55,959 nucleotides of DNA from Bacillus sp. J37 (GTDB taxonomy: Bacteria > Bacillota > Bacilli > Bacillales > Bacillaceae), in contig NZ_JAEK01000031.1 of the NCBI RefSeq assembly GCF_000518865.1, forward strand, positions 1 through 55,959, in the 5' to 3' direction. Positions 1 to 55,959 of this stretch are shown piece by piece. Each line of letters starts with the position of its first letter. Position 1 is the first letter of the stretch. Below the pieces are notes generated by a model that ran no database searches, was not told the DNA's origin, and was given only the letters and a program-made list of their open reading frames with translations. Both the position numbers and the translations under genes were made by a program.

Positions 1-267
1 GTAATAAAATTTTTGCTTGGACTCTTCTGAAAGCAACAAGGCAATAATTTCATAATAGTCATCTATCTTTGATGTTCGTTTACGAATACTTTTCGGCTCG
101 TAGCCATTAAGGTATTTATCAATCGTCCTCCGATCAACTCCCATATCACGAGCCAATTTACTCTTATTAATTTTCATTTTCAAGCTCTCCATTAAGATTT
201 TTAATTTCGGTAAGTCTGAAAGACTTTTAACTTCAATATCTGTAGTTATATTTATTGGCATATGCAT
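1..267 (-). CDS. istA: IS21-family transposase IstA, N-terminal fragment (cut by window edge)
   Basis: The minus strand has an open frame of 89 codons that runs off the left edge. A typical IstA is about 400-500 residues, so only the N-terminal DNA-binding part is visible. Around residues 31-55 it shows a helix-turn-helix, with the stretch KSKLARDMGVDRRTIDKYL followed by NGYEP, which is characteristic of IstA. A GGGGTGA ribosome-binding site lies 5 bases before the first ATG (267); a second in-frame ATG at 261 is an alternative start. The catalytic DDE domain would lie outside the window, so activity cannot be judged. Confidence 0.75.
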   Translation of the reverse strand, partial: MHMPINITTDIEVKSLSDLPKLKILMESLKMKINKSKLARDMGVDRRTIDKYLNGYEPKSIRKRTSKIDDYYEIIALLLSEESKQKFYY

Positions 268-338
268 AATATTCACCCCAGAATATTATGCAGTTTAGTG
301 ATCCAAACTGTACATACTTAAACGATCATTTTTGTACA
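1..338 (-). mobile_element. IS21-family insertion sequence, partial (istA end)
   Basis: The window opens inside an insertion sequence whose transposase reads leftward. The putative outer terminus is the TGTACA at 333-338 (read on the minus strand). A second TGTACA copy lies 24 bases further in, at 309-314, fitting the repeated terminal sites of IS21-family elements. The transposase start lies about 70 bases inside this end. The other end and the istB helper gene are outside the window. The exact boundary is inferred from the terminal motif and from the abrupt start of the neighbouring coding frame; no target duplication can be checked. Confidence 0.6.
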
Positions 339-1165
339 TTTTTAATTTAGCATTTGTAGACTATAAGCTAATTCGTAGCGAATATTACAGAGATGGATTT
401 TTTGATGGTAATCACTTTAAGTTTGCAAGGATTGGGACCAAGGGAATAGACTTACTAATTGAACATAATATGCTCGAAAAATCTTATAATAAAAAAAAAA
501 TATATAAGTTTAATGACAAGAAGAATTTGATTCACTTTCTTGCCACACAGCAAGCAGCTCTAAATATTATATTCAACCTTAATAAAAGAACTATTGTACC
601 TTTTAAAGAAAAGAACAAATCATTTGATATACAATATGGTTTAAATCTTTTTTCTCAATCTCCTTCAACTATGCCATATGAAGAATGGATACCAGACTAC
701 AAAAATCTTCATACACAAAATAAAGGTGCTTATTATACAAAGATCGCAAAATATATGAGCAATAATGCAACTATACGTCCATCTGGTAAAACTATGACGA
801 TTGTAAAACCAGACTGGGTAGTCCGTTTAAAACCAGAACATAGGAAAGAAATATTCATAAACATCGAACTAGATACAGGATCAGAACCTATCCAAACATT
901 AGTAGAAAAAGCATTTAATTATTCTATATTAGCTAAAAATAATCCGTCAGAACTACATTATATGGGTATTATTGTTTTAGATAATACCTTTGCAAATAGT
1001 TCTAGAGTAACTAACGGAAAAAAAAGAACAATTAATCTTATAAATCGATTAAATGAAGACAATGACGTAATTAAAAGAATGAAGGAATCTAAATTAATTC
1101 CTTTTATCAGGCCATTAGGAATGATTGACAATGAGCTTATGAGACTATTATGTAAATATTCATAA
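339..1165 (+). pseudogene. Replication-relaxation-like protein, 5' end apparently lost to the IS
   Basis: An open frame of about 275 codons enters directly from the insertion-sequence terminus; its only in-frame start is a TTG (332) inside that terminus with no ribosome-binding site. The first 55 residues look like a winged helix missing its beginning (FARIGTKGIDLLIEHNMLEK, then a KKIYKF wing). The C-terminal half has a PDWVV strand and an IELDTGSEPIQTLVEKAFNY stretch, like the replication-relaxation family (PF13814-type) found on mobile elements. The family call rests on remembered motif shape, not a search. I infer 5' truncation by the IS; the truncated product may still be made from an IS-borne promoter, but nothing shows this. 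Confidence 0.5.
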
Positions 1166-1206
1166 TCATATTCAAGATCTAAACTCTAATCTATAAATTA
1201 GTGTAA

Positions 1207-1239
1207 AAGAGTGCGATAATATCCTTATTTCGCACTCTT
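1207..1239 (-). terminator. Terminator downstream of gajB (possibly bidirectional)
   Basis: AAGAGTGCG at 1207-1215 pairs perfectly with CGCACTCTT at 1231-1239. Read on the minus strand the hairpin is followed by TTTTAC, so it suits the gajB transcript that ends at 1322. On the plus strand it also lies 40 bases after the truncated gene, though the U-run there is weaker. Confidence 0.65.
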
Positions 1240-1321
1240 CAGATTTTCAGTATTAATAATTATCATTTCTCAACTAAATTATGCTTAATTCAAAAGTTCT
1301 TTATGTACCAAATATTTATGC

Positions 1322-2824
1322 TTATAATGTTTTTAATACCTGATCTATAGTATGTATGTTTTTATTCTTTAATCTTCCAAGAATATTTTTTTTATAAATA
1401 TTCGTATTATCTACGATAACAACTTTTTCTTTAGCCCTTGTTAACGCTACATAATGATTATTTAAACTACCTATACTATCTAATGGATAATCTGATGCTC
1501 TAATTATTACTTGATCGAATTCTAAGCCTTTAGTAGCAAACACAGTCATTATTTTATGCTTACTTTCAACATCTAAAAAGGAAATATTGTAACTATCATT
1601 CTCAAGAGTCTGTAAAAACTTCCTTATCTCATTATCACTAAAATTCACATTTATAATTTCAGCGATTTTGTTAAGAGTTACCTCTACATTTTGAAACTCT
1701 AATTTTTGAGTAAGTAATCCAACTTGTTTCTCTAAAGTTTTTATTTCCGAAGTATTTACTTCTAAATTTAAGTCTAATAAAAAATCATAGATAGAATAAT
1801 ACTTATTAACAATGAGTTTCATCAAACATCTCAAAACAAATGTATTTATTATGCCATCATCAATAGGAGTTCGAGGAATAAATTCAAATTGATATCCATT
1901 ACTATTTAGAAAGTCCCTGCACTCCTCTGCAGCGCTATTAACGTTAATTATTATTGTAATTTTTTTATCTAAATTTACTTCCTTTTTTTGTAGTATCTCA
2001 ATAACAGCACTAGAAAAGCCTTTATTGGTTGAAAATAGTGCTATCTCATTTATTATTTCACTAGCTTTACTTTCTAAATAATTTTCTTTATGAAGTAAAT
2101 TAGCAAAATTAGTTATATTAAAATGCGATCTGAAATTATGGTATAACTCATACTTAGTAAAACTATCATCAAATTCTTCAAAAATATTTTCTTTAGCACC
2201 TCTCCATAAATAAATAGCTTGCTTCGAGTCTCCCACAATAAATAAGGGTATTTTTAGTTCATCCTTAATATACATAAATAAAGAGTGCATATCTTGATCA
2301 CTATCTTGATACTCATCTAAGAAAAGCATTCTATATTTTGAAATAAGGAACTGTTGAGCTGCTACTGAATTTTTTAAAATAGATAAACCTAATTTAAATT
2401 TAAAATTCTTTTTATTGTCATAGTAACTACCGAGAATTTTATCCGCTTTTAGTAGTTTTATGCCTTCTTTGCTAAAATTAAATTTCTTATTAAAATCAAC
2501 TACAAAATCTTGACTGAACTCTTCGCCTAAAACGTCTAAAATAAAAGGACGGAGAATTTCATTTTCTACAAAACTATCATTTGTACATATGGTTAAATCT
2601 TTATTTAAATTTGCTTTATATGTTCTATCCTTTAATTCTTCTGTTGCTTTAATAGTAAAAGTGATTGCTGCAATCGTTTGATGATTTCTAATTACATTAC
2701 ATATTCTTATTAATTTATCTACTAGAATAGTAGTTTTTCCACATCCAGCACTTGCAGATACAACAATATTTTTTAAATCTTCATCTAATATTCGATCCCT
2801 TGTACCTTGATCACTTATCACCAT
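1322..2824 (-). CDS. gajB: Gabija anti-phage system UvrD/PcrA-like helicase GajB
   Basis: This 500-residue superfamily 1 helicase is the partner of the OLD nuclease encoded just upstream, together forming a Gabija defence system. Visible motifs in order: Walker A ASAGCGKTT (residues 24-32), Walker B LFLDEYQDSDQDM near 168, motif III GDSKQAIYLWRGA near 198, motif IV YHNFRS near 228, motif V TVFATKGLEFDQVII near 428, and motif VI YVALTRAKEKVVIV near 459. The length matches known GajB (about 494 residues), shorter than full UvrD because the accessory subdomains are small. The start overlaps the end of gajA by 14 bases with AAAGGAG ten bases ahead, so translation is probably coupled. In Gabija, GajB is thought to sense DNA ends or nucleotide depletion and act with GajA; that role is family knowledge. 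Confidence 0.9.
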   Translation of the reverse strand: MVISDQGTRDRILDEDLKNIVVSASAGCGKTTILVDKLIRICNVIRNHQTIAAITFTIKATEELKDRTYKANLNKDLTICTNDSFVENEILRPFILDVLGEEFSQDFVVDFNKKFNFSKEGIKLLKADKILGSYYDNKKNFKFKLGLSILKNSVAAQQFLISKYRMLFLDEYQDSDQDMHSLFMYIKDELKIPLFIVGDSKQAIYLWRGAKENIFEEFDDSFTKYELYHNFRSHFNITNFANLLHKENYLESKASEIINEIALFSTNKGFSSAVIEILQKKEVNLDKKITIIINVNSAAEECRDFLNSNGYQFEFIPRTPIDDGIINTFVLRCLMKLIVNKYYSIYDFLLDLNLEVNTSEIKTLEKQVGLLTQKLEFQNVEVTLNKIAEIINVNFSDNEIRKFLQTLENDSYNISFLDVESKHKIMTVFATKGLEFDQVIIRASDYPLDSIGSLNNHYVALTRAKEKVVIVDNTNIYKKNILGRLKNKNIHTIDQVLKTL

Positions 2825-4547
2825 TTTTAGTTAACTCCTTTAAAACTTCAAATCTAGAGCTATCAAAAATTGTCTGACAATCTACATATGTTAAAACTTT
2901 TGATAATTCAGCCATATTTATTAGTTTTGATGACTGTAAATATTTAATTGAATCTCTGCTTCCTGTTAGTTCATCTAATCTTGGACCTAATGCTTCATAA
3001 AGATCATGTTCTAAATCTATTTTTGATAGAAAAATATTGTTCTCTCTAATAATTCTTTTACTTTTACGATATTTATCATAAATCATAATCTTAGTATTGT
3101 TTATTTTTTCAGCTTTTACTGCTTCCGTATCATTTTCCTCTAATGCAATATTAATTGGTTTTTTCTTTTCTTCTTCACATAACTCTAATGCTCTATTAAA
3201 TCCAATTAAGTCAAATGAGTTGGGAGAACCCTTCTTCTTTTTTAAATCATTATCAGTTTTTACAAATACCTTAATACCTAATCCCTTCAATACTTCCCAA
3301 TATTTTTTGAAAGCAATACCATAAACCTCTAAAATATATGCACCTTCAAGTTCATACTCTGGTTTAATTTCACTTAAAACCTTTTCAAATAATACTCTTT
3401 CAGATGGGCCTTCTATCAATAAAACGCGTTCAGCAAAAATAGCCGTTGTTAAAAATTTATTTAATTGGGTTTTTATATTTATAAAATCTTCTCCTACATT
3501 ATATAAATAGGACGAACAGACAACTTTATCAGCAGAATGGACCCTTATTAAAGAAGCATTATCCATTTCATATAATAATTCTGACGAATGAGTAGTTAAG
3601 AAAAAATATTTATAAGATTCATGGGAGAATAATTTTTTGGAAAGTGCAATTTGCAATGATCTATGTAGGCTATTTTCAGGCTCTTCGATTAAAAATAAAG
3701 ATATTTTTTCAGAATTGAAATTTTTAGTAACATAATTCATTAAGGAGTAAGAGATTATTTTTTTTCTTCCATCTCCAGAAGTGGGATACAAATTATCATC
3801 GTTATTTTTCTTTATGTAGGGTCTTAAATCGCTAAAGTAACCGTTAATAGCCATTTCAGATTTTATAGTTAGTTCTATTTCTTCGTTTTTCAAGCTATAA
3901 TATTCCTTTGTTATTTCCTTTTCAAAATTATTTATTATATCCATTTCACCAATATGAGTGTTTATTTCTTTTGTAAGGATTTTTATTTTCTCCGATTTTT
4001 CGATATCCGTTTTCCCAAACTTCTCCTGAGCAAAAATTGCCTTTTTATTTTTTTGAAAAATAGTTTCAAGATTAATAAGCGGATCAATATATACTACCTT
4101 GAAAATTCTATCTAGCTCTGTGAATCCGTTTTTTTGGGGTATTTCTTTCAATTTTTTTAAGTTATTTCCCCAAGATAGTGTTATTCCACCTAATTCTTCT
4201 TCTTTTTCATACTTACCAAACAATTTTAAATAGACATTTTCCAAATCTGTAGAATCCCTAGCATCTTTTAGCCTTGAAACTATAAGTTTAGAGTGATCAC
4301 TTTCATCAAAATCTTTTATATTCATACAAATTGTAATAGATATTTCTTCATTAATATCTCTCATATAAAAGTCACTCTCATTAAGTCCATTTTTTCTAAT
4401 ATCTCTATCAAATAAGAACCTTAATGCTGCCAGAAAATTGCTTTTTCCAATATCGTTCATGCCAAATATAACATTCTGATTTGTTAAATCTACTTTGACT
4501 TCTTTAAAGTTTCTAAAATTTTTAATTTCTAACCAACTGAATTTCAT
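2811..4547 (-). CDS. gajA: Gabija anti-phage system OLD-family nuclease GajA
   Basis: GajA is the ATP-sensing DNA nuclease of Gabija, an N-terminal ABC-type ATPase fused to a C-terminal TOPRIM nuclease. From the chosen start the protein is 578 residues, the same as the well-studied B. cereus GajA as I remember it. Motifs: Walker A FGMNDIGKSN (about 28-37), Walker B SLFLIEEPENSLH, H-loop TTHSSELL, then TOPRIM LLIEGPSERVLFEKVL, a TDND pair and a downstream IDLEHDLYEAL acidic site. I chose the ATG at 4547 (MKFSWLEIKNF) over one seven codons upstream because GajA proteins begin this way and AGGTGAAGGT directly precedes it. All catalytic elements appear present, so the system looks intact. A sigma-A-type promoter lies about 65 bases upstream. 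Confidence 0.92.
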   Translation of the reverse strand: MKFSWLEIKNFRNFKEVKVDLTNQNVIFGMNDIGKSNFLAALRFLFDRDIRKNGLNESDFYMRDINEEISITICMNIKDFDESDHSKLIVSRLKDARDSTDLENVYLKLFGKYEKEEELGGITLSWGNNLKKLKEIPQKNGFTELDRIFKVVYIDPLINLETIFQKNKKAIFAQEKFGKTDIEKSEKIKILTKEINTHIGEMDIINNFEKEITKEYYSLKNEEIELTIKSEMAINGYFSDLRPYIKKNNDDNLYPTSGDGRKKIISYSLMNYVTKNFNSEKISLFLIEEPENSLHRSLQIALSKKLFSHESYKYFFLTTHSSELLYEMDNASLIRVHSADKVVCSSYLYNVGEDFINIKTQLNKFLTTAIFAERVLLIEGPSERVLFEKVLSEIKPEYELEGAYILEVYGIAFKKYWEVLKGLGIKVFVKTDNDLKKKKGSPNSFDLIGFNRALELCEEEKKKPINIALEENDTEAVKAEKINNTKIMIYDKYRKSKRIIRENNIFLSKIDLEHDLYEALGPRLDELTGSRDSIKYLQSSKLINMAELSKVLTYVDCQTIFDSSRFEVLKELTKNGDK

Positions 4548-4613
4548 ACCTTCACCTTCTAAATTCAAAAATGACCGAAAATATTACGGGCTATAATCTA
4601 TACATTTAATTCC

Positions 4614-4642
4614 ATTATGTTTCACTTTAAACTATTAATCAA
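4614..4642 (-). promoter_or_regulatory. Candidate sigma-A promoter of gajAB
   Basis: Read on the minus strand: TTGATT (-35, 4637-4642), a 17-base spacer and CATAAT (-10, 4614-4619). Transcription would begin near 4606, giving a leader of roughly 60 nucleotides before gajA. It is a good match to the vegetative consensus, which suggests constitutive expression. Confidence 0.6.
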
Positions 4643-4814
4643 CACACTTTCTACGAACTGATGTTATATAAAAAATAGTTCAACACTAACTTATTGCATA
4701 CCTGACGTACATAATCTAGTTTTGTGATAAAATTATTGTTAATTTCTAAATAAGAGTTGGAGAGTTAAATTTGATCCTAGTTTTGATATAACTTTATGAA
4801 TCCATAAAAAACTC

Positions 4815-4831
4815 GTTGTTAGGTTAACAAC
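4815..4831. repeat. Perfect 7-bp inverted repeat upstream of the small Cys-rich gene
   Basis: GTTGTTA and TAACAAC flank a 3-base loop, 45 bases ahead of the start at 4876. It lies in the 300-base divergent region between gajA and the small plus-strand gene. There is no U-run, so an operator is more likely than a terminator, but no regulator is identified. The rest of the gap (4569-4875) holds only the gajA promoter and AT-rich sequence. Confidence 0.35.
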
Positions 4832-4875
4832 AATAAATAAGAAATACATTTATTTTAAAGTCGGAGGTATATTAG

Positions 4876-5076
4876 ATGATTTGTACATGTGGTGGCATTC
4901 TCTCAGTTAAAAATATAGAAGAATATCCCAAACATCTGGCTAAACAAAAAAGGTTGTCTTACAATAGAGTTTGTGATGTTGAGTGTTTAAAATGCGGAAA
5001 AATATTTTTCTCTCAACCTTATGACTTTGGAAGTAATATAAATCAAGTTAGACCTATAAATCCCAAAATTAAATAG
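4876..5076 (+). CDS. Small Cys-rich (zinc-ribbon-like) protein of unknown function
   Basis: A 66-residue protein with a strong ribosome-binding site (CGGAGG, 9 bases before ATG) and a terminator close behind, so it is very likely expressed. Cysteines fall in two groups: C3 and C5 at the N-terminus (ICTCGG), then C33, C37 and C40 (CDVECLKCGK), the arrangement of a small zinc ribbon. I do not recognise the family. It is the only plus-strand gene between two leftward defence operons, and it has its own divergent regulatory region. Possible roles are a regulator, an accessory factor of Gabija or of the restriction system, or a mobile-element passenger; the sequence does not decide. Confidence 0.6.
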   Translation: MICTCGGILSVKNIEEYPKHLAKQKRLSYNRVCDVECLKCGKIFFSQPYDFGSNINQVRPINPKIK

Positions 5077-5121
5077 ATTTAGATCGAAGTAATTTATTTA
5101 ACGGTTAATTTTTTTATTCAA

Positions 5122-5166
5122 AAAAAGTTTCAAAGATAGTATATTATCTCCACCTTTGAAACTTTT
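5122..5166. terminator. Bidirectional terminator between the small Cys-rich gene and the McrC-like gene
   Basis: AAAAGTTTCAAAG (5123-5135) pairs with CTTTGAAACTTTT (5154-5166), a 13-bp stem with A- and T-rich flanks on each side. It sits between convergent genes ending at 5076 and 5179 and would stop both transcripts. Confidence 0.8.
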
Positions 5167-5178
5167 CTACTACTGCAG

Positions 5179-6987
5179 TTATGTTTCTCTATGAATTATT
5201 TGTGTTACATAATTTGTTAGTTCTCTCATGAAATTTTCCAATTCATTTATGGTATCGTTGCTATTCGGTATCAATGGAATCGCACCAATTCCGGGTAATA
5301 TAGTTGAACCTTGTTGGAAGTTGATAAATTCGTTCCCGGGATACAATACATAGGAGCCTAATGATTTATCTATAGCATCTTTATAGGCGTGCATTTTAAC
5401 TAGATCATCTTTTTTGCTTGTTTTAGTATCCGATTCAAGGTAATCCTTTAATTTTTCAATCCTGTACTTCGCATCAAAATGTATAAAATAACCGTTTTCT
5501 TTTTCTGTACTATCCGAAATATATAGAGTAAAATCCGGTTTTAATTTTATGGAGTAAGATTGACTTATGGTTGTTTGTCTACTAAATTCTTTATTATAGT
5601 AGAATAAAACCTTAATTTTATTCTTTTGATATACAAGACAACTATTAGTTCCTTTTTTCAAATTAAAATTTATACTCCCATTCTCCTCGTACCATACATT
5701 GCTTTCTTTATTCTCTGTTCCAAAAATGTTTCGTAAGGAATTTCTAATTATAAAAAAGCACCAAATTTCATAAAGTTCATATATAGGTTTAACATATACG
5801 TCACTAGTAACTGCGTCAATTGGATTCCAAGATAATGAAAGCCCACTCTGAAGTCTTAGATCCAATAATAATACATCTTGATATCCCGCTCTATTTTGTA
5901 ATACTTGTGAATTTGAAGGGAAATATTCGAGCTTATTTATCTGCCTAAAAATGTTATTGTTTAAGTAGTCTTCTAAAGTTGTAAGCCAACTACTTGCTTC
6001 ACTAATATAAAGCTTATAAAGTTTTTTTTTGCTATCTTTTTGAATAATCACATGTAACTGACGTATTATATTATTTACCAAATAGTGTATTTCCTCTAAG
6101 AAATTTTTAACGTATCTGTTTTCTGCTGTGTCTATTGTTTCATTACTCCGTTCAGATAATATTTTTTGAGGTGTATATCCCCTGAACTTCTTTTTAAGAA
6201 CTCCTCCTACTTGCAAATCCAACACATAAGGCTTGTTAATAATACTAGAATAGTCAGAAACCGGTCTAACCCCAATTGGCTCTAGTATAGATTCCGTGTC
6301 TAAATAAGAATGAATTTTATTTAGGACTGTATCAATAGCTAAAGGTAAATCTTTCATTATGCTTCTTAATTGTATTATTTTACTGAAGTTCATCGGATTC
6401 GAATTATCACTCAATACCTTCGTACCTGTTAACCCACTATATTGCATGACCAAATTGCTAGATTCTTCAGCTATATTATTCAATAATTCACTATATGCAG
6501 TTTCATAATTCATTTTCCTTGCTGCTATTTCACATAAAATAGAATGTTTATTATTTATTGATAAATCTAATGTCCCAATAAAATTTTTAGTATGGAGTTC
6601 CCCCATAATTTCAATAAAGTCTTCCTCTCCAACCCTTGTTTTCCTCCAATTGTTACTTGGAAACAGTTTAACAAACTGATTTACATAATTATTAGCAAAA
6701 GGACCAGAGAAATTACTTTCTTCAAAATACTTTTTTGGAAGTAATATCTTTAATAAATAGGTAGACTCTTCTCTTAATAATAATGAATGAAACATATTCA
6801 ATTGATGAATGTTGTAGCTTATTAGTGGAACTTCTCCTTCCATATTTTTTAACGATAAATAACCAAAAATATTTGGTATCGAATCCTCTAGCTGAATAAA
6901 AGAACCTTTTTCTCCGGTTAAGGTCTGAATTTCCAATTGTATGTTAGTATCTTCCCATTTGATAATAATATGATTTAAAGCCAACAT
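5179..6987 (-). CDS. DUF2357 / McrC-like PD-(D/E)XK nuclease subunit of restriction system
   Basis: This 602-residue protein is the presumed DNA-cleaving partner of the McrB-like motor encoded 10 bases upstream. The middle contains a DUF2357-type region (LCEIAARKMNYETAYSELL near 150-170). The C-terminus carries a PD-(D/E)XK core: KPDFTLYI near residue 488, then FHFDAKYRIEKL about 20 residues later (D...DAK), followed by MHAYKDAI, the helix typical of the fold. The start has AGGGG seven bases ahead of ATG. Such proteins replace McrC in LlaJI/BsuMI-type GTP-dependent restriction systems. It is the last gene of the operon and ends at a strong terminator. Nuclease function is inferred from motifs; sequence specificity would come from other subunits. 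Confidence 0.8.
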   Translation of the reverse strand: MLALNHIIIKWEDTNIQLEIQTLTGEKGSFIQLEDSIPNIFGYLSLKNMEGEVPLISYNIHQLNMFHSLLLREESTYLLKILLPKKYFEESNFSGPFANNYVNQFVKLFPSNNWRKTRVGEEDFIEIMGELHTKNFIGTLDLSINNKHSILCEIAARKMNYETAYSELLNNIAEESSNLVMQYSGLTGTKVLSDNSNPMNFSKIIQLRSIMKDLPLAIDTVLNKIHSYLDTESILEPIGVRPVSDYSSIINKPYVLDLQVGGVLKKKFRGYTPQKILSERSNETIDTAENRYVKNFLEEIHYLVNNIIRQLHVIIQKDSKKKLYKLYISEASSWLTTLEDYLNNNIFRQINKLEYFPSNSQVLQNRAGYQDVLLLDLRLQSGLSLSWNPIDAVTSDVYVKPIYELYEIWCFFIIRNSLRNIFGTENKESNVWYEENGSINFNLKKGTNSCLVYQKNKIKVLFYYNKEFSRQTTISQSYSIKLKPDFTLYISDSTEKENGYFIHFDAKYRIEKLKDYLESDTKTSKKDDLVKMHAYKDAIDKSLGSYVLYPGNEFINFQQGSTILPGIGAIPLIPNSNDTINELENFMRELTNYVTQIIHRET

Positions 6988-6997
6988 AATTAAACCC

Positions 6998-8482
6998 CTA
7001 ACTAATAAAGGAAGTATAACCTATATTATTTAATGAAGACCTCATTCTCTCTAGTTTTGCAATACTTCTAGGCAAATCAAGATTATTTTTAATTAGTAGT
7101 GTATCGGTATTAGTAGTATATTCTTCGGATGACTCTTTAACTGTTAAATTAGAACCTAAATCCTCAAAAGTCTCTTTATTTAGGAACTTTATTAAGAGTT
7201 CTAATACATCACTTAATTGTCTTCGATTACCATGTAATTTGGGTAAAACTTTTTGTAGAAGAACATTATCCATATATGAAATCCAATCACTATTAGATTG
7301 ATTAAATAATATAGCAAAGTTAAGATACTCTATTGTTTCTTTAAAGATTCTATATCCAAAATCAAAGTTCACCGTCTTTAATATACTATACATTCCAGAA
7401 AGGAGTATCTCCATTTCCCTTTTTGCCATATTAAAACTGTCTTGACTTCCCCATTTACTTTCTAGATTTGCTAGTGAATTGATACCTTGATATTCAAGTT
7501 CTCTATACTCTATTGAAGATTTGAAGTGATTAAGGAGTGTGTCTCCTTCAAATGGGATATTCTCTTCTCCCGATGTCTGATTAAAGTAATTCGAAGGATG
7601 TTCCGTTTCTAGTTCAATAATATGCGCACGGTCTAATACTTTTGGAGAAAACATATAGGTCGTTTCATCAACATTCACAGTACCAATAATAAATATATTA
7701 GGCGGAAGTGTAATATTTTTGTTATTTTCCATGAGCAGTTTTGCACTATTTAATATTTTCTCATCTACATTTTCAAGCATTTGAAGTGTCTCTATTATAA
7801 TAGGAAGATTTGTGCGATCTATTAAAGTAATGCCCTCGCTATCAGAAGTACTTCGTGCAGCTTCCATAGCCGATAAAAATGAACTAAAGTATCTTTCAAC
7901 GTGAGATAAATTCATTTCGTCTAAAATAATGAAATGTGGTAGATACTTATTTGCTGGATGTAAAGCCCGCAGGAGGAGTTCTATCATGGGAGTCATTACA
8001 TAAATTGTTTTCCCTTCGGGACCAAATGGATTAACATAACCAAGTAAACTCCTTGTATCAGTCCAATCTGCGCCTACTGGTATCAATGAATGTCTTTTTT
8101 CAACAGGTATTCTTACAGCTGCTCCTAAAGTTATCTTTGTGTATCCTTCTTCATCAATATAATCCCAGAATTCAGAGTTGCTGCAAATGATTTGATCATT
8201 CATTTCGATTTGAATCTCAAATTCTTTATCATTAACCTTACCGATAAACACATTTGAATCAATGCAAAGTTCTCTAATTTCCTCTTCTGTCTTACTTATT
8301 ATTCTCCCCTGTTTATTTATGTCTATTTGTACCCATGTGTTTACTTTGTAGCTCTTCTTTTCTAGCTTTTCTGCTACCCTAAGTGCTAATCGTGTTTTTC
8401 CTGTTCCTGAATTACCTGAAAGGACAACAAACGGTTTAGCTAATAATGATATTATATAATTCTCTACGATTTTCTTTTTCAT
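6998..8482 (-). CDS. McrB-like AAA+ (GTPase) restriction motor without N-terminal DNA-binding domain
   Basis: A 494-residue AAA+ protein of the McrB clade, expected to hydrolyse GTP (or ATP) and translocate DNA for the nuclease subunit. Walker A SGNSGTGKTRLA lies at residues 22-33, almost at the N-terminus; Walker B is HFIILDEMNLSHVERYFSSFLS, followed by the McrB-type signature IIGTVNVDETTYMFSPKVLDRA. McrB normally carries a DNA-recognition domain before the AAA+ module. Here only about 20 residues precede Walker A, so recognition is presumably supplied by the separate 232-residue protein encoded 16 bases upstream. GGGAGA lies about 10 bases before ATG. The gene is followed after 10 bases by the nuclease gene, forming one operon. 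Confidence 0.85.
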   Translation of the reverse strand: MKKKIVENYIISLLAKPFVVLSGNSGTGKTRLALRVAEKLEKKSYKVNTWVQIDINKQGRIISKTEEEIRELCIDSNVFIGKVNDKEFEIQIEMNDQIICSNSEFWDYIDEEGYTKITLGAAVRIPVEKRHSLIPVGADWTDTRSLLGYVNPFGPEGKTIYVMTPMIELLLRALHPANKYLPHFIILDEMNLSHVERYFSSFLSAMEAARSTSDSEGITLIDRTNLPIIIETLQMLENVDEKILNSAKLLMENNKNITLPPNIFIIGTVNVDETTYMFSPKVLDRAHIIELETEHPSNYFNQTSGEENIPFEGDTLLNHFKSSIEYRELEYQGINSLANLESKWGSQDSFNMAKREMEILLSGMYSILKTVNFDFGYRIFKETIEYLNFAILFNQSNSDWISYMDNVLLQKVLPKLHGNRRQLSDVLELLIKFLNKETFEDLGSNLTVKESSEEYTTNTDTLLIKNNLDLPRSIAKLERMRSSLNNIGYTSFIS

Positions 8483-8498
8483 TAATCATTGTTCTCCC

Positions 8499-9197
8499 TT
8501 ATCTATATACTGGTACTAAAGAGTTTGGTGTACTCAACATATCTACATATTCTTCATGTTGCATTCTCTCAAATTCTTCTGGTGATTTATTTATTTTAAA
8601 GCAATTTTCTATTAGCTGATCTAATAAATATCTTGAGGTTATTCTGTAGGTGTCTCTTTCGGTGGTTGGTTCTAAAACCTGAGCCTCAACCATTCTATGG
8701 AAAAAGACGTTCACAATTTGACGTTGGTTTGCTTGACTTTTTTGTGATAATCTAAATTCCGGTATATTTATTACATTATTTTTGGTAATTTGCCCTCCAT
8801 TTTGTTTTACGACTGATAAAACTTCAAAAAAAGGATGTATTAACTTTCCACCAATTAACTGGTTTAGATTCAATAAGTACAACAATAAATACTCACTTCC
8901 TAAAATCTTACTCTCTAAAAAGGACTTTGCTAAACGAGATAATTCATAACTTTCACCTATTTTGGAGCGGAAAATACCTAACTCTCTCCCTAATGTGTAT
9001 GCACTTAACCATTGTTTCTTAGTTCCAACATATTTTTGACGACCACCCTCGATATACCTGTCTAACATCTCACCAAAACCAATTAACATTTCTTCTTGAG
9101 TTTTAAATTGATTTGCTGTTTGAGTATATACCCTAAGTAATGCTCTAAAGTCTTTTTTCCTCCAAATATCAAAATACAAGCTCTCGTTATTTTTCAC
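8499..9197 (-). CDS. Putative DNA-binding/specificity subunit of the McrBC-type restriction system
   Basis: A 232-residue protein I do not recognise by family. It is rich in helices with two stretches that look like winged-helix folds: about residues 60-115 (KKQWLSAYTLGRELGIF through SRLAKSFLES) and about 130-205 (VLSVVKQNGGQIT through YRITSRYLLDQL). No catalytic nuclease motif is evident. It starts at a GTG with AAGGGGG about 9 bases upstream and leads the three-gene restriction operon, ahead of an McrB-like motor that lacks its own DNA-binding domain. I therefore infer that it recognises target DNA or its methylation state for the motor. A role as a regulator of restriction expression is the main alternative. 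Confidence 0.55.
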   Translation of the reverse strand: MKNNESLYFDIWRKKDFRALLRVYTQTANQFKTQEEMLIGFGEMLDRYIEGGRQKYVGTKKQWLSAYTLGRELGIFRSKIGESYELSRLAKSFLESKILGSEYLLLYLLNLNQLIGGKLIHPFFEVLSVVKQNGGQITKNNVINIPEFRLSQKSQANQRQIVNVFFHRMVEAQVLEPTTERDTYRITSRYLLDQLIENCFKINKSPEEFERMQHEEYVDMLSTPNSLVPVYR

Positions 9198-9251
9198 CCA
9201 TTAATCCCCCTTTAATCTTTCTATATGTTAATTAAATATTAACAAAATAAG

Positions 9252-9280
9252 TAAAAAAAGACGACCTCTTTAGGTCGTCT
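9252..9280 (-). terminator. Terminator between the methyltransferase and restriction operons
   Basis: Read on the minus strand, AGACGACCT pairs with AGGTCGTCT around a 4-base loop and is followed by TTTTTTTAC. It closes the methyltransferase transcript and separates it from the restriction genes that start at 9197, so the two parts of the system may be expressed at different levels. No clear promoter fits in the 55 bases between the terminator and the restriction operon, so limited read-through is also possible. Confidence 0.85.
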
Positions 9281-9283
9281 AAT

Positions 9284-10558
9284 TTATAATGAAGCATTCA
9301 GGGAATTGCCTATCATATCGTTTTCTTCAATCTCTTGTGAAAGTACTTCAAAAACAGCATGGGCTAACTTTTCAGCAAATTTTGGAGGTACCGCATTCCC
9401 TATCATTTTATAATTATCTCCTGAGCTACTTATAAACTCATAATCATCATCGAATGTTTGTAACCTAGCTGCTTCTCTTACAGTTATTGTTCTTGCCTGT
9501 GTCGAATCTGGGTGAATATGCCTTAAACCATCCTTATATAAATGAGCTGGTATTGTATTACTTTGTTCATTTCGGCGTAAGACATAATATTTATGGACAT
9601 TAGATACCTTACCTGTTCGTTCTGTGTAAAGTCTTTTTAATGCTTCAGTTGTTACATACTGAAAATTACCTTCTTCTATGTCTTTTGTCAATTCTTGAAA
9701 AATCTTAACATCTCTTCTGTTATGATAACGCGGCTCATGATTCAAAACTTTGATATTACTTAAATAATGAGAGTACTTTTTTCCATTCACCTTAAAGTCC
9801 TTCTCTGCGGGATAAAGTTTAGGTAAATTTCCTATTGCATCTGAAACTGTAACTTTACTTTCTTTGTAACTAGGTAGAATTCTATGATAAAAGTCGAGTA
9901 ATATTTTTTCAGGATTTTTATAGTAATCTCTATTAAGTGCCAATATAATTACTCGATTTCTCTTCTGAGGAATTCCATACTCTGTTAAATCAAGTAATGC
10001 GTGTTCTTTTAAGTCTTCTAAAATCACATAACCTGCATCCTCAATTTCTTTCTTTATCAATTCCGTAACAGGGGTACCCCCCGGAGACGCACTTAACATC
10101 CCCTGAACATTTTCAAAAACAAATGCCTTTGGTCTATATTTTTTAACTACTTTCATATAACTTTCAAATAAGTAGTTACGATAATCATTCTTCATCCCGT
10201 CTTTATCTCTTATTCTTCCTGCTATAGAATATGCTTGACAAGGTGGACCACCTATTATTAAATCAACTGAACTTTCACCAACTATTTCATCCAATCCCTT
10301 ATTTTCCCCATACTTCAAATCGTTTTTCCAACCACGAAATAATTCTTCTGTTCTTTGTATATCGAAAATTAGTACGCGTTCTTTAGCATCTTTGTAGCCC
10401 CATCTAGACTCTAATCTATTAATTAAATTTTTTGCAGGAGCAGTTTCCCACTCTACCGCTCCCAGTAAATTGAAAGAACCACCTTTTTTGAAACCATCAG
10501 ATAATCCCCCACATCCTGCGAATATATCTATTACGTTAAATTTTTTCATTCTACTCAC
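9284..10558 (-). CDS. DNA (cytosine-5)-methyltransferase, second of pair
   Basis: A 424-residue C5-cytosine methyltransferase with conserved motifs in order: I DIFAGCGGLSDGF (about 11-23), IV GGPPCQAYS with catalytic Cys (about 103-111), VI FENVQGM, VIII YGIPQKRNRVIILA, IX TVREAARLQTFDDDY and X MIGNAVPPKFA. The target-recognition region between VIII and IX is long (about 130 residues) and unlike that of its neighbour, so the two enzymes probably read different strands or sites. The start overlaps the preceding gene by 4 bases (GTGA); an ATG at 10549 is an alternative. Paired cytosine methylases next to McrBC-type genes recall LlaJI and BsuMI. Its job is presumably to protect host DNA from the adjacent restriction genes. 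Confidence 0.9.
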   Translation of the reverse strand: MSRMKKFNVIDIFAGCGGLSDGFKKGGSFNLLGAVEWETAPAKNLINRLESRWGYKDAKERVLIFDIQRTEELFRGWKNDLKYGENKGLDEIVGESSVDLIIGGPPCQAYSIAGRIRDKDGMKNDYRNYLFESYMKVVKKYRPKAFVFENVQGMLSASPGGTPVTELIKKEIEDAGYVILEDLKEHALLDLTEYGIPQKRNRVIILALNRDYYKNPEKILLDFYHRILPSYKESKVTVSDAIGNLPKLYPAEKDFKVNGKKYSHYLSNIKVLNHEPRYHNRRDVKIFQELTKDIEEGNFQYVTTEALKRLYTERTGKVSNVHKYYVLRRNEQSNTIPAHLYKDGLRHIHPDSTQARTITVREAARLQTFDDDYEFISSSGDNYKMIGNAVPPKFAEKLAHAVFEVLSQEIEENDMIGNSLNASL

Positions 10559-11631
10559 ACTTCTTGCTCAACTTTTAAGTAAGTTTTAATCTTATTTGCT
10601 AAATGAAAACCTAAAAGTGGGGGAACAGCATTTCCAATTTGTCTATATTGTTGTGTTTTGTTGCCATAAACTACAAAATCATCTGTAAAAGTTTGTAATC
10701 TGGCATTTTCACGTACAGTGGGTACTCGGTTATACTCATAATGAAAATGATTTCTATGACCTGTATCTATTGTCTTAGAAGGTTTAGACCTATGATATCT
10801 AGTCCATGCCTCATTAAATTTTCTACTATCTCCAACTCCCGGTGGAAGATCCTTATGATTTCCCCCCTCTGGTACTTGTGCTATTACCTCTTTAACAAGA
10901 TCTGTATGACGAGTTCCAACATGGTTATATAAAACAGTTGTTTTTTCTCTCATTCTTCTCTGATAATCAGTTTTAGGATCATTTAGGTAAACATCAATTT
11001 CCTGTCCAAGATCATCTTCCCTATCATGTAAATCACTAATTGCATCTCCACAGGTCACATACTCATTTGGGAAATGTGTAGGCTCCGGAAAGGCAAATTT
11101 AGTACTTCCTTTTAGGCCAACAAAGAAAATTCTTTTTCTGATTTGAGGTACTCCGTAATCTGGAGCAAATAAAACTTCAAAATTAACTGTATATCCTAAG
11201 TTTGAAAAACTTTGTATTATCTCATCTTTTGCCTTCCCTTTATACAGGGTAGCTAAACCCGGTACATTTTCCAATACAAAAGCTTGAGGCTCAAAAACTT
11301 TTGCTGCTTCTACCATTGACCTAAATAAAGTATTCCTCTTATCATCTGCATCCCTAGTTCCTGTTAGAGAAAAACCCTGACATGGTGGGCCTCCAACAAT
11401 AAGATCTACTTTTTTATTTCCAATAATTCTTTTCATCTCATTTATTGTTTCTGGATCAAATAAATCTGCCTTTAAAACCTCTGCTTGGCCATGATTTTCT
11501 TTAAAAGTTTTTAATGCGATTTCTTCATTATCTACACCTAGTAATACTTCATAACCTGCATCCATAAATCCTCTTGATAATCCACCACACCCGGAAAACA
11601 TATCTATTAAAGTCGGTTTAATACCAGACAT
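10555..11631 (-). CDS. DNA (cytosine-5)-methyltransferase, first of pair
   Basis: A 358-residue C5-cytosine methyltransferase. Motif I is DMFSGCGGLSRGF (about 9-21), motif IV GGPPCQGFS with the catalytic Cys near residue 83, motif VI LENVPGL, motif VIII YGVPQIRKRIFFVG, motif IX TVRENARLQTFTDDF and motif X QIGNAVPPLLG. All are intact. It heads a two-gene operon with the second methylase and lies behind a possible promoter at 11675. It diverges from the small coupled gene and recombinases to its right. Two methylases of different target-recognition sequence in one restriction system commonly mean an asymmetric recognition site with one strand modified by each; that is inference here. Confidence 0.9.
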   Translation of the reverse strand: MSGIKPTLIDMFSGCGGLSRGFMDAGYEVLLGVDNEEIALKTFKENHGQAEVLKADLFDPETINEMKRIIGNKKVDLIVGGPPCQGFSLTGTRDADDKRNTLFRSMVEAAKVFEPQAFVLENVPGLATLYKGKAKDEIIQSFSNLGYTVNFEVLFAPDYGVPQIRKRIFFVGLKGSTKFAFPEPTHFPNEYVTCGDAISDLHDREDDLGQEIDVYLNDPKTDYQRRMREKTTVLYNHVGTRHTDLVKEVIAQVPEGGNHKDLPPGVGDSRKFNEAWTRYHRSKPSKTIDTGHRNHFHYEYNRVPTVRENARLQTFTDDFVVYGNKTQQYRQIGNAVPPLLGFHLANKIKTYLKVEQEV

Positions 11632-11674
11632 TTCTCTTCACCCCTCAAGTATCTTCAGAAAACTTATTGTATCT

Positions 11675-11695
11675 ATTATAACAGAACGTACATTC
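11675..11695 (-). promoter_or_regulatory. -10 element and overlapping near-palindrome upstream of the methylase operon
   Basis: A perfect TATAAT (minus strand, 11675-11680) lies about 45 bases ahead of the methylase start; its -35 is poor (TTCTAT at 17 bases). Directly upstream, in the spacer, is GAACGTACATTC (11684-11695), a near-perfect palindrome one base off a Gram-positive LexA-type box (GAAC-N4-GTTC). It could be an operator for LexA or for a regulator of the system. A weak -35 is compatible with a regulated promoter. The rest of the 11632-11963 gap is AT-rich with nothing else recognised. Confidence 0.4.
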
Positions 11696-11963
11696 CTATA
11701 GAAATAATCAGTACCTTTATTATAAGTAATCAACCTTATTACATAAAGAGTATTTTATTGTAAATAAAATTATTAAATAGCCTTAAACATAGATAATGAG
11801 AAAAATCAATAGAATGTTGAATCAACAAAAGGAGAATTAATACATAAATTTATTAAAAAATCTTTTGTTAAACTCTTAAAATATTAAAATTCTCAAAGTA
11901 CTATGTCTTACAACCAAATGTAGCCGGCAACTTTTTGGATTAAGTACTTAGAGGATGATTAAT

Positions 11964-12143
11964 ATGAAAAATGAAAAATTCACTGACTATAACACTCATT
12001 ACGCTTCAATATTAGCTATCGAGAAAGATCATGGGAAGATTAATGCTTCTGACTTTTTAAGTTATATTTCCGAACTAATCGTCAAACATTCAGAAACCAT
12101 TGAAATGAAAGTTATAAGTGGGAGAGTGATTATTAATGAGTAG
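11964..12143 (+). CDS. Small protein translationally coupled to first serine recombinase
   Basis: A 59-residue acidic-to-neutral protein starting MKNEKFTDY. I use the ATG at 11964 rather than one three codons upstream because GAGG lies 9 bases ahead of it. Its last bases overlap the recombinase start by 8, so the two are probably translated together. There are no cysteines, signal peptide or membrane segment; the middle is predicted helical (DFLSYISELIVKHSETIEMKV). I do not recognise it. Its position suggests a recombination directionality factor or another recombinase accessory, but this is inference from context only. Confidence 0.5.
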   Translation: MKNEKFTDYNTHYASILAIEKDHGKINASDFLSYISELIVKHSETIEMKVISGRVIINE

Positions 12144-13638
12144 AAATAAGATTAGCAAAAAAAGAAGAAGAGCTTATGGCTATGTAAGAAAAAGTCCTAA
12201 CAAATACATTGATAACACATCAATTGAAAAACAAATTGAAGAAATAGAGAAATACTGTGAATTAAATGATATTGAGTTAGTTGAAATATATACTGATGAC
12301 CTAAAATCAGCAAAATCATTTGAAGGTAGAGATGGATTTAAGGAAATGTACAATAATGTACTTAGATCAAAAGATGATGTAGACTACATTATTGTTTTTA
12401 AACAAGACAGAATTTCTCGTGATACCCTAGATACTTTGTATATAATGAAACGACTAAACTCATTGAACAAACACCTTATATCTATCGCAGACAATGTTAA
12501 TACAGAAGACCCTTCTGCAAAAATTCTTGTACATGTGTTAGCTTTAGTCGCAGAACTCGAACGGGAATTTATCAATATGAGGACATCTTCTGGTATGGAG
12601 AAAAAAGCAAATGAAGGTCACTTTTTAGGTGGAATAGTCTTTGGTTATAAGACACAGAATAAAGAACTAATTATTGTTCCTGAAGAAGCCAAGATCGTAA
12701 AATATATCTTTGAAAAGTATGCAGTTGAACAGTGGGGTTATAAAAAAATAGCTTCTAATCTAAATCTTCAAGGTGTTAGAACTAAAAATAATAAATATTG
12801 GTCAATTAATGCAGTTAAAACAGTCCTAGAAAACCAGTTATATATTGGGAATACAAAATGGAAAGGGAAATATCAGAAAGGTATTCATACACCGATAATT
12901 GACTTACCCCTTTGGGGAAAAGCTCAGGAGGTAATGAAAACAAGAAGCTATATACAAGAAAAAATCCATCCGGGATCTTTCCCTTTATCTGGACTATTGA
13001 AATGCCCAGAATGTGGTTCTTCAATGGTACAAGGCAATAGCAGTGTAAAGTATAAGTATTATCAATGTAGTAAAAATAAGAATAGTGGTAAAGTAGCCTG
13101 TTCATCCAATCTTGTAAAAAAAGAATATGCAGAAGAGGTCGTTTTAAATGAACTCATTAGCTTTTTACAAGGCTTCAACCTTTCACCTTATATTGAATCT
13201 GCAACTAAATCATTATTATCTTTTGAACTTGAACCGGTATATAAAGAGGTAGAAAGAATAGAAAATCAAATAGAACTTAGCAAAAAAAGGATGAATACAG
13301 TTATTGATTTAATGGATGATCCAACAGCCTCTTTAGACAAAGAATTATTAAAAAATAAACTTTTGTCTCATCAAGAAGAATTAAATAAAAATAATATAGT
13401 CTTAGAAGAACTTACAAAACAAATAAATTTTAAAGAAAGTCATACTTCCAGTGATATTATTACTTTTTGTGTAAAAAGATTTAGTGATTTTTATGAGATA
13501 CTTCCTAACGAAGAAAGAAAATTACTGTTAAATCATATCATTAAGGAAGTTCATGTTCTTAAAGGTGATAGCACCAAGGATCGTAAAATAAAAGACATAA
13601 TTTATAACTTCAACCAAAATGACTTGTCATTGGATTAG
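12136..13638 (+). CDS. Large serine recombinase 1 (SCC/phage-type)
   Basis: A 500-residue large serine recombinase that would catalyse site-specific insertion or excision of the island. The resolvase domain (about 12-155) has YVRKS with the nucleophile Ser20, then FKQDRISRD and a LVAELEREFI helix. A recombinase domain follows (about 165-270, including WGYKKIASNLNLQGV and ENQLYIGNTKWKGKY). The zinc ribbon is near 289-325 (CPECG, then CSKNKNSGKVAC), followed by a coiled coil (about 355-420). The catalytic loop reads RKS rather than the usual RVS. GGGAGAG lies about 8 bases before ATG. It ends at a perfect hairpin terminator, so the second recombinase downstream is probably transcribed separately. 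The adjacent pair recalls ccrA/ccrB of staphylococcal cassettes. Confidence 0.9.
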   Translation: MSRNKISKKRRRAYGYVRKSPNKYIDNTSIEKQIEEIEKYCELNDIELVEIYTDDLKSAKSFEGRDGFKEMYNNVLRSKDDVDYIIVFKQDRISRDTLDTLYIMKRLNSLNKHLISIADNVNTEDPSAKILVHVLALVAELEREFINMRTSSGMEKKANEGHFLGGIVFGYKTQNKELIIVPEEAKIVKYIFEKYAVEQWGYKKIASNLNLQGVRTKNNKYWSINAVKTVLENQLYIGNTKWKGKYQKGIHTPIIDLPLWGKAQEVMKTRSYIQEKIHPGSFPLSGLLKCPECGSSMVQGNSSVKYKYYQCSKNKNSGKVACSSNLVKKEYAEEVVLNELISFLQGFNLSPYIESATKSLLSFELEPVYKEVERIENQIELSKKRMNTVIDLMDDPTASLDKELLKNKLLSHQEELNKNNIVLEELTKQINFKESHTSSDIITFCVKRFSDFYEILPNEERKLLLNHIIKEVHVLKGDSTKDRKIKDIIYNFNQNDLSLD

Positions 13639-13674
13639 GAGAAAGGCAAACTGTCCTTTCTCCTTTTTTATTTT
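13638..13674 (+). terminator. Terminator between the two recombinase genes
   Basis: GGAGAAAGG (13638-13646) pairs perfectly with CCTTTCTCC (13655-13663) and is followed by TTTTTTATTTT. The stem begins at the last base of the recombinase 1 stop codon. Confidence 0.9.
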
Positions 13675-13707
13675 CCATTGTATGATTAATTCAAAGGAGG
13701 TAATTAG

Positions 13708-15480
13708 ATGGAGATAAAGAAAGTTGCTATTTACGCACGTGTAAGTACTGAAGAACAAGCTTCAGAAGGTTACAGTATATCAGCTCAACTCCAAACCCTT
13801 CGTCAATACGCAAATCTTTATGGTTGGGAGATCTCAAATGAATATGTGGATGAAGGAATAAGTGGTAAATCTATTAAGGGACGCCCTGCAATGCAAAGAC
13901 TTGTAGCTGATATAGATAAGGGAAAATTCCAAGCAGTATTAGTTTGGAAGATATCACGCCTTTCCCGAAATATGTTAGACACCCTAGTTTTACTAGATCA
14001 ATTTGAAGAAAACGATGTGAAGTTTATTTCTTACTCAGAGAACTTTGACACTGGTAGTCCCATAGGCCGTTTAGTCGTTCAACTTATGGCTTCTATCGCC
14101 GAAATGGAACGTAATACCCTATCCGAAAACGTAAAGCTTGGAATGACACAAAGAGCAAAAGAAGGTTCGTGGAATGGAGGTCTTGTATTTGGCTATGATT
14201 CAGTAGAGAAAGAACTATTGATAAACCAGAAAGAAGCAGCAATTGTAACTTTAATCTTCAAAAAGTATTCAGAAGGTAAAGGCTTAAAGGCAATAGCTAA
14301 TTCGCTTAACAAAGCTGGCTACAAGACAAAGCACGATAGATACTTTTCAATCAACGGTATAGCAACAATTTTAGACAATCCAGTTTATATAGGTAAAATT
14401 AGATGGTTACAAGTAGAAAATTGGGATAAACGGCGTAGAAAAGGAAAAAACCCCACCCCAATAATTGTAGACGGAAAACACGAACCCATTATTGCGAATG
14501 AGCTTTGGAGTGTTGTCCAAGCACGTAGACAAAGTAAATCCTTTAAGCAACGTCAATCAAACGAACCTTTTCTGTTAAGCAGTATTCTTCGTTGTCCTGA
14601 TTGTGGCCAAGGTATGGTACCATCGATAACTACTTCAACTCGAAAGGATGGGTCAAAACATAAACACCGTTACTATGTCTGTAGTAATTTCCACAATAAA
14701 GGCTCTTCTGCCTGTAAGGCTAATTCAATTAGAGCTTATGAAGCAGAAGAATCTGTAATTAACCGTTTAGAGGATTTCTTATCTGATTCCAAACTCTACA
14801 TCAATACAATAGAGTCTCTGAATAAACAAACAGTTCAATCGACTATACAGAACCAACACGAATTAGAGAAATTTGAACAGCAGCTAATAAAAGTTAATAC
14901 CATGCAAGAAAAGTACATGGAAGCATTTGAACAGAATCTTTTCCCAATTGCAATTTTACAAGAACGCCTACAAAAGCTTTCCATAGAAAAAAAGGGTTTA
15001 GAACAAAAGAAAAATGAACTTAGCGTACAACTAAGTTCATCAGACTCAAAGGTAATTCCACCAGATGTTATTCGTCATCTATTAGAAAAGTATTTAGGAA
15101 TTTTCAAAGAGTCTTCACGAGAGAAAAAGAAGCAACTCTTTCAACTCTTACTAAATAACATAACGATTAAGCATTCTGATGGTCGCTCTAGAATTGTCGA
15201 TAAAATTGAACTCGATTTTGACTTTTCCGAGGTCAATCTGTCCAAGACCTTTACACTTATCCACATACTATACCTTGGTTCAGATAATACAGAGAAAAAC
15301 TCGACTTCAAATCCTGACCTAAAAGACAAAACACCACCTTATTTACAACTTTTTTTGCCTCTATTTATGGTACGGTTCCCCCCGATTAATCCGAAACGCT
15401 CGATAAACTTGCTCCAGCAATATCAACCTCATCAACTGATGAGGAAACGTCATCTTCGAGAAGGAAAGACTATCATTTGA
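13708..15480 (+). CDS. Large serine recombinase 2, C-terminus runs into antisense rlmH
   Basis: A 590-residue large serine recombinase with a textbook start: AAAGGAGG nine bases before ATG and YARVSTEEQ with nucleophile Ser13. The resolvase domain covers about 5-150 ([19 protein letters not shown]), the recombinase domain about 155-265, the zinc ribbon about 290-345 (CPDCGQGMV, then [12 protein letters not shown]) and a coiled coil about 375-435. The conserved fold ends around residue 520 ([10 protein letters not shown]). From about residue 552 onward the codons are the reverse complement of the rlmH 3' end, so the last 40 residues are an accident of integration. In the excised circle the protein would end differently. 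It is the gene nearest the junction and the best candidate for the integrase of this island. Confidence 0.9.
15361..15378. other. Putative attachment site of the island in the last codons of rlmH
   Basis: The 18 bases encode EPYHK plus stop of RlmH, the same position as the SCC insertion site in staphylococcal rlmH (orfX), where the encoded end is EAYHK. Accessory sequence begins immediately to the left. A second copy of this motif is not present elsewhere in the window, so the partner junction must lie further left. The exact crossover bases cannot be set from one junction. Confidence 0.6.
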
Positions 15481-15840
15481 TCTCTTCATAACAGCTGAAC
15501 TTAACCCTAGTGATCCACCTATAACAAACGCAACCTTGCTTTTTCCATATGTAGCAAGTTGATCAAGATCCTTTGCCAGCTGCTCGGATGATTTCATCTT
15601 TCCTTCAATAGCTAATGCAATAACATGTGTATCATCACTAATCTTGCTTAGTATTCTTTCTCCCTCTTTTTCCTTTACTTGCTCCATTTCGATTCCACTT
15701 AGGTTTTCCGGAGCCTTTTCATCAGGTAATTCAATGATATCCACCTTTGCGTATGATGTTAACCTCTTTAAGTATTCGTCTATCCCTTGTTTTAAATATT
15801 TCTCTTTTAGCTTTCCAATTGTAATGATTGAAATGTTCAT
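15361..15840 (-). CDS. rlmH: 23S rRNA (pseudouridine1915-N3)-methyltransferase RlmH
   Basis: RlmH is a small SPOUT methyltransferase that methylates pseudouridine 1915 in helix 69 of 23S rRNA. The 159 residues match the family length exactly. The SAM-binding knot is visible as [12 protein letters not shown] (about 104-115) and the conserved end [14 protein letters not shown] is complete. The gene is therefore intact although an island has inserted directly behind it; only the stop codon region is shared with the junction. The last 120 bases overlap, antisense, the recombinase 2 reading frame. Confidence 0.97.
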
Positions 15841-15865
15841 TTTTGTTTCCCCGCTCTAAATTTGT

Positions 15866-16146
15866 TTATCCACAGAACTTATCCACAATATTTAAAATTT
15901 ATCCACAATAATGATTGTAACTATTCTCCAACTACATATATAGCTGGTTTTTCGCATATTTGGCATCTTGTGGATAACTTTCCATCAACGTCAATTTTTT
16001 CTATTTCCGGTGCAGTTTCTTTTTCATCTACATACATATCTATCGCTAATTCAATATGTTCTTCACAACAATACATGTTCTTTTATATCCTCCTTATCCA
16101 CATGTGGATAGTTTATAATTTAGTTTACCCTTACTAGTTGTCCACA
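15866..16146. other. DnaA-box cluster between rlmH and htrC
   Basis: Perfect TTATCCACA boxes occur at 15866-15874, 15879-15887, 15899-15907 and 16094-16102, and in the reverse orientation at 15969-15977 (inside the small CxxH gene). One-mismatch boxes lie at 16103-16111 and 16138-16146. Five perfect boxes in 240 bases is far above chance. I recall that B. subtilis has an oriC-proximal DnaA-box cluster at yydA, the rlmH equivalent, so this is probably a conserved DnaA-binding site that titrates DnaA. Confidence 0.8.
15921..16076 (-). CDS. yyzF: CxxH/CxxC small protein (YyzF / BA_5709 family)
   Basis: A 51-residue protein that length filters easily miss. It begins MYCCEEHIELAID, giving the CxxH motif (C4, H7), and near the C-terminus has CQIC (C38, C41) followed by KPAIYVV. 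This pattern and the position between htrC and rlmH match the small CxxH/CxxC family conserved in Bacillus, probably a metal-binding protein of unknown function. AAGGAGG lies 12 bases before the ATG, a little distant. Part of its coding sequence doubles as a DnaA box (15969-15977). Confidence 0.88.
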   Translation of the reverse strand: MYCCEEHIELAIDMYVDEKETAPEIEKIDVDGKLSTRCQICEKPAIYVVGE

Positions 16147-16243
16147 ACCAGATTAGAAAAACTTGGCTTTCGTCAAATTCTTATGGCGATAGCCTAAGTT
16201 TATCTTTTACTTTCATCCATAGAATCTTTATGCTTTCCAATAG

Positions 16244-16270
16244 TAAAAAAAGAGAGCTAATGTTTAGCTC
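16244..16270 (-). terminator. Terminator of the walRKHIJ-htrC operon
   Basis: GAGCTAA and TTAGCTC form a 7-bp stem around a 3-base loop, followed on the minus strand by CTCTTTTTTTAC. It overlaps the htrC stop codon. Confidence 0.8.
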
Positions 16271-17484
16271 CCCAACATATTCTCTTCTGCTAACTTCATT
16301 TTGCCAGACATCTTTTCACCGTTTCGATAGTAGATCACTTCAACAGAGTCACCAACATCTTGATCATAGAGGACTTTTCGTAATTCGATAATATCTTTTA
16401 CTTTTTCTCCTGCAAATTCTGTGATCACATCAAATTCCTGTAACCCGGCTTGAGCTGCTGGTGATACTGGAACAACACTCATCACGATGACACCATCTGT
16501 AACATCTTCAGCTAGCTTTAATGTCTGCTCTTTATGGTAACTGGAAACCTCATTTAGCGATCTCATACCAATTCCTATAAATGGACGTCTTACCTCGCTA
16601 TATTTTTCAAGATCCTCGATAATTGGGATGGCATGATTTGCCGGGATCGATAGGCCGATACCTTCAACTGCTGATTGAGCTATTTTCATTGAGTTAATCC
16701 CAATCACTTTTCCATCTAAGTTGATAAGAGCTCCACCACTATTACCAGGATTAATGGCCGCATCTGTTTGTAGTACTTCTGCATTCCAATCTACCTGACC
16801 GTCTCCATTCTCATCAATAGGAATTGCTCTCTCTGTTCCTGAAATAATTCCTTGTGTTACTGAACCGGAAAACTGCAATCCAAGTGGATTTCCAATGGCA
16901 ATAACAGGTTCACCAGGCTTAACTGCATCTGAATCACCAAACTCAGCTACTTTTTTAATCTTTTCACTATCCACTCTTAACACCGCTAAATCAGTTAAAG
17001 CATCACTACCTAAAATTTCAGCAGGGACTCTTGTTCCATCACTAAGACTGATTTCAACTTGTGAAGCTCCTTCAATAACATGGTGATTTGTGACAACAAA
17101 GGCGTTTTTCCCCTCTTTTTTATAAATAACACCTGAGCCGGTACCAGCTTCACCTGTTTCATTCCAGAAACCGGCTTCCTGGAGATTGACAACACCTACT
17201 ACTGCATCTGATACATTATCTACAATGTCTGTAATAGCTGAATTCACATTGACTGATACATTCTTGGTTAATCCAGTTTGATTATCAGTGCCATTTTCTT
17301 GTTCTGTTGCCTCTTCACCCAGTTCCATATCATACGGAACAATTCTGGACAGGCCAGGTATAGCAAAATACATAAGCAATGCACCTAAGATTGCTCCGAC
17401 GAATCCTGCTAAAAACCAGCCGCCACGGTTTCCCTTTTGCCTTTTGGCATTATCATTCTCATAATCTTGATCATAATAGCCCAT
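16264..17484 (-). CDS. htrC: HtrA-like membrane-anchored serine protease HtrC
   Basis: A DegP/HtrA-type protease acting outside the membrane on misfolded or damaged proteins. The start chosen is the ATG of [10 protein letters not shown], preceded by GGTGA; upstream in-frame codons lack a better site. One membrane segment follows (about 23-43, [20 protein letters not shown]). The trypsin-like domain has the triad as [10 protein letters not shown] (His), TDLAVLRV (Asp) and [10 protein letters not shown] (Ser), and a PDZ domain occupies the last 100 residues ([18 protein letters not shown]). It is the last gene of the wal operon, 106 bases after walJ, as in B. subtilis. The length of 406 residues is normal. 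Confidence 0.93.
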
Positions 17485-17589
17485 TATGCTCACCATTCCT
17501 TTCAAACATATCTTGAATAGTGTTTACCTAATCAACATTATTCTCTTGCTGTATGAAAATTAACCAAGATGATTGCGATTTAATAAAAT

Positions 17590-18384
17590 TTAAATTGCTA
17601 CAAGTTTGGTTGGGGTAGATGGATCTGTATCATATAAGTCAAACTGTTCACCTGTTATAAAACCTTTACCGGCTAATGTTTGCTCAACAGACATTCTCGC
17701 TAAATCCTTCATGTTGTTATCTTTACTAAGATGAGCTAAATAAATTCGTTTTGTTGAATCTCCGATTACATCCATCATGGCTATTGCTGCATCTTCATTT
17801 GAAACATGCCCCACATCACTTAAAATGCGTCGTTTAATGCTCCAAGGATAGTGACCCATTTGGAGCATTGAAACATCATGATTGCTCTCAAAAACAAAGG
17901 CATCAGCATTGCGGATGGTACCCTTCATTCTATCACTAACATAGCCGGTGTCTGTGATTAATGCCAGCTTTTTCCCCTCATGATGAAAAGCGAAAAACAT
18001 AGGCTCTGCTGCATCATGTGATACTCCAAACGATTCTATATCCAATGAACCAAATGTTTTCACCGAACCAGTCTGGAAAACAAATTTTTGATCAGTTGAA
18101 ATTTCTCCGATTAATCCATTCATCGCTTGCCATGTTTTTTCATTCGCATAGATTGGAAGCTTATGTTTTCTGGCAAGTACACCTAATCCTTTAATATGAT
18201 CACTATGTTCATGAGTAACCAGAATACCTGAAAGTTTTTTAATATCTCGATCGATTTTCTCAAATAAGTTTGTCATCTGTTTTCCACTTAATCCAGCATC
18301 AACTAAAAATGCTTGATCATTTGCTTCAACATAAATTGCATTCCCCGTACTGCCGCTTGCTAGGACACTAAACTGCAAGCTCAT
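17590..18384 (-). CDS. walJ: Metallo-beta-lactamase-fold hydrolase WalJ (YycJ)
   Basis: A 264-residue metallo-beta-lactamase-fold protein of the YycJ group, related to RNase Z-like and DNA nuclease enzymes. The metal site is clear: [12 protein letters not shown] (HxHxDH), with further ligands in [10 protein letters not shown] (Asp) and LAHLSKDNN (His). The start at [12 protein letters not shown] is preceded by GAGGAGTGA. It is a standard member of the wal operon, following walI by 20 bases. Its physiological substrate is not settled in the family; links to cell-wall homeostasis and to DNA repair have been proposed. Confidence 0.92.
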
Positions 18385-18404
18385 ATTTGTCACTCCTCTA
18401 TTCC

Positions 18405-19226
18405 CTATTCCGTTAATTGTAAAACATCCCCTTCTAAGGCATTCACATAAAAATCTTCACTCTCTTCATCTTCCTTTTCAACAGTAAGATGCCAGGTCGG
18501 TGCTAAGATTTGTTGATTAGAAAGAGGGCTGTGAGTATAGTATCCATACTCTATCTTTACAACTTCACTATTTGACGATAAATAATTTTTATTATATAAA
18601 GCTTCGATTGCCTTTAAAGCAGTGATAGCTGCTTCTTTCTCTTCTACTTCTTTTATTTGTTCTAACATGGATTGCTCATAGCTAATAATTTCATTATCTT
18701 CATTAAGATGCAAAACAACCATTCCTATATGATCATCTTTTGATTGAAAAATAGTTCGACTATTATAACTCTGAATACATATTATAGAATTCATCTCTTC
18801 ATCTGTATACCAATAATGATAAAGCTCACCAGAGATAATATTATCATTTAGGAATTGTGTAATTTTACTTTCTGTGTTAACATCCGGCAATGGAAAAGGC
18901 TTATCCAATAACATGTTCAGTGTTCGGAATGATTGATCTTCTTCAAAATTTGTATTAGGAAGTTCAATTGTTTGACCTTTCAGTTTTGCTACTTCTTCTA
19001 TAGTAAAATCCTTACTCTTTGCTGTTATATAAAAGCTGTTATTGATATCATCCGGTAAATCATCAGGGTATTCAATTCCTTCTGCTGCTAGCCTTTCCTC
19101 AATCGTTGCCTCTTGAATAATCGCATAATCGGATTTATCTTGCAGCTCAAAGAATTCCATTGCTAAATAGATATCCAAGATAAGAAAGGCAAGGATAAAA
19201 ATGGTCTTTGTTTTACTCCAATCCAC
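18405..19226 (-). CDS. walI: WalK regulator WalI (YycI)
   Basis: A 273-residue single-pass membrane protein that, with WalH, holds the WalK kinase in check through transmembrane contacts. One N-terminal segment ([17 protein letters not shown], about 7-25) is followed by an extracytoplasmic domain with the YycI fold; the C-terminus ends [11 protein letters not shown] prefer the GTG at 19226, which has AAAGGGG at 8 bases, to the one three codons upstream that lies on top of the Shine-Dalgarno. It overlaps walH by a few bases. Confidence 0.9.
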
Positions 19227-20556
19227 TTTTATCACCCCTTTGCTGGCCGTCTATTTTTAGAACCCTTCCATCTTGCAATTCAACACACCAATTTGGAGTA
19301 ATTTTCACAAATCGTTGATCAGTTTCTCCTCCTAGTTCATACATGATATACATATCTTTAACTTCCTTTATATCAATGGATGAGTCCTGGGATAGTGTAT
19401 TCACCAATTCATGCCCCGACATTAATGTTACTGTGTAATTATTTGTTGGTATGTTTTTCATGAGTTGATAAGATGGACGTTTATAAATAGATATTTCATT
19501 TTGACTCCATTGTTGAGAGATACTCGTTGGTCCGAAAAATTCCTCATCTGATTCGAACACAGGAATGGATTGGATAGACATAATATATTTAATTTCTTGA
19601 TTCAGCTCATTTATCTTATATAAAATATAATCATCTGTCCAACCACCATGATCATTTAAATAATCAATACTTTGACTGACGAGAGCACTGCTTTCAAGAA
19701 AGCTCGTATCTCTCAGTGTAGGATTTACGAATTCAACCTTATGTTCGCTTGAATGAAGGTTTAGCTCCCTCCAGCTATCTGTATAGCGATTTCTTAATGA
19801 ATTGACATCTTGTTTTACATTTTGAGGATTACTAAATAATGCATTTTTAAAAGCAGAGCCATCAATTTCATCTGTAACATATTCGAAGCTATCGACCTTC
19901 ACTTCATTCTCAGGTAATAAAATTTCAACATTTCCTTCTACACTATAAGCAAAGAATGGAGATAATTCATTTCTTTGCTTATAAATTTCTGCAACAAATT
20001 CATTAGCATCTGTAAGATTGACAGAGGTTTCAACAATTTTTTGTGTATTACTTGATACAAAATATACCTTTTGAACTTCTTTTTCCTGTGGAACATTTAA
20101 ATAGATTCGATCAAATGTAATATCCAAAGCTGGTTCTGTCTCCCACTTAAACATTGTTGCAAATGTTTCAAAGGGGATCACATCAAGAAATCGAAGTTCT
20201 ATTTTAGCTTCATCATTCCCATGTACCCAACTTGTAAAATCTTCCTTTGTAAAAGTGCGGGAAATCCGGTCACTACTTAAACTATAATCCCATTTTTGCA
20301 TTTCCGACCAGAGGTTATTTATATATTGATTATCAAACGTACTGTAATGTTGCTGAGATGTATGCAGAAATAGCTTATTTGGTTTTATGACCTGGTATAG
20401 CTCTCGTTCCTGATTACTAAGAGGAACACTTTCAACAAAACTATTATTTTGAAGTTCTTCAAAGGGCGGCTGTGAATTCCATAAATTCCATGTAAAGAAT
20501 AAACTAACAGCAACTAATATTGTTAATAGCACACTTTTTATTGACTCTTTATTCAT
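19213..20556 (-). CDS. walH: WalK regulator WalH (YycH)
   Basis: A 447-residue protein anchored by one N-terminal segment (SVLLTILVAVSLFFTWNLW, about 9-27) with a large extracytoplasmic YycH domain. It represses WalK autophosphorylation together with WalI. The start is the ATG that overlaps the walK stop as ATGA, with GAGG about 10 bases upstream; a GTG two codons earlier is possible. Overlaps on both sides show strict operon organisation. Confidence 0.92.
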   Translation of the reverse strand: MNKESIKSVLLTILVAVSLFFTWNLWNSQPPFEELQNNSFVESVPLSNQERELYQVIKPNKLFLHTSQQHYSTFDNQYINNLWSEMQKWDYSLSSDRISRTFTKEDFTSWVHGNDEAKIELRFLDVIPFETFATMFKWETEPALDITFDRIYLNVPQEKEVQKVYFVSSNTQKIVETSVNLTDANEFVAEIYKQRNELSPFFAYSVEGNVEILLPENEVKVDSFEYVTDEIDGSAFKNALFSNPQNVKQDVNSLRNRYTDSWRELNLHSSEHKVEFVNPTLRDTSFLESSALVSQSIDYLNDHGGWTDDYILYKINELNQEIKYIMSIQSIPVFESDEEFFGPTSISQQWSQNEISIYKRPSYQLMKNIPTNNYTVTLMSGHELVNTLSQDSSIDIKEVKDMYIMYELGGETDQRFVKITPNWCVELQDGRVLKIDGQQRGDKSGLE

Positions 20557-22376
20557 TCCCACTCATCCTCTTGTTCCGGATTGTATGGCAGAGTAAAGAA
20601 TACAGTTGTTCCTGAACCTTCCTTACTTTGTGCCCATATATCTCCTCCATGTGCTTGAACCATTTCTTTTGCAATCGCTAAACCTAAGCCTGTTCCTCCC
20701 AGCTTACGAGTTCGAGCTTTATCTACACGGTAGAAACGATCAAAGATTTTATTAACACTATCCTTTGGAATCCCGACACCTTCATCTCTCACTCGAATTT
20801 GAATTTCTGAAGGTAGAATATCAATGGTGAAAGTTACCTTTCCACCTTCTGGAGAGTACTTCAATGCATTAGAAATAATATTATCCAGCACCTGAGTAAT
20901 TTTATCTGTATCTATCTCAACATAAAGAGGTTCTTTTGGGATATTTCGAATAAATGTTACGTGTTGAGATATTGTCATCTCAAATCGATCAATAATTTTC
21001 TGGAAGAAATCCGTAAAATTAATCCAGTCTTTTGTTAACTGATAATCTGTTCGATCAAGCTTTGATAACTGTAATAAATCATTGACTAGACGAATCATTC
21101 GTTCGGTCTCTGTTTGGGTCACATTTAAAAACTGCGGTGCAATCTCTTGATCTTTCCATGCTCCATCTGCCAACGCTTCTAAATAACTTCTCATGGTTGT
21201 AAGAGGAGTACGCAGCTCATGAGATACATTGGCAACAAACTCTCTTCTTTCCTGATCAATCTTCTCTTGCTCTGTAATATCATATAAAACGGCTATTAAG
21301 CCATCTGTTTTACCCATTTCTTTTTGAATAACAGAAAAGCTGACTCGCAAAATAAACGGGCGTTCATCTGTTCCTGTATCCAACACTAGTGATTCTTGCT
21401 CCTCAACTAAGCTCTCAAATGTATAATCATCACTGATTCCCAGGAGCTCTGTAATCGTTGCTTGCTGTACCGTTCCACGTGAAACATTTAGCATTTCTAG
21501 TGCAGGATTATTAATTAGAATGACTCGACCCTCACGATTTGTTGCAATAACACCATCAGTCATGTGAGCTATTACAGACGCTAATTTTTTCCGTTCTCCT
21601 TCTGTCGTTGCTTGTGCATCTTCCAGTTTTTCTGTTAAATAGTTAAAGGTAATCGCAAGTTGGCCAATCTCATCTTCTCCATATACTTTTACTTTCCTCG
21701 AGAAGTTACCATTGGCTAACTCAATTGCCTGCTTTCTCATATCAGACATTGGTCTCGTAATCGTTCTTGCCAAAAATATCCCCAGTGCTGCAGTAATTGC
21801 TAATGAAATCACAGTACCTGTCGCTAGTATTTTGTTTATAATACTCATTTGTGTAAAGACTTCTTCCATCGAGGCCATAACATAAACTGCGCCAATTGTT
21901 TGGTTATTATGGTTCACAGGAACCGTAATAATCCGAACACGGCTGTTTGTCTCGTTATGATAGGCTAGGCCCGTGTAATCAAGTCCTACCAATGCACGAC
22001 GAACAGACTCTTCTGTTGTTTTCTTCCCTACAACATCCTGATTACTACTAGAGGTAGCGATAACAGTTTTATTTATGTCAATGACACGAACCTCTCTGAT
22101 CTCCTCCGTGACAAAGTCCCGAAAAATCGACATAATTTCACTGTTAACGGTCTTTCCATCTGTGTACTCTTTAGGGTCTCGCGACATTTCCTGCTCAATA
22201 TTATAAACCAACAGGCTAACTCGTTTAGTTAGAGAAGTCTCGAAGTTGGTTTTTAATGATGTTTCCAATTCTTTTACAAAATAAACACCAATAATTTGCA
22301 TGGCTAACATGATTAGGAGTACATAAACAGTAACAAACTTAAAGTGAATAGATTGAAAAAACCTTACTCTTTTCAT
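20553..22376 (-). CDS. walK: Essential cell-wall sensor histidine kinase WalK
   Basis: WalK senses cell-wall status and phosphorylates WalR. The 607 residues show two membrane segments (about 13-34 and 183-204) flanking an extracytoplasmic Cache-like domain, then HAMP (about 205-257), PAS (about 262-370), HisKA with VSHELRTPL (phosphorylated His386) and HATPase with DNIISNALKYSPEGG, DEGVGIP and GTGLGLAI. In the PAS domain, His271 and Asp274 match positions reported to bind zinc in S. aureus WalK, but the second pair of ligands (H364/E368) is not seen here. AGGATTAAAGAC precedes the ATG. The gene begins 5 bases after walR. Confidence 0.97.
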   Translation of the reverse strand: MKRVRFFQSIHFKFVTVYVLLIMLAMQIIGVYFVKELETSLKTNFETSLTKRVSLLVYNIEQEMSRDPKEYTDGKTVNSEIMSIFRDFVTEEIREVRVIDINKTVIATSSSNQDVVGKKTTEESVRRALVGLDYTGLAYHNETNSRVRIITVPVNHNNQTIGAVYVMASMEEVFTQMSIINKILATGTVISLAITAALGIFLARTITRPMSDMRKQAIELANGNFSRKVKVYGEDEIGQLAITFNYLTEKLEDAQATTEGERKKLASVIAHMTDGVIATNREGRVILINNPALEMLNVSRGTVQQATITELLGISDDYTFESLVEEQESLVLDTGTDERPFILRVSFSVIQKEMGKTDGLIAVLYDITEQEKIDQERREFVANVSHELRTPLTTMRSYLEALADGAWKDQEIAPQFLNVTQTETERMIRLVNDLLQLSKLDRTDYQLTKDWINFTDFFQKIIDRFEMTISQHVTFIRNIPKEPLYVEIDTDKITQVLDNIISNALKYSPEGGKVTFTIDILPSEIQIRVRDEGVGIPKDSVNKIFDRFYRVDKARTRKLGGTGLGLAIAKEMVQAHGGDIWAQSKEGSGTTVFFTLPYNPEQEDEWE

Positions 22377-22380
22377 GTCT

Positions 22381-23088
22381 TTAATCCTGTTCTGATTGCT
22401 TTAAGTAATAGCCTACTCCACGTCTAGTTACGATCCAGGTCGGATGGCTCGGATTATCTTCGATTTTTTCCCTTAAGCGTCGAACAGTGACATCGACTGT
22501 TCTAACATCACCAAAATAATCATAGCCCCATACTGTTTGTAATAGATGCTCACGTGTCATAACCTGTCCAATATGTTGTGCGAGATAATGAAGTAACTCA
22601 AACTCACGATGTGTTAATTCAATTGTTTCTCCTCTTTTTGATACAACATAAGCATCAGGATGAATAACAAGTGATCCAATTGAAATTTCATTTGATGCGC
22701 CTTTTGCTTCATTTGAATCATTTGCTTGCTGTCTACGTAAGTTTGCTTTTACCCTAGCCAATAATTCCCGCGTACTAAATGGCTTTGTTACATAATCATC
22801 AGCACCTAGTTCCAGACCGAGTACTTTATCAATCTCAGAGTCCTTTGCGGTTAACATAATGATTGGCATTTCATGTTTTTTTCTCACTTCTCGACAGACT
22901 TCCATTCCATCTTTGTTTGGCAGCATAATGTCCAGTAAGATAAGATCAGGATTTATTTCTTCAACCATTTCTATTGCCTGATTTCCATCATATGCACAGT
23001 AAACCGCATAACCCTCTTTTTTAAGGTTAAATTGTAAAATATCTGCAATCGGTTTTTCATCATCTACAACTAATATCTTCTTTTCCAT
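22381..23088 (-). CDS. walR: Essential response regulator WalR
   Basis: OmpR-class response regulator controlling autolysin and cell-wall genes. The receiver domain has VVDDE at residues 7-11, the phosphoacceptor Asp53 in LILLDIMLP, the switch Thr in MLTAKDSE and Lys102 in VTKPFS. The winged-helix domain ends with [17 protein letters not shown] and GVGYYL. The length of 235 residues is typical. It heads the wal operon; the 247-base region upstream contains AT-rich promoter-like sequence without one clear best promoter. Confidence 0.97.
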
Positions 23089-23282
23089 ATTCTCGCCCCT
23101 TTAGTTATATGTTCGATATATTTGTCTTACGTTTGATTTCGATGTATTAGGGATGTGTGTTAATCACATCTATTTAAATGTACCATGTTCAAAGAATAGA
23201 ATCATCTTTTTCAAAGATTCCCTTCTATATTTAGTTTACTATAGGTTTACCTGTGGTATAAAAATAATAATAACTTAAATAG

Positions 23283-23324
23283 AAAAAAGGGACTGACCTA
23301 AATAGTAAGTGTGTCAGACCCTTT
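23283..23324 (-). terminator. Terminator of the M23 peptidase gene
   Basis: On the minus strand AAAGGG and CTGAC pair with GTCAG and CCCTTT (one opposed base per side), followed by TTTTTTC. It lies just after the stop at 23336. Confidence 0.8.
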
Positions 23325-23335
23325 CTATCATTTTA

Positions 23336-24784
23336 TTATAAGTAATCTTGAGGGTTTTTGAGGTTTCCATCTTCATGAACTTCAAAGTGAAGGTGAATTC
23401 CTGTCGAATTTCCTGTTGACCCCATCACACCCAGCTTCTGTCCTTGTGATACAACTTGTCCAACACTGACAGAGATCGAGCTCAAATGTGCATAAACAGT
23501 TTTCATTCCGTTGTTATGATCAATGACAACTTTATTTCCATAACCGCCATTATATCCTGCTGATATAACCGTTCCGTTATCTGCAGCTTTTATTGTACGA
23601 TCACTAGGTCTTGCTATGTCAATTCCCTTGTGTAGCTTGCCCCATCGCTGTCCAAGTCCACTGGAAATATAACCACCTACTGCCGGCCATGACAGATCAC
23701 CGGTTCCTCTTGAAGGAATGATCTTCGTCCCTTTTATAATAATTTCGTTCACTGGTTCCTTTAGTACTTTTTCAGATAATACCTCTTGCTGAATCTTAGA
23801 ACCATTTTGTTTTGTCATACTATAATGAATCAAGCTTTCCCCATTTTCACCTTCTTGAGAAACTTTCTCTTCTCCCTTAGGCATGGAGTCATCTTCTTTT
23901 ATTTCAGTTTTATAAGCAATCGTTTCCTTCTCAGAAACTTCCTCTTTTACTTGAACCATTACAAATGGCTGTAACTCAGTTACATTTAAAAATTCACCTG
24001 GTTTAATAACCGAGTCTTCTTTAAGTTCAGGATTGAGTTCTAATAGCTCTTCAAGAGAAAGATCATGTTTAGATGCGATTTCTCCAAGAACATCATTCTC
24101 CTGCACCTCATATTTTTTATCGACAGGGGTTCCTTTTTCTAGAAGATTTAATCCTTGCTCAGACGTCATAATCTTATCAGGTGATACTTTTTTGGTTTCC
24201 ATTGTAACATCTTTTGTAAATGAAACCTCGGTAATGCGGGATTGTCCCTCTTCAAGTGCAGGTAAGGGTTGATTCACTTGACGTGAAGCTAATTCATCTA
24301 AAAGATTCTTTGAAACAAATTTCTGTTTATATTCTTCTAACACCTTCTCGGCATTAGAATGATCTTGAAACGCTGCGACTTCTTGACCATTGATGCTCAA
24401 GACAGTCCCTTCCACTACAACATCAAGCTCTTTTTCCAAATTCTCCACGACTTCTGCATTATTAAAAACAGGTCGAAACATTTTTTCTGGAATGATCTCA
24501 ATATCTTCGACTGTTAATTGAAAATCTTTATATTTATCTATTACTTTATTAATTTTTGATTTACTAAACTCTTCTATAACATCTTGATTATCAACTGTCC
24601 CCATATACTTACCCTCATGATAGATATGGTAAACAGATACTAATGAATCTTCAGCTTGAGCATGCACCCCAAAGAATAAGGTTGTCGCTAAAACTATACC
24701 CATAGTAAGCTTTTTAAAAGGTGAACGCTTTTTTACTGGTTTTCCTTTTCCTTCATCCAGCGCTCTAATAGAACGTTTAAACAA
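23336..24784 (-). CDS. Secreted LysM-G5-M23 peptidoglycan endopeptidase
   Basis: A 482-residue cell-wall hydrolase or structural relative found between purA and walR in many Bacillus. The N-terminus is basic, then hydrophobic (LTMGIVLATTLFFGVHAQAED), so a signal peptide ending near residue 45 is likely. A LysM domain lies at about 226-268 (YEVQENDVLGEIASKHDLSLEE), a G5-like region at about 270-355, and the M23 peptidase at about 380-480 with HKGIDIA and HLHFEV metal-binding motifs. It starts at TTG with AGGAGG nine bases upstream. A possible WalR box lies about 145 bases upstream, which would fit control by the neighbouring two-component system. Confidence 0.9.
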   Translation of the reverse strand: MFKRSIRALDEGKGKPVKKRSPFKKLTMGIVLATTLFFGVHAQAEDSLVSVYHIYHEGKYMGTVDNQDVIEEFSKSKINKVIDKYKDFQLTVEDIEIIPEKMFRPVFNNAEVVENLEKELDVVVEGTVLSINGQEVAAFQDHSNAEKVLEEYKQKFVSKNLLDELASRQVNQPLPALEEGQSRITEVSFTKDVTMETKKVSPDKIMTSEQGLNLLEKGTPVDKKYEVQENDVLGEIASKHDLSLEELLELNPELKEDSVIKPGEFLNVTELQPFVMVQVKEEVSEKETIAYKTEIKEDDSMPKGEEKVSQEGENGESLIHYSMTKQNGSKIQQEVLSEKVLKEPVNEIIIKGTKIIPSRGTGDLSWPAVGGYISSGLGQRWGKLHKGIDIARPSDRTIKAADNGTVISAGYNGGYGNKVVIDHNNGMKTVYAHLSSISVSVGQVVSQGQKLGVMGSTGNSTGIHLHFEVHEDGNLKNPQDYL

Positions 24785-24930
24785 TGGTATTTCCTCCTAA
24801 ATCTATTAAGTAACGCACGTTTAAATGCCTACTACTCCGAATTTACTCTTAAATACCGACAAAATTCACGTCATTTTACCCTTTACTAATTTAACACAGA
24901 ATCTTTAATCGTACGGTTTTTTCATCAAAT

Positions 24931-24947
24931 TGTAATACTACTGTATT
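24931..24947 (+). promoter_or_regulatory. Possible WalR box
   Basis: TGTAAT, five bases, then TGTATT matches the WalR consensus (TGTWAH-N5-TGTWAH) at all but one position. It lies on the strand opposite to the M23 gene, upstream of it. One mismatch in an AT-rich region makes chance occurrence quite possible. Confidence 0.3.
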
Positions 24948-25004
24948 ATTGGATACAATTTTTGGTTCTATTGTCGTATCATGGCATGCTTTTTTTTCAA
25001 AAAG

Positions 25005-25036
25005 AAAAGACATGAATCTAAAGATTCATGTCTTTT
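25005..25036 (-). terminator. Terminator of the tRNA operon
   Basis: A near-perfect 14-bp stem (AAAGACATGAATC with GATTCATGTCTTT) and T-rich tail directly follow tRNA-Phe. The A-rich flank on the other side would let it work in both directions. Confidence 0.9.
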
Positions 25037-25041
25037 TTGAG

Positions 25042-25114
25042 TGGCTCGGGACGGAATCGAACCGCCGACACATGGATTTTCAGTCCATTGCTCTACCAAC
25101 TGAGCTACCGAGCC
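25042..25114 (-). tRNA. tRNA-Phe (GAA)
   Basis: A 73-base cloverleaf beginning GGCTCGGTAGCTCAGTTGG, with anticodon loop CTGAAAA (anticodon GAA), T-arm GGTTCGATTCC and acceptor GAGCC. Unlike the other three tRNAs here, CCA is not encoded; the next bases are CTC and then the terminator. The same 5' 25 bases recur as a fragment at 25298-25322. Confidence 0.97.
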
Positions 25115-25297
25115 ATTATAAGTATGTATTGTATGGAATGAATTAAAGCAGATGTTCAAGTACTTATTATTGTTTCTACTAATCAGGTTGCATTTTTGCT
25201 TTTCTAATTAGGCAATCGTCCTCATCTCAGGAAGATTTTTTCAAGAAGCCACTCGATGAGTACGCTGATGCGTATTCGATGAAGCTTATTCGTTCGT

Positions 25298-25322
25298 GCT
25301 CTACCAACTGAGCTACCGAGCC
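25298..25322 (-). pseudogene. Truncated second copy of tRNA-Phe (5' 25 bases)
   Basis: Twenty-five bases are identical to the 5' acceptor strand and D-arm of the intact tRNA-Phe 184 bases away; then identity stops. The upstream flanks are also similar (TAAGTAT after both). It lies where a tRNA would be expected in the Asp-Phe spacer, and no anticodon arm follows, so it cannot give a functional tRNA. Confidence 0.8.
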
Positions 25323-25440
25323 ATACTAAGTATACGGCTTCCACTAAGCTTCGAATCTCTTCGTCAGCTCCATCGCTCACATCCTCACGTATGGTCATAC
25401 GCTCCGGTGCTCGCTCAGTCGCTTCCTCGACCTTCTCGCT
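25323..25440. repeat. GC-richer intergenic segment next to tRNA fragment
   Basis: About 120 bases with clearly higher GC than surrounding spacers and many CGCTC/CTCGC motifs (for example CGCTCCGGTGCTCGCTCAG). It resembles spacer repeats seen beside tRNA and rRNA genes in Bacillus, from memory. The 25115-25297 stretch on the other side of the tRNA fragment has no gene but repeats CGATGA- and TACGC-type words. Together they look like the scar of a tRNA-array rearrangement. Confidence 0.4.
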
Positions 25441-25506
25441 TATTGAAACCCTCTTACTCTTAAATTAATAACCACTATGTAAAGTTTAAATCATAATATG
25501 TATAAA

Positions 25507-25583
25507 TGGCGGTCCGGACGGGACTCGAACCCGCGACCTCCTGCGTGACAGGCAGGCATTCTAACCAACTGAACTACCGGACC
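25507..25583 (-). tRNA. tRNA-Asp (GTC)
   Basis: A 77-base cloverleaf beginning GGTCCGGTAGTTCAGTTGG, anticodon loop CTGTCAC (GTC), T-arm GGGTTCGAGTCCC, and CCA encoded. Third gene of the Lys-Glu-Asp-Phe cluster. Confidence 0.97.
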
Positions 25584-25601
25584 AATGGTAGATTTAAATA
25601 A

Positions 25602-25676
25602 TGGTGACCCATACGGGATTCGAACCCGTGTTACCGCCGTGAAAGGGCGGTGTCTTAACCGCTTGACCAATGGGCC
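25602..25676 (-). tRNA. tRNA-Glu (TTC)
   Basis: A 75-base cloverleaf beginning GGCCCATTGGTCAAGCGG, anticodon loop CTTTCAC (TTC), T-arm GGGTTCGAATCCC, and CCA encoded. Confidence 0.97.
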
Positions 25677-25697
25677 ACTGTTTTTTTAAAAAAACAA

Positions 25698-25773
25698 TGG
25701 TGAGCCATGAAGGACTCGAACCTTCGACCCTCTGATTAAAAGTCAGATGCTCTACCAACTGAGCTAATGGCTC
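25698..25773 (-). tRNA. tRNA-Lys (TTT)
   Basis: A 76-base cloverleaf beginning GAGCCATTAGCTCAGTTGG, anticodon loop CTTTTAA (TTT), T-arm AGGTTCGAGTCCT, and CCA encoded. First gene of the cluster, behind the promoter at 25811. Confidence 0.97.
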
Positions 25774-25810
25774 ATTTTATAATGAGTTGTTACTTAACAG
25801 GACGAGATCT

Positions 25811-25839
25811 ATCATAACATCAACCGAACTACTTTACAA
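25811..25839 (-). promoter_or_regulatory. Promoter of the tRNA Lys-Glu-Asp-Phe cluster
   Basis: Minus strand: TTGTAA (25834-25839), a 17-base spacer and TATGAT (25811-25816), about 40 bases before tRNA-Lys. Confidence 0.7.
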
Positions 25840-25865
25840 TATATTTTTATAAAAAAATATTTTTT

Positions 25866-25896
25866 AAAATAAAAGGGAGGGGTACACCCCCCCACT
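25866..25896 (-). terminator. Terminator of purA
   Basis: A run of G pairs with CCCC/CCC around TGTA just after the purA stop, followed on the minus strand by TTTTATTTT. The stem is GC-rich and imperfect. Confidence 0.7.
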
Positions 25897-25900
25897 ATAC

Positions 25901-27211
<1,311 letters not shown>

Positions 27212-27227
27212 CTATTCAAACATGTAT

Positions 27228-27256
27228 ATTTTAACAATCACAGAATTGAAAGTCAA
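27228..27256 (-). promoter_or_regulatory. purA promoter
   Basis: Minus strand: TTGACT (27251-27256), 17 bases, TAAAAT (27228-27233). Transcription would start near 27220, about 35 bases before the start codon. Confidence 0.8.
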
Positions 27257-27259
27257 TGT

Positions 27260-27304
27260 AAATACGAACAATATTCAATAAAGTTACTGTATTTGTTCGT
27301 AAAT
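27260..27304. promoter_or_regulatory. Twin PurR boxes upstream of purA
   Basis: AAATACGAACAAT at 27260-27272 and the same motif inverted at 27292-27304 (reads ATTTACGAACAAA on the minus strand) fit the Bacillus PurR box consensus with its CGAAC core. They are arranged as a palindromic pair immediately upstream of the -35, the usual place for PurR repression. The gap of 19 bases is slightly longer than in B. subtilis. The remaining 27305-27537 stretch contains no recognisable gene or site. Confidence 0.7.
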
Positions 27305-27537
27305 ACAACATATATATAGAAGAATCTTTCTACTCTGTTTTTTAAAATGTTTTTTAAACCCAAGTCTAGTGTTTCCAATTAAATATAAATACATTAGGAA
27401 AACTTGAGTTATTATCATTTTCAATGGTTGTTATATAAGAAGACTGCAACCTCCTGTGCGATCTAATAATGCTAAGGAATGCACTGAAGCTCGATACCAA
27501 CACTACGTACAAAACTTTTTCTTTCTTTTCTGTATAC

Positions 27538-27570
27538 AAAAAAGGAGATTGCTCTATGCAATCTCCTTTT
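27538..27570 (-). terminator. Terminator of dnaC
   Basis: AAAAGGAGATTGC pairs perfectly with GCAATCTCCTTTT around a 5-base loop, with a T-rich tail on the minus strand. It overlaps the dnaC stop codon. Confidence 0.9.
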
Positions 27571-28933
27571 ACGCTGGAACACCTTCATCATCAAATCGCC
27601 GTTCTAAATTAACGAACTTATTATATTCTTTTACGAATGCTAACGAACATGTACCAACCGGGCCATTACGTTGTTTTGCAATAATGATTTCAATAATATT
27701 TTTGTTTTCGGATTCCTTATCGTAGTAGTCATCACGATATAGGAAGGCAACAATATCAGCATCCTGCTCAATACTTCCTGATTCACGAATATCAGACATC
27801 ATCGGACGTTTATCCTGACGTTGCTCAACTCCACGCGATAACTGTGATAATGCAATAACAGGCACTTTTAATTCACGAGCTAATTCTTTAAGTGAACGGG
27901 AAATTTCTGATACCTCTTGTTGACGGTTATCTGTACGGCCGTTTCCTTGAATCAATTGAAGATAGTCAATTAAGACCATTCCAAGTCCACTTTCCTGCTT
28001 TAGTCTACGACATTTAGCACGAATATCACCAACTCGAATACCAGGTGTATCATCAATATAGATCCCAGAATCAGAGAGACTTCCCATTGCCATTGTAAGC
28101 TTACCCCAGTCTTCCGGTGTTAAAGATCCTGTTCTTAATCTCTGTGCATCAATATTTCCTTCTGCACATAACATCCTCATCACAAGCTGATCTGCACCCA
28201 TCTCAAGACTGAATATGGCTACATTTTCATCTGTCTTTGTTGCTACATTTTGAGCAATATTCAAAGCAAAGGCTGTTTTACCAACAGATGGACGAGCCGC
28301 TACAATAATGAGATCGTTTCGCTGAAACCCGGCTGTCATTCTATCTAATTCTATAAACCCTGTTGGAATACCTGTAACATCACCTTTCCGGTCATGAAGG
28401 GTTTCAATATTATCATAGGTTTGTACAAGTACATCTTTAATGTTTTGAAAGGCACCGGCGTTTTTTCGCTGTGCAACCTCCATAATTGTCTTTTCGGCTT
28501 CACTGAGTAAGACTTCAACCTCATCTTCTCTGCTATATCCATCCTGTGCAATGGTAGTAGCTGTACGAATCAGTCTTCTTAAAATTGATTTTTCTTCAAC
28601 GATTTTTCCGTAGTACTCTATATTTGCAGCTGTTGGTGCTGAGTTTGCCAAATCACTTAGATAGGAAACTCCACCTACTTCTTCTAGTAAATTTACATCA
28701 GCTAATTCAGAAGTTACCGTTACTAAATCTACCGGCTCACCTTTGTCTGAAAGCTCAAGCATCGCATTATATATTTTCTGATGGGCAGCACGATAAAAAT
28801 CATCAGGAATTAATAGCTCTGATGCTAAAGTAAGAGAGGATGGTTGTAGGAAAATAGCTCCTAAAACAGCCTGTTCTGCTTCAATATTTTGTGGTGGAAT
28901 ACGATCACCAAGTAACTCGTTAATGATGATCAC
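27569..28933 (-). CDS. dnaC: Replicative DNA helicase DnaC (DnaB family)
   Basis: The hexameric helicase of the replication fork. The N-terminal primase-interacting domain covers about 1-150 (PPQNIEAEQAVLGAIFLQP); the RecA-like domain has Walker A ARPSVGKTAFA near 210, FSLEMG, Walker B LIDYLQLI and SQLSRGVEQR. The length of 454 residues is normal. The start is unusual: there is no ATG. The first in-frame codon after a stop is GTG (28933), only two bases from the AAAGGA site, while the codon that aligns with the B. subtilis start is an ATT at 28924 with 11-base spacing. I report the GTG frame limit. The gene is downstream of rplI. Confidence 0.97.
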   Translation of the reverse strand: MIIINELLGDRIPPQNIEAEQAVLGAIFLQPSSLTLASELLIPDDFYRAAHQKIYNAMLELSDKGEPVDLVTVTSELADVNLLEEVGGVSYLSDLANSAPTAANIEYYGKIVEEKSILRRLIRTATTIAQDGYSREDEVEVLLSEAEKTIMEVAQRKNAGAFQNIKDVLVQTYDNIETLHDRKGDVTGIPTGFIELDRMTAGFQRNDLIIVAARPSVGKTAFALNIAQNVATKTDENVAIFSLEMGADQLVMRMLCAEGNIDAQRLRTGSLTPEDWGKLTMAMGSLSDSGIYIDDTPGIRVGDIRAKCRRLKQESGLGMVLIDYLQLIQGNGRTDNRQQEVSEISRSLKELARELKVPVIALSQLSRGVEQRQDKRPMMSDIRESGSIEQDADIVAFLYRDDYYDKESENKNIIEIIIAKQRNGPVGTCSLAFVKEYNKFVNLERRFDDEGVPA

Positions 28934-29041
28934 CGTCCTTTAAGTTTATAGTAATCTACTACTAAGGATAAAAAAAAAGTGGCTCCGCTTCAAGACAAAT
29001 TTCACTCTTTCCACCAAACCACAACCATTACCAACATTTAC

Positions 29042-29488
29042 TTACTGTTCTTTTACATGGACTTTGATCGTTGCACTTACTTCAGGATGAAGCTTAGCAG
29101 GGACATTTGTATACCCAAGTGCACGAATACCATCTGGTAAATCTAGCTTCCGTTTATCAAGTTTAATACTATGGGTTTTCTTCAGCTCATCAGCAATTTG
29201 CTTGCTTGTTACAGAACCGAATAAACGACCGCCTTCACCTGATTTCGCTTGGATTTCAACCGTTAATTTTTCAAGATCAACCTTTAGTTGCTGCATTTGT
29301 TCCAGTTCTTCTATCGCTTCCTGCTCTACTTTTTTCTTTTGTGCATTTAATGAACTAACATTTGCGTTTGTTGCTTCTACTGCAAGGCCTTGCTTGATTA
29401 AGAAATTATGTGCATAGCCGTCAGCAACATTTTTTACTTCTCCTTTTTTCCCTTTACCTTTAACATCTTTTAAAAAGATTACCTTCAT
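29042..29488 (-). CDS. rplI: 50S ribosomal protein L9
   Basis: L9 of 148 residues: the N-terminal domain [19 protein letters not shown] and [14 protein letters not shown] is classic, followed by the long connecting helix and C-terminal rRNA-binding domain. It overlaps the end of gdpP by 4 bases (ATGA), so the two are translationally coupled. A T-rich stretch after its stop (28968-28980, minus strand) may act as a weak terminator before dnaC. Confidence 0.97.
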
Positions 29489-31458
29489 GATTTTGTTCCT
29501 CCTTCTAGATAGTCTTCTAATGTTAATTTTAATCTATTTTCTGCTTCTTGTAACGTCGTTTGCTGCATTTGAGTGGCTGCATTTGTTAAATGACCACCGC
29601 CATCAAGAGCTTCCATAATGATCTGTACATTTACATCTCCCAAGGATCTGGCACTAATACTTATAATTTCCTCATTACGTTTCGCAATAACAAATGAAGC
29701 CTCAATACCATTCATTGTTAGTAACGTATCTGCAGCTTGTGCGATCGTTACTTGCTCATAAAAGTCAACATCCTCCGCAACTGTTATTGCAATTCCTTCT
29801 TTAAAAATAGAGGCATTCTGAATGAGCTTAGCACGCTTTACATAACTTGTAATGTCTTCTTTTAAGAATTTTTGTACTAATACTGTGTCAGCACCTTTTG
29901 CTCTTAAATAGGAAGCTGCGTCAAATGTGCGGGATCCGGTGCGAAGTGTAAAGCTTTTGGTATCTACAATAATACCTGCCAATAAAGCCGTCGCTTCAAT
30001 CATATTTACTTTTAAATGCTTCGGCTGATATTCCAATAGTTCTGTTACTAACTCTGCTGTAGAAGAAGCGTACGGCTCCATATAGACAAGAATCGGATCC
30101 TTTATAAACTCTTCTCCCCGTCTATGGTGGTCAATGACAATGACATGCTCACTTCTTGATAATACTCTTTCATCAATAACTAATGATGGTTTATGAGTAT
30201 CTACCACAATTAAAAGTGTATCATCTGTCATGATTTCCAGTGCCTGCTCCGGAGTAATAAACCTTGACCATAGTTCCGGATGTAATTTTACCTCAGCAAA
30301 TAATTGTTCTACACCCGAATCAAGTGCATCCGGATCTAAAATAATAAATCCTTCTTTTTCATTTACTTGTGAAACCTTCAAGATTCCAATAGCCGAACCA
30401 ATTGCATCCATATCAGGATATTTATGGCCCATGATCATCACTTTATCACTTTCAATTACAATTTCCTTTAAAGCATGGGAAATCACCCGTGCACGAACTC
30501 TGGTCCGCTTCTCCATTGGATTCGTTTTCCCACCAAAGAACTTCACCTTTCCATTTTGCTGCTTGATGGCTACCTGATCTCCTCCACGCCCTAATGCAAG
30601 GTCTAGACTTGATTGGGCTAAGTCTCCAAGCTCTTGCAAAGAAGATACACCAGAGCCTACTCCAATACTTAATGTTAGCGAAACATTATTGATTGTCGTT
30701 TTCTCACGTACTTCGTCTAGTATTGAGAACTTTGTTTTCATTAATTTTGTTAAAATATCTTCGTTTAATACTCCGATAAATCTTTCAGAAGAGGTTCTTT
30801 TAAGAAAGACACCGTAATCCTTTGCCCATTTATTTAATAGTGATGTTACCTCGCTATTTATAGCACTTCTTGTTTGATCATCCATCCCTTGAGTAACCTC
30901 ATCATAATTATCCAGGAATATAAATGCTAAAGCTGTTCGTTCATCTTCATATTGCTTTTCAATCTCGATTTGCTCAGTAACATCAAAGAAATAAATTAAA
31001 CGCTCTTCTCTTTTAATGATCACCCTAAATTCCCTGTCATACAATGCGATTGTATCTGACTCAACTTCTTGTTTGATCAGCGGAACTAAAGAATCGGCAA
31101 GATCAAAGAGTGACCTGCCAACAAGTGTATCCTCATCAAAACAAGACGTCATAAAGGGATTCGACCATTCAATTTGAAATTGATCATTAAAAAGCATAAT
31201 TCCAATTGGCATTTCCATTAATGCTTCTTCGCCCACTTTTTTCAGTCGATATGAGAGCGTTGTTATGTACTCCTCCATCTCAGCTTTAAAATCTGAAAGA
31301 GCTCTTTTAATAAAATAAAGGACAGTGGCTAGAATAACCAATAAAATAGATCCAAGGATCCAATTATAAATGCATATAAAAAGTACTGCTATCACTGTTA
31401 CGCCAATCAATGCATAAATAGGATAACGGATTAATGGTTTTTCATAAAAACTTGGCAT
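29485..31458 (-). CDS. gdpP: Cyclic-di-AMP phosphodiesterase GdpP (YybT)
   Basis: GdpP hydrolyses c-di-AMP, controlling potassium balance, wall stress and beta-lactam tolerance. From the start [15 protein letters not shown] the protein is 657 residues, as in B. subtilis. Two membrane segments (about 12-55) are followed by a PAS domain, a degenerate GGDEF domain (about 170-300) and a DHH-DHHA1 domain (about 335-655) with [32 protein letters not shown] and the GGGHLTNAA end. The frame is open for 20 further codons upstream and overlaps yybS; GAGGAG lies 14 bases before my start, so a longer form cannot be excluded. Confidence 0.95.
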
Positions 31459-31495
31459 GTTGTTTTCATCAACTCCTCGCAACAGTGAATAAAAC

Positions 31496-32431
31496 CTATT
31501 TTTTTGATAATTTACCACGGAGAGGAAACCCTAAATCAATTATACCTAAGATTCTTATAAGATAAAGGAGTATTGGAATAAGAAATGAGCCGATTAAAAT
31601 TGAAATTGGCACAGCCTTTGACCATCCCTTTACATATGAATAATAAAAAATAAATGAGAATCCTTGCATAATAACAAAAAATTGCAAGATAAAATAAAGG
31701 TTAATTATAGCAGTAAAATAGAAGGTTTCTGTATCTTGATTCACCATTAGCAAAATAGAAACAATTAAATAATACCATACAATACTTTGCGGCAGTTTCC
31801 AATCGCGAAAAGGTTTTAATGGAGCAAGATCAAACCTTAATCTTTTTAATATCGGCATAGCAAGTAAATGAGTAATAACAGCTGAAATCATTCCAATTGT
31901 CACAAATATTGTAGGAACTAAATGAACCATTAATTCCAATCCTTCTTCTAATTGAGCGAACTGTGCATTGATTTGCTCTTCAGCCGTAAATGACTCCAAA
32001 ATTTTTTTTGATTGTTGAATGGATTGTTCAAGGAGACTAATTGAATCCTGGATAAAATCGATATTCATAAATAGCTTGGCACCAATATAGGCAACAATCA
32101 TGCTAAATGTATAAGCTAAGCTTCCCCCAACCAGTACCCCGAGTGTTTGCTTACGCTTATAAAAATAGCCCATTATGACACCACTTAAACCAAAAGTAAC
32201 AGCTGTTAACACGCTAAATATAGAGCCAAACAAAATCGAAAGAATACTTCCTGCAAAAATGAGCAGAAACGTAAGTCGAATACCATGCCTGAGCGTAAAA
32301 ATGATAAAAGGCAATGGCAAAGCAAACAGAACAATCGTCCCAATAACAGGGACGTATCTTGCAAAAAGCATCAGAACTAAATAAAGTGCTATTAATACAG
32401 CTCCTTCTGTTAAAACATGAGCCTTTTTCAC
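31496..32431 (-). CDS. yybS: DUF2232 membrane protein YybS
   Basis: A 311-residue polytopic protein with about eight hydrophobic segments and a small charged region in the middle (about 120-150). It matches the YybS/DUF2232 family, whose members resemble substrate-binding subunits of energy-coupling transporters; no function is established. It is conserved immediately upstream of gdpP and is probably cotranscribed with it. Confidence 0.88.
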   Translation of the reverse strand: MKKAHVLTEGAVLIALYLVLMLFARYVPVIGTIVLFALPLPFIIFTLRHGIRLTFLLIFAGSILSILFGSIFSVLTAVTFGLSGVIMGYFYKRKQTLGVLVGGSLAYTFSMIVAYIGAKLFMNIDFIQDSISLLEQSIQQSKKILESFTAEEQINAQFAQLEEGLELMVHLVPTIFVTIGMISAVITHLLAMPILKRLRFDLAPLKPFRDWKLPQSIVWYYLIVSILLMVNQDTETFYFTAIINLYFILQFFVIMQGFSFIFYYSYVKGWSKAVPISILIGSFLIPILLYLIRILGIIDLGFPLRGKLSKK

Positions 32432-32564
32432 AATGACACCTCTTTAAAATCATCTAAGAAAAGCGCAAGCGCCTAGATCAACCATCTAAACAAATCCTTC
32501 TATGTAACATGTCTTTACTAAATCTTACCCTAAAATTTCTTTAAAAATGCGGTATTTAATGACG

Positions 32565-32604
32565 AAAAAAGCACAGATAGGAATAAATCCATCTCTGTGC
32601 TTTT
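32565..32604 (-). terminator. Terminator of rpsF-ssbA-rpsR operon
   Basis: AAAAGCACAGA (minus strand) pairs with TCTGTGCTTTT across a 16-base interior and is followed by a T-run, just after the rpsR stop. Confidence 0.85.
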
Positions 32605-32610
32605 CATTCA

Positions 32611-32880
<270 letters not shown>

Positions 32881-32887
32881 TTATCTA

Positions 32888-33409
32888 TTAAAACGGTAAG
32901 TCATCGTCAGATATATCAATAGGTTTTCCATCATTTGCAAATGGATCGTCATCAAAGCTTGTACGACCTTGATTACGCTGATTTTGATCTGAACCGAATG
33001 GGTTTTGATTGCCAGAATTACCACCTTGGTACCCACCAAAGTTATTATTATTGTTGACGTTATTGTTGTTATTTCCTCCACCACTTGCTCCTCTAGGTTC
33101 AAGGAATTGGACACTTTCTGCAACAACTTCTGTTACATAAACACGTTTTCCAGTTTGATCTTCATAACTACGTGATTGCAATTTACCGTCAACACCTGCT
33201 AAGCTTCCTTTTTTCAGAAAGTTCGCTACGTTTTCAGCCTGTTTTCGCCAAATCACACAGTTAAGAAAATCTGCTTCTCTCTCACCTTGTTGGTTTGTAA
33301 ACGTACGGTTTACAGCTAGCGTGAAGGTAGCAACAGCTACTCCGCTTGGTGTGTAACGCAGATCTGGATCTTTTGTTAGTCTTCCAACTAGTACAACTCG
33401 ATTCAACAT
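32888..33409 (-). CDS. ssbA: Single-stranded DNA-binding protein SsbA
   Basis: A 173-residue SSB with the OB fold at about 1-105 ([37 protein letters not shown]) and the acidic tip ISDDDLPF that recruits repair and replication partners. The linker is unusually asparagine-rich: runs of N with GG are encoded by AAC/AAT repeats around 33020-33080, which may vary in length between strains. The start MLNRVV is three codons inside the longest frame and has AAGGATG upstream. Confidence 0.97.
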
Positions 33410-33446
33410 CAGAACCATCCTTTTTTGTATATCTTATCTATCACGA

Positions 33447-33737
33447 TTAGTCTTCTTTTTTAATTACGATATGGCGAATGATATCTTCGCTGATTTTCGC
33501 TAAACGATCGAATTCTTGAACAGCTGCAGCTTCAGAGCTTACTTGAAGAAGCATATAGTAACCATCACGGAAATCATTGATTTCATATGCTAGGCGACGT
33601 TTGCCCCACTCTTTCGCTTCTGCTACTTCCGCACCATTCTCAGATAAAACGTTGTTGAAACGCTCTACTAAAGCTTTCTTAGCTTCATCTTCAATGTTTG
33701 GGCGGATGATGTACATAACTTCGTACTTTCTCATCAT
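33447..33737 (-). CDS. rpsF: 30S ribosomal protein S6
   Basis: A 96-residue S6 ([20 protein letters not shown], then [19 protein letters not shown]). Two successive ATG codons are possible starts; GGAGG is 6 bases from the first and 9 from the second. First gene of the rpsF-ssbA-rpsR operon, with a promoter and a structured leader upstream. Confidence 0.97.
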
Positions 33738-33751
33738 CTTACACCTCCTTT

Positions 33752-33790
33752 TGGTCTAAACGGCCCACAACTGGGCAAGGAGCAATTAAA
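33752..33790 (-). promoter_or_regulatory. Possible S6:S18 autoregulatory leader
   Basis: In the rpsF leader, GCCCA and TGGGC form a 5-bp hairpin with a 4-base loop, directly followed by CCG-containing sequence (minus strand). A conserved CCG in such a hairpin is the S6:S18 binding signal in bacterial rpsF leaders. I recognise the arrangement but did not model the fold. Confidence 0.45.
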
Positions 33791-33814
33791 TAAATAAATT
33801 ACTCACAATTAGGT

Positions 33815-33843
33815 ATTATAACAAAAAGGTTCGAAACACGCAA
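33815..33843 (-). promoter_or_regulatory. rpsF operon promoter
   Basis: Minus strand: TTGCGT (33838-33843), 17 bases, perfect TATAAT (33815-33820). About 75 bases of leader precede rpsF. Confidence 0.75.
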
Positions 33844-33852
33844 GTTAGCAAA

Positions 33853-34953
33853 TTAAACATTGAAACGGAAGTGAATAACATCTCCATCTTGAACAATATA
33901 TTCTTTTCCTTCCAAACGAACCTTTCCTGCTTCACGTGCTGCTCCCATTGTTTTGGCTGCTAGTAAATCCTCATAAGAGACTGTTTCAGCACGAATGAAC
34001 CCTCTCTCAAAATCAGTATGAATGATGCCTGCACACTGAGGAGCCTTCATTCCTTTTTTAAATGTCCAAGCACGAACCTCTTGTTCACCAGCAGTAAAAT
34101 AAGTAGCTAGTCCAAGAAGCTGATAAGATGCTTTAATCAGTTGGTCTAAGCCTGATTCTTCTATGCCAAGTTCCTCTAAGAACATTTCTTTTTCTTCGCC
34201 CTCAAGCTCAGCAATCTCTGATTCAATTTTTGCGCATACAACGATTACTTCTGCATTTTCAGCAGCAGCAAATTCACGTACCTGCTTAACATAGGGATTG
34301 TTTGAAGGATCTGCTACTTCATCTTCACTAACATTTGCCACATAAAGAATCGGTTTAATTGTTAGAAGATGCAATTGCTTCACATATTTAAGTTGTTCTT
34401 CATTAAATTCAACTGCACGTGCAGGCTTTTCACTTTCAAATGCTTCTTTCAGTTTCACTAAAACTTCATGTTCAAATACAGCTGTTTTTTCCTTTTGCTT
34501 CGCCAATTTAGCAACGCGATCAATACGCTTATCAACTGTTTCTAGGTCAGCTAAAATCAATTCTAAATTGATTGTTTCAATATCTGAAATTGGATCTACC
34601 TTACCTGATACATGTGTAATATTGTCATCTGCAAAACAGCGCACAACATGGCAAATTGCATCTACTTGTCGAATATGTGAAAGGAATTTATTTCCTAAGC
34701 CTTCACCTTTACTTGCACCTTTAACAATTCCTGCAATATCAGTAAATTCAAATGCAGTTGGAATTGTTTTTTTCGGCTTTACAAGTTCTGTTAGTTTTTG
34801 TAAACGTTCATCAGGAACTTCTACAATTCCTACATTTGGATCTATTGTACAGAATGGATAGTTTGCTGATTCTGCTCCAGCTTGTGTAATTGCGTTAAAT
34901 AATGTAGATTTTCCTACGTTAGGTAGACCTACAATTCCAGCTGTTAATGCCAT
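33853..34953 (-). CDS. ychF: Ribosome-associated ATPase YchF (Obg family)
   Basis: A 366-residue P-loop protein of the YchF/OLA1 group, which prefers ATP over GTP and associates with ribosomes. G1 is GLPNVGKST at residues 8-16, followed by FTDIAGIVKGAS, a coiled-coil insertion (about 135-200) and a TGS domain at the C-terminus (RAWTFKKGMKAPQ to GDVIHFRFNV). The start MALTAGIVG has GAGGAG upstream; 17 upstream codons in the same frame are not supported. Confidence 0.96.
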   Translation of the reverse strand: MALTAGIVGLPNVGKSTLFNAITQAGAESANYPFCTIDPNVGIVEVPDERLQKLTELVKPKKTIPTAFEFTDIAGIVKGASKGEGLGNKFLSHIRQVDAICHVVRCFADDNITHVSGKVDPISDIETINLELILADLETVDKRIDRVAKLAKQKEKTAVFEHEVLVKLKEAFESEKPARAVEFNEEQLKYVKQLHLLTIKPILYVANVSEDEVADPSNNPYVKQVREFAAAENAEVIVVCAKIESEIAELEGEEKEMFLEELGIEESGLDQLIKASYQLLGLATYFTAGEQEVRAWTFKKGMKAPQCAGIIHTDFERGFIRAETVSYEDLLAAKTMGAAREAGKVRLEGKEYIVQDGDVIHFRFNV

Positions 34954-35130
34954 TTTTCCCACTCCTCTATCATAAAACAAAGAAATTTGTCCGTTTTCAA
35001 TCAATCTTCAACAATTATAGATAGTAAATGCTTAAAATACAAGCTTACATGTTAAATAACACTGTTTTAGAAAAGGCCGTTTTCACGTACTTTGTTCTTT
35101 TCAATGCAGTTAGAGGTTAAGAATTAGTCC

Positions 35131-35255
35131 GTTCCATTGCGCTGCAGTCACTCCATGCGCCGGGGAGGAAGCTGAGCCTCCTCGGCTTCGCCTGCGGGGT
35201 CTCAGCCTTTCCTCACTTCCCGCAGGAGTCGATTGTCTTCAGCTCCATTCCACTA
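35131..35255. repeat. Bacillus-type GC-rich intergenic repeat
   Basis: A 125-base segment with strong internal complementarity (GAGGAAGCTGAG with CTCAGCCTTTCCTC) and the phrase CCTCCTCGGCTTCGCCTGCG, much richer in GC than its surroundings. I recall this pattern as a repeated, non-coding element in several Bacillus genomes. The gap 34954-35450 otherwise holds a TCGCTTTCCGTAGGGCAG remnant near 35357 and the yyaE terminator, but no gene. Confidence 0.6.
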
Positions 35256-35414
35256 TAGAGTTTAAATAGTGTTTTAACCTCTGCGAAAACATACTGAAAA
35301 AAACATGTTTTTGTAATTAGTACCTTCAAAATAGTTTGATTAAAAGCTCCGTTTATACTCGCTTTCCGTAGGGCAGTCAGTGAGCTGTTTGAAAATTATA
35401 CTTTTAAAAAAGAT

Positions 35415-35448
35415 ATTAAAAAAGAGCCATTGCAGCTCTTTATAAAAA
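35415..35448 (-). terminator. Terminator of yyaE
   Basis: AAAGAGC and GCTCTTT form the stem around a 7-base loop, with TTTTTTAATA following on the minus strand, just beyond the yyaE stop. Confidence 0.8.
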
Positions 35449-35450
35449 AA

Positions 35451-37457
35451 TCAATCTACTTTTTCCAAGCCTACTAAACAGTCATATAAAGTACTTCCTT
35501 GTCCATTATCTGATACACGGTCAGGTGTGAGAAGGTTAACTGAACCACCGAACTTATGCCATAATCCTTCATCAACATTTATTGTTTTAGGATGTGCTTT
35601 TTTCATAATTTTGACTGTACCGTTTAATTCTCCACGGCTATTATGAATTCTCACCTTGTCTCCTTCAGCTAATTGCTTTTCGAGTGCAATATCCTCTGAT
35701 ACTTCAATTTTTACTGATTGCATAGCTTCTATTAACACATAATGCTGCGAATGATTTGAGCGTAATGGATGAATCGATAGTAACTGATAAGGATATTTCT
35801 CTGCTAGTCCAGGGTTTGTATGTCCTGATTCAACAGGGAATAGATATTGCGGTTTACCTACAAATCCTTTTATAGATCCTAATTCTGACGTAAACTCAAA
35901 TTTCCCGCTCGGTGTTGAAAATTTCATATCATTCCATGGTGTATAGTTAACAGGTAATGGCAGTCTTTTTTCCTCTTTAAGCTTATTAAGTGTAATACCC
36001 TCTGACTCAAGCCCCATCATTCCCATTTTCAGAAACTCGTCTCTTGTATAGGAAAATTCCTTACCAAACCCTAATCGTCCTGCCAGCTGTGTCCAAATCC
36101 ATAAATCAGACTTTGCCTGACCTGGAGGTTCTACCAGTTTTTCTCCATAATTTACATAATGATGATACATAGATGCATAATAGATATCTTCTTCTTCAAA
36201 GACAGTTGTAGCAGGTAAAACATAATCAGCCATCTCAGCTGTATCTGTTAAAAAATGATCAATCACTACAACAGTTTCAACTGACTGAAATGCTTTAATG
36301 ATTTTTGTAGAGTCAGGAACCTGGGCAATCGGATTTCCACATGTCACAATAATCATTTTGATCGTTGGATCAATTGATTTCAATATTCCATCAGCCTGTT
36401 CCATCATTGTAAAAGTTCTGGATTCCGTTTTTTTATCATTTAAAGCAAGAGCATTCATACTAAAGCTCTTCCCAACCTGAATATTGCCGAAGTTGGCTCC
36501 ACCACCTCGAACTCCAACATTCCCACTTATGGCAACTAATGCATCAATTAAACGGATTGTATTTCCACCATTTGCATATCGCTGCATCCCAAGTCCCAGG
36601 AATGTTGAGGTTGGCCCATTTGCAAAAATGGAAGCTAAATATTCAATTTCTGATAAAGAAATCTCTGCCTTTGAACAAATTTCATCGATCGTGAATTGAT
36701 TTAACAACTCAAGTAAGTCGTTGTATCCTACAGTATAGTTTTCAATAAAATTTGTATCTTCTTTATTTTCCTGAATAAGTACTTTCATAATACCTATCGC
36801 TACTAGACCGTCCATACCCGGTTTAATCGAAATATATTGATCAGAAATTTTTGCTGTTGCATTATAAATGGGATCTATAACAGTAATTGTTGCTCCCTGC
36901 TTTTTTGCTTCTTGGAGCTTTTGAAACAAATGCATATTCGTTCTTGCTACATTTCTTCCCCAAATAACAATATGTTGGCTATGGAGAATATCATCCGGAG
37001 CATGACTATCCGAGCTACCGAAGTCCCAAGTTTGAGCTTCAATACCAGATCCCCAGCAAATACTACCAACTAAATGAGTTGCTCCTCCAAAACAATTAAA
37101 GAATCTTTTATCTAGATTTTTTAATAGGCCATTATTTGCATAGTCATGACTATGCAAAACTGCAGTAGGTCCATATAATTCCTTAATATCGCTCATTTTT
37201 TCAGCAATCTCATCAAGAGCCTGATTCCAGGAGATTTCTTTAAAATGGCCATCAACCTTTTTTAAAGGAACAGTTAATCTCTTTTTTGAATTTGTCTTCG
37301 TTTCTAGCATCCGTCCTCTTCCACAAATCTTACCTTGAGTAATTGGATGGTCTTTATCTCCTTCAACCTTCACTACTTTTCCGTTCTCAACTGTTACTTC
37401 AAAACCACAGCTATCCCAGCAATTTAAGGGACATGATGACTTAAATACTTGTTTCAT
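35451..37457 (-). CDS. yyaE: Molybdopterin oxidoreductase YyaE (formate dehydrogenase-like)
   Basis: A 668-residue member of the DMSO-reductase superfamily. The N-terminal [4Fe-4S] site is CPLNCWDSC (Cys9, 13, 17) plus a fourth Cys in KICGRGR. Bis-MGD binding follows (CWGSGIEAQTWDFGSSDSH, WGRNVARTNMH, VIDPIYNATA), with MGD-binding C-terminal domain HPLRSNHSQHYVL. No signal peptide is visible, so it acts in the cytoplasm. The substrate is unknown for YyaE. It is 16 bases after the small DUF951 gene and was probably transcribed with it and the MscS gene. Confidence 0.9.
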   Translation of the reverse strand: MKQVFKSSCPLNCWDSCGFEVTVENGKVVKVEGDKDHPITQGKICGRGRMLETKTNSKKRLTVPLKKVDGHFKEISWNQALDEIAEKMSDIKELYGPTAVLHSHDYANNGLLKNLDKRFFNCFGGATHLVGSICWGSGIEAQTWDFGSSDSHAPDDILHSQHIVIWGRNVARTNMHLFQKLQEAKKQGATITVIDPIYNATAKISDQYISIKPGMDGLVAIGIMKVLIQENKEDTNFIENYTVGYNDLLELLNQFTIDEICSKAEISLSEIEYLASIFANGPTSTFLGLGMQRYANGGNTIRLIDALVAISGNVGVRGGGANFGNIQVGKSFSMNALALNDKKTESRTFTMMEQADGILKSIDPTIKMIIVTCGNPIAQVPDSTKIIKAFQSVETVVVIDHFLTDTAEMADYVLPATTVFEEEDIYYASMYHHYVNYGEKLVEPPGQAKSDLWIWTQLAGRLGFGKEFSYTRDEFLKMGMMGLESEGITLNKLKEEKRLPLPVNYTPWNDMKFSTPSGKFEFTSELGSIKGFVGKPQYLFPVESGHTNPGLAEKYPYQLLSIHPLRSNHSQHYVLIEAMQSVKIEVSEDIALEKQLAEGDKVRIHNSRGELNGTVKIMKKAHPKTINVDEGLWHKFGGSVNLLTPDRVSDNGQGSTLYDCLVGLEKVD

Positions 37458-37473
37458 ATTTGCTCATCCCCAC

Positions 37474-37680
37474 TTACAATTCGTTTGCTTCCTCGTTTCG
37501 AACCAATACTTTTTTTAATTTTCTAGAAAACTCCCTGCGAGGAATGAGTACACTATGATCACAACCTTGGCATTTAATCCGTACATCCATTCCCATTCTA
37601 ATAATTTTCCACTCATTTGTTCCACATGGATGCTGTTTTTTCATTTCAACAATATCATTTAAACCAAATTCTTTATCCAA
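37474..37680 (-). CDS. yyzM: DUF951 small protein YyzM
   Basis: A 68-residue DUF951 protein: FGLNDIVEMKKQHPCGTNEWKI, then IKCQGCDHSVLIPRREF. The cysteine pattern (C19 and CxxC around 41-44) suggests a zinc or nucleic-acid binding fold. It starts at TTG with GGAGGAGG upstream. Function is unknown in the family. It sits between the MscS gene and yyaE, as in other Bacillus. Confidence 0.9.
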   Translation of the reverse strand: MDKEFGLNDIVEMKKQHPCGTNEWKIIRMGMDVRIKCQGCDHSVLIPRREFSRKLKKVLVRNEEANEL

Positions 37681-37695
37681 TTTAATGCCTCCTCC

Positions 37696-38565
37696 TTAAC
37701 TGACTTCTTCTTTTCTGTTATACATAACCATACGTGGATAAGGAATCTCAATACCCTTTTCACTAAGTCTTATTTTAATATCTTTTCTGAGCATTCTCGC
37801 AATATGGAAATGCTTCATCGGTGCAACTTCACATGTCACACGAAGAGTAACTTCAGAAGCTACTAAATTTTGAACTCCTAATAATTCAGGAGGATGAATA
37901 ATGTCTTCATATTTATCTTGTATTTCAATTAATAGTTCTTGAATGATTCTTTCTACTTTGGGAATATCACTTTCATACGCAATACTAATATCAACTACTG
38001 CAATACTATTATTAAGAGAGAAATTTGTCACTTCTGTTATATTTCCATTTGGTAAAATATGAACTTCTCCAGTCCAACTCTTTATTTTCGATGTACGCAG
38101 CCCTATTTCTTCAACCGTTCCTTCAAAGGAGGATATACGGACATAGTCACCTACAGAAAATTGATCCTCAAAAATAATAAAAAAGCCTGTAATAATATCC
38201 CTCACTAAATTTTGTGCACCAAAGCCAACTGCTAAGCCAACAATTCCTGCCCCAGCAAGTAAAGCTGCCACATCAAGGCCCAATGTTTCTAACACCATTA
38301 TAATGGCAATAAAATACACAACATAAGTGAGAATATTTTCAAGTAACCTTGCCAAAGTATTTTCTCTTCGCTCAGAAATCCTGATTGGTGCTTTCCCGCG
38401 AAATAAAAATACTTTACTAATGGCAAGTTTGCCGATTCGAATAAAGGCAATTGCTATAATGAAAATCAAACAAATCTTCAGAATACCTTGTCCTAATGAT
38501 ATCCATAACTCTATATTTGTTATGTAATCTATCATTTGATCCCATAACTTTTCTACCAACTTCAA
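37696..38565 (-). CDS. Small-conductance mechanosensitive channel (MscS family)
   Basis: A 289-residue MscS-type channel that releases solutes during osmotic downshock. Three membrane segments (about 25-45, 75-95, 100-120) include the pore helix LLAGAGIVGLAVGFGAQNLVRDIITGFFI; the cytoplasmic beta domain reads GDYVRISSFEGTVEEIGLRTS. I take the TTG at 38565 as start because AAGGGTG lies properly before it; a GTG three codons upstream lies within the ribosome-binding site. Confidence 0.92.
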   Translation of the reverse strand: MKLVEKLWDQMIDYITNIELWISLGQGILKICLIFIIAIAFIRIGKLAISKVFLFRGKAPIRISERRENTLARLLENILTYVVYFIAIIMVLETLGLDVAALLAGAGIVGLAVGFGAQNLVRDIITGFFIIFEDQFSVGDYVRISSFEGTVEEIGLRTSKIKSWTGEVHILPNGNITEVTNFSLNNSIAVVDISIAYESDIPKVERIIQELLIEIQDKYEDIIHPPELLGVQNLVASEVTLRVTCEVAPMKHFHIARMLRKDIKIRLSEKGIEIPYPRMVMYNRKEEVS

Positions 38566-38767
38566 TAAAATCACCCTTTTAAGTAAACTTAAATCACCAT
38601 TTGCATAGCCAATTATACTCCATATCCTACAAAATTTCGCACGAAAAATTGTTAAACTTTATTTAAATGTATTCGTCTGTAGAGACAGGAATTATGTCGT
38701 AATTCCTCCGTATTTCATAGTAAGGGTGCAAATCTGAAAGAATAAAAGATCAAAAATCATGTTGAAC

Positions 38768-39787
38768 CTACTCACGTGTTCGATATCGACTTAAAATCGG
38801 ATAAAGCAAAATCGTTACAAGCAAATATAGATTGATTAAACCATATAAAGGATATAAAATTGCCACCAAATTTGCAAAACCAAACCGAGTAAATGGAAGC
38901 ATAATGATAACTAAAATGGCCGCCATAATCCAAAAGGGCATTTTCATTAGATCCTTTAGTCGTGAAGCAAGTCCAAATATACCTGAAACAGCAGTTGTAT
39001 AGATGGCAAGCCATAGCATAATGGACATAAACAGGAAGAATGCAAAAGGAGATCCTTTTAAGATAGCAAAAAGAGGTATTTCATATTCTGCCAGATAGTC
39101 AGACATTTGCACTAATGTTTCATTATAAACAAAGGAAATAGCTCCTAATACAACCCCGCTTCCTATGCTCGCAATCTTCGCTTCCTTCAACCCCTTCATT
39201 TCTTTTCCAAGTGCAGATAATACAGCAATTAGTGGTAAAATATTCAGGGCTGTAAAGGTAAAAGCTGCAGGCCAATTGTATTGTTTATTTAAATCAAGAA
39301 CCCATGAATGATGATGGGAAATATTAAAGGATAATAAAGAATAAAAGAGCCCAAATACAAGCAATGGAATCACAATAGCATTCAGCTTAATAATTCCATT
39401 TGTGCTTCCAACAAACAGAAGAATGAGTAATATGGCGAAAACAGCAATTCCAATCCAATAAGGAATTGAAAAGGCTTCAAGTGTGGCCCCTCCTCCAGCA
39501 ATCATAACAATCGTTGTTGTAAACAAATACAATACGATGAGTACATCGTACACATAAGAAAGCTTTTTACCTATTAACCTTTCTAAAATCGGAAAGAAAT
39601 GGCTGGATTTTTCTTCATAACTAATTTTCATAATCACGTAGACAGCAATGATAAAAATAACAGTAAAAATGACAATTGCCAGTCCACTTTCAAAGCCGAA
39701 AAACTCCCACAATTCCCTCCCAGATGCATATCCTGCTCCAATGATTGTTCCTAAGATTAGAAACATCCATTTAATACCTGACCTCAT
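38768..39787 (-). CDS. YkvI-type polytopic membrane protein (LeuT-fold-like)
   Basis: A 339-residue protein with about ten hydrophobic segments. The first carries IIGAGYASGRELWEFFG, which resembles the unwound first helix of LeuT-fold transporters, and the family is the uncharacterised YkvI group. GAGGTGA precedes the ATG. The substrate cannot be inferred. The start region is divergent from yyaC; the 200-base gap behind it (38566-38767) has only a 7-bp inverted repeat (38688-38706) of unknown meaning. Confidence 0.8.
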   Translation of the reverse strand: MRSGIKWMFLILGTIIGAGYASGRELWEFFGFESGLAIVIFTVIFIIAVYVIMKISYEEKSSHFFPILERLIGKKLSYVYDVLIVLYLFTTTIVMIAGGGATLEAFSIPYWIGIAVFAILLILLFVGSTNGIIKLNAIVIPLLVFGLFYSLLSFNISHHHSWVLDLNKQYNWPAAFTFTALNILPLIAVLSALGKEMKGLKEAKIASIGSGVVLGAISFVYNETLVQMSDYLAEYEIPLFAILKGSPFAFFLFMSIMLWLAIYTTAVSGIFGLASRLKDLMKMPFWIMAAILVIIMLPFTRFGFANLVAILYPLYGLINLYLLVTILLYPILSRYRTRE

Positions 39788-39825
39788 TTTCTCACCTCAT
39801 ATGGTTGTCCTAATTAAAACGAACA

Positions 39826-39856
39826 TGTATAGAATCGAACATTTCTCCGTATACTG
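39826..39856 (+). promoter_or_regulatory. Possible sigma-F/sigma-G promoter of yyaC
   Basis: TGTATA (39826-39831), a 17-base spacer and GTATACTG (39849-39856) resemble the forespore promoter consensus (TGNATA ... CATACTA). It lies 30 bases ahead of yyaC, a spore-protease family gene, which makes forespore expression plausible. Confidence 0.5.
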
Positions 39857-39884
39857 TTACTACTATGACATGGGAGTGAATTCT

Positions 39885-40508
39885 ATGAATCTAAAATCAG
39901 GTCTTTTTCAATCAGGCAAGAATCAAGATCGCATCCATTATGAAGATGAAAGAGCTACATCTCTTTTAACAAATATGCTTATAGAGCATTTGCCAAAGCT
40001 ATTCTATAAGCCTATCGTTATTATTTGTATTGGAACAGATCGCTCCACCGGAGATTGTTTAGGCCCTTTAATAGGCACTTCCATCAAAAAAGAATTAAGT
40101 CTTTTCCATGTCTATGGGACCTTAAAAGATCCCGTTCATGCTGTGAATTTAGAGGAAACCATTCAATATATAAAAGAGAAACACCGCAACCCCTTCATTA
40201 TTGCAATTGATGCTTGTTTAGGCAGATTTAAAAGCGTGGGATATATGGAAGTTGCAAAAGGCTCAATAAAGCCTGGTGCTGGTGTGAATAAAGAATTACC
40301 TGAGGTTGGTGATATGCATATTACCGGCATCGTGAACATTAGCGGTTATATGGAATTTCTTGTTTTACAGAATACAAGGTTACATTTAGTTATGAGCATG
40401 GCCGATATTATTGCGATAGGAATTATAGAAGCTGAGAAGGTCTATTTAGAGAAGCGTATTACAGTCAGAAGAAATTGGATGGCAAATCAAGATACTGCTA
40501 TTAACTAA
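39885..40508 (+). CDS. yyaC: Spore protease-related protein YyaC
   Basis: A 207-residue YyaC-family protein, related to the Gpr protease that degrades small acid-soluble spore proteins. Motifs are IGTDRSTGDCLGPLIG (about 48-63), DPVHAVNLEE, IAIDACLGR and GDMHITGIVN. It starts at ATG with GGGAGTGA five bases upstream; the frame is open for 79 codons further but that region is antisense to the membrane protein gene and has no support. It is the only plus-strand gene between the island and oriC. Expression is probably sporulation-specific. Confidence 0.9.
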   Translation: MNLKSGLFQSGKNQDRIHYEDERATSLLTNMLIEHLPKLFYKPIVIICIGTDRSTGDCLGPLIGTSIKKELSLFHVYGTLKDPVHAVNLEETIQYIKEKHRNPFIIAIDACLGRFKSVGYMEVAKGSIKPGAGVNKELPEVGDMHITGIVNISGYMEFLVLQNTRLHLVMSMADIIAIGIIEAEKVYLEKRITVRRNWMANQDTAIN

Positions 40509-40547
40509 ATCACTTTCTAATAAATGAAATCAATTTAATGTCTATAT

Positions 40548-40575
40548 GAAAAAACACTGCAAATATGCAGTGTTT
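40548..40575. terminator. Bidirectional terminator between yyaC and the DUF554 gene
   Basis: AAACACTGCA and TGCAGTGTTT form a perfect 10-bp stem around a 4-base loop between convergent genes; T-rich on the minus-strand exit. Confidence 0.85.
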
Positions 40576-40586
40576 GGATTCCTATT

Positions 40587-41291
40587 TTATGAAAAATTAT
40601 ATTGTATAAGAACGATGATAGTAATAATTACAATACTTGGTAACAAATTTGCCACTCTTATTTGCTTTAATCCTAATATATTGATTCCTATTGCTATAAT
40701 AAGCACTCCACCTGTAGCTGTTAATTCTTCAATCAGACGCTCTAACAGAGAGTCTGACAAAAATTGATGAATTACATTTGCAAATAAGGCTATTCCCCCT
40801 TGATAAAGGAAGACTGGAATAGCCGAAAATATTACACCTATCCCAAGGGTACTTGCTAATACCATACTTGTAAAACCATCAATCATTGATTTTGTCAGGA
40901 GTACAGAATGATCCTGTCTTAATCCACTATCTAGTGCACCTATTATAGCCATAGCCCCTACAACAAAGATTAACGTGGCCGTTACAAACCCTTGGGCGAT
41001 ATTTCCGGTAGAGGATTTGCCAATCTTCTTCTCCAGCATATTTCCCAAACCATGAAGATGATTTTCCAGTTTCAACCATTCTCCCAAAACTGCTCCTATA
41101 ACTAAACTTACGATAATAAAGAAAAAGTCGTCACTCTTCATAGCCATATCTATTCCTAAAACAACTACAGAGAGTCCAATAGCTGTCATGACTGTTTGCT
41201 TCATTTGTTCAGGGATTTTTCTAAGTAATAGACCAATTATTGTTCCAAGGATAATTCCTAAGGCGTTTATAACACTTCCAAATAAAACCAA
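40587..41291 (-). CDS. DUF554 membrane protein
   Basis: A 234-residue DUF554 (YqgA/YdfK-like) protein with about six membrane segments, GSVINALGIILGTIIGLLL at the start and GALDSGLRQDHSVLLTKSMIDGFTSM in the middle, the most conserved part of the family. Function unknown; a channel or transporter is often guessed. It starts at TTG with AAGG eight bases upstream. Confidence 0.9.
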   Translation of the reverse strand: MVLFGSVINALGIILGTIIGLLLRKIPEQMKQTVMTAIGLSVVVLGIDMAMKSDDFFFIIVSLVIGAVLGEWLKLENHLHGLGNMLEKKIGKSSTGNIAQGFVTATLIFVVGAMAIIGALDSGLRQDHSVLLTKSMIDGFTSMVLASTLGIGVIFSAIPVFLYQGGIALFANVIHQFLSDSLLERLIEELTATGGVLIIAIGINILGLKQIRVANLLPSIVIITIIVLIQYNFS

Positions 41292-41373
41292 CCAGATTAC
41301 CTTCCATTCTATATGTTTATTATAGTTTTCAGCAGTGTGACAATTCTATAGTTGCAACAAGATTCTTAAACAT

Positions 41374-41400
41374 GAAAAAAAGACTGACTATTTTAGTCAG
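41374..41400 (-). terminator. Terminator of soj-spo0J
   Basis: CTGACTA and TAGTCAG (loop of 3) with TCTTTTTTT on the minus strand, about 30 bases after the spo0J stop. Confidence 0.85.
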
Positions 41401-41429
41401 CACTTGTCAACAATTATATTAATATACTA

Positions 41430-42275
41430 TCATTGCCGATCCAGCAACTCTAGAATACGATTTAAATCTTCCTGAGAAAAGAACTCTATTTCAATCTTTC
41501 CCTTTTTCTTTTGCTTACTTATTGTAACAGATGTCCCAAAATACTCCTGTAGAAATGTTTCTCTTTCTTTAATGAATACATCCTTTTCCGGCTTTTTCTT
41601 CTTTGTTTCACGTGGAACACTATTGTTTAGCTGTTGGATGATCTGCTCTAATTGACGAACATTTAATTGATCTTTCATTACCTTTTCCACAAGTGCATTC
41701 AATTTCTCTTTATTTTTCAATCCCAATAATGTACGGCCATGTCCCATAGAGAGCTTCCCTTCAGCCATTAATTGCTGAATCTTTTGAGGTAGTGTAAGAA
41801 GTCTAACATGGTTAGCAATATGTGGACGGCTTTTCCCTAATCTTTTTGCTAATGCCTCTTGCGTTACATTTAATTGTTCCATTAGCTTTTGATATGCTTG
41901 AGCCTCTTCAATTGGTGAGAGATCTTCACGTTGTAGATTTTCTAATAAAGCTAACTCCATCATTTGTTGTTCTGTAAGATTACGGACAACAGCTGGAATA
42001 ACAGTTAATTTCGCTTCTTTCGCAGCACGATATCTACGTTCTCCAACAACTATTTCAAATCCTTTTATACTTTTGCGAACAATGATAGGTTGTAGAACAC
42101 CATGTTGCAGGATGGATTCCTTGAGTTCATTAATGGCATCCTGTTCGAAAACTTTACGTGGTTGATATGGGTTTGGACGTATTTCTTTGATTTTTATTTC
42201 TTGAACAGATTCTTCCTGTCCCACTTCAACATTTGTAAATAAAGCATTAATCCCTTTACCTAAGCCTCTAGCCAT
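41430..42275 (-). CDS. spo0J: Chromosome-partitioning protein ParB (Spo0J)
   Basis: ParB is a CTP-dependent DNA clamp that loads on parS and recruits SMC condensin. The 281 residues show the ParB N-terminal CTPase motif (GERRYRAAKEA), LLENLQREDLSPIEEA, an HTH (TQEALAKRLGKSRPHIANHVRLL) and a C-terminal dimer domain. A perfect parS lies within the gene at 41604-41619. The start overlaps soj by 8 bases. The N-terminus ARGLGKGINALF is typical. Confidence 0.97.
   Translation of the reverse strand: MARGLGKGINALFTNVEVGQEESVQEIKIKEIRPNPYQPRKVFEQDAINELKESILQHGVLQPIIVRKSIKGFEIVVGERRYRAAKEAKLTVIPAVVRNLTEQQMMELALLENLQREDLSPIEEAQAYQKLMEQLNVTQEALAKRLGKSRPHIANHVRLLTLPQKIQQLMAEGKLSMGHGRTLLGLKNKEKLNALVEKVMKDQLNVRQLEQIIQQLNNSVPRETKKKKPEKDVFIKERETFLQEYFGTSVTISKQKKKGKIEIEFFSQEDLNRILELLDRQ
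41604..41619. other. parS site inside spo0J
   Basis: TGTTTCACGTGGAACA, whose reverse complement is the classical B. subtilis parS TGTTCCACGTGAAACA, lies in the middle of spo0J, the same place as in B. subtilis. It is the ParB loading site next to the origin. Confidence 0.95.
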
Positions 42276-43029
42276 TCACAACCACTTCCTTTGCCAAATC
42301 TAAATAAACTTCTGCTCCTCTAGATCTTGGATCATATATGATAATAGGTTGACCATGACTTGGCGCTTCACTTAAGCGAATGTTTCTTGGAATTATCGTT
42401 TTATAAACCTTATCTTGAAAATACTTTTTCACTTCATCAATGACTTGAATACCTAAATTTGTACGAGCATCAAGCATTGTTAATAGAACTCCTTCAATTG
42501 TTAAATCTGTATTCAGATGCTTCTGAACAAGACGAACTGTATTTAACAGCTGACTCAAACCCTCTAATGCATAATATTCACATTGAACAGGTATTAAGAC
42601 TGCATCAGAAGCGGTTAGTGCATTTATTGTTAACAGTCCCAATGAAGGAGGACAGTCTATAACCATATAATCATAGTTATCTTTTACGGCTTCAAGTGCA
42701 CGTTTAAGTCTAACTTCTCTTGAGATTGTTGGAACTAATTCAATTTCAGCTCCTGCTAATTGAATTGTTGCCGGAATAATATCAAGATTTTCGACAGCCG
42801 TTGGCTTAATGACGTCCTTTGCTGCTACGTCGTCTACTAAAATATCATAAATGCAATGTTCGACATCGGCCTTTTCAATACCGATTCCACTTGTTGCATT
42901 TCCTTGTGGGTCAACATCGACAAGAAGTACTCTTTTCCCGATGTATGCTAAGCAAGCTCCCAAATTAACAGATGTTGTTGTTTTCCCAACTCCACCTTTT
43001 TGGTTTGCAACCGCAATGATTTTTCCCAC
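42268..43029 (-). CDS. soj: Chromosome-partitioning ATPase ParA (Soj)
   Basis: ParA-type ATPase that works with Spo0J in origin segregation and regulates DnaA. The deviant Walker A NQKGGVGKTT is at residues 9-18 and switch motifs DVDPQGNATSG and DCPPSLGLLT follow. The GTG at 43029 (MGKIIAVANQKGG) gives 253 residues as in B. subtilis and has AGGTG five bases upstream; eight further codons in frame start at an ATG without a good site. Confidence 0.96.
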   Translation of the reverse strand: MGKIIAVANQKGGVGKTTTSVNLGACLAYIGKRVLLVDVDPQGNATSGIGIEKADVEHCIYDILVDDVAAKDVIKPTAVENLDIIPATIQLAGAEIELVPTISREVRLKRALEAVKDNYDYMVIDCPPSLGLLTINALTASDAVLIPVQCEYYALEGLSQLLNTVRLVQKHLNTDLTIEGVLLTMLDARTNLGIQVIDEVKKYFQDKVYKTIIPRNIRLSEAPSHGQPIIIYDPRSRGAEVYLDLAKEVVVNG

Positions 43030-43100
43030 GATGTCACCTACTTTCATAAACATAAGATCTGTTGTTTTTTAACAAACACCTAATACATTGAGTAGGAAAT

Positions 43101-43307
43101 TAGAAAAGCGCAAGCGCCTTGGTCAGCCTTGGGCAAATAAGGCGATTTGGAATAGAAGACGTTCTTTGCCTTCAATTCCAAATTGGCTTATGACCTCGAG
43201 GGGCTAGGCGCTGGAGCTAGACACTGAAACTAATAACAAAACTTATAAATTCTGATAGTATTAGAAAAGATAAAGGCGCCTTGATAAGCTCCGACGGAGC
43301 TAGACAC
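43101..43307. repeat. Bacillus-type intergenic repeats between soj and noc
   Basis: A unit of about 125 bases at 43101-43229 opens with AAAAGCGCAAGCGCCTTGG and ends GGGGCTAGGCGCTGGAGCTA, with an internal inverted repeat (GATTTGGAAT with AATTCCAAATT). A shorter related piece (GGCGCCTTGATAAGC, GACGGAGCTAGACACC) follows at 43272-43307, and an opening fragment (AAAAGCGCAAGCGCCTAG) recurs at 32459. This is a repeat family I recall from Bacillus spacers. The rest of the 43030-43584 gap is AT-rich and gene-free. Confidence 0.65.
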
Positions 43308-43584
43308 CAAAACTAGGTCATAATTTTGTATCTTTAATCGTACAAAAAGAACCTTTTCACCATTTTTTATTTTATCATGAAAAATGAAGGAAAGGTTTTA
43401 AATTTTACTTATTTATTTAATTTAGTATTTTCCCTTAGAGAAATCCCTTTTTTCAACTAGATCAAAAATCTCTTAAAAGACAGCCAAAGAAAAAAGGCCT
43501 GACAGCAGCCAGTACCTAACAAAATGCATGCTAAATAAATGGTCTATTTTACATAATATTGCAAGTGTCTTAAGAAGTGAAAGA

Positions 43585-44463
43585 TTATTTTGGAATCTTA
43601 ATTGTAAATTGGATATACTCATCAAATTCTTCTTCTTCAGTGTTTAGTTTCACACCACTATCTGCTACCATCGTTAGGGATTGACGAATTGTATTCATAG
43701 CAATTCTTGTGTCTCTGCTAAAAGCCTTACGTCTTGGTTTAGGCTTAGCATTATTTTTTTCAAGCAGCTTTACTACTCTATCTTCAGTTTGTTTTACATT
43801 AAGCTGTTTTTGAATAATTTCCTCTAACAATGTATTTTGTAATTCAGGATTTTTCAAGGGAATAAGTGCACGGGCATGACGCTCTGTAATTAATTTTTTA
43901 AGTAAAGCATCTTGCACTTCTTCCGGCAGTTTTAATAATCGTAGCTTATTCGCTATTGTTGACTGTCCTTTACCAAGTCTTTGAGCCAAGGCTTCTTGAG
44001 TAAGGTTATGTAATTCCAGTAACTTCGCGTAAGCTACAGCCTCTTCGATGGAAGATAATTCTTCTCTTTGTAAATTCTCTATTAAAGCAACACTTGCTGT
44101 TTCTGTATCATTGAAATCCTTTACAATTGCAGGAATAACATCCCAACCTAATGTTTGTACAGCACGCCAACGTCTCTCTCCTGCTATTAATTCAAACTTA
44201 CCGTCAACTTCACGTACGACGATAGGTTGAATGATTCCATGTGTACGAATTGTTAAAGCTAACTCTTCAATTTTTTCATCTGAAAAAACGGTACGTGGCT
44301 GGAAGCGGTTAGGTACAATATCTTTAATTTGAATCTTTTTAACCTCTTCCTTTATTTCTTCCGCTGTATCTTCCTGTTCAACTTCCTCAACAACGATTTG
44401 TTCTATTTCTTCTATGTCTTCTTTTTCTCCCAAACCGAAAAAACGAGAAAATGGATGCTTCAT
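43585..44463 (-). CDS. noc: Nucleoid occlusion protein Noc
   Basis: Noc binds DNA sites across the chromosome and blocks FtsZ assembly over the nucleoid. The 292-residue protein begins [15 protein letters not shown], the membrane-targeting amphipathic helix distinctive for Noc rather than ParB. The ParB-like domain has [29 protein letters not shown] and [34 protein letters not shown] precedes the ATG. No classical Noc-binding palindrome was noticed in the window. Confidence 0.96.
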
Positions 44464-44540
44464 GACCTACACCACCTTTAAAAACTACCATTTTTAATAT
44501 TCTATCTTTCTATCACTATTTCCTTCAAAATACTCAAAAG

Positions 44541-44576
44541 ATTGAGTAAATGTTTCATGTGAAACATCTACTCAAT
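44541..44576. repeat. 36-bp palindrome with parS-like core at the end of rsmG
   Basis: ATTGAGTA ... TACTCAAT flank TGTTTCATGTGAAACA (44551-44566), which differs from the symmetric parS by a single base. The whole 36 bases are palindromic apart from one pair and overlap the rsmG stop. On the minus strand it is followed by CTTTTGAG, so it may also serve as a terminator. It could be a weak parS, since Spo0J tolerates some mismatch. Confidence 0.6.
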
Positions 44577-45284
44577 TGGAAGCTTGTTAGGCGTTCCAGG
44601 CTTTCTGGGATATTTTTTTGGAGTTGTTTTTTCTTTTTGAATAATAATAATGGTTCTTTCACTTTCTTCCATTGGTAACTCAAATGAATGAATCTGTTTT
44701 ACGTTACCACCTAAAACTCCAACCGCTTTTTTTCCTGCTTCCAGTTCCTCTTGAGCAGCTGCACCTTTCATTGCAATAAAATACCCTTCTTTTTTCACTA
44801 AAGGTATACATAGTTCGCTTAATACAGATAATCTAGCTACGGCTCGTGCTGTTACGATATCATAAGATTCCCTATATTGCTTATTTTGACCAAATGTTTC
44901 AGCTCGATCATGGAACAACTGAATGTTTTTTAAACCTAACTCATTTGCCAAATGTGATAAAAAAGTAATTCTTTTTTGTAACGAATCTACAATTGATATG
45001 TTCAAGTGCGGAAAGCAAATATTAATTGGAATACTTGGGAATCCTGCACCGGCACCTACATCACAAATAGAAAGAGGATTTGAGAAATCAAAATAAAATG
45101 CAGCTGAAATTGAGTCATAAAAATGCTTTAAGTAGACGTCCTTTTCTTCCGTGATGGACGTCAAATTCATTTTTTCATTCCATTCTACTAAAAGTTTAAA
45201 ATATATATCAAATTGATCCATCTGATGCTGAGAAAGATGAATTCCTTTCTCAGCTAAACTTGATTGAAATAGTGCCCTATCCAT
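44568..45284 (-). CDS. rsmG: 16S rRNA (guanine527-N7)-methyltransferase RsmG (GidB)
   Basis: RsmG methylates G527 in 16S rRNA. The 238 residues show [26 protein letters not shown], the SAM motif [24 protein letters not shown] and the C-terminal [16 protein letters not shown] at 45284 has AAAGG eight bases upstream and is preferred to a TTG two codons earlier. It follows mnmG by 16 bases. Confidence 0.96.
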
Positions 45285-45300
45285 GCTCAAAACCTTTCTA

Positions 45301-47190
45301 TTATTGATTAGAGACTCTGGCTATTCTCCCTTGCTCGAGATAAACCAATAAAATGGAAATATCAGCAGGGTTTACACCGGCTATACGTGATGCCTGAGCA
45401 ACTGATAGAGGTCTAACTTCTTTAAGCTTTTGGCGTGCTTCAGATGCTAGTCCATTAATATCGTCATAATCGATATCTTCCGGAACCTTTTTATTTTCCA
45501 TTTTCTTTAATTTTTCCACTTGTTGTAATGATTTTTCAATATAACCTTCATATTTAACCTGAATTTCAACTTGTTCTGATACATCTGAATCCACTTCTTG
45601 TTCTGCTGGCACAAGTTGTGCGATATGCTTGTAGGTCATTTCAGGACGTTTAAGTAAATCCGCTGCTTTAATACCATCCTTTAGTTCACTTCCGCCAACA
45701 GAAAGGATGAGGTTTTGCGTTTCTTGATTCGGCTTAATAATAGTTGAAGATAAGCGTTCTTTTTCTTCCTCTATTGCCTGCTTTTTCAGATTAAACTTTT
45801 CGTAACGTTCATCTGATATAAGCCCAATTTTATGGCCAATATCTGTTAAACGTAGATCTGCATTATCATGACGCAGCAATAATCGATATTCTGCTCTTGA
45901 TGTAAGCAAACGATATGGCTCATTTGTACCTTTTGTCACTAAGTCATCAATTAGCACACCAATATAAGCATCCGAACGACTTAAAATAACTTCATCTTTT
46001 CCAAGAGCTTTCTGTGCAGCATTAATCCCTGCCATTAATCCTTGACCTGCCGCTTCTTCATATCCTGATGTTCCATTTATTTGACCTGCCGTATATAAAG
46101 AAGAAATTGCTTTGGTTTCAAGTGTAGGCCATAACTGTGTCGGCACAATGGCATCATATTCAATGGCATACCCTGCTCTCATCATTTGAACTTTTTCTAG
46201 TCCCGGAATGGTTTTGAGGATTTGTTGCTGTACATCTTCCGGTAAGCTTGTTGAGAGTCCCTGCACATAGACCTCTTGAGTATTTCTGCCTTCAGGTTCT
46301 AAAAAGATTTGGTGTCGAGGTTTATCATTAAATCGCACAACTTTATCTTCAATTGATGGGCAGTATCTCGGACCAGTTCCTTTAATCATTCCAGAATACA
46401 TTGGAGATCGGTGAAGATTATCATCAATTATTTTATGAGTTTCCCCACTAGTATACGTTAACCAGCATGGAAGCTGATCTGTAATATATTTTGTTGTTTC
46501 ATATGAGAAAGCCCGCGGTACTTCATCTCCCGGTTGTATTTCTGTTTTGCTGTAATCAATTGAATGACTATTGACACGCGGAGGTGTACCGGTTTTAAAG
46601 CGGACTAGATCAAAACCTAATTCTTGCAGGTGCTCTGATAACTTTATAGAAGGTTGTTGATTATTTGGACCACTTGAATACTTTAATTCACCGAGTATAA
46701 TTTCTCCTCTTAAAAATGTCCCTGTCGTTAAAACCACAGCTTTCGCAAAGTATTCCGCACCTGTTTGGGTAACGATACCTTTACAAACACCATCTTCTAC
46801 GATAAGTCGATCAACCATTCCTTGAAGCAATGTTAGATTTGGTTCATTTTCCATCGTTTTTTTCATTTCATGTTGATAAGCAAATTTATCAGCTTGGGCA
46901 CGCAGTGCTCTTACAGCTGGTCCTTTTCCTGTATTTAACATTCTCATTTGAATGTGAGTTTTATCAATATTTTTACCCATTTCTCCGCCTAAAGCATCTA
47001 TTTCGCGGACAACAATTCCTTTTGCAGGTCCACCAACAGATGGATTACAAGGCATAAATGCGACCATATCTAAGTTAATGGTAATAACGAGCGTTTTAGC
47101 ACCCATTCGTGCTGAGGCAAGTGCTGATTCACAACCGGCATGTCCAGCCCCAACTACGATAACATCATAATCTCCTGCATGATAGGTCAT
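45301..47190 (-). CDS. mnmG: tRNA uridine 5-carboxymethylaminomethyl enzyme MnmG (GidA)
   Basis: FAD protein that, with MnmE, modifies wobble uridine 34 of several tRNAs. The Rossmann FAD motif [19 protein letters not shown] lies near residue 11; other signatures are [33 protein letters not shown], and [17 protein letters not shown]. The ATG at 47190 has AAAAGGAGG upstream and gives 629 residues, as in B. subtilis (628). The frame's first ATG, 14 codons earlier, lies within the mnmE end and lacks support. Confidence 0.97.
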
Positions 47191-47216
47191 TTTGTAACCT
47201 CCTTTTAGAACATTTC

Positions 47217-48602
47217 TTATTTTCCTAAACAAAATTGAGAGAATAACTGATTAATTAAGCTCTCATGAACAGCGTCACCAATGATCTCTCCAAGTTGTTC
47301 CCAACATCTGGTCAAATCAATTTGTACAATATCAATCGGTACCCCTGCGTCTATTCCAACTAAAGCATCCTCAATTGATGTTTTTGCAGCAGTTAATAAT
47401 GCAATATGTCTGGAGTTTGATACATATGTTAAATCACCGCTTTGAACATTTCCTTTGAAAAACAATGCACTTATTGCTTCCTCAAGCTCGTCAATTCCTT
47501 GCTCTTCAAGTAACGATGTTGTTACAACCGGTCTTCCATTAGCTAATTCTTTTACTTTTTCAAGATCAATTCGTTTTTCTAAATCAGTTTTATTGACAAT
47601 GACAATAACGTCCATACCTTTAACTGCTTCAAATAGCTGAATATCTTCTTCAGAAAGCTTTTCATGAAAGTTTAATACTAAAAGAATCAAATCTGCTTCT
47701 TTTAATACTTTCCTTGACCGCTCTACACCAATTCTTTCTACAATATCTTCCGTCTCACGGATACCCGCTGTATCAACCAGACGGAGTGGGACACCTCTGA
47801 CATTTACATACTCTTCTATAACATCCCTTGTTGTACCGGGAATATCTGTTACAATCGCCTTGTTTTCCTGAACAAGACTATTTAATAAAGATGATTTCCC
47901 TACATTCGGTCTACCAATTATAACGGTTGAAAGACCTTCTCTTAAAATTTTCCCCTGCTGGGATGTCTGTAAAAGCTTACTTATTTCATCTTTTACGAAT
48001 GATGCCTTTTCTATGAGCATTTGATGTGTCATTTCTTCTACATCGTCGTACTCAGGATAGTCTATATTAACTTCAACATGGGCTAATGTTTCCAGGATTT
48101 CCTGTCTTAATCTTTGAACGAGCTTAGACAATTTCCCGTCCATTTGTCCTAATGCCACATTCATTGCCCTGTCTGTTTTTGCTCGAATTAAATCCATTAC
48201 AGCTTCGGCTTGGGATAAATCAATCCTGCCGTTTAGAAAAGCTCTTTTTGTAAATTCTCCGGGTTCTGCAAGTCTCGCCCCGTTTTGTATGATTAATTGC
48301 AGCACACGATTAACTGTCACAATACCACCATGGCAGTTTATCTCGACTACATCTTCCCTTGTAAATGTTTTAGGCCCTCTCATTAAAGAAACCATTACTT
48401 CCTCAACAACAGCATGTGTTGCTGGATCAATTATATGTCCGTAATGGATCGTATGGGAGTCAACCATTGTTAACCTTTTATTTGAAGGAGCTTTAAATAG
48501 CTTATCTGCAATTTGAATCGCATCTTCACCACTTAATCTGACAATTGCAATGGCTCCCTCTCCTAAAGGTGTTGATATCGCTGCGATTGTATCCAACTCC
48601 AT
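47217..48602 (-). CDS. mnmE: tRNA modification GTPase MnmE (TrmE/ThdF)
   Basis: MnmE partners MnmG in U34 modification. The 461-residue protein has the folate-binding N-terminal domain, a helical domain, and the inserted G domain: GRPNVGKSS (about 227-235), [13 protein letters not shown] and NKTD. The catalytic C-terminal CLGK is intact. The start at MELDTIAA has AGAGGTG upstream. A cluster of DnaA boxes lies 110-170 bases ahead. Confidence 0.97.
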
Positions 48603-48713
48603 CGCTACGATCACCTCTCTCTTTTATTTATATATACAAGTTCCTAATATCAACTCGACCAAATTTTAAAGATAGCATATTTCGTTTTCATAAGAAAGAA
48701 AAATTACTTTGTT

Positions 48714-48772
48714 TTATCCACATCATTTTATCCACTATCTTATATACCATTACTTATTTTAACTTATCCACA
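48714..48772. other. DnaA boxes upstream of mnmE
   Basis: Perfect TTATCCACA at 48714-48722 and 48764-48772, with a one-mismatch box at 48728-48736, all in the same orientation. A DnaA-box cluster near thdF (mnmE) is known in B. subtilis, as I recall. Other than this and the jag terminator the 48603-48959 gap holds nothing I can name. Confidence 0.7.
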
Positions 48773-48939
48773 TGTTAATAACAATATTTGCTGCACATAG
48801 TAAATTGATCCTAAGTAAAAAAACCGATTAAAAAAGCAGAAATGAACACTTTTAATTTAATTGAACAAAAATTATGGGTGTTTTAAATGGGGAATGTTTA
48901 ACGATTAATTACTTTCTTAATATAATGATAATTAGAAGC

Positions 48940-48974
48940 AAAAAAAGAGGATGACTTTGTCATCCTCTTTTTTT
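48940..48974 (-). terminator. Terminator of the yidC-jag operon
   Basis: AAAAAAAGAGGATGAC pairs perfectly with GTCATCCTCTTTTTTT around a 3-base loop; the stem uses the last codons of jag. Confidence 0.92.
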
Positions 48975-49586
48975 AGGTGATATAACTAAATGTCTGTTAG
49001 GCTCTTCGCCAACTGAGTATGTTTTAATTTCTTTAAATTCAGCAAGTGCAGCATGGATTACTTTTCTTTCATATGAAGGCATTGGCTCTAAAGAAACATT
49101 TTTTGAAGTACGAATTGCCTGTTTAGCAAGCCTTCCCGCAAGCTGTTTTAATGTTTCTTTTCTTTTTTCCCGATAATTTTCAGCATCCAATATAATCTGC
49201 AGATAATGATTGGAGTTGCGGTTAGCAACTAATTGGGTAAGATATTGCAAAGAATTTAATGTCTGCCCTCTTTTTCCAATTAACACTGACATTTTATCTC
49301 CAGACAGTTGAATTTTTATCACTTTTCCGGATTGTTTTACCTGAACATTTGCATTAATCCCCATTTTTTGTATAACATCAGCTAAAAACTCTTGTACAGC
49401 TTTAGTTGGGTTATGAATGAGTGTTACTTTGACACTAGCAGGTTTCTTACCAAAAACTCCGAAAAGACCCTTTTTTCCTTCATCAAGAATTGTGATTTCA
49501 ACTTCGTCTCGTTTTGCTTGCAATTGCTTTAATGCTTCCTCTACTGCTTCATTGACAGTTTGTCCATTAGCAGTTACTTCCATCAC
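48960..49586 (-). CDS. jag: RNA-binding protein KhpB (Jag)
   Basis: A 208-residue KhpB/Jag protein: Jag N-terminal domain (about 1-50, [22 protein letters not shown]), type-II KH domain (about 75-150, [15 protein letters not shown]) and R3H domain (about 150-208, [14 protein letters not shown]). It binds RNA and affects elongation and sporulation in Gram-positives. The start overlaps yidC by 4 bases, showing an operon. Confidence 0.96.
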
Positions 49587-50350
49587 TTTTTATTTCCTCC
49601 ATCTTTTGCGGCCTTTAATTCGGGACCTTTTACAAAATATGTTTGAACAATCATGAAGAGATTTCCGACTACCCAATATAAAGATAGAGCAGCAGGGAAA
49701 CTTATTGCGAAAACAACGATCATAATCGGCATAAGCCATAACATCATAGCCATTTGTGGGTTTTGATTAGCATTTCCGGCCATCATCATTTTTTGTTGAA
49801 TAAATGTTGTGACACCTGCAACTAACGGTAGAATGAAGTAAGGATCTCTTTCACCTAAGTCAAACCATAGGAAATTGTGCTGGGCGATTTCCTCAGTTCT
49901 CATAATTGCATGATAGAACCCGATTAAAATCGGCATTTGAATAATTAAAGGAAAACAACCTGCAAGTGGATTAACACCATGCTGCTGGAATAACGCCATT
50001 GTTTCCTGTTGAAGTTTTTGTTGAGTTTGTTGATCTTTCGAGCTATATTTTTCTCTTAATTTTTGCATTTCCGGTTGAATAGCTTGCATTGCTTTAGAAC
50101 TTTTCATTTGTTTGATCATCAACGGCAATATAGCCAATCGGATTATGAGTGTTACAATAACGATTGAAATACCATAATTATCACCAGTTATCTCTGCAAA
50201 ATATGTAATAAGTTGTGATAAAGGATAAACAATGTAAGAATTCCAGAACCCTTCACTTTCAGATGTAATCGGAACATTTACTTCCGTACAACCAGTTAAT
50301 AGAGCCAGGATCCCTACTAATCCTGCAATTAAAAATATGCGCCTCTTCAA
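49583..50350 (-). CDS. spoIIIJ: Membrane protein insertase YidC (SpoIIIJ type)
   Basis: A 255-residue YidC1 insertase. A lipoprotein signal ([19 protein letters not shown], lipid-attached Cys21) is followed by five membrane segments, with the hydrophilic-groove arginine in [14 protein letters not shown] and the [13 protein letters not shown] segment. The location after rnpA marks it as the SpoIIIJ paralogue used vegetatively and in sporulation. Confidence 0.95.
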
Positions 50351-50500
50351 ACCTTTTTCCTCCTAATCAATAATTGATACCCTTTTTGTACGTTAAAAGA
50401 TAGAAAAAGTTCCACATAGGTATTATCTTAACACTTTTATTCATGGAATTGTTTTGTCTGATGAAGTTTTCATTGATATAATTTCTACAATTTTCATCAT

Positions 50501-50845
50501 CTATTTATTTTGATATATTTTGGCTTTTCTAAACAAGTGGTTCAAGCTGCCTTTTACCTCATGATAATTCATGTCTGCAGCTGGTTTCCTTGCAATAATA
50601 ATAAATTCTTTTCCACTGGCAATTCGATGTTTTTCTTCTGAAAAAACCTGTCGAATTAAACGCTTAACTTTATTGCGTGTGACAGCATTACCTATCTTCT
50701 TACTTACTGATAGTCCGATCCTAAATTCCTTTTCTTCCGGTTTTTGCATTATATAAAGAACAAATTGTCTATTGGCAACTGACTTACCTTTTTTAAAGAC
50801 AACTTGAAAATCTTTATTTTTCTTAATTCTGTACTTCCTTTTCAT
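50501..50845 (-). CDS. rnpA: Ribonuclease P protein component
   Basis: RnpA of 114 residues: the FxxxFKKG-like start ([14 protein letters not shown]), the RNR motif [14 protein letters not shown] and [23 protein letters not shown] precedes the ATG (GTGAAGGAAA). It is 254 bases from rpmH, farther than in many bacteria, with a terminator in between. Confidence 0.96.
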
Positions 50846-50968
50846 TTTCCTTCACTCCGGTTTGTTCTGCTATTATGTCAACAACAGAATGATCACCATC
50901 ATTATATCTGAAATACTCTTGATTTAAACTTACTTATATTGTGTCTTCTACCTCTTTTAAACCAGATC

Positions 50969-50998
50969 ACTATACTTACATCAAATCTAATATGTAAA
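50969..50998 (-). promoter_or_regulatory. Candidate rnpA promoter
   Basis: Minus strand: TTTACA (50993-50998), 18 bases, TATAGT (50969-50974). It would let rnpA-yidC-jag be expressed independently of rpmH. Confidence 0.45.
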
Positions 50999-51069
50999 AC
51001 ACTCTGTTAACTTGTCCGCAAATTACGCTCCAATTAACATAGTGCCTTTAATAACCATTACTTTATCTT

Positions 51070-51099
51070 AAAAAAAGAGACCACTGACTTTTCAGTGGC
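51070..51099 (-). terminator. Terminator directly after rpmH
   Basis: CCACTGA and TCAGTGG (4-base loop) with CTCTTTTTTT on the minus strand, starting at the rpmH stop codon. Confidence 0.88.
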
Positions 51100-51234
51100 C
51101 TATGCTGATAATACTTTTCTTCCTCTGCGACGACGGCGAGCAAGAACTTTACGTCCATTAGCTGTGCTCATACGGCTACGGAAACCATGAACTTTACTAC
51201 GTTTACGTTTATTTGGTTGATAAGTACGTTTCAT
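51100..51234 (-). CDS. rpmH: 50S ribosomal protein L34
   Basis: The 44-residue L34 begins [18 protein letters not shown] and ends in an arginine-rich tail with KVLSA. GGGAGG lies 9 bases before ATG. It is easily overlooked because of its length. It reads away from dnaA and marks the left border of oriC. Confidence 0.98.
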
Positions 51235-51280
51235 ATATTGACACCTCCCTGAGGAATAACAGTTAAAGACAGTCTTACTA

Positions 51281-51310
51281 ATTATAGTTACCTACCACAT
51301 AAATTGTCAA
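51281..51310 (-). promoter_or_regulatory. rpmH promoter
   Basis: Minus strand: perfect TTGACA (51305-51310), 18 bases, perfect TATAAT (51281-51286). Confidence 0.85.
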
Positions 51311-51421
51311 CCACCAACTGCTAATTTCATTTTAGGCAAACATTTTAAACGTATTTAATACTACGCTAAAAAAATAATTTGTTAGATGTATGAAATCCTC
51401 TTCTCCTTCTACAAGATAGCC

Positions 51422-51685
51422 TGTGGATATTTTTTCGACATGATTCTTCACTATCCACATCTGTTATCGACAAGTTTTTCACATATTTTATCATTGTGGA
51501 CAATTTATTTTAACAAATGATTAATTATGTGGATAAGTTTGTAAAAACCGTTGCATATCTAGTTTTATTCTGATATTATATTTGTGTTTTCACTCTTAAT
51601 AAACTATTGGCATTTCCAACATATCCACAGACTGTGGATAACATGTGGAAAGTTTATAAACAGGTTGTGTAAATTGTTGTCCACA
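51422..51685. other. oriC: oriC, upstream half (DnaA-box cluster before dnaA)
   Basis: Between rpmH and dnaA, DnaA boxes on both strands include perfect TGTGGATAA at 51528-51536 and 51633-51641, and near-perfect copies at 51422-51430, 51451-51459, 51464-51472, 51495-51503, 51621-51629 and 51677-51685. This is the incA/incB-type half of a bipartite Bacillus origin and overlaps the dnaA promoter, consistent with DnaA autoregulation. Confidence 0.9.
51551..51579 (+). promoter_or_regulatory. dnaA promoter
   Basis: TTGCAT (51551-51556), 17 bases, TATTAT (51574-51579). The leader of about 250 bases contains several DnaA boxes. Confidence 0.7.
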
Positions 51686-51833
51686 AGTCGTGGGTTTTGT
51701 CGAAAAGACGTTTTTTTACTATATTATATATTTATTCACATTCGTCAACTTTTGCATGTTTATACACGTATATTCGCAGCTTGTACAATTGTTATACAAA
51801 AGAGCGTTTTGGCAAAGGAGGGACACTACGTAA

Positions 51834-53186
51834 ATGGAGAATATTTCTGAGCTATGGGATAAGGCTTTGGCAGAGATTGAAAAAAAAATAAGTAAGCCCA
51901 GCTTTGAAACATGGCTAAAATCAACAAAAGCTCATGGAATTCAGGGGGACACTTTAACAATTACTGCTCCAAATGAATTTGCCAGAGACTGGTTGGAATC
52001 CAGATACTTGCATTTAATTGCGGATTCAATCTATCAATTAACTGGTGAAGAATTTGCAATAAAATTTATTATTCCCCAAAATCAAACAGATGATGACTTT
52101 GTTCCTAATTCACCTATCAAACAAATAAATAAACAGGATGAGGAACATACTGAATTACCGCAAAACATGTTAAACCCTAAATATACGTTTGATACGTTTG
52201 TAATAGGATCCGGCAACCGCTTTGCTCATGCAGCATCTTTAGCAGTAGCCGAGGCACCTGCTAAAGCTTACAATCCTTTGTTTATCTACGGAGGAGTTGG
52301 ACTTGGGAAAACTCACTTAATGCACGCTATCGGCCATTATGTAATCGATCATAAACCATCTGCAAAGGTTGTTTATTTATCCTCCGAGAAGTTTACAAAT
52401 GAATTTATTAATTCTATTAGAGATAATAAGACTGTCGAATTTAGAAATAAATATAGAAGTGTTGATGTTTTACTAATTGATGATATTCAATTTTTAGCAG
52501 GAAAAGAACAAACTCAAGAGGAATTTTTCCATACTTTTAATACACTTCATGAAGAAAGCAAACAAATTGTTATTTCAAGTGATCGTCCACCGAAGGAAAT
52601 CCCGACTTTAGAGGATCGCCTTCGTTCCCGCTTTGAGTGGGGGTTAATTACAGATATTACTCCGCCGGACTTAGAAACGAGAATTGCTATCCTTAGGAAA
52701 AAGGCCAAAGCAGAAGGGCTTGATATACCTAATGAAGTGATGCTTTATATTGCAAATCAAATTGACTCAAATATTCGGGAATTAGAAGGTGCACTAATTC
52801 GTGTTGTTGCCTATTCTTCCCTTATAAATAAAGATATAAATGCAGATTTAGCTGCTGAAGCATTAAAAGACATCATTCCAAACTCCAAACCTAGAATGAT
52901 TTCAATTAGTGATATTCAACGAATAGTTGGACAGGAGTTTCAAGTTAAATTAGAAGATTTCAAAGCGAAGAAGAGAACAAAATCAGTCGCCTTTCCTAGA
53001 CAAATCGCTATGTATTTATCTAGAGAATTAACTGATTCTTCACTCCCGAAAATTGGAGAGGAATTTGGAGGACGTGACCATACAACTGTTATTCATGCTC
53101 ATGAAAAAATTTCTAAGATGCTTCAATCTGATGAATTACTGCAACAACAGTTAAAAGAAATTACAGGTTTATTAAAAGGCTCTTAA
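51834..53186 (+). CDS. dnaA: Chromosomal replication initiator DnaA
   Basis: DnaA of 450 residues with all four domains: domain I (about 1-85, [24 protein letters not shown]), a short linker, AAA+ domain III with Walker [16 protein letters not shown] (about 151-165), Walker [14 protein letters not shown] and sensor regions, and domain IV ending [16 protein letters not shown], the DnaA-box recognition helix. AAAGGAGGG lies about 13 bases before the ATG. First gene of the dnaA-dnaN operon. Confidence 0.99.
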
Positions 53187-53234
53187 TTTTAATAGATGAA
53201 TAATGTGAATAACTAGTACAGATATATACACAGT

Positions 53235-53365
53235 CTGTCCACATGTGGATAGGCTGTGTTTCTCTTCCTTCGGGATAGTTATCCACATTTCCACAGCGCC
53301 TACTAGTACTTCTATTATATTTTTAATAAAAAATAATATAACTAAACATAAAAAAATTTCACAAA
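53235..53365 (+). other. oriC: oriC, downstream half with DnaA-trio and AT-rich unwinding region
   Basis: Between dnaA and dnaN: boxes CTGTCCACA (53235), TGTGGATAG (53244-53252) and perfect TTATCCACA (53279-53287), then a short GC-rich AGCGCC, then TACTAGTACTTCTATTAT (about 53301-53318), which fits the DnaA-trio pattern of the B. subtilis unwinding region, and finally an AT-only stretch. This is where the strands would open. Confidence 0.85.
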
Positions 53366-53419
53366 TCCTATTTGCATTGCTAGAATTTAAATTGGCTTAG
53401 GAACAGGAGGAATTAAATC

Positions 53420-54556
53420 ATGAAGTTTATAATTCAGCGAGATAAATTAGTTCAAGGTGTACAAGATGTAATGAAAGCTGTGTCATCCAGAACAACAATT
53501 CCTATTTTGACAGGAATTAAGATTGTTGCTCATACTGAGGGTGTTACCTTAACTGGTAGTGATTCTGATATCTCTATTGAATCTTTTATACCAGCTGAAG
53601 AAGATGGTAAAGAATTTGTAGAAATTGTCCAAGCCGGTAGTGTTGTATTAACAGCAAAGTTTTTTAGTGAAATCGTAAAGAAACTTCCAATGGAAATCGT
53701 TGAAATTGAAGTAGGTAATCATCATTCCACGATCATTCGATCCGGTAAAGCAGAGTTTAGTCTTAATGGTTTAGATGCTGAAGAATACCCACTTCTTCCA
53801 CAAATTGAGGAAGATAATATCTTTAAAATTCCAACGGACTTACTAAAAGCAATGATTCGTCAAACCGTATTTGCTGTTTCAACTTCTGAAACAAGACCTA
53901 TTTTAACAGGTGTTAATTGGAAACTTGAAAATGGTGAACTGATTTGTATAGCTACAGATAGCCACCGTTTAGCATTAAGAAAAGCCATGATTAATTCTGA
54001 AAATCAAAGTTATTATAATGCTGTTATTCCTGGGAAAAGTCTAAGTGAATTAAGTAAAATCCTTGATGATACTAGTGAGCCGATTGAAATTGTTATTACT
54101 GAAAATCAAGTCTTATTTAAAGCAAAAAACTTATTGTTTTTCTCAAGATTGTTAGACGGTAATTATCCAGATACATCCCGTTTAATACCCTCAGATAGCA
54201 AAACAAATCTAACATTGAATTCAAAGGAATTTTTACAAGCTATTGATCGTGCCTCTCTACTTGCAAAGGAAGCACGAAATAATGTTGTTAAACTGTCAAC
54301 TTTAACAGATGGAATGATTGAAGTATCATCTAACTCTCCTGAAATTGGGAAAGTAAGTGAGGAAATTCAAGCAGAAGAAGTTGTTGGAGAAGAACTGAAA
54401 ATTTCTTTCAGTGCAAAATATGTAATGGATGCTTTAAAGGCACTCGAAGGAACAGAGATACATGTTAATTTTACTGGAGCGATGAGACCGTTTGTGATTC
54501 GGACAAAAGATGATGATTCTATGCTTCAGCTCATTTTACCAGTAAGAACATATTGA
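53420..54556 (+). CDS. dnaN: DNA polymerase III beta sliding clamp
   Basis: The 378-residue clamp starts MKFIIQRDKLVQGVQDVMKAVSSRTTIPILTG and ends in the conserved MRPFVIRTKDDDSMLQLILPVRTY, with three repeated clamp domains of about 125 residues. AGGAGG precedes ATG. A terminator follows. Confidence 0.98.
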   Translation: MKFIIQRDKLVQGVQDVMKAVSSRTTIPILTGIKIVAHTEGVTLTGSDSDISIESFIPAEEDGKEFVEIVQAGSVVLTAKFFSEIVKKLPMEIVEIEVGNHHSTIIRSGKAEFSLNGLDAEEYPLLPQIEEDNIFKIPTDLLKAMIRQTVFAVSTSETRPILTGVNWKLENGELICIATDSHRLALRKAMINSENQSYYNAVIPGKSLSELSKILDDTSEPIEIVITENQVLFKAKNLLFFSRLLDGNYPDTSRLIPSDSKTNLTLNSKEFLQAIDRASLLAKEARNNVVKLSTLTDGMIEVSSNSPEIGKVSEEIQAEEVVGEELKISFSAKYVMDALKALEGTEIHVNFTGAMRPFVIRTKDDDSMLQLILPVRTY

Positions 54557-54565
54557 TTCCTTTTG

Positions 54566-54603
54566 AAGGACGGACTGATTTTTATGTCAGTCCTTTTCTT
54601 TTA
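54566..54603 (+). terminator. Terminator of dnaN
   Basis: GGACTGA and TCAGTCC around an 8-base loop, then TTTTCTTTT, right after dnaN. Confidence 0.85.
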
Positions 54604-54705
54604 TCTGTAAAAATTTTGATGTATGGTCAAATTTACCTATGTGCTACGAAAATTAGGATTCAGTGTCTTTCTGGAGTGGACACTAAAAAGAGATACTGAG
54701 AGTAG

Positions 54706-54735
54706 TTGTACTTATGGTCAAATTTTTAGTAAAAT
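54706..54735 (+). promoter_or_regulatory. Candidate promoter of yaaA-recF
   Basis: TTGTAC (54706-54711), 18 bases, TAAAAT (54730-54735), about 35 bases ahead of yaaA. A 13-base word TATGGTCAAATTT in the spacer (54713-54725) also occurs at 54622-54634. Confidence 0.5.
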
Positions 54736-54773
54736 AAAAAGGTTAGAGACTACTGATGAGAAAGGTGGTTACT

Positions 54774-54989
54774 ATGGCTAAACCTGTTAAAATTGATTCG
54801 GAGTTTATTACACTAGGTCAATTTCTGAAATTGGCAGATGTCATTCAGTCTGGGGGAATGGCAAAATGGTTTTTATCAGAATATGAGATCTTTGTAAATA
54901 ATGAGCCTGAAAATCGTCGTGGAAAGAAATTAAGAGATGGCGATGTTCTTTATATACCTGATTTCGGCACGTATATTGTGAAAAATTAA
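54774..54989 (+). CDS. yaaA: S4-domain RNA-binding protein YaaA (RlbA)
   Basis: A 71-residue S4-like protein ([25 protein letters not shown], then [17 protein letters not shown]), the same length as B. subtilis YaaA, always between dnaN and recF. ATG at 54774 has AAAGGTGG upstream. It is thought to act in large-subunit ribosome assembly. Confidence 0.95.
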
Positions 54990-55005
54990 AGTTGGTGTAC
55001 AAAAT

Positions 55006-55959
55006 TTGTTTATAAAAGAGCTGAAATTAAAAAATTATCGTAATTATGACGACTTGACTGTACAATTCGAAAACAAAGTGAATGTGATTCTTGGAGAAAA
55101 CGCCCAAGGAAAAACAAATGTTATGGAATCAATCTATGTTCTGGCCATGGCTAAATCACACCGAACTTCGAATGATAAGGAATTAATAGGTTGGGATAAA
55201 GAGTATGCTAAAATAGAAGGTAGCATTGAAAAATATAATCGCTCAACAGCTCTTCAGTTGGTTATTTCCAAAAAGGGAAAAAAGGCAAAATTAAATCATA
55301 TAGAACAAGAGAAATTAAGTCAGTATGTCGGGGGCATGAATGTTATCATGTTTGCTCCTGAGGATTTAAATTTGGTAAAAGGAAGTCCTCAAGTTAGACG
55401 GCGATTTATTGATATGGAAATTGGTCAGGTTTCTGCTGTTTATCTTCATGACTTAAGTCGATATCAAAAAATTATGCAGCAGCGAAATCATTACTTGAAA
55501 TTGTTACAGCTAAGAAAGCAAAAAGATCAAACTATGCTTGATGTTTTAACAGAGCAACTAAGTGAAGCGGCTGCCAAAATTATTAATAAACGTCTACAGT
55601 TTGTATCTGAGCTCCAAAAATGGGCTGAGCCGGTTCATTCTGGCATTAGTAGAGGATTGGAAACACTTAAAATTAAATATAAGCCTTCTGTAGATGTATC
55701 AGAAGATTATGATTTGACAAAAATGATAGAAGCATATGAACAAAAATTTGCTAAAATAAGAGAGAAAGAAATAGAACGTGGGGCTACTCTTGCGGGACCT
55801 CATCGTGATGATATGCTCTTTTACGTGAATGATCATGATGTGCAAACATATGGGTCGCAAGGTCAGCAGAGAACAACTGCTCTATCCTTGAAATTGGCTG
55901 AGATTGATTTGATTCATAACGAAATAGGAGAATATCCGATTCTTTTGCTGGATGATGTT
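55006..55959 (+). CDS. recF: Recombination mediator RecF (partial, cut by window edge)
   Basis: 318 codons of RecF, an SMC-like ATPase that loads RecA at gaps through RecO/RecR. Walker [14 protein letters not shown] is near residue 30, followed by [12 protein letters not shown] and, near the end of the window, AGPHRDD, the SQGQQRT signature and Walker B LLLDDV, so only the last 50 or so residues are missing. It begins at a TTG with GGTG about 8 bases upstream, 17 bases after yaaA; no ATG is available. Confidence 0.96.

Follow-up and report, generated by a model that had tools for sequence, protein, structure and literature searches.

A probable SCC-like cassette-chromosome element at the 3' end of rlmH in Bacillus sp. 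J37, with a recombinase frame running through its attachment site

The left 15.4 kb of the window, that is, of the whole 55,959-nucleotide stretch of Bacillus sp. J37 DNA that we analysed, abuts the 3' end of rlmH and represents, with a probability that we put at roughly 85%, part of an SCC-like cassette-chromosome element integrated by large-serine recombination at the GA of the rlmH end. Its two ends would lie at position 15378 of the window and at position 8775 of contig C88 (C88:8775), the middle having been lost at assembly breaks, and its integrase is most likely Rec2, which would catalyse the reaction. Recombination would take place at the GA within GAACC, a sequence located in the last rlmH codons, and integration would replace these codons such that RlmH remains intact. 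The element would carry a Gabija system and a LlaJI/BsuMI-like restriction system in the part seen here and a ResIII/DEAD-type helicase on C88, and its integration would swap the circle end of rec2 for residues read from the rlmH antisense strand. From this organization we infer that the island can be excised and is mobile.

The window comprises contig C20 from its first base, in a genome of 5.34 Mb and 96 contigs. As in SCC, integration at the 3' end of rlmH (15361..15840, minus strand) has kept the gene intact; it encodes 159 aa and scores 272 bits with the NCBIfam RlmH model. The initial annotation had described accessory genes of more AT-rich composition against the rlmH stop and a B. subtilis-like chromosome to their right, and both statements are borne out. 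The GC content is 30.4% in 1-15360 vs 35.9% in 15361-55959, the lowest value among 51 segments of 15.36 kb to the right of the island being 34.9%, and the NCBIfam models identify there an HtrA-like protein, WalK and WalR (YycF) equivalogs, and DnaB, in an order that we take to be that of B. subtilis. At its left border, the window starts at a contig end within an IS21-like element (1..358, no strand assigned; the IS family was judged from the reading frame), and the island is consequently cut here. A search for the left neighbour of C20 via IS21-like copies found several in the genome and no unique partner.

The attachment core GAACCGTACCATAAATAG (15361..15378, minus strand) joins the rlmH end exactly to the near end of the island, which we designate type B, and contains the predicted crossover dinucleotide (15377..15378, no strand assigned), GA in the direction of rlmH. 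The near-end arm TTTTTTTGCCTCT of the terminal inverted repeat (15350..15362, plus strand) has its partner arm on C88 just before 8775, where the preceding sequence, TTTTTTTGCCTCTTAAATAACCACGGT, is its mirror. In the whole genome, the 18-mer of the rlmH end occurs exactly four times: at rlmH on C20, twice on C64, and at C88:8775. The second copy of the rlmH 3' sequence expected at the other side of the island thus exists as an exact att core. The window itself contains no second att at up to three mismatches of a 17-mer. When three mismatches were allowed genome-wide, 13 matches faced 10 in the control, and for this reason only matches with 0-1 mismatch were used at that scale.

That C88 represents the far flank follows from its sequence past 8848, which is homologous, piece by piece, to sequence that follows rlmH in nine or more relatives (G052, G055, G056, G064, G058, G060, G053, G048, and G065). 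To regard C88 beyond att as plain host chromosome is doubtful, as att copies flank parts of this sequence in other species. Ahead of att, C88 encodes a 973-aa ResIII/DEAD helicase, a Uma2-like protein, an HTH protein and a recombinase-family gene, and its start reads, as judged by eye, like the start of an IS21 transposase. This genome has a single type-B far end (control 0). When 199 genomes drawn evenly from the order were searched with the pattern, which already contains the stop codon, 13 matches including C88 were obtained in 11 genomes of 10 genera (control 0). The rec2-bearing elements of G057, G012, G028 and G054 likewise terminate in a type-B far end, which is present twice at the rec2 locus of Robertmurraya. 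Judging from end type and synteny, the near end on C20 and the far end on C88 should be those of one element, so that att repeats and inverted repeats are found at both ends, as in SCC, here on two contigs.

The attP predicted from joining the two ends has a dyad symmetry centred on the GA. We joined 14 chosen units end to end as in a circle, and the best dyad centre fell between the G and the A of GAACC in 12 pairs, which represent three end types; the two exceptions belong to a fourth. Mean symmetry scores were 13.0-15.0 of 22 for matched and 5.6-8.3 for mismatched end types, and the pair formed by C20 and C88 has 13 of 22 symmetric positions. A natural sequence variant bears on the position of the crossover. 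Most exact rlmH ends of genus g2 (37 of 42) have the sequence GAGCC. In G028 and G012, which possess type-B near ends, GAACC stands at rlmH and GAGCC is found in the far end, an exchange that is expected if the crossover precedes that base. G030 counts against this picture, since it has a type-B near end and yet has kept GAGCC at rlmH.

Two large serine recombinases are encoded against the rlmH 3' end. The frame of rec2 (13708..15480, plus strand) comprises 557 codons up to the crossover, where the element end and the core encode LPLF-MVRF, and then continues with 33 residues from the rlmH antisense strand, which it overlaps by 120 bp. Rec2 is 93% identical to its counterpart in Alkalihalobacterium, where rlmH is 77% identical. 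The second recombinase gene, rec1 (12136..13638, plus strand), is assigned from domain, NCBIfam and tree evidence; its relatives occur in the same elements as rec2, not always adjacent to it. A 59-aa ORF (11964..12143, plus strand) overlaps the start of rec1 by 8 nt. For each of its 11 matches outside the window, in the loci that were fetched, a rec1 relative follows at a distance of about 300 bp or less, which makes the ORF a candidate accessory or directionality factor.

Because rec2 reads through attP, the protein encoded by an excised circle would end in MVRF-TVVI-stop. This end is predicted for G000, G057 and G012, and [MV][VI]RF-TVVI-stop for G028, G215, G146 and G054, whose integrated tails differ. 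Among the best 120 of 1017 matching proteins, with the window's own Rec2 ranked first, 102 have an rlmH-antisense-like tail (defined by an identity of 40% or more, across a maximum of 14 residues, to any of 40 peptides taken from family genomes), 14 have another tail, two have fewer than five residues, and two lack the motif. There is about an even chance that the reading of rec2 into rlmH is meaningless, att merely being located at the 3' end of a gene whose last residues are irrelevant, a reading compatible with our main explanation except for the role of the tail. The tail is short and may be neutral, tail lengths differ widely, and the rec2 copies of G057, G012 and Robertmurraya look broken. 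Against this stands the conservation of the att-coded motif in 118 of these best 120 proteins, 116 of which continue for at least five residues, and the fact that recombinases of G064, G076 and G070, only about 40-45% identical to Rec2, likewise read into att. These observations suggest that the change of the tail upon integration may matter. A search of the open-licence literature found no description of an integrase frame read through attP (a weak absence). A recombinase C-terminus rewritten by integration would provide a simple, testable model of state-dependent control.

The cargo had been described as phage defence, and we could identify two defence systems in it. GajB (1322..2824, minus strand), a UvrD protein, adjoins GajA (2811..4568, minus strand), which combines an ATPase with a TOPRIM domain, and PADLOC recognizes both as Gabija (E-values of 1e-159 and 8e-223, respectively). 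The restriction unit consists of five genes on the minus strand: the C5-cytosine methyltransferases M1 (10555..11631) and M2 (9284..10558), both domain matches; a 232-aa ORF without family match (8499..9197); an AAA protein (6998..8482) with a weak AAA match, a PDC-M26A match (E-value 2e-44) and a likeness to McrB by layout; and a nuclease subunit with DUF2357 and PDDEXK_7 domain matches (5179..6987). Its layout presumably resembles that of LlaJI and BsuMI, with which it shares, by domain content alone, two C5-methyltransferases and McrB-like and nuclease subunits. As in BsuMI and LlaI, according to the accessible part of the report on these systems, the restriction part is made up of three ORFs (PMC1459862). 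Looking for the BsuMI genes by name in the open-licence literature yielded no paper (a weak absence). A Replic_Relax-family gene (332..1165, plus strand) has lost its 5' part to the IS21-like end.

Complete elements with rec2 at rlmH, rec1 inside and both ends present were found in four relatives: G028 (20.5 kb), G215 (25.9 kb), G146 (27.6 kb), and G054 (46.7 kb). Besides our own, ten genomes in the 199-genome survey had a far end. In the stretches fetched from these, a complete element was seen only in G215 and G146; rlmH adjoins other near ends in G106 and G245, rec2 is worn in G128, and in five the near end lies outside the fetched stretch or is not of type B. Of the 46 rec2 loci found, 16 named ones were looked at; in 14 of them, a type-B near end marks the 3' terminus of rec2. 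In ten of these 14, rlmH follows directly; other sequence stands after rec2 in Fictibacillus, Alkalihalobacillus bogoriensis, Neobacillus vireti (a type-A far end) and Robertmurraya. Loci L172 and L174 contain rec2 fragments only. As anticipated in the initial annotation, there are close relatives in which rlmH lacks adjoining rec1 and rec2, namely G056 and G062, the latter with another recombinase about 20 kb away; no truly empty isogenic rlmH site was found among the relatives.

These data also bear on the view that the recombinases are prophage or transposon leftovers and the defence genes a separate, non-mobile island that came to lie beside rlmH by chance. The contig ends at an IS, and no close copies of the cargo are present within 20 kb downstream of rlmH in 40 relatives, where weak matches of 25-28% identity occur in G059 and G054. 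We nevertheless consider this view unlikely, as the island part contains no att copy (up to two mismatches of the 18-mer) between the recombinases and the contig start, a matched far end exists on C88, and four relatives possess complete elements. Restriction and other defence families are moreover represented at the sister loci: among the 25 commonest families listed for their 102 ORFs of at least 120 aa (14 loci), there are three type I restriction, three type I methyltransferase and three specificity models, together with two ThsB, two SIR2-like, two GmrSD and one DarT1-associated NADAR.

The attachment site appears to be used beyond elements of this kind. In 80 family genomes, we counted 142 exact copies of the 18-mer (one match in a reversed-pattern control), of which 78 stand at rlmH, 46 follow on the same strand within 60 kb downstream (in 30 genomes), eight lie farther away on the same contig and ten on other contigs; none was found upstream of rlmH or inverted to it within 60 kb. 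With up to two mismatches, 43 downstream sequences contain 101 copies in the orientation of rlmH and one against it; the 101 include 41 copies that constitute the rlmH ends, as well as four on C64 and C88 whose direction is not set by rlmH. G052 alone has eight att copies in 17.6 kb. Far-off att pairs were observed in G050 and G067.

Matching inverted ends (at least 11 of 22 positions) flank 27 of 49 neighbouring att pairs (up to one mismatch) vs four of 144 displaced controls; since 22 of the 49 intervals lack them, not every interval is a unit. Among intervals below 9 kb, 22 of 38 have matching ends, and 18 of these 22, with sizes of 0.2-5.2 kb, contain no rec1 or rec2 homologue; the smallest end-matched unit, of type A and located in G065 (2639-2851), measures 212 bp. 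The type-A recombinase is that of the G059/G073 lineage. The cargo of end-matched units includes an HTH regulator, a histidine-kinase ATPase domain, GGDEF, an HhH-GPD glycosylase, DUF418, a radical SAM gene and, on C64 of this genome, a GerA/spore-permease operon. Intervals without matching ends contain genes for FecCD iron transport, a sulfotransferase and a DEAD helicase. Homology blocks between species have one orientation in 364 of 371 cases, and for 23 of 485 bins their ends lie close to att, vs a random mean of 5.0 and a maximum of 14 in 500. Sharing of whole cassettes between species, defined as both block ends at att in at least one genome, was seen for six of 182 blocks (random mean 0.7, maximum 6 in 300 shifts) and is suggestive only, the end-point test being the stronger one. 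One cassette, present in G052 (7363-9769) and G048 (2339-4822), has an att copy at either end in each of the two species. Many small recombinase-free cassettes hence appear to use the same rlmH site in related species, and the shared block ends are consistent with cassette shuffling. We put forward, very tentatively and as a rather doubtful generalization, that in Bacillaceae the region following rlmH is the counterpart of a chromosomal integron based on serine recombinases: several recombinase lineages, each with its own terminal repeats, would share a single attB and mobilize in trans small recombinase-free cassettes for regulators, signalling, spore germination, DNA repair and other functions. 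The recombinase of the window type would in addition sense the state it is in, its C-terminus being rewritten with rlmH antisense codons upon integration.

The adjacent recombinase pair had been said to recall ccrA/ccrB. Their tandem arrangement at rlmH stands, but adjacency is not a fixed property (the genes lie far apart in G215 and G146), and the ccrA/ccrB or ccrC genes typical of SCC are not recognized at the NCBIfam cut-offs. Rec2 scores 402 bits with the CcrB model (cut-off 900), 331 with CcrC (900) and 141 with CcrA (700), and Rec1 scores 202, 148 and 113 with CcrB, CcrC and CcrA, respectively. In trees of 42 and 37 rows, the latter without four phage or C16 rows and the Rec1 of G054, the Rec1 and Rec2 families are clades at bootstrap values of 100 and SH-aLRT values of 98-100, with CcrA and CcrB outside both. 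Equating Rec1 with CcrA and Rec2 with CcrB is therefore not supported by cut-offs or clades, and not rejected by the AU test. That the island is a true staphylococcal SCC with CcrA/CcrB orthologues transferred into Metabacillus is highly improbable: the shared target, the tandem layout, CcrB as the best NCBIfam model of Rec2, the AU values (p 0.136 for Rec1 with CcrA, p 0.094 for Rec2 with CcrB) and the grouping of CcrB, not CcrA, with all rlmH-side recombinases in the long-branched 37-row tree (90/99) speak for it, whereas both proteins score below half of each Ccr cut-off (the S. epidermidis CcrA and CcrB references pass theirs), their strongly supported clades do not contain CcrA and CcrB, and Rec2 shares 39% identity with CcrB.

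SCC, the vehicle of methicillin resistance, inserts at the rlmH 3' end with large serine recombinases and has terminal inverted repeats, composite arrays and varied cargo; the origin of the cassette chromosome is an open question. As far as the accessible descriptions go, the island shares all of these structural traits. It differs in Rec1 and Rec2 failing the CcrA, CcrB and CcrC cut-offs, in recombinases located at the rlmH edge, and in a rec2 frame that spans att. The DUF927 helicase, UGI-like, DUF960 and DUF1643 genes that adjoin ccrAB in SCC were not seen with Pfam in the ten window and five C88 ORFs of an element whose middle is missing. Environmental Bacillaceae would offer a widespread reservoir of such elements and of small cassettes in which capture, recombinase pairing and stacking can be studied.

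The island had been proposed as an SCC analogue outside the staphylococci; an SCC-like island targeted to rlmH it is, but its kind was already known from enterococci and other Firmicutes, as the available portions of two reports make clear (PMC6222049, PMC10061031). The enterococcal ECC (2018) targets the rlmH 3' end, circularizes and transfers; its two serine recombinases, given as ccrAB orthologues (ccrAB-Ent), are its sole conserved genes, and its att of about 50 bp has dyad symmetry (PMC6222049). Target, recombinase number and dyad-symmetric att recur in our island, whereas a recombinase frame through att finds no mention in the accessible part of that report (PMC6222049). The predicted symmetry centre of the island, on the GA, moreover lies upstream of the TATCATAA motif stressed for SCC and ECC in the portions available. 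SCC-like islands downstream of rlmH have been described (2023) in Bacillus cereus, Listeria, Niallia, Planococcus and others, with one or two large serine recombinases, restriction cargo and some composites; they were chosen by Pol-SSB-helicase genes, and their second end was located via the last ~12 bp of rlmH (PMC10061031). Large serine recombinases, the rlmH site, a second copy of the rlmH end and restriction cargo are found here as well, whereas the accessible part of that study mentions neither an att-spanning recombinase frame nor recombinase-free cassettes (PMC10061031). The Pol-SSB-helicase module was not seen in the ten window and five C88 ORFs (the middle of the element is missing), and DUF3987 occurs in one of the 102 sister-locus proteins, among the 25 commonest families listed. 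Our search of the open-licence literature for a cassette chromosome with ccrB in Bacillaceae yielded nothing (a weak absence). The GA-centred dyad, the read-through of the recombinase and the recombinase-free cassettes are, measured against the accessible parts of both reports, new detail (PMC6222049, PMC10061031).

The arrays downstream of rlmH also invite comparison with integrons, in which tandem cassettes are recombined at attC sites by the tyrosine recombinase IntI. Tandem small units, a common recombination site and one orientation are shared features. The recombinases at the rlmH site are instead of the serine type, belong to several types, and act, as we predict, on a dyad-symmetric att.

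The two large serine recombinases at the rlmH edge of the island, rec1 and rec2, have close counterparts in a genus other than that of the window: the pair found in Fictibacillus phosphorivorans (locus L160), situated at an att that does not adjoin rlmH, is 96% (rec1) and 93% (rec2) identical to them. Sequence identities this high across a genus boundary suggest a recent transfer. In the window, rec1 is preceded by a conserved 59-aa ORF (11964-12143) that also adjoins rec1 relatives at 11 further loci and is a candidate directionality factor.

Exact att copies distant from rlmH occur in pairs in genomes G050 (contig C1, near 0.20 and 4.366 Mb) and G067 (C1, near 4.77 Mb); these are possibly cassettes at secondary sites. 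In G197 (L212/L213), the same sequence follows both the rlmH end (oriented 29473) and a type-B far end (39812): the two agree at all of the 34 bases displayed, among them the core, a picture like that left by loss or replacement of a near end. G006 (C2:867280-867531) has a second, partial rlmH copy at a downstream att, 10.4 kb from rlmH; it covers residues 76-159 and shares 77% identity with the query.

Type-A ends also delimit units without a recombinase. In the window's own genome, two att copies on contig C64 (L082, 616-4671) flank a GerA/spore-permease operon, and the ends of this recombinase-free unit agree at 15/22 symmetric positions. A 212-bp unit in G065 (L092, oriented 2639-2851) has near-matching ends (17/22) and contains no ORF of at least 70 aa; it resembles a MITE, here one of the cassette system.
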